Assembly (NCBI RefSeq): GCF_900110875.1
Contig: NZ_FOFM01000001.1
Span: 372,001-436,000, forward strand
DNA length: 64,000 bases
DNA from: Pseudovibrio axinellae
GTDB taxonomy: Bacteria; Pseudomonadota; Alphaproteobacteria; Rhizobiales; Stappiaceae
Direction: 5' to 3'
In this document: piece by piece, positions 1 to 64,000 of the stretch
Layout: each line of letters begins with the position of its first letter
Position numbering within the stretch: the first letter of the stretch is position 1
Position numbers and translations under genes: made by a program
The notes under the pieces: model-generated
The model's database searches: none
What the model was told of the DNA's origin: nothing
What the model saw: the letters and a program-made list of their open reading frames with translations, nothing else

Positions 1-623
1 AAATTGAGTTGGGTAATGCATTGTGTGCGGAAGCCAAGGTTGAATGTGAGTGGATGCCCGTTGACTGGGATGGCTTGATCCCCGGTTTGGTTGCCGGCAA
101 GTACGATACCATCATGGCATCAATGTCCATTACACCTGAACGCAAGGAACGCATTGATTTTTCTGCTAAGTACTACCAGACCCCTCCGGGCGTTGCGGTA
201 CCAAAAGACAGCAAAATCACGGAGGCGAGCGTTGAAGGTATGGCTGGAGCATTGGTCGGTGCACAAGTTGGTGCAACACACGCTGTCTTTGCTGAAGATA
301 TTTTGAGCAAATCGGATGTATCTATGTACCCAACAGCGGATGAATATAAGCTGGACCTTGAAAGTGGTAGACTGGACGCTGCAATCGATGACGTAGTAGT
401 TCTCTCCGACTGGCTAAACTCCGAGGAAGGTGCATGCTGCAAACTTCTTGGTACCATGTCATCTATTCCACAGATACATGGTGAAGGCGTAGGTGTTGGC
501 GTTCGTAAGGGTAACCAAGACTTGGCTGATCTATTCTCGAAAGCAGTGATTGCCTTAAGAGAGAATGGAAAGTACAAAGAGATTAATGATAAATATTTCG
601 ATTTTGACGCCTACGGAGAGTAA
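1..623 (+). CDS. Amino acid ABC transporter substrate-binding protein, 5'-truncated
   Basis: This is the C-terminal part of a periplasmic binding protein of the HisJ/ArgT/OccT family, which delivers a polar amino acid or opine to a membrane importer. The frame is open to the first base of the window, so the signal peptide and the start of lobe 1 lie outside. Visible hallmarks are the DWDGLIPGL and ASMSITPERK segments of family 3 solute-binding proteins, followed by the second-lobe GxQxGxT-like segment and a C-terminal KYKEINDKYF. Two permease genes follow on the same strand, so it is the binding component of that importer. The exact ligand (Arg, Lys, His or an opine) cannot be read from the fragment. 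Family call is firm. Confidence 0.93.
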   Translation, partial: IELGNALCAEAKVECEWMPVDWDGLIPGLVAGKYDTIMASMSITPERKERIDFSAKYYQTPPGVAVPKDSKITEASVEGMAGALVGAQVGATHAVFAEDILSKSDVSMYPTADEYKLDLESGRLDAAIDDVVVLSDWLNSEEGACCKLLGTMSSIPQIHGEGVGVGVRKGNQDLADLFSKAVIALRENGKYKEINDKYFDFDAYGE

Positions 624-647
624 AGGCGTCAAGCTGCGATACATTCC

Positions 648-673
648 AGCGGCGGGCCATACAACCCGCCGCT
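648..673 (+). promoter_or_regulatory. Intercistronic stem-loop between binding protein and permease genes
   Basis: A perfect 9-bp stem (AGCGGCGGG with CCCGCCGCT) encloses an 8-base loop. It is followed by TTTATAAA rather than a clean U-run. It sits between the binding-protein stop and the first permease. It could be a leaky terminator or an mRNA-stabilising hairpin that keeps binding-protein transcript in excess over permease transcript (inference). Confidence 0.7.
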
Positions 674-700
674 TTATAAAGAATAGGGGCAATCCCCATA

Positions 701-1411
701 ATGAATGAAATTTTTACACTCCTATCCTTTGGGAACATGGGTTGGGGAGACGAGATCGCACTTGGCGTTGCTATGACCGTTTCTCTTGCATTGGCAAGCC
801 TTCCCTTTGGCTTGTTATTGGGTTTTCTGCTTGCGCTTGCAAAAAAGTCTGAAGAGCCTTCCTTGCGTGCTGCAGCCAATATTTACACGACGATTTTTCG
901 GGGCCTTCCTGAGCTCCTTACGCTCTTTCTCGTTTACTACGGCGGCCAAATCCTACTCCAGCAAGTATTGTCGTTGTTTGGAGACGTCTATTTTGAAGTG
1001 AACGCATTTCTGGCAGGTATGATTGCCCTGTCGCTTGTGTTTTCCTCTTACGCCTCTGAAGCATTTCTTTCCGCATTTCGCGCAATCAAACAAGGCCAGT
1101 ATGAAGGCGCTAATGCGCTTGGGCTTGGCTACGTGCAAACAATGCGGTTGGTTATCTTACCGCAGCTTGTGCGCCTGGCCTTGCCAGCTCTGAGTAACCT
1201 CTGGCTCATCCTGTTAAAAGAGACGTCTCTGGTTTCCATCATCGGACTGGCTGATATCATTCGCTATTCAAATATGGCCGCTCGTACGACCAAAGAGCCA
1301 TTCCTGTTCTTTTCAGTCGCTTGTGCCATATACCTCGTCCTGGCCATTATCTCTTCAACCGGCATCAGTCGCCTCGACAGCTGGGCAAAACGCGGGGAGA
1401 CCCACAGGTGA
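701..1411 (+). CDS. Polar amino acid ABC transporter permease (HisQ/OccQ-like)
   Basis: This is an inner-membrane permease subunit of 236 residues with about five hydrophobic segments, the usual size for HisQ-type proteins. The family EAA loop is visible around residues 125-150 (YEGANALGLG followed by the LPQLVRLALPALSN segment), which docks the ATPase. It pairs with the next gene as a heterodimeric pore for the substrate delivered by the upstream binding protein. The ATG is preceded by AGGGG about ten bases upstream. Its stop codon overlaps the next start (GTGA), indicating translational coupling. No ATPase gene follows, so that subunit is presumably encoded upstream of the window. Ligand unknown. 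Confidence 0.93.
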   Translation: MNEIFTLLSFGNMGWGDEIALGVAMTVSLALASLPFGLLLGFLLALAKKSEEPSLRAAANIYTTIFRGLPELLTLFLVYYGGQILLQQVLSLFGDVYFEVNAFLAGMIALSLVFSSYASEAFLSAFRAIKQGQYEGANALGLGYVQTMRLVILPQLVRLALPALSNLWLILLKETSLVSIIGLADIIRYSNMAARTTKEPFLFFSVACAIYLVLAIISSTGISRLDSWAKRGETHR

Positions 1412-2325
1412 GTAATTTATCCTTAGGTGCCGCAGGAAGCTTTGTACAAAACCAGACGATCGAAGCAAAAGCACCGCCTCCACCTCCAAAGTCCCGTGAT
1501 TGGACTTTGACACGTGTAGCAGGCACAACTTGGCTGACATTTTGGATCCTTGGCGGTCTTGGCATTGTATGGTTCCTGCTCAATTCCAACCATGTTGCCC
1601 TAGTGTTTCAAGATGATGGCTTCCTGCCAGTTTCCATCACTCACAATGCAAAGTTCCTCGTTAAATATGGTGAAAAATTTGTCTCTGGCTTCCTCATTAC
1701 GCTGAAGCTTGTTGGCCTTTCCATGTTGCTGGGCGTACTCCTGTCGATCCCGATGACCTTCATGCGGATGAGCAAGAGCCGCATATTGGGCGGCATCGCT
1801 TATGCATATATCTACTTCTTCCGCGGTACACCGCTGTTGGCGCAGGTCTTTCTCATCTACTACGGTGCAGGTACATTCCGTATTCCACTGCAATCCATTG
1901 ATGTATGGTGGTTCTTCCGTGACGCTTGGAATTGCGCTGTACTTGCCTTTACGCTGAACACTGCCGCCTATCAGGTCGAAATCCTGCGTGGGTCCATTCA
2001 GAACGTGGCCAAAGGCCAGTGGGAAGCTGCTGCGGCACTGGGCATACCAAAGTGGCTCACCTTCTGGAAAATTATTCTACCGCAAGCACTGATCGTTTCT
2101 CTTCGCCCATACGGCAATGAGATTATCTTGATGATCAAAGGCTCGGCGATTGTTGCAATCATCACGATCTTTGACTTGATGGGTGAAACACGGCGCGCCT
2201 TCTCGCGGACCTATGATTTCCAGGCTTATGTTTGGGCCGCAATCGCCTATTTGGTGATGGTTGAAACCCTACGGCGCCTATGGGATCGCATTGAAGCAAG
2301 GCTGACGCGTCACCTTAAACGCTAA
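1408..2325 (+). CDS. Polar amino acid ABC transporter permease (HisM/OccM-like)
   Basis: This is the second permease subunit of the importer. The reading frame is open further upstream, but the best start is GTG at 1408. That codon overlaps the preceding stop by four bases and has GGGGAGA just upstream, giving 305 residues. It is longer than HisM because of an N-terminal cytoplasmic stretch containing a run of prolines (about residues 21-26) before the first membrane segment. The EAA loop is present (WEAAAALGIPKW...ILPQAL, about residues 205-235). With the binding protein and HisQ-like subunit it forms one operon that ends in a strong terminator. Ligand not determinable. Confidence 0.92.
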   Translation: MSNLSLGAAGSFVQNQTIEAKAPPPPPKSRDWTLTRVAGTTWLTFWILGGLGIVWFLLNSNHVALVFQDDGFLPVSITHNAKFLVKYGEKFVSGFLITLKLVGLSMLLGVLLSIPMTFMRMSKSRILGGIAYAYIYFFRGTPLLAQVFLIYYGAGTFRIPLQSIDVWWFFRDAWNCAVLAFTLNTAAYQVEILRGSIQNVAKGQWEAAAALGIPKWLTFWKIILPQALIVSLRPYGNEIILMIKGSAIVAIITIFDLMGETRRAFSRTYDFQAYVWAAIAYLVMVETLRRLWDRIEARLTRHLKR

Positions 2326-2348
2326 GCCCTTGCAACCAACAAAAACGC

Positions 2349-2380
2349 AAAAGCGCAGGTCAAACGGCCCGCGCTTTTTT
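2349..2380 (+). terminator. Rho-independent terminator of the amino acid importer operon
   Basis: Stem AAAAGCGC pairs with GCGCTTTT around a 14-base loop and runs directly into a T-tract. It lies 23 bases after the permease stop. Confidence 0.85.
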
Positions 2381-2468
2381 CGTAGGAAGACGGGATAGTT
2401 TAACATGGTAATTTCTAATGAAGCTGGTAGGGTTGCTGCGCTGTAATTCATAAATAAAGGAAGTTCCT

Positions 2469-3350
2469 ATGGCGAAAGTCGCGTTTATTGGTTTGGGCGT
2501 TATGGGGTATCCAATGGCGGGGTTCCTTGCGGCAAAAGGCGGTCACGAGGTTACCGTTTACAACCGAACGACTGCTAAAGCTGAGGCATGGGTGAAGCAA
2601 TATGGCGGATCACATGCTCTAACACCTCGCGAAGCGGCTGAGGGATGCGATGTTGTCTTTGCGTGTGTGGGTAACGATGATGACCTGCGCTCCGTCACCA
2701 CGGGCGAGCATGGCGCATTCCATGGAATGAAATCCCACGCTATATTTGTAGACCACACGACTGCATCTGCGCAGGTGGCACGTGAACTGGATGAGGCTGC
2801 ACAAGCTGCTGGGTTCTCATTCCTTGACGCCCCAGTTTCCGGTGGCCAGGCAGGCGCTGAAAACGGCGTTCTGACCGTTATGATAGGCGGCGATGAAGCT
2901 GTCTTTGATCGTGCAAAGCCATTTATCGACTGCTTTGCCAAGTTTGCTGGTCTAATGGGTCCTGCAGGATCTGGCCAGATGACCAAAATGGTGAACCAGA
3001 TTTGTATTGCAGGTTTGGTGCAGGGGCTTTCTGAAGCAATCCATTTTGCGCAAAAGTCCGGCCTTGATGTTGAAAAAGCCATTTCTGCGGTTCGTGGGGG
3101 TGCTGCTCAATCGTGGCAGATGGAAAACCGCTGGGAGACAATGCGTGACGGTTCGTTCGAGCATGGCTTTGCAGTCGATTGGATGCGGAAGGATCTGAAG
3201 ATTTGCCTGCAAAGCGCTGATGAAGTTGGCGCGCGCTTGCCTGTGACTGCGCTTGTCGATCAATTCTACAGTGAGGTCCAAGGCATGGGCGGGAACCGCT
3301 GGGATACATCCAGCTTGATTGCTCGTCTCAATAACGCTGATAAGAAGTAA
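2469..3350 (+). CDS. NAD(P)-dependent beta-hydroxyacid dehydrogenase (3-hydroxyisobutyrate dehydrogenase family)
   Basis: Soluble 293-residue oxidoreductase of the 6-phosphogluconate/3-hydroxyisobutyrate dehydrogenase superfamily. The Rossmann motif GLGVMG is at residues 8-13. The substrate-binding signature with DAPVSGG lies near residue 120, and a helix with catalytic lysine in the KMVNQ segment lies near residue 170. These are the standard family landmarks, and the length matches. Members oxidise 3-hydroxyisobutyrate (valine catabolism) or reduce tartronate semialdehyde, succinic semialdehyde or glyoxylate, and sequence alone does not decide. A methylmalonate-semialdehyde dehydrogenase (mmsA) exists 30 kb away, but not in the same operon. 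Monocistronic, with AGGAAG before the ATG and a terminator after it. Confidence 0.9.
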   Translation: MAKVAFIGLGVMGYPMAGFLAAKGGHEVTVYNRTTAKAEAWVKQYGGSHALTPREAAEGCDVVFACVGNDDDLRSVTTGEHGAFHGMKSHAIFVDHTTASAQVARELDEAAQAAGFSFLDAPVSGGQAGAENGVLTVMIGGDEAVFDRAKPFIDCFAKFAGLMGPAGSGQMTKMVNQICIAGLVQGLSEAIHFAQKSGLDVEKAISAVRGGAAQSWQMENRWETMRDGSFEHGFAVDWMRKDLKICLQSADEVGARLPVTALVDQFYSEVQGMGGNRWDTSSLIARLNNADKK

Positions 3351-3362
3351 TCTGAAAACTCA

Positions 3363-3391
3363 AAAACCCCGACCACATGATCGGGGTTTTT
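3363..3391 (+). terminator. Rho-independent terminator after the beta-hydroxyacid dehydrogenase
   Basis: The stem is AAAACCCCGA with TCGGGGTTTT around a short CCACATGA loop and continues into T residues, just after the stop codon at 3350. Confidence 0.88.
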
Positions 3392-3566
3392 ATCGATACT
3401 TCAATAGTGAGGCTGTTACGAGCGTTAGCCCACTAGCGCATCGCACTTGCTCTGATAGGAGCAACTCTAACTAGTTCTTGGCAACTTAGCTATCTTGAGT
3501 TTGTGCAAGTACGTTGAAGCGTATTCGGTGGCGCACGCCTCAATGGCAGCGCCACCCGCATTTTTG

Positions 3567-4058
3567 CTATGATAAGTTTGCCTTGGGCTTCTCCGCGTTG
3601 ATGTAAGAGAGCGGCAATTCCGTTGTATATTTGATCTGTTCCATGGCAAAGGATGTGGAGACGTCTGCGATATCTACCCTTGCTATCAGCCGCTTATAAA
3701 AATCATCATAAGCGTCAATGTCGGGCACAGCGACACGTAGCAGGTAGTCGACCTGACCTGCCATGCGGTAGAACTCGACGACCTCAGGAAAGTCCTGGAT
3801 CACGTCTGCAAACTTGCGGCGCCAATCGTCTGTATGTTGATTGGTGGTGATCGCGACGAAGGCTGTTACTTTGGCGTTGACCTTTTTGGGGTCCAGAACT
3901 GCGACGCGGCGTGTGATAACGCCGTCTTCTTCCATTTTTTGAATACGGCGCCAGCAAGGGGTTGTAGACAGGCCTACTCTGCGGCCAATCTCTGCAACTG
4001 GAATGGTGCTATCTTCTTGTAGAATAGACAGTATGCGTCGGTCGATCCTATCGATCAT
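3567..4058 (-). CDS. Lrp/AsnC-family transcriptional regulator
   Basis: A 163-residue DNA-binding regulator. The N-terminal winged helix-turn-helix covers about residues 1-60 (RRILSILQED, then the recognition region LSTTPCWRRIQKME), followed by the RAM/AsnC ligand-binding domain with a conserved AGQVDYLLRV segment near residue 105. Family members form octamers or dimers and sense amino acids. The LSTTPCWRRI recognition helix resembles Lrp/BkdR-like proteins more than AsnC. It stands alone, with 230 bp of AT-rich DNA upstream that probably carries its promoter and its own operator. Target genes are not identifiable from the window, and adjacent genes give no amino-acid pathway clue. Confidence 0.93.
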   Translation of the reverse strand: MIDRIDRRILSILQEDSTIPVAEIGRRVGLSTTPCWRRIQKMEEDGVITRRVAVLDPKKVNAKVTAFVAITTNQHTDDWRRKFADVIQDFPEVVEFYRMAGQVDYLLRVAVPDIDAYDDFYKRLIARVDIADVSTSFAMEQIKYTTELPLSYINAEKPKANLS

Positions 4059-4292
4059 ATTATACCCCTATCTCCCACCGGAACTTATTGTTTGCGCAAA
4101 ATGATTGCAGGAAGCATAAGGCTAGGAGAAACCCTATTCCAGCTTCGAACACCAAGTTTTTTGCGATATTATAGGTTTCCATTCTACATTGCGTTAAATG
4201 AATGAAACATTTTTCCATTCAAGCATAACATTCCAGCACACCAAGAAAACAGATCCCATATTCATGCAGATATAAAAAAAGAATCTCTCATT

Positions 4293-4982
4293 TCAGCCTA
4301 TAAGGCGCGTAACTTCTTCTTTTAGAAGCGGGAGCAGCTCTTTCTCGAACCATTCGTGTTTTTTTATGTGGGCATTATTGCGCCAAGATGGGTGGGGAAG
4401 AGGAAGAACGCGAGGGCCTAGACCTTTAGCCTGTCGCTCGCAGGTTTTTTCCCAGACTGAATGAAACTGAGCAATTGTTTCCCAAAGTCGTGGTTTGGTG
4501 AATTCTGGCATGTGATAGACCTGCGCGTAGCCACCTATTGCAAGCAGTGTTTCAATTTGTGGCATATTGCTGAATATTTTTTGATGCCAAGTATCTTTGC
4601 ATTCCGCTCTTGGTGGCTTATCGCCGCCTTTGGAGTCCAAACCGGGGAAGCACAGGCCCATGGGGATAATTGCAAGTTTGGATGCATCATAAAACGCATC
4701 CTCATCAAGCCCCAACCATGCACGCAAGCGCACACCAGAAGGATCTGTAAAGGGCTTACCTGAGGCGTGCACACGTGTACCGGGAGCTTGACCGCAAATT
4801 GCCATACGCGCTGTTGCTGAGAGCACAACGACAGGCCTTGGCTCGTGAGGCAAGGCTTGTCGTATTGGCTTTTCAACACAGACGCGGCAAGCTGCTATCT
4901 GCTCACTCAGGCGCTGGAGGTTTCCTTCATCACCTGAAGTGCCGACTGGACCGCCGGGCGTTCTATCATCTTGGCATACCAT
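4293..4982 (-). CDS. Uracil-DNA glycosylase family protein
   Basis: The protein belongs to the uracil-DNA glycosylase superfamily. It shows the GQAPGTRVHASGKPFTD segment (water-activating and uracil-pocket loop, about residues 65-81) and a C-terminal LPHPSWRN segment standing for the leucine-intercalation/His motif. An N-terminal CxxC pair (CRVC) is present, but a full iron-sulfur cysteine set as in families 4/5 is not evident. A DNA-repair role is inferred from the family only. The start is uncertain. The ATG at 4982 gives 229 residues but overlaps the upstream glutathione transferase by 76 bp. Homologous-looking sequence begins nearer CRVC, where only non-ATG codons are available (for example CTG at 4910). 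Confidence 0.8.
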   Translation of the reverse strand: MVCQDDRTPGGPVGTSGDEGNLQRLSEQIAACRVCVEKPIRQALPHEPRPVVVLSATARMAICGQAPGTRVHASGKPFTDPSGVRLRAWLGLDEDAFYDASKLAIIPMGLCFPGLDSKGGDKPPRAECKDTWHQKIFSNMPQIETLLAIGGYAQVYHMPEFTKPRLWETIAQFHSVWEKTCERQAKGLGPRVLPLPHPSWRNNAHIKKHEWFEKELLPLLKEEVTRLIG

Positions 4983-5551
4983 CTGCGTAGATTACCAAGT
5001 TCTTCAGGGACTTGCAGCTTAATAACGCGCCCAAAATTGATTGCGGTGAAAGTTGTTATATCAGCAACCGAGTAGCGATCACCAGCAATGAACGGGTTTT
5101 TGGAAAGCTGGGCGTCGAAAATTGCCAGAGTTTCCAGCGCTTTTGGTCGGTTTGCTTCCCCCCACTCGCTCACCTGAGGTTGCTCCAACTTGGCCATCGC
5201 AGGGTTAGTATGGCGAAACACCTGTGCGATTTGGTAGAGCAATTGCAGGTCCGCCCTGCGGTTCCACATTTCAATCATGGCCCGCTCTTTAGCGGTCTGT
5301 CCATGCAATGGCTTCAGAGGGTTCATTTCCTCTATGTAACGGCAGATGGCGGCGGATTCGCAGATCGCTGTTCCATCATCAAGCACAAACACAGGTATTT
5401 TCTGGAATTCATTTATTGCTTTAAACGCATCTGCCTGTAATTCACCATGCATGAAATCTACGTAGGTCGTATCAACCTTAACGCCTTTCTCAGCAAGAAA
5501 CAGGGTTACACGAAATGGATTAGGCGCCTGCCTATGACTATAAAGTTTCAA
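4907..5551 (-). CDS. Glutathione S-transferase family protein
   Basis: Cytosolic glutathione transferase of 214 residues. The thioredoxin-fold N-domain begins KLYSHRQAPNPFRV and contains the glutathione-binding KIPVFVLDDGTAICES segment with the conserved cis-proline and Glu-Ser pair. The all-helical C-domain carries the FIAGDRYSVADIT motif. I chose the TTG at 5551 because GGGAGG lies six bases upstream and the protein then starts at the usual family position; the open frame extends further, but that extension has no family character. It is followed by, and overlaps, the uracil-DNA-glycosylase-like gene on the same strand, suggesting one transcript. Substrate unknown; detoxification or dehalogenation are possible roles. 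Confidence 0.9.
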   Translation of the reverse strand: MKLYSHRQAPNPFRVTLFLAEKGVKVDTTYVDFMHGELQADAFKAINEFQKIPVFVLDDGTAICESAAICRYIEEMNPLKPLHGQTAKERAMIEMWNRRADLQLLYQIAQVFRHTNPAMAKLEQPQVSEWGEANRPKALETLAIFDAQLSKNPFIAGDRYSVADITTFTAINFGRVIKLQVPEELGNLRRWYAKMIERPAVQSALQVMKETSSA

Positions 5552-5755
5552 TGGTGCCTCCCAACAACCATAAGCTGCTGCCCTTGCAATCTGAAATAGA
5601 ACATGTCCCAAAATGGGTCAATACGTTAATATTGCTTATCGTCCGTATACTCAGAATTAACCTTGTAATGCAGAGCAATCTTAAGAGATCATGTTCATTC
5701 TGGTCAAAAGGGCAAGTATCCCGTCAATCTATTGGCACATAGAGGCCGAGAATAC

Positions 5756-7306
5756 ATGAACAACGGATCGTCGCAGAATATTAAGGGTAAAACAACTATA
5801 AATAGTGAGCGGGCAAATCGTCGGCGCGAAGTTGCACGTACACTTAAGGACGCGCGAGAGCGTCTTGAAACGCTTGGCGGGGTTCACCCCAGCTTTGAAG
5901 CTGACCTTATTTTGATGTTTGTGAAGAACAGGCTGTCAGTGGTTTATGCTGTGCCGTTGATCGCATTTGTGGCTGCTGGGATCTCAACGGTCTGGCTCCC
6001 CATTCAAGTCACCGCCAGCTGGCTTGTCATCATGCTGCTCTCTCACTTACTGATTATTCTTTCTACCAAGCGCCTGGAAAAAAGTTTGGGCAAAGAGGGT
6101 AACCTGCGTTCGATACGCAGAGAGCTTCTTGCTGGAGACATGCTCTATGGTGTTGTTTGGGCTATCTTTTTTATTACAAACCTTCAATATACGGCGGATT
6201 ACGGGTTTGGAGTTTTCCAGTTCGCAACCATGCTGATTGTCATTGCCATGGCAACAATGCTGTCCTCCCCCCTGCCCGGTGCTTTGCTAGCTGCAACAGC
6301 TCCAATAACCGTCGCACTGATCGTCAGTTTTTGGCACTATGACAGCATTCCTCACTATGCCATGGGGTTGATGGCGATAGGTGCACAGGTGTTCTTTTAT
6401 ATCTTGAGCAAACAGCTGCACAACTCGGCTTTGACACTGCTTGAGTACCGTGCAGAAAAGGACCATCTGATCTCTGAGATGGAACAGGTGAATGCGATTT
6501 CTCAGGAAGCACGGCGGCGAGCTGAAGAGGCGAATCTAGCTAAAACACGTTTTCTTGCGACAATGAGCCACGAATTACGCACACCACTGAATGCGATTCT
6601 CGGGTTTTCGGAGGTGATGAAAGACGAAGTGCTCGGCCCAATGTCTAACAAATTATATCTAGAATACACTAGGGATATCAATCAGTCCGGCCAACACCTG
6701 CTGAATCTAATCAATGAGATTCTCGATTTGTCGCGTATTGAAGCGGGTCGCTATGAGCTTCAGGAGGAGCCTGTCTGCCTTCGCGATGTCGCTGCAAATT
6801 GTAAGCACATGATGCATATGCGAGCAGCTGAAAAGAACGTTGAAATCCACGAGGTTTATGAAAAAGGCCTCAACAAGGTTTGGGCCGACGAAAAGGCGCT
6901 TCGGCAGATGGTTTTGAACCTGCTGACCAATGCAGTGAAGTTTACTCCAGCTAAAGGCGAAATTACGATTCAGGTGGGAAGCGATAGCGCAGGTGGCCAG
7001 TATATTCGCGTCAGCGACACCGGTGCAGGCATTCCGGAGGAAGAGATCCCCGTCGTTTTGCAGGCCTTTGGACAAGGAACACAAGCCATTCATGATGCCG
7101 AGCAAGGCACTGGCCTTGGGCTTTCGATTGTGCAAGCCTTGGCGCAAATGCATGGTGGGGAATTTGAACTGACCTCAAAGCTGCATGAGGGGACGCAGGC
7201 AACCATTTTGCTGCCTGTATCACGTGTCTTGAGCCAGCTTGACCCTGCCCCAACGACCGACCAGAATGGGCGTAAAGATAGGGAATCCTTGCTTCGTGCT
7301 GGTTAA
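5756..7306 (+). CDS. Membrane sensor histidine kinase, PleC/DivJ/PdhS-like
   Basis: A 516-residue sensor kinase. About six membrane segments occupy residues 50-220, followed by a short coiled coil, then HisKA with FLATMSHELRTPLNAILGF (phosphoacceptor His about 272). The HATPase domain has its N box in NLLTNAVKFTP, G1 in SDTGAGIP and G2 in GTGLGLSIVQ. The sequence just after the H box (LGPMS, SGQHLLNLINEILDLSRIEAG) is the style of alphaproteobacterial PleC/DivJ/PdhS kinases, which control DivK/PleD and the cell cycle; this assignment is by resemblance. No response regulator is adjacent, so it is an orphan kinase. Start ATG at 5756 is preferred over an in-frame TTG 24 bases upstream. Confidence 0.9.
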   Translation: MNNGSSQNIKGKTTINSERANRRREVARTLKDARERLETLGGVHPSFEADLILMFVKNRLSVVYAVPLIAFVAAGISTVWLPIQVTASWLVIMLLSHLLIILSTKRLEKSLGKEGNLRSIRRELLAGDMLYGVVWAIFFITNLQYTADYGFGVFQFATMLIVIAMATMLSSPLPGALLAATAPITVALIVSFWHYDSIPHYAMGLMAIGAQVFFYILSKQLHNSALTLLEYRAEKDHLISEMEQVNAISQEARRRAEEANLAKTRFLATMSHELRTPLNAILGFSEVMKDEVLGPMSNKLYLEYTRDINQSGQHLLNLINEILDLSRIEAGRYELQEEPVCLRDVAANCKHMMHMRAAEKNVEIHEVYEKGLNKVWADEKALRQMVLNLLTNAVKFTPAKGEITIQVGSDSAGGQYIRVSDTGAGIPEEEIPVVLQAFGQGTQAIHDAEQGTGLGLSIVQALAQMHGGEFELTSKLHEGTQATILLPVSRVLSQLDPAPTTDQNGRKDRESLLRAG

Positions 7307-7351
7307 GGCTATACGTTCTTATTTTGTTCTAAATTATTGAGGGGGAATTAT

Positions 7352-7708
7352 ATGCTTCGTGGTTCTTGCCATTGCGGCGCGGTCAGTTTTGAATTTCGTG
7401 AAAAACCAGAATGGCTTACAGAATGCAATTGCTCTGCATGCCGACGTTTCGGCACTGTTTGGGCCCATGGGTCACCTGAGAATGTGACCGTAGAACAGAA
7501 GCCAGATGCGAGCTTTACCTACTCCTGGGGTGACAAGTCTTTAAAGTTCCATACTTGCAAGACTTGCGGCGGCACAACGCATTGGACATCTGTTGATCCT
7601 GACGGTGATAAAATGGCCGTTAACACGCGCATGGTACCGGCGCAGGACGTGAAAGATATTCGGGTTCGCCACTTTGATGGTGCTGATACCTGGCGTTATC
7701 TTGATTAA
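7352..7708 (+). CDS. GFA/CENP-V family zinc protein
   Basis: Small 118-residue protein of the glutathione-dependent formaldehyde-activating (GFA)/CENP-V fold. Zinc-ligand cysteines are visible: CHCG near the N terminus, CNCSACRRFG about residue 31, and CKTCGG about residue 69, the usual pattern of two zinc sites in the beta-tent fold. Members may bind glutathione adducts, though many have no proven enzyme activity. The start is ATG at 7352, preceded by AGGGGG. It follows the sensor kinase by 45 bp and may be co-transcribed, but no functional link is evident. A strong bidirectional terminator separates it from cobT. Confidence 0.88.
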   Translation: MLRGSCHCGAVSFEFREKPEWLTECNCSACRRFGTVWAHGSPENVTVEQKPDASFTYSWGDKSLKFHTCKTCGGTTHWTSVDPDGDKMAVNTRMVPAQDVKDIRVRHFDGADTWRYLD

Positions 7709-7793
7709 GTGAATTCAGCAAGACAGCGTTTGCGTTGATGTTTGCGTTGTTTTGAAAGGAACCTGCATTTTCTGCGTGGGTTTGTAAAAATAC

Positions 7794-7832
7794 AAAGGCC
7801 GCCTCGCACCATTGGTTGCAGGCGGCCTTTTT
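7794..7832. terminator. Bidirectional rho-independent terminator
   Basis: Stem AAAGGCCGCCT pairs with AGGCGGCCTTT around a 15-base loop, with T/A tracts on both sides. It lies between the convergent GFA-family gene and cobT and can serve both. Confidence 0.85.
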
Positions 7833-7872
7833 AAATTTTATCCCCCTCCTGTTTCAAAGGGGTATGGTGGTT

Positions 7873-8904
7873 TTACACCTCTTGAGCTTTAACACCAGCA
7901 TCAGCAAATGTTGCCATGCCTGCATGGGTTGCTGCCGCGGCCTTGATGATGCCTGCTGCAATAGCTGCACCGGAGCCTTCGCCAAGGCGCAAGCCGAGGT
8001 CGAGGATTGGCTTGCCGCCCATTTCAGCGACCGCCTTGCGGTGGGCCGGTTCCGCTGAAGCATGAGAGAACACGCAATGGTCCAGTGCGGAGCTGTCCAT
8101 TTTGTAAAGAATGGCTGCGGCCGCAGATGTTACGAACCCATCAATAACGACAGGAACCTGTTGCATGCGCGCTGCCAGAATAACGCCTGCCATTGCCGCA
8201 ATTTCACGTCCGCCGATACGACGCAGAACTTCCAGCGGCTCCACTTTGCCTGCACCGCCAATGCGCTGTACGGCTTGTTCAACCACAGCAACTTTGTTCT
8301 TAAGCGCTTCGCCTGCAACACCAGAGCCTGGACCAACCCACTCTTGCGCTGTTCCGCCAAACAGGGCGTAGAAGATTGCAGCGGCGACTGTTGTGTTGGC
8401 GATGCCCATTTCGCCGATGCAAAGCAGGTCTGTTCCACCTGAGATCGCTTCCATGCCAAAGGCCATGGTTGCTGCGCACTCGGATTCTTCAAAGGCGTCT
8501 TCCTCGGAAATGTCCGGGGTTGGCATTTCCAGCGCCAGTTCAAACACCTTCAGGCCCAGGTCATACGTGATGCAGAGCTGGTTGACGGCTGCGCCACCGG
8601 CTGCAAAATTGGAAACCATCTGGGCGGTCACTTCTTTCGGGAAGGCTGAAACACCTTTGTCTGCAACGCCGTGGTTTGCCGCAAACACAGCAACCAGAGG
8701 GCGTGTTACCTTCGGCATCGGCAGGCCTTGCCACGCTGCGAGCCATTCTACCAGCTCTTCCAGACGGCCAAGAGAGCCAAGTGGTTTGGTTAGCTGCGCA
8801 TCGCGTTTTTTGACTGCTTCGATAGCCTCAAGGCTTGGACCTGGCATCGCGCCCATCAGGTTTTTGATATCATCGAACGGCAGTGCCGACGTGGCAAGAG
8901 ACAT
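7873..8904 (-). CDS. cobT: Nicotinate-nucleotide--dimethylbenzimidazole phosphoribosyltransferase
   Basis: CobT makes alpha-ribazole 5'-phosphate from nicotinate mononucleotide and 5,6-dimethylbenzimidazole for the lower ligand of cobalamin. The 343-residue length is normal. Landmarks are the N-terminal KPLGSLGRLE, FAANHGV near residue 75, GEMGIANTT at 164-172, and the C-terminal GEGSGAA, whose Glu (about 309) corresponds to the catalytic base of the family. It is divergent from cobS (next step of nucleotide loop assembly) across 198 bp carrying a strong inverted repeat, so the pair is probably regulated together. No cobalamin riboswitch was recognised in the intergenic region, which is short for one. 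Confidence 0.97.
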   Translation of the reverse strand: MSLATSALPFDDIKNLMGAMPGPSLEAIEAVKKRDAQLTKPLGSLGRLEELVEWLAAWQGLPMPKVTRPLVAVFAANHGVADKGVSAFPKEVTAQMVSNFAAGGAAVNQLCITYDLGLKVFELALEMPTPDISEEDAFEESECAATMAFGMEAISGGTDLLCIGEMGIANTTVAAAIFYALFGGTAQEWVGPGSGVAGEALKNKVAVVEQAVQRIGGAGKVEPLEVLRRIGGREIAAMAGVILAARMQQVPVVIDGFVTSAAAAILYKMDSSALDHCVFSHASAEPAHRKAVAEMGGKPILDLGLRLGEGSGAAIAAGIIKAAAATHAGMATFADAGVKAQEV

Positions 8905-9004
8905 ACGCTTCTCCGAACTTTAGTGATCCGCAAAATGGATTTTTGCGTTTTGTTGTTTGCGCTGTTCTATAAGCTACTGGTGCCGGAATACAAATGAGAC
9001 TTAT

Positions 9005-9048
9005 CAACTATTTGTGGTTTACGCGACTTTGCAAACTACAAATAGTTG
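9005..9048. repeat. Inverted repeat in the cobT-cobS divergent promoter region
   Basis: Two 16-base arms (CAACTATTTGTGGTTT at 9005-9020 and AAACTACAAATAGTTG at 9033-9048) match with one mismatch across a 12-base spacer. It lies 100 bp from the cobT start and 55 bp from the cobS start, with no T-run, so an operator is more likely than a terminator. Alternatively it could form an RNA hairpin in either 5' UTR. The binding factor is unknown. Confidence 0.75.
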
Positions 9049-9102
9049 TTCTAACTGATCTGAGCTGCTTAAATTCCCGTTCCGTTTTTATGAGACCCCG
9101 TC

Positions 9103-9921
9103 ATGTCTGATGATCAATACCACCTAGATTCGGTTCCACCCACTCACTCCATCCTTGCCGAAATCGCAGAGTTGGTGCGTTTCTTTTCCCGCATCCCACT
9201 TCCCAAATTAGGCAAGTGGGACTCCTTGGAAAAACTTCCGGACTTCAGCACCAGTACACGCAGCATTGCGCTGGCTGGAATCATCATCTCGCTTCCAAGC
9301 ATGCTGGTGTTGTTTATTTTGTCGCTCGGCTCGCTCCCAGGTCCTGTGATTGCATTGTTAGCTGTTGCCACTGCTGCTGCTGTACAAGGCTGTCTGCACG
9401 AAGACGGCATGGCTGATGTGGTCGATGGCTTCTTTGGCGGGCACACTGCCGAGCGACGGCTAGAGATCATGAAAGACAGCCGCATTGGTGCCTTCGGGAC
9501 CGTTGCTTTGGTTCTGTCCCTTAGCTTGCGCTGGCTGTTACTGAGCGTATTGTTAGAGGTGTTTGGAGGGGCTGGTGCTGCGCTTGGCTTTCTTGCAGCA
9601 GAAACAACGGGCCGTTTGGGTATGGTTTGGATTTGGCACAAGATTCCTGCAGCTTATCAGGGTGGTTTGTCGACCCGTTTCGGGGTCCCGAAAAACATCG
9701 CGGTTTACTGGGCAACACTTTTTGCCCTGCTGCCTCTTGCGCTTTGCCTGTTTTATTTGAGTTTCGGGCAAGTGGTGATGGGCGTTTTGGTCGGTCTCCT
9801 ACTCGTGTGGGTCCTTGCTCGCCTTTCCCGTGCAAAAATCAAAGGAATTACGGGTGACGTTTTGGGGGCTGCGCAACAAATTGGGTCCATTGGCTTCTTG
9901 CTGGGCGCCTTTATTTTGTAA
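9103..9921 (+). CDS. cobS: Adenosylcobinamide-GDP ribazoletransferase (cobalamin synthase)
   Basis: CobS (CobV in aerobic-pathway naming) is the integral membrane enzyme that joins adenosylcobinamide-GDP and alpha-ribazole in the last steps of cobalamin synthesis. At 272 residues it has the family signature HEDGMADVVDGFFGG from residue 99, with acidic Mg-binding residues, followed by the KDSRIGAFG motif. Several hydrophobic helices follow. The N terminus carries about 15 extra polar residues before the family start. The C-terminal ITGDVLGAAQQ segment is the second conserved acidic motif. Divergent cobT supplies its substrate precursor. Assignment is firm. Confidence 0.96.
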   Translation: MSDDQYHLDSVPPTHSILAEIAELVRFFSRIPLPKLGKWDSLEKLPDFSTSTRSIALAGIIISLPSMLVLFILSLGSLPGPVIALLAVATAAAVQGCLHEDGMADVVDGFFGGHTAERRLEIMKDSRIGAFGTVALVLSLSLRWLLLSVLLEVFGGAGAALGFLAAETTGRLGMVWIWHKIPAAYQGGLSTRFGVPKNIAVYWATLFALLPLALCLFYLSFGQVVMGVLVGLLLVWVLARLSRAKIKGITGDVLGAAQQIGSIGFLLGAFIL

Positions 9922-10030
9922 AGCAAACGCCCGCTGCAATCATTTGCTAGCATTTTAGCTTTAATCTAATCGCATTGCTTGCTTGCAAAGCGGCCAGTTA
10001 TCCTTTGTATCTTTCAGGCTCGGAGAAATC

Positions 10031-11182
10031 ATGAGGCATTTTTTGGCTTGCAAACTTTCAGCTGTGATACCGGCTGTGCTGGTGCTGGCTGTGCTTGCCG
10101 GTTGCGCCTCCCGCCCCGGACCTGATGCCCTGCGTGTTTCACTTGAAGAGGCACCTGGGACCAAAGAGGTGAGCATGCTGATCGCCACGACCAGAGCCCG
10201 CTCCAGCGAACCTCATGAGCTTTATTCTTCAAAACGCTCCGAAGTACTGGACTTTGGCTCAGCGACAATTTCCATTCCGCCAAATCATGAACCCGGCCGA
10301 ATTCAATGGCCATCATCACCACCGGGCAATCCTGCCACTGACTTTGTTGTTCGCCAAGCAGCATACATTGATGGGAAAGACGCATTCCGAGCGCAAGTTA
10401 ATCAAGAGCTTGCAAAGCGCTCCCTTGAAGCACGTAAGGCCGTTGTCTTCATTCATGGGTACAACACACGTTTTTCAGAGGGGGTTTTTCGGTTGGCGCA
10501 AATGGCTGCCGACGCCAAGGAAAGACGTCTGCCCATCCTGTTTACCTGGGCATCTGCGGGCAGCCTGACAAACTATATTTATGATACCAACAGCGTCGCT
10601 ATTGCCCGTGATGGATTGCAAGAGGTTCTACTGGAGCTAACAAACTCCAACGCAACCCAGGTTACGATTATCGCACACTCGCTTGGAAACTTGCTCCTTC
10701 TGGAGACATTGCGGCAAATGGAGCTCCAAGGCATCGGGCTTTTGAAAAACAAAAAAGTCACGGTTGTCATGGCATCGCCTGATATCGACATTGATGTTTT
10801 CAAAACAATGATTACCTCTCTTGGATACCGTGCGAACCCCGTGTTTGTTCTGGTCTCACGAGATGATCGCGCCCTGCGTTTCTCGCGCCGGATTGCAGGC
10901 GGTACAGCGCGGGTTGGAGATGTGGAAGATGACGAAATACTGACACAACTTGGGGTCGTTGTTATCGACTTGACAGATGTTGAATCGCAGGATGCTATCA
11001 ACCATGATAAGTATGCTCAGCTCGCTCAATTCGGGCCGCAACTTGTAAAATCACTTGAGCGGGGCAAAGCCAATCGGAGCAAGCAGGGTATTGGGGGCCG
11101 AGTTGGGAAGGCGGGGCGCAGCTTCTCAGAGTTTTTAGGGCATACGGCCAAGATTGTGGTTAGTACCCCCGGAGCCCGTTGA
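10031..11182 (+). CDS. Alpha/beta-hydrolase lipoprotein (DUF900 family)
   Basis: Predicted lipoprotein with an alpha/beta-hydrolase domain of the DUF900 type. The lipobox LAGC ends in Cys25 after a hydrophobic signal sequence. The hydrolase core shows FIHGYNTRF (oxyanion region), the nucleophile elbow AHSLGN, and a later SPDIDIDVF segment with a candidate acidic residue. ATG at 10031 with CGGAGA upstream is chosen; an in-frame codon 48 bases earlier would place residues before the signal sequence. Substrate unknown; esterase or lipase activity at the envelope is plausible. Two small genes follow closely (41 bp gap), perhaps one operon. Confidence 0.87.
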   Translation: MRHFLACKLSAVIPAVLVLAVLAGCASRPGPDALRVSLEEAPGTKEVSMLIATTRARSSEPHELYSSKRSEVLDFGSATISIPPNHEPGRIQWPSSPPGNPATDFVVRQAAYIDGKDAFRAQVNQELAKRSLEARKAVVFIHGYNTRFSEGVFRLAQMAADAKERRLPILFTWASAGSLTNYIYDTNSVAIARDGLQEVLLELTNSNATQVTIIAHSLGNLLLLETLRQMELQGIGLLKNKKVTVVMASPDIDIDVFKTMITSLGYRANPVFVLVSRDDRALRFSRRIAGGTARVGDVEDDEILTQLGVVVIDLTDVESQDAINHDKYAQLAQFGPQLVKSLERGKANRSKQGIGGRVGKAGRSFSEFLGHTAKIVVSTPGAR

Positions 11183-11223
11183 TGGTGAACTTGGAATCGC
11201 ATTGAATTTGCAAGGATGTAATA

Positions 11224-11442
11224 TTGCCTGACGATCTTAAGCCAGCTGACAGTCCGTGTTTAAAACTGTGTAAGCTTGATGATACAAAACAGTTTTGTGT
11301 GAGCTGCTGGCGACATATTGATGAAATTACAGGCTGGCGCTCCCTTTCCACAAAAGCGCAACATGCGGTGCTGGCCAGCCTTCCAGAGCGTAAAGCCAAA
11401 TTTTATGCTGGGAAGAGGAAGGAAACACAATGCGCTGGATGA
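11224..11442 (+). CDS. DUF1289 family small cysteine protein
   Basis: A 72-residue protein with the DUF1289 pattern: SPCLKLCKLDDTKQFCVSCWRHIDEITGW, with four cysteines arranged as a likely small zinc or metal knuckle, then a short helix ending LASLPERKAKF. Function of the family is unknown. The best start is TTG at 11224, preceded by AAGGATG; no ATG is available near the conserved region. Its 3' end overlaps the next gene by 13 bp, indicating coupled translation with the aspartic protease. Confidence 0.82.
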   Translation: MPDDLKPADSPCLKLCKLDDTKQFCVSCWRHIDEITGWRSLSTKAQHAVLASLPERKAKFYAGKRKETQCAG

Positions 11443-12128
11443 TAGGCCTTGTGATCCTTGTTGGCGCCATGGCGCTTGGCGTTTCAACTGGGTACCTTGG
11501 CACACCTGAATTTCTTGGCGAGCGGTTTCAAGAGGATGGGCCGCGGCTGGTATCACTTGCAGCCATTGGTATCGTGATTTTGATGGGCATGTTCGTGCGC
11601 CGCCCTGCTGCGCGGGAGGTTTTCGGCGCAGTGGCATTTTGGGGTGGTCTGGCTTTGCTGCTTATCATCGGTTACTCATACCGTTATGAGCTGATGAGCG
11701 TTCGCGACCGCGTTATGTCAGAGCTGTTCCCCGGTTCTGTTGTTCAGTCCGCAGATGGTGAGATGGTCGTTTCTCGCGGTGCACATAATCAGTTTTTCGT
11801 TGATGCACTGATCGATGGTGTCTCTGTCGACATGCTGGTGGATACAGGTGCCTCGCACATCACTCTCACGTATCGCGACGCTCGGCGGGTCGGTATCAAC
11901 GTCGATGAGCTTACGTTCAGCATGCCTGTTTCAACAGCAAACGGCATGGGATTTGTGGCGCGTGTGCGCTTGCAGGATATGCAGATTGGCGACTGGCACT
12001 TGCAGGAGGTCCCTGTCTTCGTCGCCCAGCAAGAAATGCTTTCCACCAGCCTTTTGGGTATGAGTGCGCTTAGCACCTTTGCCAGTTGGCGCATGGAAGG
12101 GAACCAGTTGATATTAAAGGCCCGATGA
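11430..12128 (+). CDS. Membrane-anchored retropepsin-like aspartic protease (TIGR02281 type)
   Basis: A 232-residue protein with three hydrophobic segments in the first 85 residues, followed by a single-domain clan AA aspartic protease. The catalytic motif is DTGAS with Asp138, and the flap/second-half landmarks are a hydrophobic VARVRLQDMQIG stretch and the terminal LLGMSALS segment. Such domains must dimerise to form the active site. TIGR02281-type proteins are widespread in alphaproteobacteria; their substrates are not established. It overlaps the DUF1289 gene and ends before a terminator shared with the convergent transporter gene. Confidence 0.9.
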   Translation: MRWMIGLVILVGAMALGVSTGYLGTPEFLGERFQEDGPRLVSLAAIGIVILMGMFVRRPAAREVFGAVAFWGGLALLLIIGYSYRYELMSVRDRVMSELFPGSVVQSADGEMVVSRGAHNQFFVDALIDGVSVDMLVDTGASHITLTYRDARRVGINVDELTFSMPVSTANGMGFVARVRLQDMQIGDWHLQEVPVFVAQQEMLSTSLLGMSALSTFASWRMEGNQLILKAR

Positions 12129-12208
12129 TCGTTTCTTTAGATCCGTCACCGCTGTGCAGCTTTTCTCGTGCAAGCGCTGTGCTTAAGGTTTGTAGCCGGC
12201 CTCCAAAA

Positions 12209-12245
12209 CAAAAAGCCGCTGGCGATGATGTCAGCAGCTTTTTTG
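12209..12245. terminator. Rho-independent terminator between convergent genes
   Basis: Stem AAAAAGCCGCTG pairs with CAGCAGCTTTTTT with one C-A mismatch around a 10-base loop. T-run follows on the plus strand and an A-run precedes, so it may act in both directions. Confidence 0.75.
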
Positions 12246-12264
12246 TTATTCACGCACTCAACGG

Positions 12265-13086
12265 CTACAGCACAGAGACCAAGAACCTTGCGCTGACGAT
12301 CAGCAGGAAAATTCCGAATGTGATCTCCAGCTTTCGTTTTGGCAATGTGTGAGCGGCGCGAACGCCCAGCGGTGCGACCAGAACTGAAACCGGGATAATC
12401 AAAACTACGGCCAGCACGTTGACGTAGCCTACAGAAAATGGCGGCAGGTTTGGAGCTCCCCACCCTGCGGCCATCATGCCAAAAATTGCCGGAATTGAGA
12501 TTAAAACTCCAACGCCGGAAGAGGTTGCGACAGCTTGATGGATTGGGCGGCCAAACAAGGTCATGAATGTGTTGTTCATGACGCCTCCGCCAATCCCCAT
12601 CAGGGTGGAGAAAAACCCAATCAACACGCCAATTAGCCCACGAACTGGATTCTTCGGGATCTCCTGACCCAGTTTCCAGCTTTCGCGGTTAAACAACATG
12701 CGCATGGCCACCACAAAAGCGATGACCGCAAAAATTCCCTTGAGCGTTTGACCTGAAACCATAGCTGCAACAAACGAGGCCGCCAGAACACCAAGCGGTA
12801 TTGGAATGACCCAGCTTTTAAGCAAGGCAAGGTCAACCGCCCCTTTCTTTTTATGAGCAAAGAAAGAGCGCAGGGATGTTGGCACGATAATCCCAAGTGA
12901 CGTGGCCACTGCAACGTGCATCACGACTTGTGGGTCTACGCCGATTTCACTTAAAACACTGACAAGGATCGGGACAAGAATTGCTCCCCCTCCGATGCCG
13001 AACAAGCCAGCGAGAAATCCGGCCAGAGCGCCGGAGGCAACCAATGCAGCTGCGAAGCCGAACATCGGCACCCACATAATGTCCAA
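12265..13086 (-). CDS. TauE/SafE family membrane transporter
   Basis: A 273-residue integral membrane protein of the TauE/SafE (DUF81) family, usually linked to export of sulfite, sulfoacetate or other organic anions. The internal duplication is visible: GLFGIGGGAILVP near residue 28 and LMGIGGGVMNN near residue 162 are the two repeat motifs, each followed by an ATS segment (VATSLG, VATSSG). About eight membrane helices are expected. It lies 40 bp downstream of dusA on the same strand and may be co-transcribed. No sulfur-metabolism gene is adjacent, so the substrate is open. Confidence 0.92.
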   Translation of the reverse strand: MDIMWVPMFGFAAALVASGALAGFLAGLFGIGGGAILVPILVSVLSEIGVDPQVVMHVAVATSLGIIVPTSLRSFFAHKKKGAVDLALLKSWVIPIPLGVLAASFVAAMVSGQTLKGIFAVIAFVVAMRMLFNRESWKLGQEIPKNPVRGLIGVLIGFFSTLMGIGGGVMNNTFMTLFGRPIHQAVATSSGVGVLISIPAIFGMMAAGWGAPNLPPFSVGYVNVLAVVLIIPVSVLVAPLGVRAAHTLPKRKLEITFGIFLLIVSARFLVSVL

Positions 13087-13126
13087 GCTAAATCCCTTTC
13101 AATGTCCTGATCGTTTTAATGGCGCT

Positions 13127-14146
13127 TTAAGCTGCCCGGATCGCATTTTGATGATGTGCAACAGCGGCCAATGCGTCATCCAAAACCGTGATGTCTGCAC
13201 CAGGTTTATTGGCTTCAACCGTCATAATACGGCGGAAATGACGTGCGCCTGGAACACCTTGATAGGTGCCCAAGATATGACGGGTAATCGACGCCAGCTT
13301 TGTGCCCGCATTCAACTCGTTTTCAATGTAGCCACGGTAAGCGTCCATTGCTTCTACAGAGGTAAGTGCGCTCTTGTCTTCGCCATAAACAACACGGTCT
13401 ATATGAGCGAGCAGCATCGGGTTTTGATAGGCGGCACGGCCCATCATAACACCATCAAGTTTCTCCAGATGAGCGGAGGTTTCTTCCAGGGTCGCAACAC
13501 CACCATTAAGCCCGATGAAAACATCTGGCAGGCGCTGTTTAAGGCGATAGACCAAGTCATACTCCAGAGGCGGTACATCCCGGTTTTCTTTTGGGCTCAG
13601 CCCTTTAAGCCATGCTTTGCGTGCATGCACCCAAATAGCATCACTGCCCGCTGCGATGACTTTGTCAGCCAGCGTGTTCAGCGCTTCTTCCGGCTCCTGA
13701 TCGTCAACACCAATGCGGCACTTTGTGGTGACAGGAATGGAGACGGCATCTTTCAGGGCTGCAATGCACTGCGCCACAAGGTCTGGCTCCAACATAAGGC
13801 ATGCGCCAAATTTGCCTGATTGCACGCGGTCAGAGGGGCAACCAACATTGAGGTTAACCTCATGATAGCCCCAGTCTTCGATCATCTTTGCGCACTCTGC
13901 CAAGGCTTTGGGGTCAGAGCCACCAAGCTGACAGGCCGTCGGCTGCTCGCCTTCAGAAAAGCGCAGATGACGTTCCTTGTCACCATGGATCAGCGCACCT
14001 GTGGTGATCATCTCGGTGTAAAGGAGAGCGTTTTTTGATAGAACACGATGAAATGCACGGCAATGTCTATCAGTCCAATCAAGCATCGGCGCAACGGCGA
14101 AGACAGACTGGTTGATATCATAGAGTTTTTTTGTTTTTTCAGTCAT
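13127..14146 (-). CDS. dusA: tRNA-dihydrouridine(20/20a) synthase DusA
   Basis: FMN-dependent enzyme reducing uridine 20/20a in the tRNA D-loop. At 339 residues it shows the FMN-site start VAPMLDWTDRHCR (residues 18-30), the NVGCPSDRV motif with catalytic Cys103, KCRIG near 162, VHARKAWLKGLSPKEN, and a late GRAAYQNP. The DusA subgroup (rather than DusB/C) is supported by MLDWTDRHCR and the WLKGLSPKENR segment. The 5' end of dusA is a known insertion target for a family of island/phage integrases, and a decayed integrase gene lies 105 bp upstream, reading away from dusA. Confidence 0.97.
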   Translation of the reverse strand: MTEKTKKLYDINQSVFAVAPMLDWTDRHCRAFHRVLSKNALLYTEMITTGALIHGDKERHLRFSEGEQPTACQLGGSDPKALAECAKMIEDWGYHEVNLNVGCPSDRVQSGKFGACLMLEPDLVAQCIAALKDAVSIPVTTKCRIGVDDQEPEEALNTLADKVIAAGSDAIWVHARKAWLKGLSPKENRDVPPLEYDLVYRLKQRLPDVFIGLNGGVATLEETSAHLEKLDGVMMGRAAYQNPMLLAHIDRVVYGEDKSALTSVEAMDAYRGYIENELNAGTKLASITRHILGTYQGVPGARHFRRIMTVEANKPGADITVLDDALAAVAHHQNAIRAA

Positions 14147-14251
14147 TTAGCATTCCAAAGACCCTGCTCAATTCATAGCGATTGGCACCATAGTCTCAAA
14201 ATAACGTAATATGGCAGTGTCTCATATTGCGCTCAAATAAGGACCAAGTGA

Positions 14252-14567
14252 AAGGGCACAATCACTCACAGACAGAGTAAGATATTTTCCCTCAAACGGG
14301 CGGCCCAAACCGTGCTCAACAAACGAGAGATCAATCTATCGCTTCCAAGTGGACTAGAACGCACCCCAAAACCCGCAAAGGCTTTAAGTGAGGTAATAAA
14401 GCGATCGCTTAAAGATCACAACAAAAACATTGGTCGCGGCAAAGTCACAAGTTTGGGAAACTATTCGTGACCGCTATGCGATTGCAGACTTGGATTGTGC
14501 CGAGATCCGCTCTGAGCACATCGTTGAGTTCGCAACACAGTTCTCACAGAACGTTCCACCTCAAGGG
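14252..14567 (+). pseudogene. Tyrosine recombinase/integrase remnant (N-terminal and core-binding regions only)
   Basis: Translated in two plus frames, this stretch resembles the N-terminal half of an alphaproteobacterial tyrosine integrase. It begins KGTITHRQ, where intact relatives typically begin MGTIT; the codon in the start position is AAG. A segment appears deleted before FSLKRAAQTVLNKRE (arm-binding domain end), then comes ALSEVIKRSLKDHNKNIGRGK. A frameshift near 14440 moves to KSQVWETIRDRYAIADLDC, then EIRSEHIVEFATQFSQNVPPQ (core-binding domain). Homology stops at about 14567 and the whole catalytic domain (R-H-R-Y) is missing. Lesions: lost start, internal deletion, frameshift, 3' truncation. 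It lies head-to-head with dusA. Family call is from remembered sequence patterns. Confidence 0.75.
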
Positions 14568-15013
14568 CAATTCAGAGATTTACGAAAATAGACAACTCTA
14601 TCAGTCTCATCAAAACCCCAGCTCGCATGGGCCATGTGGGATTGTTTATTATCTAAGCTTGCGTCTGAGCAAAGCTCTTGAAAACCGCTCTGGATCAGAT
14701 CATCAGTAATTTGCTGAATTATAGATCGCCCGATACCTTGCCGCAGCTGAATAGGATGAACCCATATTCCCTCCAAAAAAGGGACGGGTTGAGCAGTACA
14801 ACCATTAGCATATTCGCGTATGCAAATTTCGGCAAAGCCAACAGGCTCGCCACTTGGTAACAATGCAATGTAACCCCACCTCTTCTTGGCTCTAAGCATC
14901 TTACTTATATCCGTAAGGTGTTCATCAACTGAGAGGCTATCCCAAAGCTTAAAGCGCATTTCTGCCCAGACCGTAATATCCGCTTCGCGCATTTTCCGAA
15001 TAGTAACTGGCAT
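14561..15013 (-). CDS. GNAT acetyltransferase, aminoglycoside 6'-N-acetyltransferase AAC(6')-I-like
   Basis: A 150-residue GNAT protein that resembles the short AAC(6')-I enzymes of the Acinetobacter/Serratia type. The pattern includes an N-terminal IRKMREADITVWAEMR-like start and PVPFLEGIWVHPIQLRQGIG (acetyl-CoA loop with QGIG). The C-terminal string is CSDASLDNKQSH, then GFDETDRVVYFRK. These C-terminal residues (SDA..DN..SH and ET..VVYF) are highly characteristic of that group. It would acetylate the 6'-amine of aminoglycosides or a native amine; activity is unproven. It ends against the truncated integrase remnant and shares no operon. Chromosomal intrinsic gene or acquired cargo are both possible. 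Confidence 0.83.
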   Translation of the reverse strand: MPVTIRKMREADITVWAEMRFKLWDSLSVDEHLTDISKMLRAKKRWGYIALLPSGEPVGFAEICIREYANGCTAQPVPFLEGIWVHPIQLRQGIGRSIIQQITDDLIQSGFQELCSDASLDNKQSHMAHASWGFDETDRVVYFRKSLNCP

Positions 15014-15273
15014 AAATTCCCCTCGGATCAGATATTTAAACGCAATAGTGATGTATCAAGATTTTGCTGAACTGTTTTGCATATGTCCAGCTTTCGGGGA
15101 GTATTGGCTGCGTTATCCAATTTAGCCATAACATCTTTGGAGAGCCAATTTTGACGATCCTACTAAGGCGCTAGGACGTTGACTAAGCCAAGGGGGACAA
15201 GCTGCAAAAACGGCTTTTTTGCTAGTGTCTAGCAGGCTGGGCAAGTTGGGTATGTAGACGCAGGCTTTTGAGA

Positions 15274-18000
15274 TTATCTCGCCTTCAAGTTCAAACGCAC
15301 TTGTTTTTCGATTTCAACAATTGCGAAGAGTGTTAGTCCGGTTCCGATAATGAGCAGACCGTCGAAGAATGGAATTGCTCGCGTTTCAAAAATTCCTTGC
15401 AGAAGAGGAATATAGGTTATGGCAAATTGGGCCAATGTAACCGTGATCACCACAATCCAAACAATCCTGGTGCCTCGGATTGCCTCCCAAGTAAGGGAGG
15501 TGCTGTATATATTGCGAATGAAGAACAGGTGGAATATTTCCATCACGACGAGCGTGTTGAGCGCAATTGTTCGGGCAAGTTCTACTGAGTATCCACGTTC
15601 GATTGCGTAACTGTAGATCCCAAAGACACCGCCAAGGAATAGAGCAGCTACCAGAACAATATGCCAGACCAACTCGCCCGTCAGTAATGGCTCTTCCTGT
15701 GGGCGCGGCGCGCGGCGCATCGTGTTTTTCTCAGTTGGCTCAAAAGCAAGAGCGATCCCCAAAGTTACTGCTGTAATCAGATTGACCCAAAGAATTTGAA
15801 CCGGCGTAATTGGTAGGGTCATACCAAACAGCATGGCCACTAGTATGGTACTCGCCTCACCTGCATTGGTCGGCAAAGTCCAGCTAATAACTTTCTTGAT
15901 ATTATCATAGACGGTGCGGCCTTCCTGGACAGCAGCCGCAATTGAGGCAAAATTATCGTCAGCCAAAACCAGTTCTGCCGCTTCCTTAGCCGCTTCGCTT
16001 CCTTTTTTGCCCATGGCTATACCGGCATCGGCGCGTTTTAATGCGGGGGCGTCGTTTACACCATCTCCGGTCATTGCCACTGTCATGCCATGGGATTGCA
16101 ACGCCATTACCAAACGCAGCTTGTGTTCAGGGCTGGTGCGCGCAAAAATATCGCAATCAAGCACCTCCTCCTTAAGCTTTGCATCATCAAAGGTATCTAG
16201 GTCATTACCTGTGAGCACCTTGTTGGGGTTTTTCAGACCTATCTGTTTGGCTATCGCGGCAGCGGTTGCTCCATGATCGCCAGTGATCATTTTCACACGG
16301 ATACCAGCATCATGACATTCACCAATCGCTGTGATTGCCTCTGCCCTTGGCGGATCAATCAGCCCGACCATGCCCAGCAGTGTGCAACCACCCTCCACGT
16401 CCGCATGATTTAATTGCATGTCTTCATTTGGGATGTCTTTTACCGCAAATGCCAAGACACGCTGACCAAGTGAAGCTATGCCGTCTGCTGTCTTGCGCCA
16501 GTAGGCCTCCTCAAGGCGCTCAGATCCGCCATCCGCCTTACGTTGCTTGTTACACATGGCTAAAACGCGCTCTGGCGCTCCTTTGATAAACACAGAGGCG
16601 CGATTGTCTGGGCTATGGTTTAGTGTCGCCATAAAGCGGTGTTTTGCATCAAACGGGATCGTATCTACGCGACGCCAGGTGTTCTGCTCACCTTGGGCAC
16701 CCACGCCGCATTTTGCTGCAAATGCAAGCAGCGCGCCTTCCATCGGGTCACCTTCAACCACCCAAGCCCCTTCGCGCTCTCGAAGCTCTGCGTCATTACA
16801 TAAAACCGCAGCTCGGGCTATTTCTCCCAAAGCAACATGCTCAAAAGGTGAGACGACCTTATCATTGAGTTTGAGCAAACCTTTCGGCTGATACCCCGCC
16901 CCTTCCAATGTAAACACACTTTGGTGAACCAGCGCTGAGGTCACCATCATCTCGTTAAGGGTCAGCGTGCCCGTTTTATCGGTGCAAATTACGGATACTG
17001 ATCCGAGTGTTTCGATGGCCGGAAGCCGCCTAACAATAGCGTTTTGACTGGCCATTGCTTTGACGCCAATCGCCAAAGTGATGGTTAATATGGCGGGTAA
17101 ACCTTCAGGGATTGCAGCCACCGACAACCCAACGACGGCCATAAACAGCTCTGTGAAGTCGTAGTGATCAACAAAGTATCCGAATAAAAGCAACAGGATA
17201 GCTATGGCAAGGATGAGGACGGTCAACCATTTGGCAAACACATTCATCTGTTTTACGAGGGGCGTCGTAAGCGTCTCCACCTTTGAGATCAGACCGCTAA
17301 TGCGCCCAATCTCTGTAGAGGCCCCTGTCGTTACGACAACGCCTTTGCCTTGGCCAGCTGTTACCAATGTACCGGAAAAACCAAGACAGGAGCGCTCACC
17401 TAGCGGCGCATCCATAGCCACACAGGAGCAGTCCTTGTCCACCGGAACGGATTCACCTGTCAAAATAGCCTCTTGTATTGAGAGGCCGTGTGCAGAAAGC
17501 AGCCGGATATCAGCTGGAACTTTGTCCCCCGCCTCCAGCAGCACAATGTCACCAGGAACGAGCATTTCACCGGCGATGCTCTGACGCATTCCATCACGCA
17601 GGACCGAGGCGTGGGGCGCGAGCAGCTCATGGATTGCATCCATTGCTTTTTCTGCATTTCCTTCCTGAATAAAGCCGATAATGGCATTGGTAAACACCAC
17701 GGCCAAAATGACGGAGGTGTCGATCCAGTGATTAAGAAACGCTGTAATAAGAGCGGAGCCAAGCAGCACATATATCAATATGTTATTGAAATGTAGCAGG
17801 AAACGATGGATTGCGCTGCGCTTTTCTTGCTTTGGCATACGGTTAAGTCCGTGCGTTAACACACGAGACTCGGCTTCTTTTTGTGTCAGACCTGCGGGAT
17901 TGGTGCCTAGCTTTTTGAGCACCTGTTCAATCGAACTTGTGTGCCATAGGATTTGTTTTTCTTCGGCACCTGTGTCTTGCTTCACTGCTAATTTCTGCAT
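15274..18000 (-). CDS. P2-type cation-transporting ATPase (PMA1/Ca2+-ATPase-like)
   Basis: A 908-residue P-type ATPase with complete catalytic apparatus. The actuator motif TGES is at 181-184, PEGLP in membrane helix 4 at 298-302, the phosphorylation motif DKTGT at 341-345, KGAPE in the nucleotide domain, and MTGDGVNDAPALKRADAGIAMG in the hinge. About ten membrane helices. Helix 4 PEGLP and helix 5 NAGEAS resemble Ca2+ pumps. Helix 6 reads WVNLITAVTLGIALAFEP, where SERCA has Asp after Thr, so the ion may be Na+ or another cation, as in cyanobacterial PMA1-type pumps. No regulator is adjacent. Upstream lies non-coding DNA, then small unknown genes. Confidence 0.92.
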   Translation of the reverse strand: MQKLAVKQDTGAEEKQILWHTSSIEQVLKKLGTNPAGLTQKEAESRVLTHGLNRMPKQEKRSAIHRFLLHFNNILIYVLLGSALITAFLNHWIDTSVILAVVFTNAIIGFIQEGNAEKAMDAIHELLAPHASVLRDGMRQSIAGEMLVPGDIVLLEAGDKVPADIRLLSAHGLSIQEAILTGESVPVDKDCSCVAMDAPLGERSCLGFSGTLVTAGQGKGVVVTTGASTEIGRISGLISKVETLTTPLVKQMNVFAKWLTVLILAIAILLLLFGYFVDHYDFTELFMAVVGLSVAAIPEGLPAILTITLAIGVKAMASQNAIVRRLPAIETLGSVSVICTDKTGTLTLNEMMVTSALVHQSVFTLEGAGYQPKGLLKLNDKVVSPFEHVALGEIARAAVLCNDAELREREGAWVVEGDPMEGALLAFAAKCGVGAQGEQNTWRRVDTIPFDAKHRFMATLNHSPDNRASVFIKGAPERVLAMCNKQRKADGGSERLEEAYWRKTADGIASLGQRVLAFAVKDIPNEDMQLNHADVEGGCTLLGMVGLIDPPRAEAITAIGECHDAGIRVKMITGDHGATAAAIAKQIGLKNPNKVLTGNDLDTFDDAKLKEEVLDCDIFARTSPEHKLRLVMALQSHGMTVAMTGDGVNDAPALKRADAGIAMGKKGSEAAKEAAELVLADDNFASIAAAVQEGRTVYDNIKKVISWTLPTNAGEASTILVAMLFGMTLPITPVQILWVNLITAVTLGIALAFEPTEKNTMRRAPRPQEEPLLTGELVWHIVLVAALFLGGVFGIYSYAIERGYSVELARTIALNTLVVMEIFHLFFIRNIYSTSLTWEAIRGTRIVWIVVITVTLAQFAITYIPLLQGIFETRAIPFFDGLLIIGTGLTLFAIVEIEKQVRLNLKAR

Positions 18001-18187
18001 TGGCCTACTCGCTCACCCAAGTTATGGCGCCGAAAACTCTGCGGTCATAGGTGTTAGAAAACGAAGCAACTATGGGTGAGACTATTTTACATAACATCTC
18101 AACAATGCAACTTGATCCACATCAATTCAAGCTTGTTGGCGGTATCTCGTGGGAATACAGTTCAGGAGGTTCGTGCGAGCGTGAATT

Positions 18188-18484
18188 TTATTTACTGAGC
18201 GAGAATTCGATAAATGCCGTGAAATATGCGTAGCCCAGAATGCCGAAGGGTACTAGAAACGCGTGCCAAAGCCCGATCTTTGATAGCCTTGTGTGTATCC
18301 GTTTTATCGGGTCATCTTTTTTTCGAAAAAATGCAGGAAGCAAATGGATCACGTTAAGGTTTGGGCAAAGCCCACGTTCGCGAAGTTGGCTATATTCATT
18401 CTGTTTTCTAATTCGATGAAATGAATAGATGCCTCCCGCAAAAATAACAATAATACCAATGTTACGCAGAGCATCGAAAATCAA
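18188..18484 (-). CDS. Small hypothetical membrane protein
   Basis: A 98-residue protein starting at TTG 18484, supported by AAAAGGTGA eight bases upstream. Two hydrophobic segments are visible: residues 7-22 (IGIIVIFAGGIYSF) and about 72-92 (WHAFLVPFGILGYAYFTAF), separated by a basic cytoplasmic-looking loop with several Arg/Lys pairs. I do not recognise a family. It stands alone, convergent or divergent with uncharacterised neighbours in the accessory block. The ribosome site and composition favour a real gene, but nothing indicates its function. Confidence 0.55.
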   Translation of the reverse strand: MIFDALRNIGIIVIFAGGIYSFHRIRKQNEYSQLRERGLCPNLNVIHLLPAFFRKKDDPIKRIHTRLSKIGLWHAFLVPFGILGYAYFTAFIEFSLSK

Positions 18485-18810
18485 GGCTTCACCTTTTCAG
18501 TTGTTGTTTTAACAGCCGCATCTTCTCCCAACGACGCACCCGCACTTAAGCGATCAGGGTTTAGCCGTCTTGTTTTAGCAGCGAAACCAACCAGGAGTTA
18601 CTTCCTATTGAAATGTACAATTAAGGAGACTGATCAGCATTTGCGTTTGATCGGAACTTTATTGGTAAGCGCACTACCGAATTGTGTGCGGCGGAATTGA
18701 TGCTCGGCAATACGCATTTGTCTGTGGGAAGTGCAGATTGTCGCATGGGGAAACTATCTATTACTGATAGTAAGCAGAGACGAAAGATAATACCAAATAA
18801 GGACAATTTT

Positions 18811-19116
18811 ATGAAAATACTTTCTGCTTCGTTTGCGCTGCTTTTGGCAACAAGTTCCTTCGCGATTGCTAAGGACCAGGTGAACGTTGATGAAATGAAA
18901 GAGCTACTCATCACTGAACTGCGCGCCAATAACTGCGAAATCAAGTTTCCAGACTTGATGAAGATTTTGCAAAGCAAGGGCTTCACACCTGCCAAGAATG
19001 AAGCGACAGGCAAAAGCGACTTTGACATTGTTCAAGATGCAATCACGCAGCTAGACGATGAAAACAAAGCTGATACACAAGCCCGTACTTTGATATTGAC
19101 TGATGGTTCTTGCTAA
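18811..19116 (+). CDS. Small secreted/periplasmic hypothetical protein
   Basis: A 101-residue protein starting at ATG 18811 with AAGGAC upstream. Residues 1-20 form a clear signal peptide (MKILSASFALLLATSSFAIA). The mature part is mostly helical and charged, with two cysteines (NNC near residue 47 and the penultimate-region Cys at the C terminus) that could form a disulfide. The open frame extends upstream without a ribosome site, so the shorter start is preferred. Family not recognised; it resembles small alphaproteobacterial periplasmic proteins with a helix-loop-helix body. A strong terminator follows. Confidence 0.75.
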   Translation: MKILSASFALLLATSSFAIAKDQVNVDEMKELLITELRANNCEIKFPDLMKILQSKGFTPAKNEATGKSDFDIVQDAITQLDDENKADTQARTLILTDGSC

Positions 19117-19147
19117 TCAGGCAAGTTTATTTTTATAGTATTCGTCT

Positions 19148-19179
19148 AAAACCGGCTTTCTCCCAAAAGCCGGTTTTTT
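19148..19179 (+). terminator. Rho-independent terminator after the small secreted protein
   Basis: Stem AAAACCGGCTTT(C) pairs with AAAGCCGGTTTT around a short loop and ends in six T residues, 32 bases after the stop codon. Confidence 0.88.
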
Positions 19180-19393
19180 GCTCTCCAACACTGTGAGAGC
19201 TTACGTGGCAATGACCTCATCAGCACGATAACTCCTCCGTTGATAAAGGAATCCGGCAGTAGGCTCATGTTGTCAGCTTCACGTTTGACCTCCTCAAATT
19301 CGGAACTGATATATGTGACATTGACAGTTCTTCTGAAATTGAAACGTAAAGCGAGATCGAAAAACAGCTGAAACAACACTTCGACAGTTAAGA

Positions 19394-20080
19394 ATGGAAG
19401 TAATCTATCACAAAGCCCAGGAATTGCTTGACCCGATCAGAATACATTCGCGTGAGTGTTTTGCTCCCTCCAGCTTTGAAAGAACTGGTGCGGACGAAAG
19501 CGCGTGAGATCGCAACAGCCGCTGGGCGGCGGATCAACATTACTGTCACTGAAACGTCCAACAGTCAGCGCAAGCTGGGTTCTATAAATGCGTACGACAT
19601 CCGCAAACACGGTGACTTAATCCCCGAGCTTAATGGTTCCCTTCAACTGTGTCGCAGCCTGGAAGATACTACAGGCCATTATGTTTCTGATTGTGACTGG
19701 GAAAATGAGCGCATGACGATGATGCGCCAGACCAAATCCGGTGACACCCACGGTTGGCACTGGGGAGACTATTAATATGCGCTGGTCTTCATCATTGATC
19801 ATCCGCCAATTGATCACGGTGGTATGTTGCAGTGCGTTCCACATACAACATGGGACAGCAGAACCCCATTATTTTCCATACTCTAACTGAAAGTCCAATC
19901 GACACCTATTTTCACCAGGGCGGCGATATTTATTTCTTCAGCACCGACACCACGCTACATCGCACCTACCCTTTAGAAAAAGAAGGCACCCGGATCATAT
20001 TGAACTTCACCTATGATGGCCCGGATGGTGTCGAACGCTCGCGTACGCACGAAACTCAATCTGTTGTTTACGATTGGTGA
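19394..20080 (+). pseudogene. Decayed Fe(II)/2-oxoglutarate amino-acid radical halogenase (BesD/HalD type)
   Basis: Reading through three lesions gives a near full-length member (about 228 residues) of the BesD/HalD family, iron/2-oxoglutarate enzymes that chlorinate free amino acids. ATG 19394 starts MEVIYHKAQELLDPIR, a frameshift near 19440-19460 leads into VLLPPALKELVR, and the next landmark is SGDTHGWHWGDY. An in-frame TAA (19773-19775) follows, the same frame continues [11 protein letters not shown] to TTWDSRTP, and a second frameshift near 19865 leads to STDTTLHR and ILNFTYDG. The H-x-x-H-x-G-D string, the distal His 67 residues after the proximal His, and N-F-T 15 residues later match BesD residues H134/H137/G139/D140, H204 and N219/T221 as I recall them. 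Gly instead of Asp in HxG is the halogenase hallmark. Sequencing error at three sites is possible but less likely than decay. Confidence 0.8.
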
Positions 20081-20605
20081 TCCTTACCTTTGCGTGGTCA
20101 GCAACCGGCATCGACACACAGATGCGACGGTTGTTTGATTTACTTTCAAAGGTGAATGACAGAAATAGGTCTCAAGGAATATACTGCAGCTGGAGTCACC
20201 TGTGGCAGAATGAAAGCCGCAATGACTTCAGTTTGCACCAATGCACCCCATTTCCCATCTCATCCTATCTGCTCATAACGGCTTAGCGACAGGTATTGCA
20301 CGCAATAACAAATTCGTGTCGGTGCGTGAGGCGTTAAGCTTGTCAAGCTTGTCATTGGGTGCATGCGCATATCTGCGGTGATGTGGCCGTTTTTTTCGAA
20401 GCACTTCAAACTATGGCACAAACACTCGTTTTGTTAATCTTGCGCTTGTTGCATTGCGTGCTCACAGGAGTTTCACTGCGATAAAATCAGAGTGATAAAT
20501 GTGAACGTCATCCCAATGAATATATTGGTTATTTTAAACTCCATGAAACATGAGAGATACATTCTTTAGGCAGAGGTCGAACGGTCATGTGTGAGGAGTG
20601 TATCG
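20081..20605. other. Non-coding stretch, no convincing gene
   Basis: About 525 bp after the halogenase remnant. Only short open frames are present (the longest 70 codons), without ribosome sites or recognisable families. A 9-base direct repeat AAGCTTGTC occurs twice in tandem near 20337-20354. The last 100 bases are AT-rich and probably carry the promoter of the following gene. I see nothing else. Confidence 0.6.
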
Positions 20606-22075
20606 ATGCCGCTTGGAAAGCAAAACCAAACTACAGAAGCTGGAACACAAGAAGAGCTGAGCTGGGCAAAACGCGTTTTTCAAGAGCTTAAAATCACCTA
20701 TCCTGACACGGTAGATCAAGGCCAACAGGCTGAAGCTCAAATGCTGAAGCAAAGTGGGTTAAACACCACCGATAGCAAGGCAGTTGAAGCTTCGCTGGCT
20801 CAGGTCGCCTCTGAAAGTCCGGCTGCTCACAAAACTGCGGATAGCCTGATCAAAAGTATCGTCACGCTGTTTACACGTCTGGAAGGTGACAACGAGCTGA
20901 AAGGTACGTTGGATGCTATGCAGGCCTATACCGGTGACAACCCGAAATACGGCGTTGTAGGTCAGCTGGGAGCTGGTGGCTTTACTAAGATAGTCGACGG
21001 CGCCAAAAAGGGTAAGGACACAGATGTGACAGTGCGCGAAAAAGGCACCGCCTATTTCGATCTGTCGAATTCTCCTGCCTTTAGAAAGGCGCTTGAAAAA
21101 ATCTATCATTCACCGGAGTTGCAGGAGAAGGTGAAGGATATCATCGACATCGACTACCTGCATAGCTTCAAGTTTGGCCCGCCGCGCGGTGCGCAACCTG
21201 GCAGCCAGGCTCCCGAAGAGCTTAAGCTTTACACCTACAGAAACGAAAACAAACAGAACGCCTCTGAGAACCCTGAGCTCTATGGCGATGTGCCGGGCAG
21301 TGACGACGACACAGTGCCGGAGAATGACGCACTGGCCGGACAAAGCCTGACGGCAAACCAGCGCAAGTACCGCACCCGCAAGAAAGGGGGCGATGGAGCA
21401 TGGGCTACAGAGGCGGACCTTGAGGCCAATAAGCGCTTAACTGAACGCGAAGCAGCTTTTGCCCGAACGAACCCACGCAACAGGGCCGATAGAGAAGACT
21501 ACCAGTTTAAAGACAAAGGCCCGGTCAAATCAGGTGAGTTGCCTTCCGAAAAGGTGATCGTGGAACATCAGCCCGGTTTTTCGGTCTGGGATGTGAAAGA
21601 TGACACTGGTTTTGCCAAGGATGCAGAAATGCACAATAAGCCCACGGTGGCCGGTCCCTCAGGAACCACTGACCGCTTCATCACTGGCATTCGGTTGCTG
21701 GGTAAAGGCGTGATTAAAGAGTTGGGGCTGGAGGGAAACAATACCGAGGCGCAAGTTAAGGAGCTAGGGCGCTGGCTTGCAACCGGATATCTGGTTGGCG
21801 ATGAGCACCACTCCGCTGTCGAAGTTAACCTTGGCGCTGCCAACCATGGCCTGAAACCACAATGGGGTTCGGATCTGTACACAGAGCCATTCTCTGAGCC
21901 AATCAAAGGGAAAGGCTTTGAGATTTCTAGTGAAACTGTGGTTGGACAGCTTGAGAAGAAACTTGAAACGGCAAAAGAAGATGCCGTGAACAAAGAGTCC
22001 TATCGCTTTGATCTGGAAGGCGGTTCTAAGGGCTCGGTTACACCTGATGGCCGCGTTAAGAAGCCTAGCAATTAG
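20606..22075 (+). CDS. Hypothetical cysteine-free hydrophilic protein, possible effector-like
   Basis: A 489-residue protein starting at ATG 20606, chosen over an in-frame GTG because GAGGAG lies eight bases upstream. It has no signal peptide, no membrane segment and not a single cysteine. It is rich in Lys, Glu, Asp, Gly and Asn. The N-terminal 110 residues look helical. A Gly-rich stretch (VVGQLGAGGF) lies near 120, a long acidic/polar linker near 220-330, and a more ordered C-terminal part includes ITGIRLLGKG and DEHHSAVEVNLGAANHGL, the only stretch that looks like a conserved active or binding site. The family is not recognised. It lies in an accessory block; a role as a secreted or phage/interbacterial cargo protein is speculation. 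Confidence 0.75.
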   Translation: MPLGKQNQTTEAGTQEELSWAKRVFQELKITYPDTVDQGQQAEAQMLKQSGLNTTDSKAVEASLAQVASESPAAHKTADSLIKSIVTLFTRLEGDNELKGTLDAMQAYTGDNPKYGVVGQLGAGGFTKIVDGAKKGKDTDVTVREKGTAYFDLSNSPAFRKALEKIYHSPELQEKVKDIIDIDYLHSFKFGPPRGAQPGSQAPEELKLYTYRNENKQNASENPELYGDVPGSDDDTVPENDALAGQSLTANQRKYRTRKKGGDGAWATEADLEANKRLTEREAAFARTNPRNRADREDYQFKDKGPVKSGELPSEKVIVEHQPGFSVWDVKDDTGFAKDAEMHNKPTVAGPSGTTDRFITGIRLLGKGVIKELGLEGNNTEAQVKELGRWLATGYLVGDEHHSAVEVNLGAANHGLKPQWGSDLYTEPFSEPIKGKGFEISSETVVGQLEKKLETAKEDAVNKESYRFDLEGGSKGSVTPDGRVKKPSN

Positions 22076-22273
22076 GAGATTTGCTTCTGCTTCTCTCTCA
22101 GCTTGCATTTTTTTGATGTTGGGAGAGAAGTCTTTTAGAGCGGCCGCAGCATCTTCCTCTGTATGCTGGCAGCTTTGATGATCCTTTGGGCATTCCTTAA
22201 CACGCGTTAGGAAATTTTTAATGGAATCACACCATCATAAGAACATAGGAAGAACATCAGGTGTTTAATTACT

Positions 22274-22510
22274 ATGTCCAAAAAGTTTCAGTGGCGGCAG
22301 CGTTGGAAAAACGTCCCAGACCACAATGTGGGCACGGGCGTCCTTAGTACTGAGATGAGCATGCGCGTTCATCGCGAAAACGCGGAAGACACCCGTAAGC
22401 GATGGCGGTGGGAGCTGCACCATAATGGTGTCGTGTGCAAAGGCAATGTCAACGATAAGGTTGAAGCCATGCAAAAAGCGCAGGATGCCTATATCGCTTA
22501 CCTGCGCTGA
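22274..22510 (+). CDS. Small basic hypothetical protein
   Basis: A 78-residue tryptophan- and arginine-rich protein (FQWRQRWKN, TRKRWRWELHHNG) ending in a helix MQKAQDAYIAYLR. The ribosome site is weak. Composition and an amphipathic C-terminal helix suggest a real protein, and the WRWELHHNG string looks like a beta hairpin of the kind seen in small DNA/RNA-binding or phage-associated proteins. No family recognised. It is convergent with the EamA gene, 16 bp away. Moderate confidence that it is expressed; function unknown. Confidence 0.5.
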   Translation: MSKKFQWRQRWKNVPDHNVGTGVLSTEMSMRVHRENAEDTRKRWRWELHHNGVVCKGNVNDKVEAMQKAQDAYIAYLR

Positions 22511-22526
22511 TCTTATCCGTTAACAT

Positions 22527-23405
22527 TTAATTGGTTGCCGTTGCCCTTTTGGTTTGCTTGGCAGCCGTTGCTGTAGCAGGCGCTTTCAAAGCATAAACGA
22601 TACTGCCAAGCACGATGCAAATGCCTACCCACTGACGCCAGCCAAAGTCTTCTCCCACAAGCACCTGACCACACACGACGGCAGAGACCGGGTTGACCAG
22701 GGACAGAAAACCAATCGTAGTCGGGTTGAGCTGAACGATCCCTTTGAGCCAGTTGACCGAGGCCCAGCCCATTCCCACAATTCCGATCCAGAAGAACGCC
22801 AGCGCCATGCCCAGATCAGGTATCGGGGCCGCCCCTTCTAATATGAGGGCAATCGGCACGGCATAAAGCCCCCCAAGCGTGACATGCCACCCTGTATAGG
22901 TGACCATGCTTGCTTCTGGTTTGCCCCACTTATTGCTTAAATAGACACCGGTGAACGTGCTCAGGCACGCGACCATCGCCGCACCGATGCCAAGCCAGTC
23001 CACTTCCAGAGCGCCAAGCAGCAACAAGGCGACACCAAACAACCCAATAAACGAGGCGACCAGCTGGCGCGCAATGGGTTTCTTTCCATCCAGAACCCAG
23101 ATGTAGAAGATGACCTGTAAGGGCAGCGTCGCCATGATGGTTCCAGCCATGCCACTTGGAAGACGGAACGCGGCGATGAAAACGAAAAAGATCATAGACA
23201 GGTTGGTCAGCCCGATGATCATTGCACGCTGCATCCAGCGGGCCGAGAGCAAGCCGGGAGCAAAGGCAAGAAGCAACAGACCTGCTGGCAGCAAGCGGTA
23301 GACCACCATCCAAACAGGATCTTGCGCAGGCAATAGAAGGATCGTGATCGCATAGGTAGTGCCCCAGATTGCAGGGGTTAGCGCAGTGCGAAATTGAATG
23401 AGCAT
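22527..23405 (-). CDS. EamA/DMT family transporter
   Basis: A 292-residue drug/metabolite transporter with the expected ten membrane helices arranged as two EamA repeats (about residues 5-130 and 145-275). The first helix contains TPAIWGTTYAI, the typical AxxWGxxxx start, and the second repeat contains WGKPEASMVTYTGWHVTLG. Such proteins export amino acids, purines or drugs. The C-terminal tail is basic. It is divergent from a MarR regulator, with two copies of a 19-bp element between them, so expression is probably controlled by that regulator and induced by the exported compound. Substrate not predictable. Confidence 0.92.
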   Translation of the reverse strand: MLIQFRTALTPAIWGTTYAITILLLPAQDPVWMVVYRLLPAGLLLLAFAPGLLSARWMQRAMIIGLTNLSMIFFVFIAAFRLPSGMAGTIMATLPLQVIFYIWVLDGKKPIARQLVASFIGLFGVALLLLGALEVDWLGIGAAMVACLSTFTGVYLSNKWGKPEASMVTYTGWHVTLGGLYAVPIALILEGAAPIPDLGMALAFFWIGIVGMGWASVNWLKGIVQLNPTTIGFLSLVNPVSAVVCGQVLVGEDFGWRQWVGICIVLGSIVYALKAPATATAAKQTKRATATN

Positions 23406-23416
23406 TCACTTTGACC

Positions 23417-23493
23417 TTAAGTATCTTGAACTTAAACTAATATGTCATAGAATTAGAATATGGGTTAAGATTCGTCAAGTATCTTGAATTCAA
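23417..23493. promoter_or_regulatory. Two-copy operator in the EamA/MarR divergent promoter
   Basis: TTAAGTATCTTGAACTTAA (23417-23435) and TCAAGTATCTTGAATTCAA (23475-23493) are 58 bp apart, i.e. on nearly the same helix face. Each contains an internal palindrome (TTGAATTCAA in the second), the size expected for a MarR dimer site. One copy sits next to the EamA start, the other before the marR start. Confidence 0.75.
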
Positions 23494-23549
23494 GTAATAC
23501 CTCTGCGATATATATCCTATTGCTTTGAGGCGGATTATTGGGACTTAGA

Positions 23550-24050
23550 ATGACTGATCACGTTGCACGCGTTGTGCGCCAATGGACAAAAGAATTCCCT
23601 GAGGTTGATGCCAGCCCTATGTATGTGCTGGGCAGATTGTTGCGGATCAACACCCAAGTTACCAAAACCCTTGTCGCAAATTTTGCCAAGTTTGGCTTAG
23701 CAAACGGTGATTTTGACGTTCTTGCGACATTGCGACGAAGTGGTGAGCCATATGCGCTGCGCCCGACTGAGCTCTCCAAGTCCAGTATGCTGACTTCTGG
23801 TACCATGACGAGCCGGTTGGATAAGCTGGAAAAGCTTGGGCTGGTGTGCAGAAGCCCTAACCCTGAAGACCGACGTGCCCTCATGATCTACCTGACAGAC
23901 AAAGGGCGGAATTTGGTGGAGGAAGTTGCTAGGAAGCACTTTGAGCTGGAGGCGGAAGTGCTGGACACTCTGGACCCACAGGACCGACAGGCCCTTGAAG
24001 GCATACTGGAGCGGTGGTGCCACCGGCTGGAAGGCGATAGCCCTGCTTAA
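23550..24050 (+). CDS. MarR-family transcriptional regulator
   Basis: A 166-residue winged-helix regulator. The DNA-binding core is clear: FDVLATLRRSG, LRPTELSKSSMLTSGTMTSR (recognition helix), then the wing GLVCRSPNPEDRRALMIYLT with the family DRR motif. A C-terminal dimerisation helix follows. The start is ATG 23550; an in-frame TTG 12 bases upstream is less likely. MarR proteins repress neighbouring exporters and release DNA on binding phenolic or drug-like ligands. The divergent EamA gene and the paired operators make autoregulation plus control of EamA the natural reading. Confidence 0.93.
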   Translation: MTDHVARVVRQWTKEFPEVDASPMYVLGRLLRINTQVTKTLVANFAKFGLANGDFDVLATLRRSGEPYALRPTELSKSSMLTSGTMTSRLDKLEKLGLVCRSPNPEDRRALMIYLTDKGRNLVEEVARKHFELEAEVLDTLDPQDRQALEGILERWCHRLEGDSPA

Positions 24051-24182
24051 AGCGCCCTGGCCTGAACACGGCACCCTGCCCTACTACGCATTCCCCGTCT
24101 TGATCCTACGGATGTCTTGGCCCTGCCGCAGACGTGTTCACACAGCTGTTGGTTTTAGCAGGGCCTGATCGATCTAGGGGAT

Positions 24183-25181
24183 TTATTGATTGTCTGAAAG
24201 ACACTCATTGATGGTACGACCCATCTGTTTGAGCAGGTCTGTGTACAATTGCGGGCCAGCTTGCAGGTTGGAGCCCAATGGATCAAGCTCGGCTGTCTTT
24301 ACGCCGGTGCCTTCTTTGAGCACGGCCACCATTTTGGGGTTGAACTGAGCCTCTGAGAACACACAGCTTGCACCGAGGCTCTCCAGTTTCTGGCGCACCT
24401 GCGACAAGCGGCGGGCACCTGGCAGCACCTCTGGGCTGACCGTGACTGATCCAACTGCGTTTAAGTCATAGGCCTCTTCAAAATAACGGTAGGCATCATG
24501 AAACACCACGAAGGGTTTATCGTGGTTGTTTTCCAGCTCCACCTTCAACGACTTTGAGAGCTTATTGATCCGGGCTTCCTCCGCCTGTGCATTAGCAGCG
24601 TATTTGGCAGCATTTTCTGGGTCGGCTTTAGAAAGCGTTTTTGCAATCTCATCCAGCATGACAACCGCGTTTTGCGGGTCTAGCCAAAGATGCATATCAA
24701 ACGCCTGTGCGTCATGTTCCTCATCATCATGAGAGGCTGAAGCGTGCTCGTGCTCATCATGTGCTTCATGTTCGTCGTGGTGCTGATCACCACCGTGCTC
24801 ATGGGCTTCAAAATCACCCCCTTCACGAAAACTCAAAAGCTTTAGACCCTCAGCATCCTTCAGGCTAACGATCTTCGCAGATGGCGCCAGGTTCGAAAGC
24901 GGCGTTTCCAGAAAGTTCTCCATTCCCGGCCCAACCCAAAACACAACATCTGCATCTGCGATTTTGCGCGCTGTGGACGGTCTTAGAGTGAACGTATGCG
25001 GCGAGCCTGCCCCTTGCACCACAAGATCAGGTGTGCCGACACCTTCCATGACACTTGCCACCAGCGAGTGGATTGGCTTGATGGAGGCAACCACGTTGAC
25101 CTGCCCAAAAGCCAGAGAAGGGGCTGATAGAGTGGCGGTAAGAAGACCGAACATACCCATTGAGCGAACCAGATGCATCAT
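24183..25181 (-). CDS. znuA: Zinc ABC transporter substrate-binding protein ZnuA
   Basis: Periplasmic high-affinity zinc-binding protein of 332 residues. A signal peptide ends near residue 26 (LAFGQ). The first zinc-ligand region is SPHTFTLRPS (His in SPHT). A long His/Asp/Glu-rich loop lies at about 125-160 (HEHGGDQHHDEHEAHDEH and more), the hallmark of ZnuA over manganese relatives. DMHLWLDPQNA follows with the second His, then FHDAYRYFE with the third. Tandem Zur-like boxes lie directly upstream. The permease and ATPase genes znuBC are not in the window, so znuA is separately transcribed here, an arrangement seen in alphaproteobacteria where znuA and znuCB are apart. Confidence 0.95.
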   Translation of the reverse strand: MMHLVRSMGMFGLLTATLSAPSLAFGQVNVVASIKPIHSLVASVMEGVGTPDLVVQGAGSPHTFTLRPSTARKIADADVVFWVGPGMENFLETPLSNLAPSAKIVSLKDAEGLKLLSFREGGDFEAHEHGGDQHHDEHEAHDEHEHASASHDDEEHDAQAFDMHLWLDPQNAVVMLDEIAKTLSKADPENAAKYAANAQAEEARINKLSKSLKVELENNHDKPFVVFHDAYRYFEEAYDLNAVGSVTVSPEVLPGARRLSQVRQKLESLGASCVFSEAQFNPKMVAVLKEGTGVKTAELDPLGSNLQAGPQLYTDLLKQMGRTINECLSDNQ

Positions 25182-25196
25182 AAGCGCACAACCAAC

Positions 25197-25236
25197 TTTG
25201 TTATAGTATTACATTCAATTTTGTTAGTTTATAACA
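25197..25236. promoter_or_regulatory. Tandem Zur-like boxes upstream of znuA
   Basis: TGTTATAGTATTACA (25199-25213) and TGTTAGTTTATAACA (25222-25236) each differ by two positions from the palindromic pattern TGTTATAnTATAACA that alphaproteobacterial Zur recognises. They lie 18 and 41 bp before the znuA start codon, suitable for blocking its promoter when zinc is plentiful. Confidence 0.78.
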
Positions 25237-25423
25237 TCACGTATTTTAGAACACAACAGGCCTCTATGGGTTTTCAGCACAGGGAACACGTCCTTTCGGC
25301 ACCTCACCCCCTGCCTGACAGGCTCATCTAGCCCAACCTCTGTAAGTTGTTAGTTTTGCCTGATACCGCTGCCAAAATGACGAAACTCCTGTTATATTCA
25401 CGTAAAATCTATTGGGGTAAATT

Positions 25424-25903
25424 ATGGCCGAAGTTAAGGATGAGCTGGATCGAAAATTGATTGCGATCTTGCAAGGGAATGCCCGCGAACCGGTGTCCTC
25501 GATTGCGCGGCGACTGGATGTTGCACGCTCAACTGTTCAAGAGCGCATTGCCCGCCTTGAACGCAAAGGCATCATTATCGGCTATACGGCAATCCTAGGA
25601 GATCAGCAGGACGAAAAACGCGTGCAGGCGTTGGTGATGCTTTCTGTTGCACAGCAACGCTCCCGTGAGTTGATTACCCAGCTGGAATCTTACCCTGAGA
25701 TCCGTAGTTGCCTGACCATTTCCGGTGAGTTTGACCTCTGTCTGATTGTGGAACCAGACCGGCTGGAAGAGTTGGATGCTGTGCTTGATGAGATTGCTGC
25801 AATCCCGGGTGTTGAGCGAACACGTTCGTCTATTGTGCTGACGAAGAAGTTTGAGAGGCAACGGCCTTTCATGCCGCAAAATACCTATAGCATTGAGAAT
25901 TAG
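25424..25903 (+). CDS. Lrp/AsnC-family transcriptional regulator
   Basis: A 159-residue Lrp/AsnC regulator. The N-terminal helix-turn-helix is DRKLIAILQGNAREPVSSIARRLDVARSTVQERIARLERKG (in two parts, residues 8-48). The ligand-binding RAM domain has SGEFDLCLIVE near residue 100, equivalent to the conserved G-D/Y-L segment. It precedes a saccharopine-dehydrogenase-like gene by 243 bp, and the gap contains a perfect palindrome, so control of that gene and possible sensing of lysine or a related amino acid is a reasonable inference. A hairpin after the stop separates the two transcripts. Confidence 0.93.
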   Translation: MAEVKDELDRKLIAILQGNAREPVSSIARRLDVARSTVQERIARLERKGIIIGYTAILGDQQDEKRVQALVMLSVAQQRSRELITQLESYPEIRSCLTISGEFDLCLIVEPDRLEELDAVLDEIAAIPGVERTRSSIVLTKKFERQRPFMPQNTYSIEN

Positions 25904-25926
25904 CGATCCTTGTACCCTCGTGAATT

Positions 25927-25950
25927 CAACCCAGCCCAAAAGCTGGGTTG
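25927..25950 (+). terminator. Stem-loop after the Lrp gene
   Basis: Perfect 9-bp stem CAACCCAGC / GCTGGGTTG with a 6-base loop, 23 bases after the stop codon. There is no U-run, so termination efficiency is uncertain. Confidence 0.6.
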
Positions 25951-26020
25951 GTGGCTCAACGCACGAACAGCGCGACTCATGCCTCAAACGAAGCCACAAA
26001 CTGTCATTTTCACATTTTTA

Positions 26021-26035
26021 ATGTCAATGTGACAT
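26021..26035. promoter_or_regulatory. Palindromic operator candidate upstream of the saccharopine-dehydrogenase-like gene
   Basis: ATGTCAATGTGACAT is a perfect 6-bp inverted repeat with a 3-base centre, in AT-rich DNA 111 bp before the start at 26147. Related half-sites (CTGTCAT, GCCGTCA) flank it. It fits a multi-site Lrp/AsnC operator. Confidence 0.55.
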
Positions 26036-26146
26036 ATTTGCCGTCAAATATACGGATCAAAGCGTCATTTCGGCAAGTTGCCCCGTAAACTCCGGCAGTG
26101 TTTTCGCGTAGACTGGTAGTCAATCGAAACAAGCTTGGAGGAGCTT

Positions 26147-27268
26147 ATGAACCGACATCATGTCGCTGTTGTTGGAGCAGGTAAGATCGGTGGGATGATC
26201 GCTGCACTGTTGCAGGGGTCTGGAGATTACCAGATCAAAATACTGGACCAAAGTGTTGAAGCGCTGACGGAGTTGGACGTTGCGCATGTAACAACACAGG
26301 CACTGGATGTAAGCGATCCTGCAAAACTTACGCATGCCCTTAAAGAATGCGATGCTGTAATCTCTGCGGCTCCATTTTTCCTGACCCCAGTGATTGCGCA
26401 GGCCGCCAAAGATGCAGACTGCCACTACCTTGACTTGACCGAGGACGTGGACAGTACTGCCATGGTTGAGAAGATTGCTGAAGGTGCCAATAAAGCGTTT
26501 GCTCCGCAATGCGGTCTTGCCCCTGGTTTTGTTTCCATTGCCGGGCATGATCTTGCTCAGCAGTTTGAGAGCCTTGAAGACCTGCACTTGCGTGTTGGTG
26601 CCCTGCCCCGTTACCCAACAAACAAATTGAAATACAATCTTACTTGGTCCACGGACGGGTTGATCAATGAGTATTGTAATCCGTGCCTTGCCATTGAAGG
26701 CGGCGAACTCACCACTGTGCCAGCCCTTGCCGGTTTGCAAAATTTCTCCCTTGATGGTGTTGATTATGAAGCCTTTAACACCTCTGGTGGTTTGGGCTCA
26801 CTTTCAAAAACACTGCAAGGCAAAGTGCAGAGCCTGCGATACCTCTCCATTCGTTATCCCGGTCATCGGGATATTATGGAGCTGTTGCTCAAGGACCTAG
26901 GCTTTATCAATAAGCGAGAGCTGCTGAAAGAGGTGATGGAAGACGCTATTCCAGCCACCATGCAGGACCGGGTGCTGATCTTCATTACCGCAACGGGTAT
27001 GAAAGATGGTCGTTTTCAGCAAAGGTCCTACTCCCATGTTGTGAATGACCGGGAGATCATGGGCAAACACTGGAGCGGCATTCAGATTACAACAGCCGCC
27101 AGCATTTGCGCGACGCTGGACATGTTGATGACGAACAAGTTGCAGGCCAAAGGGTTTATCAAACAGGAAAGCATCAATTTGAAAGACTTCCTGTCCAACC
27201 GCTTTGGTCGCCTTTACAACAATGGTGGCTCAGACCACGAAACTCCGGGCCACCAACTGGCTGCCTGA
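26147..27268 (+). CDS. Saccharopine dehydrogenase NADP-binding-domain family protein
   Basis: A 373-residue oxidoreductase of the saccharopine dehydrogenase/lysine-ketoglutarate reductase fold. The Rossmann motif GAGKIGG is at residues 9-15, followed by the family segment AVISAAPFFLTPVIAQAAKD and a Gly-Leu-Ala-Pro-Gly substrate loop (CGLAPGFVSIAG). The catalytic domain runs from about 130 onward, with C-terminal ITTAASICATLD. ATG 26147 is chosen because GGAGGAG lies immediately upstream. Family members act on saccharopine, lysine, or carboxynorspermidine. The adjacent Lrp regulator and palindrome suggest amino-acid-dependent control. Exact substrate is not decided by sequence. Confidence 0.88.
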   Translation: MNRHHVAVVGAGKIGGMIAALLQGSGDYQIKILDQSVEALTELDVAHVTTQALDVSDPAKLTHALKECDAVISAAPFFLTPVIAQAAKDADCHYLDLTEDVDSTAMVEKIAEGANKAFAPQCGLAPGFVSIAGHDLAQQFESLEDLHLRVGALPRYPTNKLKYNLTWSTDGLINEYCNPCLAIEGGELTTVPALAGLQNFSLDGVDYEAFNTSGGLGSLSKTLQGKVQSLRYLSIRYPGHRDIMELLLKDLGFINKRELLKEVMEDAIPATMQDRVLIFITATGMKDGRFQQRSYSHVVNDREIMGKHWSGIQITTAASICATLDMLMTNKLQAKGFIKQESINLKDFLSNRFGRLYNNGGSDHETPGHQLAA

Positions 27269-27285
27269 GGGTCAACGCATAATGG

Positions 27286-27308
27286 AGCGCAGTCTTAAAG
27301 ACTGCGCT
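27286..27308 (+). terminator. Stem-loop terminator after the saccharopine-dehydrogenase-like gene
   Basis: A 10-bp stem AGCGCAGTCT / AGACTGCGCT with a 3-base loop, 17 bases after the stop; only a short T-run follows. Confidence 0.7.
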
Positions 27309-27421
27309 TTCAGCTTGCACCTAAACAGCAAGAAATGGGTTGCCTGCCCCCTTGCGGCTCTGGGCTATTTCAAGTGTACTGGAAAGCACGCTGTAATTTG
27401 AAGGAATGGGGAGCTGTGAAA

Positions 27422-28009
27422 ATGCGTGACCTTGCAATCTTAACATTTCAAAGCCTTGATGGTGTCATGCAGGCTCCGAGCCAGCCAGAGGAAGACGTAA
27501 CGGGTGGGTTTGACCTTGGCGGGTGGGCGCAGCCCTATTGGGAGGACGTCATGGAGCAGGTTAAAGTAGAGGCTATGTCTGCCCCCTATGATTTTCTCTA
27601 CGGGCGCAAGACATACGATTTATTTGCTGCGCATTGGCAAAATGCAGACCCAAACGAAGCAGCAACACAGACCATCAATCAAGCGCAAAAGTATGTGGTG
27701 ACATCTCGCAGCGACGATTTGGGGTGGGTCAATGCAAACAGGGTGGAGGGCAACCTGCCCGAAGCGATCGGAAACCTCAAGCGCATGGACGGGCCTTTGT
27801 TGCAGGTGCATGGAAGCTGGGCACTGATCCAGCAGCTTTTAGAACACGACTTGATCGATGAGTTTCGTCTATGGACATTTCCAGTGATACTGGGCAAGGG
27901 CAAGAAGTTATTTCAAGACGCTGTTACGCGCAGATCTCTTAAACAGATCAGGTCTGGCAGCACACCAGGCGGTGTGTCGATGGGGTTTTATCGGCGCGCA
28001 GTTGATTGA
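27422..28009 (+). CDS. Dihydrofolate reductase/RibD C-terminal domain family protein
   Basis: A 195-residue stand-alone RibD-C/DHFR-fold protein, typical of the YyaP/DUF-type reductases. The N terminus has ILTFQSLDGVMQAP (NADPH-site start with S-x-DG), LYGRKTYDLF corresponds to the G-R-x-T motif, and the C-terminal region has LQVHGSWALIQQLLEHDLIDEFRLW and PVILGKGKKLF, the RibD-C hallmark. ATG 27422 has GGGGAG eight bases upstream; the open frame extends further but without family character. The physiological substrate is unknown; not the housekeeping folA. Shares a bidirectional terminator with cydC. Confidence 0.88.
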   Translation: MRDLAILTFQSLDGVMQAPSQPEEDVTGGFDLGGWAQPYWEDVMEQVKVEAMSAPYDFLYGRKTYDLFAAHWQNADPNEAATQTINQAQKYVVTSRSDDLGWVNANRVEGNLPEAIGNLKRMDGPLLQVHGSWALIQQLLEHDLIDEFRLWTFPVILGKGKKLFQDAVTRRSLKQIRSGSTPGGVSMGFYRRAVD

Positions 28010-28048
28010 GGCTTCCTGCAACTAGATGCACCTTAGCCTTTTCAAAAC

Positions 28049-28089
28049 GCAAAGAGCGCAGCCCTTAATACCGTGGCTACGCTCTTTTA
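28049..28089. terminator. Bidirectional terminator between the RibD-C-like gene and cydC
   Basis: Stem AAAGAGCGCAGCC pairs with GGCTACGCTCTTT (one mismatch) around a 10-base loop, with T-rich flank on the plus side and the convergent cydC stop 20 bp away. Confidence 0.75.
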
Positions 28090-28108
28090 ACTCAAGGCCA
28101 GGTTCTGC

Positions 28109-29848
28109 TTAGTCGTCGCGAAGACGGTCTTTGATCTCTTGTGAAAGCGGCATCTCCACTTCACTCAACTTGCCTTGTTCCAACACAAGAACACGGTCCG
28201 CGCCTTCAAGTTCACTGGCACGGTGGGAAACCATCAATACAGTCTTGCCCCGTGTCATAGCGCGGAAGGAAACAAGCACTGTGTCAGCAGTTGCGTGGTC
28301 GAGGCCTTCTGTCAACTCATCTGCGATCCAGATTTCAGGATCGCGCAAGTAAGCCCGTGCCAAGGCAAGACGTCGACCTTCGCCGCCCGACAGGCCCAGA
28401 CCGCCCTCACCTAAGCGCGTTTCCAATTTTTCGTTTCTGCTTTCCACAAGCTCTTTGAGGCCAGCGTGTGCTAAAGCCTCCCAAAGTTCGCTGTCAGTTG
28501 CCTCTTCGCGTGCAACCCGCAGGTTCTCTGCAATGGTGCTATGAAAGATCTGCGTGCGTTGACCCACAACTGTAAGTGTTGCGCGCAGTTTGTCTTCTGC
28601 AAGTTCAGCAAGGTCTACACCACCAATCTGGATGGTTCCGTTTTGCGGCGTTTGCAGGCGTGCAACGATGGCAGCAAGGGTCGACTTACCTGAACCACTG
28701 GGGCCAATCACCACGGTCCGGCTACCGGTTGGCAGCCTCAAATCCATACCGTTTAGAATTGGTGCAGCCTTTGGCGTGTACGCAAAGCCAATATCTTTAA
28801 GAAGCAAAGCGTTACTGCCATTCTCAAACGCAGGCGTTTCAGAATTACGTCTGGCATTGTGTAAGGCTTCATTGTCCTGCCCTACGCTGAGCAGCGAGCG
28901 AACACGATCAGCTGCACCAGACATCTTGCTCCAGCTGCCGGCGCTGTTGGCAACAGAGATCAAAAGCTCTGGCAGTGCCATTGCAACGAAGGCAAACAGG
29001 GCGATGTGTTTCAGTTCCATCTGACCTTGCTGATACGCATAGGCAGCAAACAGGAAGGTTACCGCAATCATCACCTGGCTCATCGTGCTGATAACGGCCT
29101 GATTGCGCATGTCGGTCAGCTCGCTTTGCTCCTGCATCTCATCCAGCTGGTCTACAGCTTTAAGAGCGGCGGCACGTTGTTGTTCCAAACCGCCAAAGAC
29201 GGAAAGGTCACGACGGCCACGCACCAGATCAGAGACACGCACACGCAAAGCATCCCGCGCTGCGTTGAGCTTGCGGGCCTGAGCCTTTTTGCGATGACCA
29301 CCAGACTTTGCCAAAATTGTAAGACCAGCAGCCTGCACAGCGCCAAGAGCGATGGATGCCATTGGCGAATACTGCCACAGTATCACCAGTGTGAGCCCCG
29401 TAATGATGGCAGCAGAAGCCAGCGGTACAACAAGGCGCAGGAACAAACCATCAAGCTGATCCACATCACTGACCACACGAGAAAGCGCTGTTGCCGAGCG
29501 CTGGCTCAAGGTTCCATTATCAGCACGTGCAACGAGCCCACGGAAAACACCTGAGCGCAGGTTGGCCAGAAAGCGGAAGGTGGCATCGTGTGTAATGACG
29601 CGCTCAGCGTACCGTCCAAAAATGCGCATGCAGGCATAAAGGCGAATACTGCCGGCAGCAGAGCTGGTGTTGAATGCAACCGCACCTGCAGACAAGCCTG
29701 CTAATGCTGTTGCGGTAATGAAATACCCAGAAACAGCCAGAAGCGCTATACCTGCTGCTGCTGGAAGAAAGGCCAGAACGAGACCACCCCAGAATGCGAG
29801 CGGTTCTTCTTTTTGTAAAAGCCAGATGATGCGGAGTGACGATCTCAT
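28109..29848 (-). CDS. cydC: Thiol reductant ABC exporter subunit CydC
   Basis: Half-transporter of 579 residues forming the CydDC heterodimer, which exports glutathione/cysteine to the periplasm and is needed for assembly of cytochrome bd and periplasmic cytochromes. The six-helix membrane domain occupies residues 1-310, with the CydC-specific start VSGYFITATALAG and IRLYACMRIFGRYAERV. The ATPase domain contains Walker A GPSGSGKS, the signature LSGGEGRRLALARA and Walker B IWIADELTEGLD. It overlaps cydD by four bases (ATGA), so the two are translationally coupled. No cydAB genes follow, since the next gene downstream is convergent. Confidence 0.95.
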   Translation of the reverse strand: MRSSLRIIWLLQKEEPLAFWGGLVLAFLPAAAGIALLAVSGYFITATALAGLSAGAVAFNTSSAAGSIRLYACMRIFGRYAERVITHDATFRFLANLRSGVFRGLVARADNGTLSQRSATALSRVVSDVDQLDGLFLRLVVPLASAAIITGLTLVILWQYSPMASIALGAVQAAGLTILAKSGGHRKKAQARKLNAARDALRVRVSDLVRGRRDLSVFGGLEQQRAAALKAVDQLDEMQEQSELTDMRNQAVISTMSQVMIAVTFLFAAYAYQQGQMELKHIALFAFVAMALPELLISVANSAGSWSKMSGAADRVRSLLSVGQDNEALHNARRNSETPAFENGSNALLLKDIGFAYTPKAAPILNGMDLRLPTGSRTVVIGPSGSGKSTLAAIVARLQTPQNGTIQIGGVDLAELAEDKLRATLTVVGQRTQIFHSTIAENLRVAREEATDSELWEALAHAGLKELVESRNEKLETRLGEGGLGLSGGEGRRLALARAYLRDPEIWIADELTEGLDHATADTVLVSFRAMTRGKTVLMVSHRASELEGADRVLVLEQGKLSEVEMPLSQEIKDRLRDD

Positions 29849-31650
29849 TGCTGTTCTCCTTCACGTTCGCTCAACTCAACCAGCACGCCTTCTTTCAAGG
29901 TCAAAACGCGATCTGCAGAGCTTACAACGCGCGGGTCATGGGTTGCGACGAGAACAGGCTTGTTATGAGCCAATGTCTTCAAGGCTGTGACAACCTTTTG
30001 CGCGGTTGCGCCATCCAAATCAGCTGTTGGCTCATCTGCAATTATCAGCCTTGCGTCTTTACGCAGGGCGGCGCGAGCCAGTGCGAAACGGCGGCGTTCT
30101 CCAAGCGAGAGACCTTTACCATCCTCACCAATCGGACCGGACAAGCCATTTGGAATTTTGCAAAGCAACTCATCAACAGCTGCCAGTTTCAAGGCTTCCG
30201 TCAACTGGGCATCATCGGCAGACTTATCAGCGCGGCGCAGGTTGGCGCGCAATGTGCCGTGGAACAACTCCGGATTTTGGGAAAGCACGGAGATAGATTG
30301 TTGCCAGTTGGTCAGACCATAGGAGGAAAGCGGAAGGCCGCCATAGGAGATTTGACCCAACTCAGCAGGCAAGAAGCCGAGGATGCAGTCCATAAGTGAG
30401 GACTTTCCAGTTCCGCTAGGGCCTTTAATGACAATCAGCTCAGGCTCGCTGATGCTCAAGGAAACATCAGACAGGATGGTGCGTCCACCACGGGTTACGC
30501 GAAGATTTTTGATGGTGAGTGCGCCAGAAACAGGTAGTGGCACCACGTCGATGTCCGCGCCCACAACTTCATGCTTACTATCACTTTCCAGTTGCTTTTG
30601 CAGCTCTACAATATGATCAGCAGCAGCAATACCAGCTGCGCGGTCATGATAGGCAGCGGCGAACGCCCGCAATGGTGAGAAATATTCTGGCACGATCATG
30701 AGCATGAACAGTCCGCCTGCAAGCGTTAACGGAGACCCATAGGCACCAAAGGCCCAATCTCCCAGCAAGGAGAAGCCAACATAAATTGCCGTGATGGCGA
30801 TTGCTGCAGCGCTGAATAATTCCAGTGCCGTGCTGGAGAGAAACGCGATACGCAGGACACGCATTGTTGACAGGCGGAACTCACCGCCCAACTTGCGGAT
30901 ATCGTCTTCCGAGCGTTTTACAGCGCCGAACAGGCGCAGCGTTTCCATGCCTCTGAGTCGATCCAGCAAGAAACCGCTCATATCAGCAAGCACACCAAGT
31001 TGGCGCTCACTTGCTTTCTTAGCGCGGATACCCACGATCGCCATGAAGACCGGCACCAGCGGGCCAAATACGAGCAGACAAAGAGCTGCAAACCAACTGA
31101 CATAGGCAACCGATGACACAAGGGCGAGCGGCACAAGTGAAAGGCGTGCCTGAATTGGTAAGAAACGCCCAAGATAGGGGCCAATTGCTTGAATATGCTC
31201 AACCGCGATTGACGCAATCTTACCGCTTGCTGGAAGTTCATGTGCCGGAGAAAGGTCTGTCAGATTACTCAATAAGCTGATCTCCAGCCTGTGACGGGCC
31301 TTGGAGGCTGCACGCACCGCTATCTCACCGCCCTTAACCCGTAGCACATGGCGGATCACAGCCAGAAACAAGGTAGAGGCTGCTGCATAGAACGGGTCCA
31401 GCCCCGGACCATGCGGGTCAATCAGCCCTGCAATCGCCAATGCCAAAAGAGCTGCCTGCGGGATCCACATGATCTCCGAGAGCCCTTGCAACATAGCGCC
31501 GCGCTTCACCAGTTTCATTTCTGGGCGCACCGCCTCTTGGAGCCAAATCTGCCCTGCAGATTTTTTACGCCCACGCTTCTTTGTGGCGGTACCTTCCGCT
31601 GCAATCTGCGTATCGGATAGCTCTGTTACATCTGCCAGGTTTTCAGTCAT
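29845..31650 (-). CDS. cydD: Thiol reductant ABC exporter subunit CydD
   Basis: Partner half-transporter of 601 residues. About 40 N-terminal polar residues including a basic KKRGRKK patch precede the membrane domain (helices from about residue 55). The ATPase domain has Walker A GPSGTGKSS, the signature LSLGERRRFALARAAL and Walker B IIADEPTADLD. CydD is the first gene of the pair, as usual. The signature reads LSLGE rather than LSGGE, a tolerated variant. Upstream lies a 447-bp gene-free region that should hold the promoter; no clear FNR or other anaerobic box was recognised there. Confidence 0.95.
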   Translation of the reverse strand: MTENLADVTELSDTQIAAEGTATKKRGRKKSAGQIWLQEAVRPEMKLVKRGAMLQGLSEIMWIPQAALLALAIAGLIDPHGPGLDPFYAAASTLFLAVIRHVLRVKGGEIAVRAASKARHRLEISLLSNLTDLSPAHELPASGKIASIAVEHIQAIGPYLGRFLPIQARLSLVPLALVSSVAYVSWFAALCLLVFGPLVPVFMAIVGIRAKKASERQLGVLADMSGFLLDRLRGMETLRLFGAVKRSEDDIRKLGGEFRLSTMRVLRIAFLSSTALELFSAAAIAITAIYVGFSLLGDWAFGAYGSPLTLAGGLFMLMIVPEYFSPLRAFAAAYHDRAAGIAAADHIVELQKQLESDSKHEVVGADIDVVPLPVSGALTIKNLRVTRGGRTILSDVSLSISEPELIVIKGPSGTGKSSLMDCILGFLPAELGQISYGGLPLSSYGLTNWQQSISVLSQNPELFHGTLRANLRRADKSADDAQLTEALKLAAVDELLCKIPNGLSGPIGEDGKGLSLGERRRFALARAALRKDARLIIADEPTADLDGATAQKVVTALKTLAHNKPVLVATHDPRVVSSADRVLTLKEGVLVELSEREGEQQ

Positions 31651-32097
31651 TCCGCTTGTCCGGTTCCCTCTTAGCCGGGGCTTCTGCCACTAACTCTATC
31701 TGGCAATTTCCAAAAAAACTCTTCTATTGCCATTACTTGCACGTATCACAGGTTCAAACCGTCCGATCCATGTATGCGCACACTTGTTAGAATTACTCCA
31801 GTTTTTTAATAAATCGCAAGAAACTCAAAGGCGAAGACCCCCATTTGGTATGGGACATAAGCGCACAGGAGCGTATGACGATATCTGGAGTGCCCAGCAG
31901 AGCGTTGCTTTAACTAGGTTTTATGGGGTTTTACCCATAAACGGCCACGACAAAAGTCAAAAACTTTCAGAGAAACCCGAATTTTCGGGAATATTAACGG
32001 CTTTCCGCTAGGGTCGCCTAGTTCTCTTGTAACCTCAGCCTACATCGCACTAACAAACTGATATTGCTGAATAACAATAAAAAGGAGAGAACCTGAC
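31651..32097. other. Gene-free region between cydD and the secreted-protein gene, with two hairpins
   Basis: No supported gene in 447 bp. Two small perfect hairpins are seen: TTTATGGG/CCCATAAA (31920-31941) and CCCGAA/TTCGGG (31976-31989). The region must contain divergent promoters for cydDC and the 32098 gene. The ribosome site AAGGAGAG lies just before 32098. Confidence 0.6.
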
Positions 32098-32598
32098 ATG
32101 TTTCGCTCTTTTGGCCTTCAGTGCCTTACGGGAATTTGCGCTCTAAGCCTCGCTTCTTCGGTATTTGCAACAGAAACAACCAGCTCGACTGGGGAGCGGA
32201 GTGATGTGATTCCGCCTTTGGACACATTCAAAACGATGGCCGATGATCTTAAGCCTGAAGGCTGGATTTCCTTCCAAAATCTTGCTGATAAACAAGTTGT
32301 CAGCTTTGCGCCGCTCATGTCGTTGCGGTGCAGGCTAAAGGAAATCAGATATTCAGTAGATTCAAAAGACCTTGATGAGAGTTTTCCGGTTCCCAAGTGT
32401 AATCGCGAATACCCCTTCCATGTGGAACCACAGGGCCTTGAAAGGCCATATGACATAGAATATCGGGTCGACACCGTTCAGGCTTTGGCTGTTCAGCTGT
32501 CTTGGGATGACGGGAGCAAAAGCAAGATAGCCTATTATGAACCTTGCCCAGCCGTGGGCACGGCACCTTGCGCTTACCTTGTTGGCAGCCGCGAATAA
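32098..32598 (+). CDS. Secreted hypothetical protein
   Basis: A 166-residue protein with a signal peptide (residues 1-24, cleavage after SSVFA) and a strong ribosome site, AAGGAGAG. The mature part contains four cysteines (SLRCRLKE, PKCNREYPF, EPCPAV, APCAYLV), probably paired as two disulfides in a small beta-rich periplasmic domain. I do not recognise the family. It is transcribed alone and is convergent with mmsA. No sequence motif suggests enzymatic activity; a periplasmic binding or structural role is only a guess. Confidence 0.75.
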   Translation: MFRSFGLQCLTGICALSLASSVFATETTSSTGERSDVIPPLDTFKTMADDLKPEGWISFQNLADKQVVSFAPLMSLRCRLKEIRYSVDSKDLDESFPVPKCNREYPFHVEPQGLERPYDIEYRVDTVQALAVQLSWDDGSKSKIAYYEPCPAVGTAPCAYLVGSRE

Positions 32599-32622
32599 GA
32601 AGGCATATCAAATACGTCTTTT

Positions 32623-32660
32623 AAAAAAATAGAGCACCAAGTGGGTCCACCTGGTGCTCT
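32623..32660 (-). terminator. Rho-independent terminator of mmsA
   Basis: Stem AGAGCACCA / TGGTGCTCT (32631-32639 with 32652-32660). On the minus strand it is followed by a run of seven U residues (plus-strand A-run 32623-32629), 70 bases after the mmsA stop. Confidence 0.83.
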
Positions 32661-32729
32661 ATGAGTTTCTTCATGTATCTTTCAAAGCATGATGATCATT
32701 TTTAAAAGATACGCTCCAGCGCTAAAGAC

Positions 32730-34229
32730 TTATTCCATTGTTGGGATAGAGAATTCAGCCCCTTCCTTCACACCTGAAGGCCAGCGGGATGTCACTGTCT
32801 TGGTGCGGGTGTAGAATTTGAAGCCATCTGGGCCGTGCTGGTTCAGATCGCCGAAGCCGGAACGCTTCCAGCCGCCGAAGGTGTGGTATGCGAGCGGCAC
32901 AGGGATCGGAACGTTGATGCCGACCATGCCAATGTTGATGCGGCTTGCAAAGTCACGTGCGGTATCACCATCGCGGGTGTAGATCGCAGTGCCGTTGCCG
33001 TACTCATGCTCCATTGGCAGGCTCAGAGCTTCTTCATAGGTTTCTGCGCGTACGACAGTCAAAACTGGACCAAAGATCTCTTCTTTGTAGATGTCCATGT
33101 CTTTTGTTGCGTTGTCGAACAGGCAAGGACCAACGAAGTTACCGTTTTCATAGCCCTGCAGTGTAAAGTCACGTCCGTCAACAACAAGCTTTGCACCCTG
33201 TTCAACGCCGGAGTTTACCAGACCTAGGATACGCTCACGTGCTTGCGGGGTGATGACTGGACCGAAGTCAACGTCGTCGCCAGCAGTGTAAGGGCCAACT
33301 TTGAGAGCCTCAACGCGTGGAACGAGCTTCTCAATGAGGCGGTCTGCTGTTTCCTGACCAACAGGAACGGCAACAGAAATTGCCATGCAGCGTTCGCCAG
33401 CTGCACCAAAGCCTGCGCCAACCAGAGCGTCAGCCGCTTGATCCAGATCCGCATCCGGCATGATGAGCATGTGGTTTTTCGCGCCGCCAAAGCACTGAAC
33501 GCGCTTACCGGAAGCTGTGCCGCGGGTGTAAACGTATTCAGCAATCGCGGTGGAGCCGACGAAACCAACAGCCTGAATGATTGGATCATCAAGGATCGCG
33601 TCTACAGACTCCTTGTCGCCGTTTACAACGTTCAAAACGCCTGCTGGCAGACCAGCTTCAATCATCAGCTCTGCAAGCATCATTGGAACAGATGGGTTGC
33701 GCTCAGATGGCTTGAGGATGAACGAGTTGCCTGCTGCAATAGCAACACAGAACTTCCACATCGGGATCATGGCTGGGAAGTTGAACGGTGTGATACCAGC
33801 AACAACGCCCAATGGCTGGCGCATGGAGTACATATCGATGCCAGGACCTGCGCCCTCAGTGAACTCACCCTTCATCATATGTGGTGCGCCGATGCAGAAT
33901 TCTGCAACTTCGAGACCACGGATCACGTCGCCTTTAGCGTCCGGATGGGTCTTACCATGTTCAGAAGACAGCTTGGATGCCAGCGTGTCCATGTCACGGT
34001 GAAGCAGGGAAACGAACTTCATCATCACGCGCGCGCGGCGCTGTGGGTTGGTTGCTGCCCAACCGAGCTGCGCTTTTTCAGCGACGACCACTGCCTCTTG
34101 CAGTTCTGCAGCTGTTGCCAGAGCAACTTTTGCAGTTACCTCACCAGTTGCAGGGTTGAAAACGTCTGCAGTGCGGCCGGATTTGCCTGCTACACGCGTA
34201 CCGTTAATAAAATGACCAATCTCTTCCAC
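32730..34229 (-). CDS. mmsA: Methylmalonate-semialdehyde dehydrogenase (CoA-acylating)
   Basis: MmsA converts methylmalonate semialdehyde (valine, thymine) or malonate semialdehyde (inositol, beta-alanine) plus CoA and NAD+ to propionyl- or acetyl-CoA. At 499 residues it has the family landmarks ITPFNFPAMIPMW, FVGSTAIAEYVY, FGGAKNHMLIMPDAD, and the catalytic cysteine in GAAGERCMAIS (about residue 285). The start is GTG 34229 with GGGAGGA upstream. Divergent from a LysR gene across 196 bp, probably its regulator. The mmsB-like dehydrogenase at 2469 could act upstream in valine breakdown but is not linked. Confidence 0.95.
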   Translation of the reverse strand: MEEIGHFINGTRVAGKSGRTADVFNPATGEVTAKVALATAAELQEAVVVAEKAQLGWAATNPQRRARVMMKFVSLLHRDMDTLASKLSSEHGKTHPDAKGDVIRGLEVAEFCIGAPHMMKGEFTEGAGPGIDMYSMRQPLGVVAGITPFNFPAMIPMWKFCVAIAAGNSFILKPSERNPSVPMMLAELMIEAGLPAGVLNVVNGDKESVDAILDDPIIQAVGFVGSTAIAEYVYTRGTASGKRVQCFGGAKNHMLIMPDADLDQAADALVGAGFGAAGERCMAISVAVPVGQETADRLIEKLVPRVEALKVGPYTAGDDVDFGPVITPQARERILGLVNSGVEQGAKLVVDGRDFTLQGYENGNFVGPCLFDNATKDMDIYKEEIFGPVLTVVRAETYEEALSLPMEHEYGNGTAIYTRDGDTARDFASRINIGMVGINVPIPVPLAYHTFGGWKRSGFGDLNQHGPDGFKFYTRTKTVTSRWPSGVKEGAEFSIPTME

Positions 34230-34425
34230 GGCGAGGTCCTCCCTCTCAAGATCTTCGTTATTTCCGCCCGTAAGATGGTGCTTAGGTCACCTTTGTGAGC
34301 AAATGTCTCTATGACCCTAGCATGAACTATATTTTTCGCATATCAATGAGATAATTACCAAAACCGTTGTGCGTAAATTAAAGTAATGACTGCACGCAGC
34401 GCTTTGACTAGGGAGATCAAAAAGC

Positions 34426-35316
34426 ATGAACTGGGATGATGCAAGGGTGTTTCTTGCTGTCGCGCGCTCCGGACAGATTTTGGGAGCAGCTCAAAGGCTC
34501 AATCTCAACCATGCGACAGTGGCCCGCCGTATCTCTGCGCTCGAAGCAGCGTTGCAGGCCAAGCTGATGGACAGGCGGACCACGGGATGTACTTTAACCG
34601 GTGAAGGCGAGCGTTTTTTTGAGTTTGCAGAAGCCATGGAAACCGAGATGCTTTCTGCCCGCGCAGAAATTGGCGGAACGGACGTGGAGCTTTCCGGCGC
34701 TGTGCGCATTGGTGCACCTGATGGGTTTGGTGTTACCTTTCTTGCCCCGCGCATTGGCAAGCTGAACGAGCGCTATCCAGATCTCACATTGCAGCTGGTG
34801 CCGCTCCACCGGGCTTTCTCGCTTTCCAAAAGAGAGGCCGACCTTGCTGTGACAGTTGGTCAGCCTGAGCATGGCCGTTTGGTGAGCCGCAAACTGACCG
34901 ATTACTCCCTCGGGCTATATGCTTCACGAGCCTATGTGGAGCGGTATGGCCAGCCAGAGACAGAAGAAGCGCTGAAGCAACACAGGTTGATTGGATATGT
35001 GGATGACCTAATCTTTGCGTCTTCGCTGAACTATTCTGCTGAGTTTGCGAAGGACTGGCAGTCTGGCCTTGAGTGTGCAAGTGCGCTTGGGCAAACCGAG
35101 GCTGTGCGGGCTGGCAGCGGCATCGGCATTCTGCATGGGTTTATTGTTGACGGCAACGACGATTTTGTCCCGATCCTGCCGCACCGCCGGATTTCGCGCA
35201 GTTACTATCTTGTAACCCACGAGAGCGCACGGCACCTGCGGCGCATCAAAGCTGTCTCCGATTACATTAGTGATATGGTGAACCAGGAGAAAGAGCTGTT
35301 TAGAAACCACGTCTAG
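34426..35316 (+). CDS. LysR-family transcriptional regulator
   Basis: A 296-residue LysR regulator. The N-terminal helix-turn-helix (WDDARVFLAVARSGQILGAAQ, then LNHATVARRISALE) is followed by the inducer-binding domain beginning near residue 92 (GAVRIGAPDGFGVTFLAPRI). The His-Ala-Thr-Val-Ala-Arg-Arg recognition helix is the variant common in one subgroup with short linker helices. It is divergent from mmsA, the classical LysR arrangement, so mmsA is the likely target, with a semialdehyde-pathway metabolite as possible inducer (inference). The ribosome site before 34426 is GGGAG. Confidence 0.93.
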   Translation: MNWDDARVFLAVARSGQILGAAQRLNLNHATVARRISALEAALQAKLMDRRTTGCTLTGEGERFFEFAEAMETEMLSARAEIGGTDVELSGAVRIGAPDGFGVTFLAPRIGKLNERYPDLTLQLVPLHRAFSLSKREADLAVTVGQPEHGRLVSRKLTDYSLGLYASRAYVERYGQPETEEALKQHRLIGYVDDLIFASSLNYSAEFAKDWQSGLECASALGQTEAVRAGSGIGILHGFIVDGNDDFVPILPHRRISRSYYLVTHESARHLRRIKAVSDYISDMVNQEKELFRNHV

Positions 35317-35341
35317 ATAAACGGCTTAAGGTTGCCACAAA

Positions 35342-35367
35342 AAAGCGCCGGGCTTGGCCGGCGCTTT
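35342..35367. terminator. Bidirectional rho-independent terminator
   Basis: Stem AAAGCGCCGG / CCGGCGCTTT with a 6-base loop, between the convergent LysR gene and the phosphomannomutase gene. Confidence 0.85.
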
Positions 35368-35379
35368 AACGTTCACGAA

Positions 35380-36903
35380 CTATATTTCAGCTCGGGCCAG
35401 TTCTGCCAGAGTCTGATTATATTTGCCGACCTCTGAGTGTTCGCGCAGGACAGCATCAACCGCCCCAAACATCTCATGAAGGCGTACTTCTGAAACAGGG
35501 CTTTCCACGACAACAACCAGTTCAGGTTTGTTGGAGGACGCACGCACAAGGCCCCAGGTGCCATCTTCGCAGACCACACGCACACCGTTAACGGTGATCA
35601 GTTCTGAGATATCATGGCCAGAGACTTTCTCGCCATTTGCGTGCATTTCCTGGAACTTAGCGACCACACGATCAACCACATCATACTTGATCTCGTCCGC
35701 ACATTTGGCTGCCATGGTTGGCGAACCCCATGTTTTTGGAAGATCACGACGCAGGTCCGCCATGGTCTTATCTGGGTTACGGTCCATCATATCCAAAATT
35801 GCAATCGCAGAGACTACGCCGTCATCATACCCACGACCGATTGGCGGGTTGAAGAAGTAGTGGCCAGACTTTTCAAAGCCTGCGACGGCGCCAAGCTCGG
35901 TTACACGGCGTTTGATGTAGGAGTGGCCGGTTTTGAAGTAGTCCGTTTTTGCGCCATTGGCTTGTAGCACTGGGTCCGTGTGGTAAAGTCCGGTCGATTT
36001 CACATCCACCACAAACTGACTTTCGGGATGAAGCGCAGAAATATCGCGGGCCAGCATGACACCGACCTTGTCTGCAAAGATCTCTTCGCCTTCATTGTCC
36101 ACGACGCCGCACCGGTCGCCATCGCCATCAAAACCCAGACCAACTTCAGCGCCGGTTTCAAGCACTTTATCGCGGATGGCATGAAGCATTTTCATGTCTT
36201 CTGGATTTGGATTGTAGTTTGGAAAAGTGTGATCGAGTTCGCAGTCAAGCGGAATAACATCAACGCCAATCGCTTCCAAAATTCGAGGAGCGAACGCACC
36301 AGCTGTTCCATTACCGCAAGCCACAACAGCTTTGATTGGGCGCTTCAGCTTCTCACGTTCAGCCAGATCAGCAATGTACCGGTCTGTGAGATCAGGATGG
36401 TATTGGTAGCCACCACCTTCGCGAAGGATGCTACGCCCCTCCAGCACGATCTCTTTCAGGCGACCCATTTCTTCAGGGCCAAAGGTGAGTGGGCGGTTTG
36501 CGCCCATCTTCACACCAGTCCAACCATTGTCATTGTGAGATGCTGTGACCATCGCAACGCATGGCACATCCAGATCAAACTGGGCGTAGTAGGCCATAGG
36601 AGACATGGCCAAACCAATATCATGCACCTTGATGCCCGCTGACATCAGGCCAGTGATCAGAGCCATCTTGATGGACGCAGAATAACCGCGAAAATCATGG
36701 CCTGCAACAATTTCAGGGCGAACACCTAGTTCGTGAATAAGCGTTCCTAACCCTTCACCCAGAGCCTGAATACCCTTCAGGTTGATCTCTTTTTCAAACA
36801 GCCAGCGCGCATCATACTCGCGAAAACCGGTTGGCTTGACCAACGGTGTTGTTTCATATGCCAGAGTGTTTGGCGTAAGCTGAGAAACCGGCTTAACTGA
36901 CAT
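35380..36903 (-). CDS. Phosphomannomutase/phosphoglucomutase
   Basis: A 507-residue alpha-D-phosphohexomutase converting mannose-6-P to mannose-1-P (and possibly glucose-6-P to glucose-1-P). Domain landmarks in order are FREYDARW near the N terminus, the phosphoserine loop TASHN (about residue 122), the metal loop GFDGDGDRCG, the sugar-specificity loop GFEKSGHYFF and a C-terminal phosphate-binding RASSNKPE. The length is longer than AlgC/ManB because of an N-terminal stretch. It lies just downstream of the mannose-1-P guanylyltransferase gene on the same strand, so together they make GDP-mannose for polysaccharide or lipopolysaccharide synthesis. Confidence 0.94.
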   Translation of the reverse strand: MSVKPVSQLTPNTLAYETTPLVKPTGFREYDARWLFEKEINLKGIQALGEGLGTLIHELGVRPEIVAGHDFRGYSASIKMALITGLMSAGIKVHDIGLAMSPMAYYAQFDLDVPCVAMVTASHNDNGWTGVKMGANRPLTFGPEEMGRLKEIVLEGRSILREGGGYQYHPDLTDRYIADLAEREKLKRPIKAVVACGNGTAGAFAPRILEAIGVDVIPLDCELDHTFPNYNPNPEDMKMLHAIRDKVLETGAEVGLGFDGDGDRCGVVDNEGEEIFADKVGVMLARDISALHPESQFVVDVKSTGLYHTDPVLQANGAKTDYFKTGHSYIKRRVTELGAVAGFEKSGHYFFNPPIGRGYDDGVVSAIAILDMMDRNPDKTMADLRRDLPKTWGSPTMAAKCADEIKYDVVDRVVAKFQEMHANGEKVSGHDISELITVNGVRVVCEDGTWGLVRASSNKPELVVVVESPVSEVRLHEMFGAVDAVLREHSEVGKYNQTLAELARAEI

Positions 36904-37013
36904 TTTCTCTCCTAGGTAACTTAAAGGTCGCTGTCTTTACAGCGTCACTAAAATCTTAACAGACATCCGATGAAATGCAGGAGGTCCCCCGCAAAACGGT
37001 TTTATTATTCTTG

Positions 37014-38417
37014 CTATACTCGCAGGATATCGTCCTCGGCGATGTAAGCGCCGGACTGAACCTCAATCATACGAACCGGGATCTTTCCCGGATTTTGTAG
37101 TTTGTGGCGAGCTCCAAGAGGAACAAAAACCGATTGGTTTTCTGATATTAGCTCATCGTTTCCATCAATGGTCACTTCAAGTGTGCCGCTCACAACCACC
37201 CAGTGTTCTGCCCGGTGAATGTGGCGCTGTAAGGTCAAGCCTTTACCCGGTTCGATCTGCATTGACTGAACACGATACCGTTCGCCCTCAGAAATTCGCT
37301 CGCTCCAGCCCCACGGTCGGTAGAGCCGGCGGTGCTGTATTGTTTCGGGCCGGTTGGCTTTATCCAGTTGTTCTACAATCTTTTTGACATCCTGTGCCTT
37401 GTCTTTCGCTGTAACAAGGAGCGCATCCTTGGTGTTCACGATCATCACATCGCTTAGTCCAACAACGCTGACGAGGGCATCATCAGAATAAACGAGGCAA
37501 TTTTTGGACTGTTCGAAAATCGCCTCCCCCAAAGCTGAGTTACCCTCATCATTCTTAGGCATGGATTCCCAAATTGCAGGCCATGAGCCCAGATCGCTCC
37601 AACCCGGATCGGTTGGAACACACGCGACATTCTCCTCATTTTCCATGATGGCATAATCAAAGGAGATATTACGCACCTGCGCGAAGGTCTCTTCCTCAAG
37701 ACGCAAAAAGTCGAGATCTTTGCGGGCGTTCTTCAGAGCTTTGCCCACTTGCTCCCAGATGTCAGGGGCATGTTTGAGGAAGGCTGCACGCATAGATGCC
37801 GCAGAGTACATGAAAATTCCAGCATTCCAAAGATAGTTGCCAGCCTTTAAGAACTCCTCTGCGGTTTCCAAGTCTGGTTTTTCGACAAAAGCGTCTACTT
37901 TGCGAACCTGAGCGGTTCCTTCGCAAAGTTTAATATAGCCGTAACCGGTATTGGGCTCGCTCGGTTCGATGCCAAAGGTCAGTATTTGCCCGCCTTCAAC
38001 AGCAGAACGAGCGGCTTCTACCGCGGAATGGAATTCATGTTCATCAGCCACCAGGTGATCGGATGGCAACAGCAGAACGATAGCGTTTTCATCATTTTCC
38101 AACGCCATCAGTGCAGCCAATGCAGCAGGCGCAGCGGTGTTACGTCCGCAGGGTTCAAGAACAATTGCCTGAGGCTCGATCCCCAACTCAGCCATTTGTT
38201 CCCCAATCAGAAAACGGTGGTCTTGATTGGAGATGACAAGCGGTGGCTGGAACCGGTCAGAACTGACACGCTCACACGTTTTTTGAAAAAGGCTTTGACC
38301 TGAAAAAATTGGCAAGAACTGCTTTGGTCTTTCTCTGCGCGACAAAGGCCACAGGCGAGACCCAAACCCACCTGATAGAATTACAGGTGTTATCTTACCG
38401 ATACTCGTGTCAGTCAT
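37014..38417 (-). CDS. manC: Mannose-1-phosphate guanylyltransferase/mannose-6-phosphate isomerase
   Basis: A 467-residue bifunctional-type ManC/CpsB/AlgA protein. The N-terminal nucleotidyltransferase domain has the pyrophosphorylase signature GGFGSRLWPLSRRERPKQF (residues 16-34) and FVEKPD near 185. The C-terminal cupin isomerase domain includes RPWGWSERI, GKGLTLQRHIHRAEHWVVV (metal-ligand Gln/His set) and SVFVPLGARHKLQNPG. It makes GDP-mannose from mannose-1-P supplied by the following mutase gene (110 bp gap). No glycosyltransferase cluster is adjacent, so this is probably a housekeeping GDP-mannose pair. Confidence 0.95.
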   Translation of the reverse strand: MTDTSIGKITPVILSGGFGSRLWPLSRRERPKQFLPIFSGQSLFQKTCERVSSDRFQPPLVISNQDHRFLIGEQMAELGIEPQAIVLEPCGRNTAAPAALAALMALENDENAIVLLLPSDHLVADEHEFHSAVEAARSAVEGGQILTFGIEPSEPNTGYGYIKLCEGTAQVRKVDAFVEKPDLETAEEFLKAGNYLWNAGIFMYSAASMRAAFLKHAPDIWEQVGKALKNARKDLDFLRLEEETFAQVRNISFDYAIMENEENVACVPTDPGWSDLGSWPAIWESMPKNDEGNSALGEAIFEQSKNCLVYSDDALVSVVGLSDVMIVNTKDALLVTAKDKAQDVKKIVEQLDKANRPETIQHRRLYRPWGWSERISEGERYRVQSMQIEPGKGLTLQRHIHRAEHWVVVSGTLEVTIDGNDELISENQSVFVPLGARHKLQNPGKIPVRMIEVQSGAYIAEDDILRV

Positions 38418-38654
38418 ATTTTCCAGATCACTTTCAAACGAACAATTAAACTATTCGTAAACTTAGAAGTTGCAGGCACAAACCCTCAAAACATATGGAA
38501 CTTTGGTGTTCCACACATTCTCGCTGAAATATGTTATGACTCACTACAGAATCTATATCAGTCTAAATACCTATTAATTGTCAGGGGTATCCAAGAGATT
38601 TTGGAATAGTCACGATATCATTTAATTCATTTCAGCATTTGTTCTGGGGGGAAG

Positions 38655-39965
38655 ATGCGACGCGAATTAACGCAGTGTGTTGAGCGAAAGGTAGATGAGC
38701 TTGTCAGTCTGACCCAAGATCTGATTGCCTTCCCAACAATCAACCCTCCTGGCGAGGCATACAGACCTTGCGCTGAATTTATTGGGCGGCGTCTTAAAAA
38801 AAGAGGCTTTTCAGTCGAGTACATCCGAGGGGAAAGTGCGCCTGGTGACACTGACCGGTATCCGCGTATCAACGTTGTCTGTCGTTATGAAGGAAGAGGA
38901 CCGGGTCCTTGCATTCACTTTAACTCTCATATTGATGTGGTCGAAGTTGGATATGGCTGGAGCGTTGATCCTTTCGCTGGTGTGATCAAAGATGGTAAGA
39001 TCTTTGGGCGGGGTGCCTGCGATATGAAAGGTGGGCTTGCAGCCTCCATTATTGCGGCTGAAACGCTGATTGAGTGCTTTCCTGAGTTTTGTGGCGCTAT
39101 CGAAATTTCAGGTACGGTTGATGAAGAGTCCGGCGGTTTGGGCGGCGTGGCTTACCTGGCCAAACGAGGGTATTTTTCCAAGCCCAAAGTTGATCATGTT
39201 ATTATTCCAGAGCCTTTGCATAAGGATCAGGTTTGCCTTGGTCACCGAGGGGTTTGGTGGAGCGAAATTGAGACGCGCGGCTCTATCGCACATGGTTCAA
39301 TGCCTTTTCTTGGAGACAGTGCCATTCGCCACATGGGCGCGTTCTTGAGTGCATTGGAGGACGACCTTTATCCCGCACTGGGCAATAGACATACCCAAAT
39401 GCCGGTTATCCCTCCAGGTGCCCGCTCTTCGACCTTGAATATCAACTCATTGCATGGCGGTCAGGATGAAGGACATGATGGTCTTCCCTCCCCCTGTGTC
39501 GCAGACAGTTGCCGGATCATCCTTGACCGCCGTTTCCTCATTGAAGAGCCTTTGGATAAAGTTAAGGGCGAGATAGTTGAAATATTAGAGAATTTGCGTA
39601 AAACACGACCAAATTTTAAATATGAGCTCAAGGACCTCCTTGAAGTTCTACCTGTGATGACAGACAAAAACTCTCCGGTTGCGCAAGCCGTTGCGGGCGG
39701 AATCAGAGATGTGCTTCAAAAAGATGCAGCCTATGTGGTTTCTCCTGGAACCTACGACCAAAAGCACATTACACGTTTGGGCCACTTGCATGATTGCATT
39801 GCGTATGGCCCTGGTAAGCTTGAAATGGCGCATAGGCCGGATGAGTTTGTTGGAATTGAGGACCTTGTTGACAGTGCAAAAGTAATGGCACTGGCTGCTT
39901 ACTCTCTTCTTTGCGAGCCTGAAGCACAACCGCTACGAAAACAGTCTGATCACGTGCACTCTTAA
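38655..39965 (+). CDS. M20-family metallohydrolase (ArgE/DapE type)
   Basis: A 436-residue zinc-dependent amidohydrolase. Landmarks are HFNSHIDVVEVG (first metal His and Asp), GRGACDMKGG (bridging Asp), TVDEESGG (catalytic Glu and metal Glu), a dimerisation lid domain from about 195 to 310, and a late MAHRPDEFV with the last metal His. The start at 38655 has GGGGGGAAG upstream. It is the first gene of an eight-gene co-directional cluster with a peptide-type importer, aldolase, sugar kinase and ArgE-like enzyme, so it probably hydrolyses an amide or deacylates the imported compound. It is not a housekeeping DapE by context. Substrate unknown. Confidence 0.88.
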   Translation: MRRELTQCVERKVDELVSLTQDLIAFPTINPPGEAYRPCAEFIGRRLKKRGFSVEYIRGESAPGDTDRYPRINVVCRYEGRGPGPCIHFNSHIDVVEVGYGWSVDPFAGVIKDGKIFGRGACDMKGGLAASIIAAETLIECFPEFCGAIEISGTVDEESGGLGGVAYLAKRGYFSKPKVDHVIIPEPLHKDQVCLGHRGVWWSEIETRGSIAHGSMPFLGDSAIRHMGAFLSALEDDLYPALGNRHTQMPVIPPGARSSTLNINSLHGGQDEGHDGLPSPCVADSCRIILDRRFLIEEPLDKVKGEIVEILENLRKTRPNFKYELKDLLEVLPVMTDKNSPVAQAVAGGIRDVLQKDAAYVVSPGTYDQKHITRLGHLHDCIAYGPGKLEMAHRPDEFVGIEDLVDSAKVMALAAYSLLCEPEAQPLRKQSDHVHS

Positions 39966-39981
39966 AAAGGGACGGAATGGA

Positions 39982-41493
39982 ATGCATGCAAACTCACTAA
40001 AAAGTCGGCTGCTTTGCCTTGCCGGAGGCGCGGCCCTCACCGTTGCTGCACTGGTTGGTGCGCAAAGTTCTGCTGAAGCCAAATCTTCCCTTTCGTTGGG
40101 AATGGTGCTTGAGCCACCACATCTTGATGCGACTGCGGGGGCAGCTGCAGCGATTGACGAAGTGGTCTATCAAAATATCTTTCAGGGTCTCACCCGCATT
40201 GGTGCAGATGGAAGCGTACTGCCTTCCTTGGCAAAGTCCTGGGATGTCAGCGACGATGGCCTGACCTATCGCTTCCATTTGAACACGGGAGTCGTCTTCC
40301 ACGATGGAACCCCTTTTTCGGCCCAGGACGTGAAGTTTTCTTTTGACCGGGCCCGTTCTGAAGACAGTGTGAACGCTCAAAAACCACTGTTTTCAGCTAT
40401 TGAAGAGGTTGTTGTTGTTGACCCCGATACGGTTGATATCAAGCTAAATACACCAAGCGGTAATCTGACTTACAATTTGGCTTGGGGTGATGCGATCATC
40501 GTATCTGCAAAGAGCGTCGACACGAACAAGACACACCCTGTGGGCACTGGTCCGTTCAAGTTTGACCGCTGGATGAAGGGTCAAGAAATCCGCGTTTCGC
40601 GATTTGACAAGTATTGGGGTGACCAGCCGAAGTTGGAGCAGGCTTCCTTCCGCATTATTTCTGACCCTAATGCCGCCTTTGCTGCGATGATTTCAGGCGA
40701 CCTTGATGCGTTTCCTCTGTTTCCTACACCTGAAACCATCGTGCAGTTCCAAGCTGATCCACGCTTTGAGGTCGCTATTGGCACCACTGAAGGTGAAACC
40801 ATCCTTGCGATGAACAACGCTCGCGGTCCGTTGAAAAACAAGCTGGTGCGTCAGGCGATCTCTCATGCGATCGACAAGCAAGCTTTGATTGATGGTGCCA
40901 TGTTCGGCTTTGGAACACCGATCGGCACACACTTTGCCCCGCACCACCCTGCATATACGGACCTGACCGGACTTTATCCGTATGATTTGGCAAAGGCTAA
41001 GGAGCTTCTTACGGAGGCTGGGTACCCGGACGGGTTCAGCGCGACCCTTAAGCTTCCGCCTCCTACATACGCCCGCCGCGGTGGTGAGTTGATTGCATCT
41101 GATCTGAAAAAGATCGGCATTGATCTTAAAATCATTCCAGTTGAATGGGCGCAATGGCTCTCTGAAGTCTATAAAGAAACCAACTATGATTTCACCATAG
41201 TGTCTCATGTGGAGCCAATGGATATCGGTATCTATGGCCGAGAGAACTACTACTTCAACTATCATAGTGAAGCGTTCACAAAACTGATTGAACAACTGAA
41301 CGTGACTGCCGATGATGCACAACGCAATGAGTTACTTGTACAGGCGCAGAAACTTATCACTGATGATGCGGTAAATGTTTACCTGTTCCAGTTGGCCAAG
41401 TCTGGCGTATGGAATGCCAATGTGAAGGGACTTTGGATCAACGCTCCAATGCCAAGCAACGACTTGTCGCAGGTTTATTGGGCTAATGAGTAA
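39982..41493 (+). CDS. ABC transporter substrate-binding protein, family 5 (peptide/nickel type)
   Basis: A 503-residue periplasmic binding protein with a signal peptide (residues 1-33, ending in SAEA). The family 5 pattern is clear: an early LEPPHLDAT, YQNIFQGLTRIGADGSVLPSLAKSW, DGTPFSAQDVKFSF, HPVGTGPFKF and VRQAISHAIDKQAL. Such proteins bind di/oligopeptides, opines or oligosaccharides. It starts 16 bp after the M20 hydrolase and is followed, after a stem-loop, by two permeases and a fused ATPase, making a complete importer. The ligand is not evident, though neighbours argue for a compound with both amide and sugar parts (inference). Confidence 0.92.
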   Translation: MHANSLKSRLLCLAGGAALTVAALVGAQSSAEAKSSLSLGMVLEPPHLDATAGAAAAIDEVVYQNIFQGLTRIGADGSVLPSLAKSWDVSDDGLTYRFHLNTGVVFHDGTPFSAQDVKFSFDRARSEDSVNAQKPLFSAIEEVVVVDPDTVDIKLNTPSGNLTYNLAWGDAIIVSAKSVDTNKTHPVGTGPFKFDRWMKGQEIRVSRFDKYWGDQPKLEQASFRIISDPNAAFAAMISGDLDAFPLFPTPETIVQFQADPRFEVAIGTTEGETILAMNNARGPLKNKLVRQAISHAIDKQALIDGAMFGFGTPIGTHFAPHHPAYTDLTGLYPYDLAKAKELLTEAGYPDGFSATLKLPPPTYARRGGELIASDLKKIGIDLKIIPVEWAQWLSEVYKETNYDFTIVSHVEPMDIGIYGRENYYFNYHSEAFTKLIEQLNVTADDAQRNELLVQAQKLITDDAVNVYLFQLAKSGVWNANVKGLWINAPMPSNDLSQVYWANE

Positions 41494-41525
41494 AATATCT
41501 ACAAAAACAGGTAGATAACGACACC

Positions 41526-41556
41526 AGGGTGCGGTTGCAATCGTGACCGCAGCCCT
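41526..41556 (+). promoter_or_regulatory. Intercistronic stem-loop between binding protein and permease genes
   Basis: AGGGTGCGGT pairs with ACCGCAGCCCT (one bulged base) around a 10-base loop, 33 bases after the binding-protein stop, with no U-run. Likely a 3' mRNA stabiliser or partial terminator that raises binding-protein output over permeases. Confidence 0.65.
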
Positions 41557-41689
41557 TCTGAATTGCTATTCCATACCATTTGGTTTAAGCGATTTCTAAA
41601 CTGGCAGTTACTTTGGGGGGCAAGTCTTTTCGCTCATTTTTGAAGTGGCTTGTGCAATGTAACTTTCATTGGTTTTGCGGATTTGTCGA

Positions 41690-42637
41690 ATGCTTTGGTT
41701 CGCGTTCCTTCGCCTGATTGGCTTAATGACAACTCTTCTGGCCGCAAGCCTCGTAATCTTCGTAGTGCTTGAGGTTATTCCCGGTGATCCGGCAGAAGTG
41801 ATGCTGGGGCTGAATGCTCAGGCTGATACACTAGCAGCTCTGCGTGCTGAGCTGGGGCTAAATGCGCCTGTTTACACCCGTTATATAAACTGGGTGCTGG
41901 GTATGTTGCATGGCGATTTCGGCGTGAGTTACACCTATTCAGTGCCTGTTGCAGAGCTTATCGGAGAACGCGTGCAGGTCAGCCTGCCACTTGCGAGCGG
42001 CGCTTTGATCCTTTCGACCGCTCTGGCCATTCCGATTGGCGTATATTCTGCCAGACACCACGGAAAAATCATTGATACCGGTATCATGGCCGTCGCTCAG
42101 ATCGGTATTGCTGTTCCAAATTTCTGGATCGCAATTTTAATGGTTTACGTCTTTGCGATTGTCCTGCGTATCTTGCCTTCTGGCGGTTTCCCCGGCTGGG
42201 ATGAGAACTTCTTTGGCTCACTTCAAGCGCTTTTACTGCCAGTTATCGCTCTTGCCTTGCCACAGGCGAGTATACTGGCGCGGGTCATGCGCTCTGCTTT
42301 ACTGGATGTTTTGCATGAAGATTATATCCGCACTGCGCGAGCCAAGGGCCTTTCAAACAAAGCGACCTTGTGGCGGCACGGCGTCCGTAATGCACTCATT
42401 CCGGTTCTGACAATTTTAGGCCTGCAATTCTCCTTTTTGATTGCTGGAACCGTGATTATTGAAAACGCGTTTTACCTTCCAGGACTGGGGCGCCTTATCT
42501 TTCAAGGCATCACACAACGTGATCTCATCGTGGTAAAGAGCAGTGTTATGTTGCTGGTTGCCCTGACAATCATCGTGACGTTTCTCGTAGACATCGCTTA
42601 TGCGGCTATCGACCCACGATTGAGGCGGCGCCCATGA
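41690..42637 (+). CDS. ABC transporter permease (DppB type)
   Basis: Inner-membrane permease of about 315 residues. The N-terminal helix is followed by the family segment VIFVVLEVIPGDPAEVMLG (DppB-type PGDP motif), then a periplasmic region and five further helices, with the EAA loop in DYIRTARAKGLSNKATLWRHGVRNALIP. The start is uncertain: ATG 41690 and TTG 41669 are in frame and neither has a good ribosome site; ATG is chosen. Its stop overlaps the next start by four bases, so it is coupled to the DppC-type subunit. Part of the 38655-48149 cluster. Confidence 0.92.
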   Translation: MLWFAFLRLIGLMTTLLAASLVIFVVLEVIPGDPAEVMLGLNAQADTLAALRAELGLNAPVYTRYINWVLGMLHGDFGVSYTYSVPVAELIGERVQVSLPLASGALILSTALAIPIGVYSARHHGKIIDTGIMAVAQIGIAVPNFWIAILMVYVFAIVLRILPSGGFPGWDENFFGSLQALLLPVIALALPQASILARVMRSALLDVLHEDYIRTARAKGLSNKATLWRHGVRNALIPVLTILGLQFSFLIAGTVIIENAFYLPGLGRLIFQGITQRDLIVVKSSVMLLVALTIIVTFLVDIAYAAIDPRLRRRP

Positions 42638-43518
42638 ACCAGGAACTTCAAAGCTATCCGTCGCTTTCAACCTATGACGAAGTTTCCATCTGGAAGAAAG
42701 CGTTGCACAGCCGCTCTTTTCTGGTTGGCGCTCTTTTTGCCATCGCCATACTGGTCGCCGGTATCGGATCCATCTTCTGGACACCTTACGCAATTGATAC
42801 GTTGAATGTCGCCAATCGCCTTAAACCTGCGAGCTCCGACTATTGGCTTGGAACTGACCAGTATGGACGCGATATCTTTTCCATGCTGATGGTGGGCGCA
42901 CGGACCTCTATCATTGTGGCCCTGATTGCCGTTGGCATTGGGATGCTGATCGGCGTGCCTTTGGGTTTAATCGGTGCCGCCCGGAAGGGAGTTCTTGAAG
43001 AGTTGGTCATGCGCACTAATGATCTTATTTTTTCCTTCCCTGCCCTGCTTTCTGCTGTGCTTATCACGTCTATCTTCGGGCCTGGGACCATCAATGCGGT
43101 TATCGCTATCGGGATCTTTAATATCCCCGTCTTCGCGCGTGTGGCCAGAGGTGGTGCCTTATCGTTATCTGGCCGGGAGTTTTTGCTTGCAGCCCGGCTT
43201 TCCGGAAAAGGCTCGCTTCTTATCACTTTGGAACACGTCATTCCCAATATTGCTAACTTGCTGATTGTACAGGCTACGATTCAGCTTTCACTTGCAATTT
43301 TATCTGAGGCTGGTCTTTCTTACCTTGGACTTGGCGCCCAGCCACCGATGGCAAGCTGGGGCCGAATGCTCTTTGAGGCGCAAACAATGGTCGCGTTTGC
43401 CCCGCAGCTCGCTCTTTATCCGGGACTGGCAATCATCCTATCCGTCCTTGGCTTTAATTTACTTGGCGATGGGCTGCGTGATCTGCTTGACCCCAAGATG
43501 CGCAGGAGAGTTGCATGA
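42634..43518 (+). CDS. ABC transporter permease (DppC type)
   Basis: A 294-residue second permease subunit of the peptide-type importer. The N-terminal cytoplasmic tail leads to the first helix (GALFAIAILVAGIGSIFW), then the DppC-family LGTDQYGRDIFSMLMVGARTS segment. The EAA loop lies in GREFLLAARLSGKGS and VIPNIANLLIVQ, and the tail has the LLGDGLRDLLDPKMRRR ending typical of DppC. Overlaps both neighbours by four bases, so the two permeases and ATPase are translationally coupled. Confidence 0.93.
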   Translation: MNQELQSYPSLSTYDEVSIWKKALHSRSFLVGALFAIAILVAGIGSIFWTPYAIDTLNVANRLKPASSDYWLGTDQYGRDIFSMLMVGARTSIIVALIAVGIGMLIGVPLGLIGAARKGVLEELVMRTNDLIFSFPALLSAVLITSIFGPGTINAVIAIGIFNIPVFARVARGGALSLSGREFLLAARLSGKGSLLITLEHVIPNIANLLIVQATIQLSLAILSEAGLSYLGLGAQPPMASWGRMLFEAQTMVAFAPQLALYPGLAIILSVLGFNLLGDGLRDLLDPKMRRRVA

Positions 43519-45134
43519 CACCTGCGCTGATTGCAAAGGATCTATGTGTCTCGATCTCTGGCAACCCTGTATTGCGCAATGTTAGCTTTGCTCTGGAACA
43601 AGGCAAGATCCTTGGGCTCGTGGGTGAAAGTGGCTCTGGTAAATCCATGAGTGCTTTGTCAGTCATGCAACTTTTGCCGGAAGGGGCCCGTCAAACTGGT
43701 GAGTTGTTGTTTGAAGACAAGAACCTGACCAGTGCAACAGATAGCCAGATGACCAAGGTTCGTGGCAAAGACATCTCGATGGTGTTTCAGGAGCCGCTGA
43801 CAGCACTGAACCCAACACGGACGATCGGGGATCAGGTATGCGAAGGTCTGCGCTGGCATTCGCGCTTATCTCGCAAGGAAGCGATGAAGCGCACGATCAT
43901 CGTTCTGGAACGGGTCGGGCTTGGCCTTGAATACGGCTTGATCGACCGCTTTCCGCACCAGCTTTCAGGCGGACAACGCCAGAGGGTGGTTATTGCCATT
44001 GCAATTGCCTGCCAGCCAAAGGTGCTGATTGCCGATGAACCGACAACGGCACTGGACGTCACCGTTCAGGCTCAAATTCTGACGCTTTTGAAAGACATCG
44101 TGCAACAGGAGCAGATGGCAATGCTGCTCATTTCCCACGATCTGGCCGTTGTTGCTGAAATGGCGGACGATGTTGCGATTATGAAGGATGGCGTGATTGT
44201 CGAGCGCGGGCCGACCTGCCAGCTGTTTGACACTCTTTCTCACCCCTACTCCAAAAAGCTGTTTGACGCCTCCAACTATGTACCTGCGCCGCGACAAGAG
44301 CCAGTGGATGAGTTGGCGCCTCCTTTGTTGCAGGTGAACAATGTTGTGCGTCGGTATCCGCTCCCACGTGGCAACATGTTTTCGCGCAGGCAGTGGCATC
44401 AGGCCGTGCAGCATGTATCCTTCGATCTCGCACCGCGCCAAAGTCTTGGGCTTGTCGGCGAGAGCGGGTGTGGCAAGTCCACTCTGGCAAGGACAATCTT
44501 GGGCCTGACACCGCCTGAAGGGGGGCGCATCCAATTTTTGGGCAAAAACCCCTATACGATCTCCCACTCTGATCGGCAGGATTTGCAGCTTGGCATTCAG
44601 GCTGTTTTTCAGGACCCTTATGGAAGTTTTGATCCACGCCATACGGTTGAGCGCACGGTCGGTGAACCATTACACTTGATGCGCAAAGATTTTTCGCGTC
44701 TTCAGCGGCGAAAACGCGTCCACGAAGTATTAGAAAGCGTCGGCCTTTCCTCAGCCGATGCCAACAAGTATCCGCATGAATTTTCTGGTGGACAGCGCCA
44801 GCGGATCGCGATTGCACGCGCTTTGGTGACCAACCCAAGCCTAATCGTTGCTGATGAACCCGTCTCAGCGCTGGATGTTTCGATCAGAGCACAAATTCTC
44901 GACCTGTTCGCCGATCTGCGTGATCGGCTGGGCATGGCTTATCTGTTCATCTCTCACGATCTTTCTGTGGTGCAAGCAATTACCGACCGGGTTATTGTTA
45001 TGAATGCCGGGCGCATTGTTGAGGAAGGCCCGACCGAAGAGGTCTTCACCCGCCCTAAACATCCTTATACCCAGGTGTTGGTGGCAGCTGCGCCCGATCT
45101 TAATGAAGCTTTGCATAAACGCAGACGGCAATAG
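43515..45134 (+). CDS. Dipeptide-type ABC transporter, fused double ATP-binding protein
   Basis: A 539-residue protein containing two complete nucleotide-binding domains, equivalent to DppD and DppF fused. Domain 1 has Walker A GESGSGKS near residue 40, the signature LSGGQRQRVVIAIA and Walker B LIADEPTTALD. Domain 2 (from about 275) has GESGCGKS, FSGGQRQRIAIARAL and IVADEPVSALD. Each domain ends in the oligopeptide-type C-terminal extension, the first at HPYSKKLF and the second at KHPYTQVLV. It powers the importer encoded by the four preceding genes. The fusion is common in alphaproteobacteria. Confidence 0.94.
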   Translation: MTPALIAKDLCVSISGNPVLRNVSFALEQGKILGLVGESGSGKSMSALSVMQLLPEGARQTGELLFEDKNLTSATDSQMTKVRGKDISMVFQEPLTALNPTRTIGDQVCEGLRWHSRLSRKEAMKRTIIVLERVGLGLEYGLIDRFPHQLSGGQRQRVVIAIAIACQPKVLIADEPTTALDVTVQAQILTLLKDIVQQEQMAMLLISHDLAVVAEMADDVAIMKDGVIVERGPTCQLFDTLSHPYSKKLFDASNYVPAPRQEPVDELAPPLLQVNNVVRRYPLPRGNMFSRRQWHQAVQHVSFDLAPRQSLGLVGESGCGKSTLARTILGLTPPEGGRIQFLGKNPYTISHSDRQDLQLGIQAVFQDPYGSFDPRHTVERTVGEPLHLMRKDFSRLQRRKRVHEVLESVGLSSADANKYPHEFSGGQRQRIAIARALVTNPSLIVADEPVSALDVSIRAQILDLFADLRDRLGMAYLFISHDLSVVQAITDRVIVMNAGRIVEEGPTEEVFTRPKHPYTQVLVAAAPDLNEALHKRRRQ

Positions 45135-45225
45135 AGCAACCGTACGCATTAAACGCTATTGCCTGCAATATGCGCATAAAGTTAGCCTTACTGTCACGCT
45201 GGCAGCAACCCACCTGCGAGGTCCT

Positions 45226-45924
45226 ATGACAACAGTTGAGAACCAGCTTCGTCGCAAAGTTATAGAAACAGCGCGTGCCTTACAAAGCACAGGGCTGACG
45301 CACGGCACCTCTGGCAATGTCAGTGCACGATACAAGAACGGTATGTTGATCACCCCCTCCGGCATTCCCTATGAAGATCTCCAGCTAGAGAAAATCGTCT
45401 TTATGGATTTGGATTGCGGTTATTATGGCGATTATCTGCCGTCCTCTGAATGGCGGATGCACATGGATATTTACCGCCACTATGTAGAGGCTGAGGCGGT
45501 TGTCCATTCCCACTCTCCACGTGCTACGGCTTGCTCGACCCACAACATGGGAATTCCGGCGTTTCACTACATGGTCGCGGTTGCCGGTGGTGATGAAATT
45601 AAGTGCGCAAAATATGCTACATTTGGCACAAAAGCGCTTTCCGATGCTATGATTGCGGCCTTGGAGGACAGAAAGGCTTGCCTGTTGGCCCATCATGGGC
45701 AGATAGCCTACGGCCCTTCGCTAGACAAGGCTTTCTGGCTGGCCGGTGAAGTTGAAGCGCTTGCCGATCAGTATTTGTCTGCACTGGTTCTTGGAGAGCC
45801 GGACACGCTTCCACCTTCCGAGATGAGCGAGATCCTGCGCAAATTCAAAAGCTACGGAAAACAGCTGGATGCATTAGATGGCGATGACGCTGGGGCGTTC
45901 GAAATGCCGCTGAGGCGTGAGTGA
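45226..45924 (+). CDS. Class II aldolase/adducin family protein (FucA-like)
   Basis: A 232-residue class II aldolase of the fuculose-1-phosphate aldolase group. Landmarks are TSGNVSARY (residues 28-36), TPSGI, SSEWRMH with the catalytic Glu at 75, and the zinc ligands HSH at 94 and 96 and HHG at 156, closely matching the spacing in E. coli FucA (Glu73, His92, His94, His155). It therefore probably cleaves a ketose- or sugar-acid phosphate into dihydroxyacetone phosphate or pyruvate and an aldehyde. ATG 45226 with GAGGT upstream is chosen; the frame is open 222 bases further back inside the ATPase gene. It precedes the ROK kinase that could phosphorylate its substrate. Confidence 0.9.
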   Translation: MTTVENQLRRKVIETARALQSTGLTHGTSGNVSARYKNGMLITPSGIPYEDLQLEKIVFMDLDCGYYGDYLPSSEWRMHMDIYRHYVEAEAVVHSHSPRATACSTHNMGIPAFHYMVAVAGGDEIKCAKYATFGTKALSDAMIAALEDRKACLLAHHGQIAYGPSLDKAFWLAGEVEALADQYLSALVLGEPDTLPPSEMSEILRKFKSYGKQLDALDGDDAGAFEMPLRRE

Positions 45925-45989
45925 CCCAACCATCTATTCGTAATGCTGGGACTTGAGCTTGTTATACTCACAAACGGGAACACATAGAA

Positions 45990-46922
45990 ATGCGCATTGG
46001 GCTTGATTGGGGCGGCACTAAAATTGAACTTCTTGCGCTTTCTAACGAGGGCGAAGAGCTTTTGCGCAAGCGCGTCCCAACCCCTCATAACGACTATGAA
46101 GGTTGCCTTAAGGCCGTTCTAGACCTTGTCACAGACGCAGAAGCTGAAACGGGCAAAAGGGGAACTGTCGGAATTGGAATTCCCGGTTCGATCTCTCCAA
46201 GCACAGGTTTGGTAAAAAATGCCAACTCCACTTGGATGAATGGAAAGGCTTTGAAGCAAGACCTTACTGAAGCACTTGGCCGCGAGGTCCGCATTCAAAA
46301 CGATGCCAATTGCATGGCTGTCTCGGAAGCGATTGACGGTGCGGGCGCTGGGTGCGGAGTGGTCCACGGTATCATCATTGGCACCGGGTGTGGTTCAGGT
46401 ATCGCCATTAATGGCCGCCCTCACAAAGGGGCTAATGGCATTGGCGGCGAATGGGGGAATATTCCTATCCCTTGGATGAGTGACAGTGAGTTTCCCGGTC
46501 CTTTGAACTGGACAGGTCATCATGGCACCATTGATCTGCTGTGCTCAGGAACTGGCTTCCAGTGGGACTATGAGGAGACAACCGGACGGTTGCTCAAGGG
46601 CCGAGAGATCATTGAGCTGATGCGTGCCGGTGAGCAAGCTGCATTAGCGACCTACCAACGTTATGTCAGCCGTTTGGGCCGTGCAATGGCCATGGCTGCC
46701 AACCTTATTGACCCAGATTGCTTTGTGCTCGCTGGCGGGATGTCGAACATCGATGAAATCTACAAGGACTTGCCTGAGGTCATGCGCCCATACATTTTTT
46801 CCGACGGGTATGATTTTGATATCCGTAAGGCCAAACACGGGGACAGTTCAGGTGTTCGCGGGGCTGCATGGCTGTGGGGTAAGAGCGAAACGACGCTACG
46901 GCAAATAAACCAAACTACGTAA
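45990..46922 (+). CDS. ROK-family sugar kinase-like protein lacking the zinc site
   Basis: A 310-residue ROK protein without a helix-turn-helix, so a kinase rather than a repressor. ATP-site motif DWGGTKIEL starts at residue 5, the catalytic base lies in IQNDANCMAV, and the glycine-rich IGTGCGSGIAI follows. Unusually, the zinc-binding elements of typical members are replaced: the His of GEWGH reads Asn (GEWGN), and the CxCGxxGCxE cysteines read NWTGHHGTID. Fold and catalytic Asp are kept, so activity is possible without zinc. Closest role: fructokinase or N-acetylglucosamine kinase-like phosphorylation of a sugar cleaved by the adjacent aldolase. Ligand unknown. Confidence 0.87.
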   Translation: MRIGLDWGGTKIELLALSNEGEELLRKRVPTPHNDYEGCLKAVLDLVTDAEAETGKRGTVGIGIPGSISPSTGLVKNANSTWMNGKALKQDLTEALGREVRIQNDANCMAVSEAIDGAGAGCGVVHGIIIGTGCGSGIAINGRPHKGANGIGGEWGNIPIPWMSDSEFPGPLNWTGHHGTIDLLCSGTGFQWDYEETTGRLLKGREIIELMRAGEQAALATYQRYVSRLGRAMAMAANLIDPDCFVLAGGMSNIDEIYKDLPEVMRPYIFSDGYDFDIRKAKHGDSSGVRGAAWLWGKSETTLRQINQTT

Positions 46923-46994
46923 ACCTGCTTTTACAAACGGGTTTCTCTTTCTATAGTCGGGCTTAACGAATCCGACATTTCGAAAGAATTTCCC

Positions 46995-48149
46995 ATGACA
47001 ATGACAAGCCAAGAAATCCTTGCAAAGCTGGTTAGCTTTGACACGGTCAGCGCAAAAACAAACCTTCCACTCATCAAATGGGTAGAAGAATACCTTTCTG
47101 ATTTGGGTGTTTCATCTTCCCTGCTTCACGATGAGAGCGGTGAGAAGGCGAGCCTGTTTGCGACCATCGGCGGTTCTGGCGATGATGGATATATTCTTTC
47201 CGGGCATACCGATGTCGTGCCTGTTGCAGGTCAGGATTGGAGCTCAGACCCCTTCACCTTGCGCGAAGAGGACGGATTGCTTTACGGTCGTGGCTCTTGC
47301 GACATGAAAGGTTTCGTTGCCTGTTCTCTTGCAAAAGTGCCTGAGATGGTAAAGGCGCCGCTGAGCAAGCCATTCCACCTTATGTTCTCTTATGATGAAG
47401 AAACCGGCTGCACTGGTGTTCAGCCTGTCCTTCGCAAACTTGCCGGAGAAGGTTTTAAGGCAGAAGCCTGTTTTGTTGGCGAACCAACCGACATGCAGGT
47501 TGTTGTTGCTCACAAATCCAAAGCCTCCTACCGCGCAATCTTTACTGGCTTGTCGTGTCACTCGTCTCTAGCTCCGCAGGGTGTCAACGCGATTCACTAT
47601 GCTGCGCGCCTTGTCGCCAAACTGGAAGACATGGCCCGCGAACTGGCAGCAGGCCCAAGCGATGAGCTGTTTGACCTGCCCTACTCGACTGCGCACACTG
47701 GAGTGATGAGCGGCGGTACTGCGCTCAACATCGTTCCAGAACACTGCGAAGTGATTTTTGAGTTCCGCGTCTTGCCAACAGAAAGCCTCTCTGCCTGCAT
47801 GGAGGAAATAAAACGTTACGCGCTTGAAGAGCTTCTTCCAGAAATGCGCAAGGTCTACGACAAAGCTGATATCGAGTTTGTGCCTTACTCAGAAATTCCT
47901 GGTCTGGATACTGAAGTTGAAGCGAACGTGACCGTTTTGGCTAAAAAACTAGCTGGGCGAAATGACCATGCAAAAGTTGCTTACGGTACTGAGGCTGGCC
48001 TTGTTCAGAGTATCTTGAACGTTCCAACCGTTGTTTGTGGCCCAGGTTCTATTGAGCAGGCGCACAAACCGGATGAGTACATCAAGCAATCTGAGCTGGA
48101 TAAATGCGACGGCTTCCTCGACCGCTTAATCCAACACGCTTGCGCTTAG
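46995..48149 (+). CDS. argE: Acetylornithine deacetylase (ArgE)-like M20 hydrolase
   Basis: A 384-residue ArgE-type deacetylase. Landmarks are SGHTDVVPVAGQDW (metal His and Asp), GRGSCDMKGF (bridging Asp), FSYDEETGCTG (catalytic and metal Glu), CFVGEPTDMQVVVAHK, and the late IEQAHKPDEYI (last metal His). These are the full ArgE motifs and length. It could be the housekeeping enzyme removing acetyl from N-acetylornithine, or a paralog working with the cluster by deacetylating an imported N-acetyl compound; the gene order favours the latter but does not prove it. Ends at a strong terminator closing the cluster. Start ambiguous between two ATGs six bases apart. Confidence 0.9.
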   Translation: MTMTSQEILAKLVSFDTVSAKTNLPLIKWVEEYLSDLGVSSSLLHDESGEKASLFATIGGSGDDGYILSGHTDVVPVAGQDWSSDPFTLREEDGLLYGRGSCDMKGFVACSLAKVPEMVKAPLSKPFHLMFSYDEETGCTGVQPVLRKLAGEGFKAEACFVGEPTDMQVVVAHKSKASYRAIFTGLSCHSSLAPQGVNAIHYAARLVAKLEDMARELAAGPSDELFDLPYSTAHTGVMSGGTALNIVPEHCEVIFEFRVLPTESLSACMEEIKRYALEELLPEMRKVYDKADIEFVPYSEIPGLDTEVEANVTVLAKKLAGRNDHAKVAYGTEAGLVQSILNVPTVVCGPGSIEQAHKPDEYIKQSELDKCDGFLDRLIQHACA

Positions 48150-48176
48150 AAGCTGAAACACACTCTTAATTTTAGC

Positions 48177-48210
48177 ACTGAGCCCGTCCGTGATGGGCTC
48201 AGATTTTTTT
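48177..48210 (+). terminator. Rho-independent terminator of the catabolic cluster
   Basis: Stem CTGAGCCC / GGGCTCAG (48178-48185 with 48195-48202) with a 9-base loop, followed by ATTTTTTTT. 29 bases after the argE stop. Confidence 0.9.
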
Positions 48211-48325
48211 TATCTTATGTTGGTGATTTCAACATTCGCTGTTGCAGCGTTCAAGAAAGAGATTGGTAACCCCAGTGTGAAATCATTAGGTACTTTTTAC
48301 GAAGCTTTTGGGGAGAGCGAAGTTC

Positions 48326-49591
48326 ATGGTGTCCAAAATTGACGACCGCGTCACACCACAGCACAGCAAATTGCTTTCCCACTCAAAAATTTTCTGGCAC
48401 CGAAATGTGCGCAACGGGGAGTGGTTTACTTGGGACAAGATCAGGTTCTCAAGCCTTTATGCAGCAGTTTTGCTTGTCTTTATACTCACATACCTACTTC
48501 TGATACCCAATGCCTTTACATCACCAAACGGCACGTTCTTGATAGACTACTTCAGCTTTTGGCTTGCTGGCCAGCAAGCTATTTCAGGCACACCAGAACT
48601 TGTCTATAATCTTGCGGAATTTGCAGCGCTTCAAAATCAGGTTTCGGAATCTGATACAGTTTTTGCATTTTTCTATCCCCCGACATTCCAACTTATTCAA
48701 ATTCCATATGCGCTACTTCCCATGAAGCTTGCCTTTTTAGCTTTTATTGGAACAACAACACTGTTGTTATGGTGCGCCTTGAGGTTAATTGTCGGTAACT
48801 GGGTTTGGGCAGCCGCTCTTACTGTGATACCGGCCAGCCTGAACAATGCTATGCATGGCCAAAATGCAGCTTTAACAACAGCGCTTTATGCACTTTTCTT
48901 GATTGGGCTGGAGCGTAAAAAGCCCGTTATAGCTGGCATAGTGCTTGGCATACTGACCATTAAGCCTCAACTTGGAATGCTCATTCCATTTGCGCTTATT
49001 GCGGGCGCAAACTGGCACTGTTTTACGAGCGCAACCATAACCACTGCCGTTGTCGCTGGGTTAAGTCTTGCACTTCTTGGCGAGAGTGCCTGGATCAGCT
49101 TCTTACAACAAATCCCCGTTACCTCTGAAGTGATGCACAGCAATGGTGTCAGCTGGGGAAAGATGATCTCTATTTATAGTAGCCTTCGCCAGCTCAACAT
49201 CGGGCATGCCAACTCGTTTTCACTACAGATCATTAGCGCATTAGCTGTTCTCATATGTGTATGGATAACGTGGAGGTATTGCGAGAAAATGTCGATCAGA
49301 GCAGCCGTCCTCGTTGCAGGCGGGTTACTAGCAACTCCGTTTGCCCTAAACTATGATTTAACACTGCTCATAGTGCCATGCGCATTCCTAATCCGAGATG
49401 GCCTCAAACACGGCTTCCTTCCTTACGAAAAAGCAGCGCTGGCCAGTTTCATCGTTCTCTCAAGCTCAACTGCTTCAATCGCTTTGCAATTTGGAACGCC
49501 AATCGCCCCTCTCTTACCACTCTCGATTCTGCTATTAGGAATGCGCCGGTTCATACAATCACCCGACCCCGTTACTTTGAGAAACTCTTAG
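48326..49591 (+). CDS. GT87 (DUF2029)-like membrane glycosyltransferase
   Basis: A 421-residue polytopic protein with about ten hydrophobic helices between residues 45 and 405. The pattern fits the GT-C-fold GT87/DUF2029 family of polyprenyl-phosphate-mannose-dependent mannosyltransferases. The first periplasmic loop has an acidic IDYFSFWLAGQQA segment holding the expected catalytic Asp, and later FYPPTFQLIQIPYALLP and the conserved LTIKPQLGMLIPF occur. The start is ATG 48326, with GGGGAGAG upstream. The substrate is unknown, and it stands alone between the catabolic cluster and the trp leader. GDP-mannose genes lie 10 kb upstream, without a direct link. Confidence 0.85.
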   Translation: MVSKIDDRVTPQHSKLLSHSKIFWHRNVRNGEWFTWDKIRFSSLYAAVLLVFILTYLLLIPNAFTSPNGTFLIDYFSFWLAGQQAISGTPELVYNLAEFAALQNQVSESDTVFAFFYPPTFQLIQIPYALLPMKLAFLAFIGTTTLLLWCALRLIVGNWVWAAALTVIPASLNNAMHGQNAALTTALYALFLIGLERKKPVIAGIVLGILTIKPQLGMLIPFALIAGANWHCFTSATITTAVVAGLSLALLGESAWISFLQQIPVTSEVMHSNGVSWGKMISIYSSLRQLNIGHANSFSLQIISALAVLICVWITWRYCEKMSIRAAVLVAGGLLATPFALNYDLTLLIVPCAFLIRDGLKHGFLPYEKAALASFIVLSSSTASIALQFGTPIAPLLPLSILLLGMRRFIQSPDPVTLRNS

Positions 49592-49744
49592 TAGCGCAGA
49601 GAATTCATCTATATTGGGTCTATTTTTGTGGATCGCGCTAAGGCACCGGCATTTGCTCCACATTGTTATGTGCCTGCCGGTTCGCAAGGGTATTTTAACA
49701 TTGCACCTGACCCTGCGTTGCGATATGAAACTGGCATGATAATT

Positions 49745-49783
49745 ATGAACTCACAAAATATGCAGTGGTGGTGGCGCCGGTAA
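49745..49783 (+). CDS. trpL: trp operon leader peptide TrpL
   Basis: A 12-codon reading frame, M-N-S-Q-N-M-Q-W-W-W-R-R-stop, with three consecutive tryptophan codons, lies 130 bp before trpE(G). It matches the arrangement of rhizobial trpL, where ribosome stalling at the Trp codons senses charged tRNA-Trp. The frame is far too short for ordinary gene finding. Recognition rests on the Trp codons plus the mutually exclusive hairpins that follow, which I could draw from the sequence. Confidence 0.9.
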   Translation: MNSQNMQWWWRR

Positions 49784-49856
49784 CGGTGGCTGATCACGCA
49801 TGTCTTGTAGACTTGTATTTTCCAAGCCGCCGCATTCCTTGCAGGCGGCTTTGTTG
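49745..49856 (+). promoter_or_regulatory. Tryptophan transcription attenuator
   Basis: Four segments can be paired. 1:2 is CGCCG (49775-49779) with CGGTG (49784-49788) around a GTAA tetraloop. 2:3, the antiterminator, is CGGTGGCT (49784-49791) with AGCCGCCG (49825-49832). 3:4, the terminator, is AGCCGCC (49825-49831) with GGCGGCT (49844-49850), followed by TTGTTGT. Starvation for tryptophan would stall the ribosome on the Trp codons, favour 2:3 and allow transcription of trpE(G). In Sinorhizobium the released leader RNA also acts in trans; whether this one does is unknown. Confidence 0.85.
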
Positions 49857-49912
49857 TATCTGACGCCTCGCAAACATTGGACTATTGGTGCGCACGACCC
49901 GGAGGATTGACG

Positions 49913-52081
49913 ATGCCGATCACGGCAGAACGGACATATAAGAGCAAAGGCGGCGTTATTATCAGCCGCAAAAGCCGAGATGCTGATTATGCTGCGGGTA
50001 CTAGCGAGTGGATGGATCGTCTGGACCGTCAACGCGGTGCCGTTCTTTCCTCCTCCTATGAATACCCGGGCCGATATACCCGTTGGGATATGGCGTTGGT
50101 CAATCCGCCATTGCTGGTGGAATCCAACGACCGCAAAATCACCGTTCAAGCATTGAATGAGCGCGGCAAGGTGTTAATGCCTGCTGTCATTGGCGCCCTT
50201 GAGGGCCATGAGGATATTGCAGAGTTTTCTGCTGATGATTACCGTATTGATCTGACAATCAAGACACCAGATCGTGCATTTTCGGAGGAAGAGCGTTCAC
50301 GCCAGCCCTCCACATTTTCTGTGGTGCGTGCACTTGTTGATCTGTTTTCCTGTGATGATGATCAGCTGGGGCTTTATGGTGCGTTTGGTTATGACCTAAC
50401 GTTCCAGTTTGAGCCGATCAATCAAAAACTTCAAAGACCTGACGACCAGCGCGATATGGTGCTGTTTTTGCCAGATGAAATCTTGATTGTTGACCACTAT
50501 GGACGCAAAGCCCATGTGCTGGAATACGATTTTGAGGTGAACTCCAAGACCACGAACGGTTTGCCCCGCGATGGCGAAGAAACCCCATACAAGGCTGCTG
50601 ATGAAACACCAGCTCGCGGCGATCATGAACCGGGTGAATATGCCGATCTTGTACGTTCTGCAGTTGATTATTTCAAACGTGGAGATTTGTTTGAGACGGT
50701 GCCGGGTCAGGTCTTTTATGAGCCTTGTACCAACCCTCCATCTGCCGTTTCGCGTCGTTTGCAACAGATAAATCCATCGCCGTATTCGTTCTTCATCAAT
50801 CTTGGAAATGCTGAGTATCTGGTTGGTGCATCGCCTGAGATGTATGTGCGCGTTACCGGTGGTCGTCGGGTTGAAACCTGCCCGATCTCTGGCACCATTC
50901 GCCGTGGTAAGAACGCGATTGAAGATGAAGCACAGATCCGTAAGCTGCTCAACTCCGCCAAGGATGAAGCCGAACTGACCATGTGCTCGGATGTGGACCG
51001 TAACGATAAAAGTCGCATCTGCGTGCCTGAATCTGTGCGTGTTATTGGCCGCCGGCAAATCGAAATGTACTCTCGTTTGATCCATACGGTGGATCACATT
51101 GAGGGGACATTGCTGGATGGCAAGGATGCACTGGATGCTTTCCTGTCGCACACATGGGCGGTAACTGTGACCGGCGCACCAAAACGTTGGGCAATGCAGT
51201 TTATTGAAGAGCACGAGCGCAGCCCACGCGCCTGGTATGGCGGGGCAATTGGTGCCGTGCTCTTTAACGGAGACATGAACACCGGCCTGACGCTTCGTAC
51301 TGTACGCATCAAAGAGGGTATCGCACAAATTCGCGCAGGCGCGACTTTGCTTTATGATAGCAACCCTGAGGATGAAGAAGCGGAAACTGAGCTGAAAGCA
51401 TCTGCAATGATTGCTGCTGTTCGTGAAGCAGGTCTTGCCCTCAAATCCGAAGAGCAAGCACCAAAAGCCAAGCCGGGTAAGGGCAAAAAGATCCTACTAG
51501 TGGATCACGAGGACAGCTTTGTGCATACACTGGCAAACTACTTTCGCCAGACCGGAGCCGACGTTGTTACCTACCGTAGTCCTGTTCTGGATGAAGTGTT
51601 TGAACGCGTGCAGCCAGACCTTGTGGTTCTCTCACCAGGCCCAGGCTCTCCGGCAGATTTTGATTGTAAGGCTACCATTGAGCGAGCGAGGGCACGGAGC
51701 CTGTCGATCTTTGGAGTATGCCTTGGCCTTCAGGCTCTGACTGAGGCTTTTGGCGGCGAACTTGGCCAGCTGGACGTTCCCGTCCATGGCAAACCATCAC
51801 TGGTTTCCTTCAAGGCACATTCTCGCCTATTCGCTGGTCTTGGCTCTCCTGTTACGGTTGGACGATACCACTCCTTGTTTGCAAAGCGGGATAGTTTGCC
51901 AGACTGCTTTGAGGTGACGTCAGAAACCAAAGACGACGTGGTGATGGCGATTGAGCATAAGAGTGAACCAATCGCTGCCGTACAGTTCCACCCAGAGTCC
52001 ATCATGTCTTTGGATCAGGATGCAGGCCACAAGATCATCGAGAATGTCATGGAAAACCTGATTAGGAAGGTTACAGCTTAA
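49913..52081 (+). CDS. trpE(G): Anthranilate synthase, fused TrpE-TrpG
   Basis: A single 722-residue polypeptide combining both anthranilate synthase components, making anthranilate from chorismate and glutamine in the first step of tryptophan synthesis. The TrpE part (to about residue 510) contains the chorismate-binding landmarks [34 protein letters not shown] and GAPKRWAMQ, followed by [12 protein letters not shown]. The glutamine amidotransferase part starts about residue 525 and has the catalytic triad in [10 protein letters not shown] (Cys about 600) and FHPESIMS. The fusion is characteristic of rhizobia and relatives. The start is ATG 49913, with GGAGGA upstream. Controlled by the trpL attenuator. 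Confidence 0.96.
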
Positions 52082-52121
52082 GCCTCTGGCTTAATGTGAT
52101 TCATTAATCAGTTGAATTTAG

Positions 52122-52156
52122 GGGGCTGGAGTACAAAGATTGCTCCGGCCCCTTTT
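52122..52156 (+). terminator. Rho-independent terminator of trpE(G)
   Basis: Stem GGGGCTGGAG / CTCCGGCCCC (one G-U pair) with an 11-base loop, then TTTT, 40 bases after the stop codon. Confidence 0.88.
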
Positions 52157-52379
52157 GCGACAAACACCAGCTCTGCAAAAAGCACCGGAATGGCGACATA
52201 ATGTATCGCTATAATCTCATTTTAAAGCATAGCAGGTCTTGCAGACTTCCAACCAACTACAAAACATTGAGAATATTGCAAGACTGCATGTGAGCTGATT
52301 GCGATAAAAACCTAATCTATGCGAGTTTAATTAAAAGACTGGTGGTTTTATTGTCGACCAGTGATCTGAGGGGACAACT

Positions 52380-53387
52380 ATGAAAGTACGCGGTATTATG
52401 ATGAGTGCAGTGATCCTGAGCGGTCCATTTGCCTCATCAGCTTGGGCAGCAGAAAAAATCACTGTGGGTGCACTGCGGTTCACATCTCACGCTGCAAACT
52501 TCGTTGCCTATGAAAAAGGTTATTTTGCCGACGCGGGCCTGGACGTTGAGTTCAAGTTCTTTCAGGCGGCTCAGCCAATGGCGCTTGCCATTGCATCGGG
52601 CGATGTTGACTTCGGCCTGACTGCAATTTCCGGGGGGCTGATCAGTCTTGCTGACAAGGGTGCTGTGAAAGTCATCGGCGGCGCGCTGCAAGAAGAAGGC
52701 GGCATTGACGGGCAAATGATCCTTGCTTCCAAGGCTGCCTATGATGCAGGCCTTAAGACACCAGCTGACCTGAAAGGTCATAGCTTTGGCGTGACTACAG
52801 CAGGTTCGTCTTTCCATTACATGGCGCATAAGATTGCGGACAAAGAAGGGTTTGAGCGCAAAGACATCAAGGTGCGGCCACTTCAGAAAGTTGGTGCCGT
52901 TATTGGTGCTCTCAAGAGCGCTCAGATTGATGCATGGGCTATTGTTCCCCATATCGCGAAAGGCCTTGGCAAGGCTCCTCAGGTGGAGGTGATTGGCAAT
53001 GTCTCCGATTACATTCCAAACTACCAGGTGACCACGGTCTTCACATCAACGAAGAACACCACAAACAACCCTGAGCTGGTAAAGACCTTCCTTAGTGCAT
53101 ATTCCAAGGGTGCAGCTGACTTCAACGCGGCACTGGTTGACAAAACTGAAGGCGATGCGACTGCCGATGATATGGTGAAGCTGATCCACAAATACGTTTA
53201 TGCTGACCGACCGCTGGAGAAGGCTGCTCCTTCCATTCAAAATGGAGCTATGCGCCTGAATGCCGGTGCTGCACTGAATATGGCAAGCGTGGAAGATCAG
53301 CTGAATTGGTTTAAGAGTGAAAGGCTGGTTCCATCTGGTGTCACGCTGGACAAGCTGGTTGATTCCAGGTTCGTTGAAACATTCTAA
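52380..53387 (+). CDS. ABC transporter substrate-binding protein (NMT1/SsuA-like)
   Basis: A 335-residue periplasmic binding protein of the NMT1/THI5/SsuA group, with a signal peptide (residues 1-23, ending SSAWA). The family pattern is ITVGALRFTSHAANFVAYEKGYFADAGLDVEF at the start (in parts), QPMALAIASGDVDFGLTAISGG, and GHSFGVTTAGSSFHYMAH in lobe 2. Such proteins bind sulfonates, nitrate, taurine, thiamine or riboflavin precursors. The ribosome site is GAGGGG. An ATPase and a permease follow, so this is a complete three-gene importer. No monooxygenase or vitamin gene lies near, so the ligand is open. Confidence 0.9.
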   Translation: MKVRGIMMSAVILSGPFASSAWAAEKITVGALRFTSHAANFVAYEKGYFADAGLDVEFKFFQAAQPMALAIASGDVDFGLTAISGGLISLADKGAVKVIGGALQEEGGIDGQMILASKAAYDAGLKTPADLKGHSFGVTTAGSSFHYMAHKIADKEGFERKDIKVRPLQKVGAVIGALKSAQIDAWAIVPHIAKGLGKAPQVEVIGNVSDYIPNYQVTTVFTSTKNTTNNPELVKTFLSAYSKGAADFNAALVDKTEGDATADDMVKLIHKYVYADRPLEKAAPSIQNGAMRLNAGAALNMASVEDQLNWFKSERLVPSGVTLDKLVDSRFVETF

Positions 53388-53398
53388 CCCAACACTCC

Positions 53399-53425
53399 GC
53401 ATTGCCCATTACTGGTGGGCAATGC
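53399..53425 (+). promoter_or_regulatory. Intercistronic stem-loop between binding protein and ATPase genes
   Basis: Perfect 9-bp stem GCATTGCCC / GGGCAATGC with a 9-base loop, 11 bases after the binding-protein stop, followed by TCTTTC. It is the third such element in this window placed directly after a binding-protein gene. Confidence 0.72.
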
Positions 53426-53448
53426 TCTTTCTAGTCCGGCTGGATTAA

Positions 53449-54216
53449 ATGCAAATCTCCATTGAAAACCTAAGCCATTGCTATGGCGCTATTGACGTTT
53501 TGAGCAACGTCAATTTGACCTTTAATCCCGGTGAAATTGCGGTAATCATTGGTCCGTCGGGCTGTGGCAAATCTACACTTTTGCGATTGATGGGTGGTCT
53601 TGAAGAGCCCTGCCAGGGAGCGGCCTACATCGCAGGGCAAGTGCCAGAAGGGTCTCTCAACCCCCTCACCTATATCTTTCAGGACTTTGCACTGCTGCCG
53701 TGGCGCTCTGTTGCTGGAAATATCTCTTTGGTGCTTGAAGACCATAAGCTTTCCAAAAGAGAGAGCGAGGCCATCATCAACGATGTGCTTACCCGCACTA
53801 ATCTATCAGAATTCCACGATGCACTGCCAAGACAGCTTTCTGGCGGGATGAAACAGCGCGTGGCGATTGCACGTGCTCTGGCAGTACGCCCAGCTTTTTT
53901 ACTGATGGACGAGCCGCTTTCTGCGTTGGACAGTCAGACACGTGAGCTGTTGATGGATGATTTGGTCGAGCTTTGGGCCCGTGAGAAATTTTCTGCCTGT
54001 TACGTGACACATAACCTTGGTGAAGCCGTGCGTCTTGGGCACAAGGTGATTGTGCTTTCGCGCCGTCCTGGACAAGTGCGCGATGTAGTTGAGATCCGCA
54101 TACCGCTTGAAGAGAGACGAGAGCGCTCTGCTGAGCTGGAAGATGTGCAACAGCAGCTTTGGCAGATGATGCGCGAAGAAGCCCTTGCCGCAGACCGGGA
54201 GCTTGCTGATGCCTAA
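53449..54216 (+). CDS. ABC transporter ATP-binding protein (SsuB/TauB-like)
   Basis: A 255-residue ATPase of the nitrate/sulfonate/taurine importer class. Walker A is GPSGCGKST (residues 38-46), the Q-loop is in YIFQDFALLPWRSV, the signature is LSGGMKQRVAIARAL, Walker B is LLMDEPLSALD, and the H-loop is in THNLGEAVRLGHKV. The QDFALLPWRSV segment is typical of the SsuB/TauB subgroup. The ribosome site is weak. Its stop overlaps the permease start by eight bases, coupling the two. Confidence 0.94.
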   Translation: MQISIENLSHCYGAIDVLSNVNLTFNPGEIAVIIGPSGCGKSTLLRLMGGLEEPCQGAAYIAGQVPEGSLNPLTYIFQDFALLPWRSVAGNISLVLEDHKLSKRESEAIINDVLTRTNLSEFHDALPRQLSGGMKQRVAIARALAVRPAFLLMDEPLSALDSQTRELLMDDLVELWAREKFSACYVTHNLGEAVRLGHKVIVLSRRPGQVRDVVEIRIPLEERRERSAELEDVQQQLWQMMREEALAADRELADA

Positions 54217-55033
54217 TCAAACCCAACCCCAGCACCCTGTGCAACGCGAACGCAAAAAAGTGCCGTTTCGTGGTGGTGGATTTAAGCCACGCCCCATCCG
54301 CTTTGTTGCACCCTTTGTCTTTCTCGTTCTGGTCTTGTTTTGGGAGTTTGGGTCTCAGACCGGTTTCATTAGCAACCTGGTTTTGCCTGCGCCGTCAGAA
54401 GCATTTCATGCCTTCATGGACCTTTATAATTCCGGCCTTCTCTGGAAGCATGTCAGCACAAGTCTTTACCGGCTTGTTTTTGGCTGGTGCATTGGAACTG
54501 CGCTTGGCATTTTGGTGGGACTACTGATCGGGCTATTCTCCTTGGCACGCGCTAGTTTGCTCCCGCTTACCTCTGCATTCTTCCCAATTCCAAAGATTGC
54601 TTTGCTGCCTTTGTTCATCATCTGGTTTGGTATCGGCGAAGGGTCCAAAGTTGCAACAATTCTGTTTGGGACCTTCTTTCCAACGGTCATTGCCACCTAT
54701 GGCGGCGTTGATAACGTTGAACGTGGATTGATCCGCATGGGTCAGTCCTTTGGTATGAGCCGGTTTTCAATTGTACGGAAAATCATATTACCGGGGGCGT
54801 TGCCTGCAATCCTTTCAGGCGCACGTATCTCCGCCAGCATTGCGATCATCCTGCTCGTAGCTGCTGAAATGATCGGTGCAGAGTATGGTATTGGCGCTTA
54901 TGTTTTGATGGCAGGATCTTTATTTGCCACAGACCAACTGATCGTCGGCGTGGCTATGCTCTCAATTTTGGGGCTGTGTGTGAGCTGGTTGATCGGGCGC
55001 ACTGAAAAAGCACTTTTAAACTGGCGCGGTTGA
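54209..55033 (+). CDS. ABC transporter permease (SsuC/TauC-like)
   Basis: A 274-residue permease with six hydrophobic segments. The N terminus is unusually polar (PNQTQPQHPVQRERKK) before the first helix. The SsuC-type motifs are LVLPAPSEAFHAF in the first periplasmic region, PIPKIALLPLFIIWFGIGEGSKV, and the EAA loop MGQSFGMSRFSIVRKIILPGALPAILSG (in parts). ATG 54209 has GGGAG upstream and overlaps the ATPase stop. Final gene of the importer; terminator follows. Confidence 0.93.
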   Translation: MPNQTQPQHPVQRERKKVPFRGGGFKPRPIRFVAPFVFLVLVLFWEFGSQTGFISNLVLPAPSEAFHAFMDLYNSGLLWKHVSTSLYRLVFGWCIGTALGILVGLLIGLFSLARASLLPLTSAFFPIPKIALLPLFIIWFGIGEGSKVATILFGTFFPTVIATYGGVDNVERGLIRMGQSFGMSRFSIVRKIILPGALPAILSGARISASIAIILLVAAEMIGAEYGIGAYVLMAGSLFATDQLIVGVAMLSILGLCVSWLIGRTEKALLNWRG

Positions 55034-55052
55034 CGACTTAAATTAAACAATA

Positions 55053-55081
55053 AACCTCGCTGGGGCTAACTCAGCGAGGTT
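55053..55081. terminator. Bidirectional terminator between the importer and the SRPBCC gene
   Basis: A 10-bp perfect stem AACCTCGCTG / CAGCGAGGTT with a 9-base loop lies between two convergent stop codons. Confidence 0.8.
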
Positions 55082-55085
55082 CTGG

Positions 55086-55547
55086 CTAATCAGCAGCGGC
55101 GTTGCACGCTTCTTTGAAGTTCTTCTCGAACACGCTTACCCAGCCATTGTTATAGCTTTCGCGCATCGCGGGGCCATATTCGCCAAGTTTTTCCCAGTCA
55201 TGATGACTTAGGACAACTTTTGTCCCCTCCCCGTCCTTCTCAAAGGTTACGTCAACGCACGTTGCCATTTGTTCGGGGTTATTGATGTGCCAGAGAATGG
55301 AGAAAGCCTGAGCTGGCTGGTAAAGCTTTATGGTGCCCCAGTCGTGGCGGGTGCCATCCTTAGCAACCTCATAAAGCTTACCACCTTCTTTTCGTTCGCA
55401 GAAAACATCCGGCAGCTCACCTCCATTCATCGCAGTCACAGAATGGGTTTGTGTTGGCCACCATTTGCTAAAGTCACCTGTAAAAACTTCAAAGGCTTTC
55501 TCAGGGCTACACTTTACTTTGATTATTTTTACCACTGGCGTAATCAT
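55086..55547 (-). CDS. SRPBCC (AHSA1/START-like) domain protein
   Basis: A 153-residue helix-grip fold protein of the SRPBCC/AHSA1 group. The pattern starts with KIIKVKCSPEKAFEVFTGDFSKWWP, has GGKLYEVAKDGTRHDWGTIKLYQPAQAFSILW (in parts), and closes with VSVFEKNFKEA, the long C-terminal helix. These domains bind hydrophobic ligands. It overlaps the upstream ArsR gene by four bases, a widespread ArsR-SRPBCC pairing in which the regulator controls its partner. Ligand not known; no metal-binding motif is seen. Confidence 0.88.
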   Translation of the reverse strand: MITPVVKIIKVKCSPEKAFEVFTGDFSKWWPTQTHSVTAMNGGELPDVFCERKEGGKLYEVAKDGTRHDWGTIKLYQPAQAFSILWHINNPEQMATCVDVTFEKDGEGTKVVLSHHDWEKLGEYGPAMRESYNNGWVSVFEKNFKEACNAAAD

Positions 55548-55858
55548 TTTTCGACCTCCTGTTGGTCAGCAATTTCATTTGCAAAAGCATGTAACGCCTC
55601 CTCCCAAAACTGGTCGAGGTATTCACGCAAAGGGGAAGTCCCATCGCTCTTGAGCCTATAAATCCTTGAGGTCCCACATTGATGTGCTTGTACAAGCCCA
55701 GCACGCTCCAGCACTTTCAGGTGTTGGGAGACAGCTGGCCTGCTGACATCCTTTGACAGAGAAAGTGCTTTGACATTTTTAGGGCCAGAGCGCAAATCTT
55801 CAAAGATTTTGCGACGAGTATCATCTGCAAGTGCGTGAAGAATTTTTTCGTAAGTCAT
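55544..55858 (-). CDS. ArsR-family transcriptional regulator
   Basis: A 104-residue winged-helix repressor with LADDTRRKIFEDLRSGPKNVKALS, then the recognition helix VSRPAVSQHLKVLERAGLV and the wing with RIYRL. The cysteine pair of arsenic/cadmium sensors (ELCVCDL) is absent, replaced by a stretch without metal ligands, so it belongs to the non-metal ArsR group that partners SRPBCC proteins. Half-site repeats directly upstream of its start suggest autorepression. Coupled to the SRPBCC gene by a four-base overlap. Confidence 0.92.
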   Translation of the reverse strand: MTYEKILHALADDTRRKIFEDLRSGPKNVKALSLSKDVSRPAVSQHLKVLERAGLVQAHQCGTSRIYRLKSDGTSPLREYLDQFWEEALHAFANEIADQQEVEK

Positions 55859-55860
55859 GA

Positions 55861-55882
55861 CTTACCGTAAGAGTTAACTTAC
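55861..55882. promoter_or_regulatory. Candidate ArsR operator
   Basis: CTTAC-C-GTAAG (55861-55871) is a perfect inverted repeat, with another CTTAC half-site at 55878-55882. It lies directly upstream of the ArsR start codon (55858), where a repressor would block transcription. Confidence 0.55.
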
Positions 55883-56101
55883 CTAGCTGTCAAGTTTGAA
55901 ATTGATCCTCCCAAAAGAACCAGTTGCTCAGCAAATCGGGCCGGTATTTTTGCGTTTATTGTTTCGCAGAAATTTAATTTGATAGAAACAACCAATCCTG
56001 TTGCTTGCAGGACCGGAATTGAGTGAAGATAGCGCCGGGCCATACATTGGCCTATTGGGGGCGTCGATCAGTACAGTCGCCAGTTCAAAAAAGGACAAGT
56101 C

Positions 56102-56752
56102 ATGGTTTTGCGCATAAACGATACAATCCCAAATTTGACCGTTTCGACAGATCATGGGGACATAAGTCTGCATGAATGGGTTGGCGATAGCTGGGCGATC
56201 ATTTTCTCTCACCCCAAAGACTTCACACCCGTTTGCACTACAGAATTTGGAGCTGTTGCTCAGCTCAGCCAGGAATGGGCCAAGCGGAACACCAAGGTTT
56301 TAGGGGTGTCCGTTGACGGCGTTGAGGATCACAAGAAATGGAAAGTCGACATTGAATCTGTCGGTAGGGCTCAGCCAGATTTCCCTATTGTCGCGGATGC
56401 CGGACTGGAAATGGCGAAAGCGTTTGACATGCTGCCTGCGGAGTATGTTCTGCCCGATGGCCGTACCCCAGCAGACTCTGCCACTGTGCGGTCCGTCTTT
56501 ATCATTGGGCCAGACAAGCAAGTCAAACTCATGATGACCTATCCGATGACAGTCGGGCGAAACTTTGCAGAGATTCTTCGGGCTTTGGATGGGCTTCAGA
56601 TGTCAGCCAAGGGCGTTGCAACACCAGCGGATTGGCAAATTGGACAGGATGTGATTGTACCACCGGCCGTCAGCACAGAAGTTGCAGAGGCTAAATTTGG
56701 CTCGGTAAAAACGGTACTGCCATACCTGCGTTTTGTCTCGCCGCCAAGTTAA
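56102..56752 (+). CDS. 1-Cys peroxiredoxin (Prx6 type)
   Basis: A 216-residue peroxiredoxin reducing H2O2 and organic peroxides. The peroxidatic Cys45 is in the PVCTTE motif (typical Prx6/1-Cys form). The Prx6 C-terminal extension (PADWQIGQDVIVPP, residues 178-191) is present, and no second cysteine is found in the remaining sequence, consistent with the 1-Cys mechanism requiring an external thiol. The ribosome site is AAGGAC. Monocistronic with a terminator. No OxyR gene or binding site recognised nearby. Confidence 0.93.
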   Translation: MVLRINDTIPNLTVSTDHGDISLHEWVGDSWAIIFSHPKDFTPVCTTEFGAVAQLSQEWAKRNTKVLGVSVDGVEDHKKWKVDIESVGRAQPDFPIVADAGLEMAKAFDMLPAEYVLPDGRTPADSATVRSVFIIGPDKQVKLMMTYPMTVGRNFAEILRALDGLQMSAKGVATPADWQIGQDVIVPPAVSTEVAEAKFGSVKTVLPYLRFVSPPS

Positions 56753-56772
56753 TCCAATTACAATAGACATTA

Positions 56773-56804
56773 GCAGGCTGCTCTTTCATCGGAGCGGCCT
56801 TTTC
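56773..56804 (+). terminator. Rho-independent terminator after the peroxiredoxin
   Basis: Stem AGGCTGCTC / GAGCGGCCT (one G-U or mismatch) with an 8-base loop, followed by TTTT. Confidence 0.8.
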
Positions 56805-56883
56805 TCTGCGTTCTCACACCTAACTCTCAGCCGTGTTTTTTACCAAACTCACGGACTTATCCGTTGGACTGCGCTTAACAACA

Positions 56884-56914
56884 AAGCCCCGTAGATATCG
56901 TCTCTACGGGGCTT
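56884..56914 (-). terminator. Rho-independent terminator of ilvD
   Basis: A 12-bp perfect stem AAGCCCCGTAGA / TCTACGGGGCTT with a 7-base loop. Read on the minus strand it is followed by TTGTTGTT, 10 bases after the ilvD stop. Confidence 0.87.
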
Positions 56915-56923
56915 ACCATTGAT

Positions 56924-58771
56924 TTAGTCAACCTTGCGAACCGCGCCTTTTGCCGCGCTGGTTGTCATTGCGGCATAGGCTTTCAGAGCAGTTGAGACCT
57001 TACGGTTACGTGTTTCAACTGGCTTCCATGCCTGCTTGCCTTTGGCTTCCATAGCTGTGCGGCGGGATGCAAGATCTGCATTAGAAACACGCATCTCGAT
57101 CTTACGGTTTGGAATGTCGATATCGATCATATCGCCTTCTTCCAGCAAGCCAATATTGCCCCCCTCAGCTGCTTCTGGCGAGACGTGGCCGATAGAAAGA
57201 CCCGAAGACCCACCGGAGAAGCGACCATCTGTGACAAGCGCACAGGCTTTGCCAAGGCCTTTAGACTTCAGGTAGCTCGTTGGGTACAGCATTTCCTGCA
57301 TGCCTGGACCACCGCGAGGGCCTTCGTAGCGGATCAAAACAATATCGCCCTCTTTCACCTTACCGGTGAGGATTGCGCTTACCGCTGAATCTTGTGATTC
57401 AAAAATGCGTGCCGCGCCGGAGAACTTGAGGATGCTATCATCAACGCCTGCGGTTTTAACGATACATCCGTCTTCCGCCAGGTTTCCGTAAAGAACGGCC
57501 AGCCCGCCATCCTGCGAGAAAGCGTGTTCTTTAGAGCGGATAACACCGCCTTCACGGTCATCGTCCACACCTTCAGCGTAGCGCGAGCTTTGAGAGAAGG
57601 CGACTTGTGTTGGGACGCCGCCGGGAGCGGCAGAGAAGAACTCTCGTACACTTTCGCTGTCGGTGCGTTTGATGTCCCAGCGCTCAAGAGCATCAGCCAA
57701 GTCTTTTGCATGGACTGACTTAACAGATGTATCGATCAGACCCGCACGGTCCAACTCACCTAAAATACCCAGGATGCCACCGGCACGGTGAATGTCTTCC
57801 ATATGTACGTTTGCAACCGAAGGAGCAACCTTACACAGAACAGGCACAATGCGCGACAAGCGGTCGATATCTTCCATGGTGAAGTCGACCTCGCCCTCCT
57901 GCGCGGCCGCCAGCAAATGCAGAACGGTGTTTGTAGAACCGCCCATGGCGATATCCATAATCATTGCATTTTCAAAGGCTTTGAAGTTGGCAATGTTACG
58001 CGGCAGGACATTTTCATCTTCCTGCTCGTAGTATCTTTTAGCAAGATCAACAATCAGGTGTCCGGCCTCCACGAACAGACGCTTACGGTCAGCATGTGTT
58101 GCCAATGTTGAGCCATTACCCGGCAAGGCCAGACCCAGTGCTTCCATCAGACAGTTCATGGAGTTTGCCGTAAACATGCCTGAGCACGACCCACAAGTTG
58201 GGCATGCACTGCGCTCAATTGATTCAACATCGCTGTCAGAAACACTGTCATCAGCGGCTGCAATCATCGCGTCGACGAGATCAACCTTGCGCTTTTCTCC
58301 GTTGGCCAGAACGACCTTACCCGCTTCCATCGGCCCGCCGGATACAAACACAGTTGGAATATTGAGGCGCAGGGAGGCCATCAACATACCAGGAGTGATC
58401 TTATCGCAGTTGGAGATACACACCATGGCATCGGCACAATGGGCGTTGACCATGTATTCCACGGAGTCTGCGATCAGCTCTCGCGATGGCAGAGAATAGA
58501 GCATGCCGTCGTGGCCCATCGCGATGCCGTCATCGACTGCGATCGTGTTGAACTCTTTGGCAATACCACCTGCTTGCTCAATTTCTCTTGCAACAAGCTG
58601 GCCAAGGTCTTTCAAATGCACGTGACCTGGAACGAACTGTGTGAATGAGTTTACAACAGCAATAATTGGTTTGCCGAAGTCCCCTTCTTTAACACCAGTT
58701 GCCCGCCATAGGCCGCGAGCGCCTGCCATATTACGGCCATGAGTGGAAGTGCGCGAACGATAGTTTGGCAT
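56924..58771 (-). CDS. ilvD: Dihydroxy-acid dehydratase
   Basis: IlvD (615 residues) dehydrates 2,3-dihydroxyisovalerate and 2,3-dihydroxy-3-methylvalerate in valine and isoleucine synthesis, using an iron-sulfur cluster. The cluster-ligand cysteines lie in [13 protein letters not shown] (about residues 118-130) and [18 protein letters not shown] near 195. The metal/active-site Ser segment is in [20 protein letters not shown] near 520. Length and motifs fit the [4Fe-4S] class. No other ilv gene is adjacent. Confidence 0.97.
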
Positions 58772-58964
58772 TGAAAACCCCGATCTGGCGAGTGGTTTAT
58801 CTACTTATTGCAAACTAGTTAGTTTCAAAGGACTAACTTGGCAACTTTTCTCCAGCTTACACTAATAGGAATGAAAAGAGTACCCGCGGGTACGCCTCTT
58901 TTCCTTTTTGATCGCTTGAGCATTTCTTTAGTGTCCGCTATCGGCGGCTCAAGTCTAAGGTGAG

Positions 58965-60266
58965 CTAAAATCTTCCAAACGCGAAACTGGACAGGTCATG
59001 GCCTGATGGCTGGCCAGTTAAAACATCTGCCATCAAGCGCCCTACAGAAGGGCCAATCCCGAACCCATGACCTGAAAAGCCTGTCACGATATGCAGTTTT
59101 TCCTGTTGAGGCGCTTTATCTATGACAGGCATAAAATCAGGCATAGCGTCGATCATCCCGCCCCAAGCATTTTTGAGTTTGGTGCCTTTTAGCTGTGGGA
59201 ACCTGTCTGTAAATGCATCTGCTAAGGCCACAAGTTCGCGCTGATTAGGTTTGGAGTTGAGCACACGCATTTTTTCAAACGGAGATATTTCCTCCCCATT
59301 CCAACGCCGTTTTTGCGTCCATTGGTCAGGGTAATGATTTGGTGCCCACGGTTTGATGTGTGTGCCCTTCATATTCTCGACCATATTGGGAAGCCATTGC
59401 CTCAGGAATTTGAATGAATCTGGACCAATATGATGTGTCTGATTGTTTTTCAGCGCAATCGTGTAACCGCCATCCTGACGCCTACGCAAGGCAAAGGTGT
59501 TGTCAGATGCAATAGCGGGAAAAACGTCAGGCACTGCTTGTGTTGCTGCGACTGTCAGTTCCACCGAAAGCTGTGGCAACTTAATGCCAGCATTTGAGGC
59601 AAACAAAGATGACCATGCGCCACCAGCCAATACGATTTGTCCCGCTGTGATTTCACCTTGTTCGGTAACGGCACCGACAACCTCACCTCCAGACTTCACC
59701 AGAGTACGAACCGCATTGTTTTCGCAGATCACTGCACCCAGTCGCTCAGCGGCTTTGGCTATGCCAAGTGTTGCTTGTCCCGGTTCAATGCGTCCATCAC
59801 TTGCGGTGTGCATAGCGCCAATCCAACGTCCGGCCTTGCCCTGAATAGCTTCATACACCTTGTCCCGTGAAATCATACAGGTGCCGAGTTCATATTGGCG
59901 AGCAAGGTCTACAAAGTTCTCGAACCCCTCCAGGTCACTTTGTTTTTCAGCAAGGTAGTAAACGCCAGTGGTTTGGTATCCCAAGTCTTCACCGGTTTGC
60001 GCGCAAAGCTCCGCCCACAAACGACGAGATTCGATTGATAAGGGAATTTCTGGCTCATCACGGCCCTGCTGACGGATCCACCCCCAGTTTCGGCTGGACT
60101 GTTCCCCTGCAACACGTCCTTTTTCACAAAGAGTGACTTTGACACCCTTCTTTGCAAGATAATACGCGGTACACACCCCAATGATGCCCCCGCCAATAAT
60201 TAACACATCGGTTTCTTGTGGCTGTTTTCCATGGAACAGCTGTGGGTTTTTATTTGGGTAGATCAT
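58965..60266 (-). CDS. FAD-dependent D-amino-acid/glycine oxidase-like protein (DadA type), copy 2
   Basis: A 433-residue flavoprotein of the DAO/DadA fold. The FAD-binding motif IIGGGIIGVCTAYYLAKKG lies at residues 24-42, followed by the VTLCEKG acidic end of the ADP site, RNWGWIRQQGRD near residue 60, VLAGGAWSS, and the C-terminal GFSGHGFGIGPSVGRLMAD, which completes flavin binding. It is the second of two tandem paralogs, 17 bp after the first. It likely oxidatively deaminates a D-amino acid, proline, sarcosine or a related secondary amine. No partner hydrogenase subunits are seen. Confidence 0.9.
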   Translation of the reverse strand: MIYPNKNPQLFHGKQPQETDVLIIGGGIIGVCTAYYLAKKGVKVTLCEKGRVAGEQSSRNWGWIRQQGRDEPEIPLSIESRRLWAELCAQTGEDLGYQTTGVYYLAEKQSDLEGFENFVDLARQYELGTCMISRDKVYEAIQGKAGRWIGAMHTASDGRIEPGQATLGIAKAAERLGAVICENNAVRTLVKSGGEVVGAVTEQGEITAGQIVLAGGAWSSLFASNAGIKLPQLSVELTVAATQAVPDVFPAIASDNTFALRRRQDGGYTIALKNNQTHHIGPDSFKFLRQWLPNMVENMKGTHIKPWAPNHYPDQWTQKRRWNGEEISPFEKMRVLNSKPNQRELVALADAFTDRFPQLKGTKLKNAWGGMIDAMPDFMPVIDKAPQQEKLHIVTGFSGHGFGIGPSVGRLMADVLTGQPSGHDLSSFAFGRF

Positions 60267-60283
60267 TTGTGTACTCAGTGAAC

Positions 60284-61624
60284 TTATATGAATGGGCCGA
60301 GTTCGATTTTGGACCCATCGGAAAATCTTGAATATCTAAACCGCGTCAAGTCATGGTCTGCTGGTTTATCCATCATCATGTCTGACATGATGCGACCTGC
60401 CGCCGGTCCTATTCCAAAGCCGTGGCCGGAAAATCCGGTAGCAACAAACACGCCCTTCTGGGTTGGGACCTCATCCATAATCGGCACGAAATCAGGCAGG
60501 GCATCGATCATACCGGCCCAGCTTTCCTCAAGCTTCAAACCTTGCAGCTGTGGCAATCGATCCACCAGCCGGGTTTGAATGCGTTTTATGGCTGTTTGAC
60601 TGGGTGGAGGGTTGAGCACACGGCAGGTTTCAAAGGGGGTGATATCCCCTCCAGTCCATTTGCGTTTGAGGTTCCACGAACCTGGATAGTTCTTCGGTGA
60701 GTTCACTGCAAAAGAGATCCCTTTGAGTGACGCTTTTGCCGCCGGTAACCACTTGGAAAGGTGCCTAAATGAATCATTGCCAATGTAATGTTCATGCAGG
60801 TCACAGATAGCAAGAGTGAAGCCGCCATCCTGCCGTTTGCGAAAGGCAAATTTGGAGTCGACTGCATTGCCGTTAAAGATATCTGGAGCTGTTTTAGTTG
60901 CTGCCACCGTTGCTCGCACAGAAAGCTGAGGCATGGAAACACCAATGTTTTGGGCAAACAAGGAGGACCATGCCCTTGCTGCGAGCAGAACCCGATTTGC
61001 TTTGATGGTCCCCTTTTCCGTAACAGCACCTGTGAGTTTACCGCCTTCAAACTCCAAAGTTCTGACAGCACAATCTTCAACAATTATTGCGCCGTTGCGC
61101 TCGGCTGCCCTGCCTATTGCAGGCACCGCGACCCAAGGCTCTGCACGGCCATCGCTCGGGGTCAGCAAAGCGCCAATCCATTTGCCTTTGCGACCTGGAA
61201 CATGTTTGTAAAGCTCTCGCTCACTCAAGAGCTTTGTGTCGAGTTGATGCTGCTTAGCCAGAGCTAGGAACTCCTCGTATTTCCTTAGCTCCTCCTCTTT
61301 CTGAGCAAGGAAATAAACACCGTGCTGCCGGAACCCAAGGTCTTCACCCGTTTCCTTCATCAGTTGATGCCAGAGGCGATTACTTTCTATTGTAATTGGG
61401 AGTTCAGCAGCATCCCTGCCCTGCTGGCGGACCCAGCCCCAATTGCGGCTGGATTGCTCACCTGCAACACGACCTTTTTCGCAGAGCGTCACGTGGACAC
61501 CCTTTTGCGCGAGCCAGTAGGCTGTGCAGATGCCAATGATACCACCGCCGATTATGAGGAAGTCTGTTTGTTCCGGAATTTTTCCAGAAAACTGCTTTGC
61601 AGTTGAACTTGTGTAGGTCGCCAT
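60284..61624 (-). CDS. FAD-dependent D-amino-acid/glycine oxidase-like protein (DadA type), copy 1
   Basis: A 446-residue paralog of the downstream gene and first in the tandem pair. FAD motif IIGGGIIGICTAYWLAQKG is at residues 24-42, RNWGWVRQQGRD follows near residue 60, and GFSGHGFGIGPAAGRIMSD is the C-terminal flavin motif. The two copies align over their whole length with the same landmark order, differing mainly in the substrate-facing middle region, which suggests an old duplication with diverged substrate preference. Co-transcription with copy 2 is likely. The first residues lack a signal peptide, so a cytoplasmic enzyme is expected. Confidence 0.9.
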   Translation of the reverse strand: MATYTSSTAKQFSGKIPEQTDFLIIGGGIIGICTAYWLAQKGVHVTLCEKGRVAGEQSSRNWGWVRQQGRDAAELPITIESNRLWHQLMKETGEDLGFRQHGVYFLAQKEEELRKYEEFLALAKQHQLDTKLLSERELYKHVPGRKGKWIGALLTPSDGRAEPWVAVPAIGRAAERNGAIIVEDCAVRTLEFEGGKLTGAVTEKGTIKANRVLLAARAWSSLFAQNIGVSMPQLSVRATVAATKTAPDIFNGNAVDSKFAFRKRQDGGFTLAICDLHEHYIGNDSFRHLSKWLPAAKASLKGISFAVNSPKNYPGSWNLKRKWTGGDITPFETCRVLNPPPSQTAIKRIQTRLVDRLPQLQGLKLEESWAGMIDALPDFVPIMDEVPTQKGVFVATGFSGHGFGIGPAAGRIMSDMMMDKPADHDLTRFRYSRFSDGSKIELGPFI

Positions 61625-61762
61625 ACGCGTCTCAAGGTATCAGGTCTGCAGAAAACAACCCTGCAAGCCTAGCAGAAATGAGATGTCATCGCACGATTGC
61701 TTTCCTAAGCATTTAGTCGACCTTTGACTTAAGTCCTTTAGGCAATTTTTAGATACTGAAAC

Positions 61763-61791
61763 TGGCCTGAGACAATGCATAGCTCAGGCCA
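61763..61791 (-). terminator. Stem-loop terminator after the SDR gene
   Basis: A 9-bp stem TGGCCTGAG / CTCAGGCCA with an 11-base loop, just downstream of the SDR stop on the minus strand; the U-run is weak. Confidence 0.65.
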
Positions 61792-61799
61792 GAAAGTGC

Positions 61800-62567
61800 T
61801 TATCTTGGAGACATGCGGATCGCGCCGTCCAAACGAATAGTTTCGCCGTTGAGCATTGGGTTTTGCAAAATTGCTTCAACCAGCTGAGCGTACTCATCAC
61901 CACGGCCCAGACGCGATGGGAACGGAACCTGCTGCCCAAGAGAATCCTGTACTTCCTGAGACAGGCCGCGCAACATTGGCGTTTCAAACGTACCTGGCGC
62001 AATGGTCATCACACGAATACCAGACTTGGACAAGTCACGCGCTACTGGCAACGTCAAAGCGGCAATACCGCCCTTGGACGCAGCATAAGCGGCCTGACCG
62101 ATCTGTCCTTCGAACGCTGCAACAGATGCAGTTGAGATAATCACACCGCGTTCACCATCATCCGTGATCGGATCAAGTGTTGCCATGCGCGTGCTTGCAA
62201 ATGCAGTACAACGGAAGGTTCCAACCAGGTTCACATTGATGACCGCCTGGAACATGTCCATTGAGTGCGGTTCCCCGCGAGACGTCGTTTTTGCAACAGG
62301 AGCAATGCCTGCACAGTTTACGAGAATACGGGCTGGGCCGTGCGCTGCTTCTGCTGCATCCAAACCTGCTTTCACACTGTCATCGCTGGTGACATCAACT
62401 TTAACAAACAACGCGCCGATCTCGTCAGCAGTTGCCTTGCCGACTTCTTCGTTTACGTCAAAGAGAGTTACTTTTACGCCGTGGCTGGCCATTTTCCGTG
62501 CGGTTGCCGCGCCTAGGCCTGATGAGCCGCCAGTTACAACGGCTGCTATTTCTTTATTAAGTTGCAT
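61800..62567 (-). CDS. SDR-family dehydrogenase, 3-hydroxyacyl-CoA dehydrogenase type 2-like
   Basis: A 255-residue short-chain dehydrogenase. The NAD-binding motif TGGSSGLGAATA lies near residues 12-23, the NCAG segment at about 84-87, and the catalytic Ser-Tyr-Lys set is in STASVAAFEGQIGQAAYAASKGG. The overall layout (VKVDVTSDDSV, NVNLVGTF, IAPGTFETPM near the end) resembles 3-hydroxyacyl-CoA dehydrogenase type 2/17-beta-HSD10, which oxidises 3-hydroxyacyl-CoA or 2-methyl-3-hydroxybutyryl-CoA in fatty-acid and isoleucine catabolism. No acyl-CoA genes are adjacent, so the role is by family resemblance. Confidence 0.9.
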   Translation of the reverse strand: MQLNKEIAAVVTGGSSGLGAATARKMASHGVKVTLFDVNEEVGKATADEIGALFVKVDVTSDDSVKAGLDAAEAAHGPARILVNCAGIAPVAKTTSRGEPHSMDMFQAVINVNLVGTFRCTAFASTRMATLDPITDDGERGVIISTASVAAFEGQIGQAAYAASKGGIAALTLPVARDLSKSGIRVMTIAPGTFETPMLRGLSQEVQDSLGQQVPFPSRLGRGDEYAQLVEAILQNPMLNGETIRLDGAIRMSPR

Positions 62568-62678
62568 GGAATCTCATCCCAATTCAATTTGTTTGCCCCG
62601 CATCTTTCAAAGCTCCCGCCAAAATTCTTTGAAAGCAACACAATGCCTTATGTACGGGTCGGCAAAAGAAAATGCTCC

Positions 62679-64000
62679 TTATGCCAAAGCCACAAGGTCT
62701 ACTTTTCCATTGATTCCTGCAACACACTCGGACTTTAAATCTAGCATGTTTCCCTTATACCCTTGTCGTAGGGCCATGGAATAAGTCGCCCCATCGGTAA
62801 GGAACCTTGTGCTTTGCACTTTGTTGGCAGCTTCAAGCTTTGCAGCACGATTAACGGCATCGCCAATCACCGTAAATTCCAGCCGATCACGCACCCCCAC
62901 CACACCAACACTTACTGGCCCGGCCGCAACTCCAACCCCGATTTCAAAACTCCGCGGCCACCCTGCTGCTTCTATATCAGAGCTTTCTTCTTCAAGGATA
63001 TGGGCGAGTTCAACACCTGCACGCAAAGCATCAGCTGCATAGGTTTCACTGTCCGACACGGCACCAAAAGTGGCGAGGATGCCGTCTCCTAGAAACTTAT
63101 CAATTTTGCCACCCTCACCCAAAATCGCCTTTGCTGCCTTCTTTTGATACAGACTCAAAACCCTCATTATAGTTTCAGGGGGGAGCTTGGCGGCGGTTTT
63201 GGTAAAGGACCTGATATCGACGACCAGGATTGCTACTTCACGAATTTCTCCGGTGCCTGCTTTAAGCCTGCTTTCAGATTCAACAATGGAGCTTGCCACT
63301 TCGGGTGTAAAAAAGCGACTCAGATCTTTCACCGCATTCTTCTGGCGAATGGCGGAAAAAAAAGTCCTGCGCGCTCTAAAGATCGAGAGGGCCAGCAGTG
63401 CGGTCACAGAGAGAATAATGATCAACTTATCCAACTCTGCGCCGATCAAAACGGCCTCACCTGTCAGATATTCAACGTAATTGCGTGTGACACGCGTCGC
63501 GCCCCCTTCAAACATGAGCGCATAAAACACCAACCCAACCCAACCCAGAGCCCCAAAAACGCCTGTAAGGATCACGTATCTTGGGTCAAAGCGCAGAGCC
63601 CTGAGCGAAATAAAGAGGAACAGATACATCAAGGTCGGGGCTTTGAGATAAAAGGTGGGGTGCTGCCCGTATTGAATATGAAACGAGAAAATCAACCCGA
63701 CTAACAGCGCCACATCGGCCATAATCGACAAAACCAAATACCAGACAGGCAGGGTGGCTGTGAATGAGACGTATATACGGATAAGAGTGAAAACCAGATA
63801 ACATGAAAAGGCAATGGGGACGAAGTTAAACCCCATGGTGCCCTCAGCACGCGGGGCAAGCGCATACAAAATGGCGAAGAAGATGATCACGCCAAGCTGG
63901 ACGATACCGATAAGGCGTTCAGAAGCTGCTTCCTGACGCGCAACTTCACGCCGCACACGAATTGGCAGGTCTCCTTCAGGAGCTTTTGGACCAAGGACGC
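62679..64000 (-). CDS. Class III adenylate/guanylate cyclase with membrane domain, 5' end outside the window
   Basis: The frame is open to the window edge. Upstream of the internal GTG at 63956 it reads on through a VLGPKAPEGDLPIR-like string without a stop, so the true start probably lies outside. About six membrane helices occupy the first 200 visible residues. The cyclase homology domain follows: ILVVDIRSFT (metal-binding Asp), KFLGDGILATFG (second metal Asp and the flanking Phe/Gly) and EFTVIGDAVNRAAKLEAANK (substrate and transition-state residues). Product is cAMP or cGMP; specificity not decided. The membrane part suggests sensing of an envelope or redox signal. Confidence 0.9.
   Translation of the reverse strand, partial: VLGPKAPEGDLPIRVRREVARQEAASERLIGIVQLGVIIFFAILYALAPRAEGTMGFNFVPIAFSCYLVFTLIRIYVSFTATLPVWYLVLSIMADVALLVGLIFSFHIQYGQHPTFYLKAPTLMYLFLFISLRALRFDPRYVILTGVFGALGWVGLVFYALMFEGGATRVTRNYVEYLTGEAVLIGAELDKLIIILSVTALLALSIFRARRTFFSAIRQKNAVKDLSRFFTPEVASSIVESESRLKAGTGEIREVAILVVDIRSFTKTAAKLPPETIMRVLSLYQKKAAKAILGEGGKIDKFLGDGILATFGAVSDSETYAADALRAGVELAHILEEESSDIEAAGWPRSFEIGVGVAAGPVSVGVVGVRDRLEFTVIGDAVNRAAKLEAANKVQSTRFLTDGATYSMALRQGYKGNMLDLKSECVAGINGKVDLVALA

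Follow-up and report, generated by a model that had tools for sequence, protein, structure and literature searches.

The enzymes closest to the gene analyzed here are the BesD-family halogenases, Fe(II)/2-oxoglutarate enzymes that belong to the small set able to chlorinate free amino acids. According to the available text of PMC8407142, the carboxylate that would otherwise bind the iron is in halogenases usually replaced by Ala or Gly, and members of the BesD family act on free Lys, on Orn, or on Leu/Ile/norleucine. The accessible part of a further report, which uses residue numbers three higher than the BesD numbering adopted here, gives H140 and H207 as the iron-binding histidines, with the lysine amino group held by E123, D143, and D239 and the lysine carboxylate by R77, H137, and W241 (PMC13244439). 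The same part of that report describes how the substitutions D142G, N149I, and V223N shifted a hydroxylase homologue towards chlorination. The second relevant system is that of the dusA-specific genomic islands, described in the available text of PMC4482086 as having dusA-associated integrases at the 5' end of dusA and a variable cargo.

In this work a stretch of 64,000 nucleotides from Pseudovibrio axinellae (the window; all positions count from its first letter) was analyzed. The segment from about 19350 to 20080, on the forward strand, is very probably a pseudogene of a BesD-family Fe(II)/2-oxoglutarate halogenase which would have chlorinated a free amino acid, as judged from Pfam, NCBIfam, and PDB matches and from alignment.

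Identity of the Halogenase Pseudogene

Three-frame translation of positions 19300-20200 yielded two long open stretches on the forward strand. The first (19428-19775, 115 aa) contains the proximal metal site GDTHGWHWGDY and ends at a TAA at 19773, and the second (19832-20080, 82 aa, homologous from about 19859) contains the distal histidine and the N-F-T motif. When the two pieces were searched separately, PF23169 (HalD) was the sole Pfam family for each at E<=1, with 99 bits (E 3.4e-28) for 19428-19772 and 74 bits (E 1.5e-20) for 19832-20077 against a curated cut-off of 26 bits; these scores lie far above chance and bear out the preliminary description of a near full-length enzyme of this family spread across three frames. 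Searching the PDB by sequence returned eight distinct sequences matching each piece at E<=1, namely HalB, HalD, BesD, four sequences of the 9oe series (three lysine halogenases and one lysine hydroxylase), and the BesD-like lysine hydroxylase 7jsd. HalB, HalD, and BesD ranked best and both hydroxylases lowest which, together with the position of the window inside the HxG group of the tree (see below), agrees with the earlier assignment to a BesD/HalD-type halogenase. Database search and alignment to BesD, HalB, and HalD gave similarity to 2-oxoglutarate enzymes, and the best matches were not HxD hydroxylases. With the NCBIfam profile for BesD itself (NF042920, L-lysine 4-chlorinase) the pieces scored 61 and 66 bits, far below the equivalog cut-off of 450, and an intact relative (L024) scored 233 bits, likewise under 450. 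The NCBIfam search also produced a chance match of the first piece to ClpX (E 0.13).

The nearest kin are found, in intact form, in three members of the Rhodobacteraceae: Thalassobius sp. I31.1 (L024, gene at 7872-8654) and a pair of metagenome-assembled genomes (L025 and L026). These genes show 69-70% identity to the window; DNA homology between these genes and the pseudogene spans about 19352-20082. Thalassobius is a marine genus.

Genomic Setting at dusA

The target site of the putative island is dusA, encoding tRNA-dihydrouridine synthase (13127-14146, reverse strand; PF01207, 281.5 bits). A broken remnant of a dusA-site integrase overlaps its start (14131-14564, forward strand), residues 1-20 and 53-169 of 416 matching the integrase of another genome of the genus (G002), where an open tyrosine integrase (PF00589) lies directly at the dusA 5' end; the tyrosine integrase typical of a dusA island is present in the window as a fragment only. 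Positions 11504-14554 are conserved in G002. A query of 17000-24000, with no more than 18 candidates per genome scored, matched 14 of 16 genomes of the genus, its own included. DNA at 18686-19204 is common to the window and G002, where it lies on the dusA side of the insert and about 54 kb from the copy of the right flank, and 18711-19140 is common to the window and G010; a small protein that by eye looks exported is encoded at 18682-19116 on the forward strand. The backbone conserved in the genus resumes at 20479-24033 with an unnamed 494-aa open reading frame, an EamA transporter, and a MarR regulator, parts of which are kept at 70-83% DNA identity in several genomes of the genus. The 494-aa frame (20591-22075), with DNA conserved in several same-genus genomes, had no Pfam or NCBIfam match at E<=1. 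G002, G004, and G009 each have a copy of about 80 bp of the dusA 5' end upstream of their right flank, and no such second direct repeat marking the right edge was found in the window.

Because the halogenase gene sits between dusA with its broken integrase and the backbone resuming near 20479, it is plausible, and we think probable, that it was cargo of a decayed island; the dusA hot spot gives substance to the earlier statement that this is an accessory region. There is a small but real chance that the gene is instead a vertical relic, carried by the ancestor of the genus and lost by the other species with no island involved. The large divergence from the kin, partly under constraint, and the conservation of the right-hand backbone in the genus would fit such a history, but the integrase remnant at dusA does not, the HalD profile matched in 0 of the 15 other genomes of the genus, and positions 19205-20478 had no match in any of these 15, although two of them (G012 and G013) say little as no part of 17000-24000 matched there. 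The earlier description had suggested that sister strains may have intact copies; none was found in the 15 other genomes of the genus, and the intact copies are those of the three Rhodobacteraceae.

Lesions and Reading Frame

Aligned to the three intact relatives, the frame 19350+3k stays in register to 19853 without a single indel and runs through in-frame TAA codons at 19389-19391, 19401-19403, and 19773-19775, the last of these directly after HWGDY. A further in-frame TAA (19347-19349) falls in the poorly conserved N-terminus, and a one-base frame slip is located at about 19854-19858, between HTTW and the QNPII of the second piece (all on the forward strand). The preliminary lesion map was thus right about the TAA at 19773 and, to within a few bases, about the slip, which it had put near 19865; the frameshift it proposed at 19440-19460 is not there, and its start at 19394 is an ATG in another, non-homologous frame, the true extent being about 19350-20080. 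A functional family member would have an open reading frame and here there are four in-frame TAA codons and a one-base slip; the window copy is, on this reading of its sequence, a pseudogene. Recoding of TAA was considered and rejected because the frame slip is present as well. Synonymous sites are saturated between the window and all three relatives.

It is very unlikely that the gene is intact and only appears broken through errors of sequencing or assembly. The assembly is a draft of 93 contigs, and the iron ligands and most of the active-site residues checked are indeed intact; against this, three or four stops and a slip fall within 0.7 kb while the adjoining frames of 339, 908, 494, 292, and 579 aa are open, two family-invariant residues are altered, and the window copy has a long end branch in both of the trees described below.

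Active Site and Phylogeny

The window was aligned with BesD (locus L104, pSCATT) and 17 other homologues, and 15 BesD positions were checked, the numbering being anchored on the H137 and G139 of the preliminary description. The codons of the iron, chloride, and substrate site lie at 19749 (H134), 19758 (H137), 19764 (G139), and 19767 (D140), and the H-x-x-H-x-G-D string reported earlier was recovered at 19749-19769, where it is unique across the six frames of the whole window. The distal iron ligand H204 is at 19958, 200 nt past the proximal histidine (66.7 codons, i.e., the 67 previously counted minus the one-base slip), and N219 (20003) and T221 (20009) of the N-F-T motif follow 15 codons beyond it, as had been noted; this second block occupies 19958-20011 on the forward strand. 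Two histidine ligands and a Gly at the position of the metal-binding Asp, in the spacing of the family (19758, 19764, and 19958), are of the halogenase type; a Gly codon stands at 139 in the window and also in L024-L026, and the Asp of the lysine hydroxylase 7jsd (HxD) is absent from all four.

Nine of the 15 positions are kept (R74, E120, H134, H137, G139, D140, H204, N219, and T221) and six are changed (146, with Val for Ile, 151, 236, 237, 238, and 239). D236 and W238 are taken to be substrate contacts since D239 and W241 sit three numbers higher in the accessible part of PMC13244439; both contacts are lost in the window, in its kin, and in the HalB/HalD-like rows shown. If the offset also applies to D142, N149, and V223, the equivalent places are occupied by Gly, Val, and Asn in the window and by Gly, Ile, and Asn in the kin. 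In our alignment HxG and HxD rows cannot be told apart at the places of N149 and V223, so that only the Gly is telling.

The trees point the same way. In the first, the window falls within a group of 52 HxG rows which contains no HxD row (SH-aLRT 89), and in the second, 16 HxG rows stand apart from 5 HxD rows with support of 95/93. When nesting of the window with L025 was compared with a position as sister to all three kin, p-AU was 0.07.

Among 87 genomes of the taxonomic family to which the window belongs, 15 had a HalD-profile match, all above the cut-off. Strong matches of 258-292 bits were found in G020, G104, and G102 (L004, L005, and L006), all of the HxD type (HWDDY); the window's own genome matched as two pieces, and 11 genomes had weak matches of at most 60 bits each. 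One might therefore take the window copy for the remains of an amino-acid hydroxylase of the HxD type from this superfamily: the best intact matches among the genomes of its own family are HxD, PF23169 covers both enzyme types, and the fold cannot tell a halogenase from a hydroxylase. We regard this as a slighter chance still than that of assembly error, since the window and all three close kin encode Gly where the ligand would be, the trees place the window in the HxG group, and identity between the window and L004 and L005 is only 24-26%. Beside the HxD homologues L005 and L006 there are, as judged by eye, class-III aminotransferase-like and fatty-acid-desaturase-like genes, perhaps an amino-acid hydroxylase cluster. 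That the two open pieces are produced as a split enzyme can be dismissed for practical purposes: both are long, open, and provided with start codons, but stop and slip differ in place and leave about 28 residues in neither piece, and stops lie within the aligned N-terminal part.

Beyond the family, six of 385 genomes sampled from the class, including the window's own, matched a model of the three kin at E<=1e-20, the other five comprising three HxD genes and two without the motif by the pattern used. A single scan of viral contigs, made with a pair of patterns that are specific for the close kin, found no relative, none is encoded in the phage records, and a megablast with window positions 15000-27500 found no carrier among plasmid records. 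Distant homologues occur on seven plasmid records, two of which represent the BesD gene of S. cattleya. A homologue from Coleofasciculaceae (L053, 8001-8327) has a short frame with Gly at the place of the distal histidine (TTLGST) and is perhaps another decayed copy.

Gene Cluster of the Intact Kin

The intact genes are embedded in a common cluster (3715-10837 in L024, 4992-10730 in L025, and 864-8451 in L026) in the order LysR, MT3 (in two), EamA, a LuxR-type regulator, halogenase, a 163-aa open reading frame (in two), MT1, and MT2, with 66-78% DNA identity over matching blocks; the halogenase neighbors that were scanned comprise regulators, a transporter, and methyltransferases. Of the last, MT1 is similar to sugar N,N-dimethyltransferases, and MT2 resembles CmoA (4gek; TIGR00740, 140 bits, under the cut-off of 193). 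What we take to be Arg199 of CmoA aligns with a Ser in MT2, with an Arg adjacent. MT1, MT2, EamA, LuxR, and LysR of the kin were absent at E<=1e-6 from 78 other halogenase loci, some of which have short flanks. Transposase-type genes lie to either side of the copy in L025, which suggests that the cluster is mobile. Partial decay within the cluster is seen in L024, where 4682-5290 holds a remnant (a 77-residue match of 77% identity near 5067) of an iron-type ABC ATPase that is whole in L026.

A tblastn search with 19 proteins of the kin, three of them halogenases, against the 64 kb and against 19100-20600 found only the halogenase at the locus. Other matches in the 64 kb were to LysR and ABC proteins elsewhere or were due to chance. 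The window's own genome has a single distant match to MT1 (30% over residues 45-133, E 3.3e-6), and no CmoA-like MT2 was found in the 16 genomes of the genus in a search run without a positive control. Among the papers listed in literature searches, judged by title and the opening of the abstract and with subscription journals mostly outside the coverage, there was nothing on this clade or cluster.

Discussion

By analogy with the family, the ancestral enzyme would have bound Fe(II) through its two histidines, with chloride occupying the site vacated through the Gly; 2-oxoglutarate and O2 would then have given a ferryl-chloride from which chlorine was transferred to an unactivated carbon. The likeliest substrate would be a basic amino acid (Lys or Orn), with odds on the substrate of about even, and the ancestor may actually have made a chlorinated amino acid, as had been proposed. 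The neighborhood is consistent with a gene that entered the dusA island hot spot by horizontal transfer, its partner genes being lost or never brought along before the halogenase gene itself decayed. A wider and tentative scenario, to which we would give rather less than an even chance, is that the pseudogene is a fossil of a mobile alphaproteobacterial chlorination pathway, lost in this host, in which the halogenase, an N-methyltransferase-like and a CmoA-like (carboxy-SAM-synthase-like) protein, an EamA exporter, and LysR and LuxR regulators would together have yielded an undescribed exported N-alkylated chloro-amino acid.

What the window documents is that such a gene was lost; in other respects the pseudogene is ordinary and of modest interest; the enzyme family is known, the decay is ordinary, and the intact cluster of the kin is the better lead. 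The finding adds a putative alphaproteobacterial branch to the enzymes chlorinating free amino acids, and three intact members (L024-L026) can be assayed; with regulators, exporter, and methyltransferases conserved around them, the relic points to a testable pathway.

Compared with the known systems, the locus resembles the dusA-specific islands, as far as these are described in the available text of PMC4482086, in its integrase at the dusA 5' end and its variable cargo, and differs from them in that the integrase is a fragment and the right att repeat was not found. Thalassobius sp. I31.1 and the two metagenome-assembled genomes have intact genes embedded in a cluster, whereas the window copy is broken and stands without one. 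HalD (7u6h), the namesake of PF23169, is 35% identical over the first piece of the window, and L068, one of the Pseudomonas HalD rows, shows 37% identity; HalD belongs to a different branch of the tree. BesD, the L-lysine 4-chlorinase of Streptomyces cattleya (6nie), shares the nine active-site residues and 36.9% identity with the window, which lacks D236 and W238 and scores under the NCBIfam BesD cut-off. HalB, a lysine halogenase of the BesD family (7u6i and 7u6j), has 32% identity over the first piece of the window and 37-38% to the intact kin, and is unlike the window copy in that the latter is broken.
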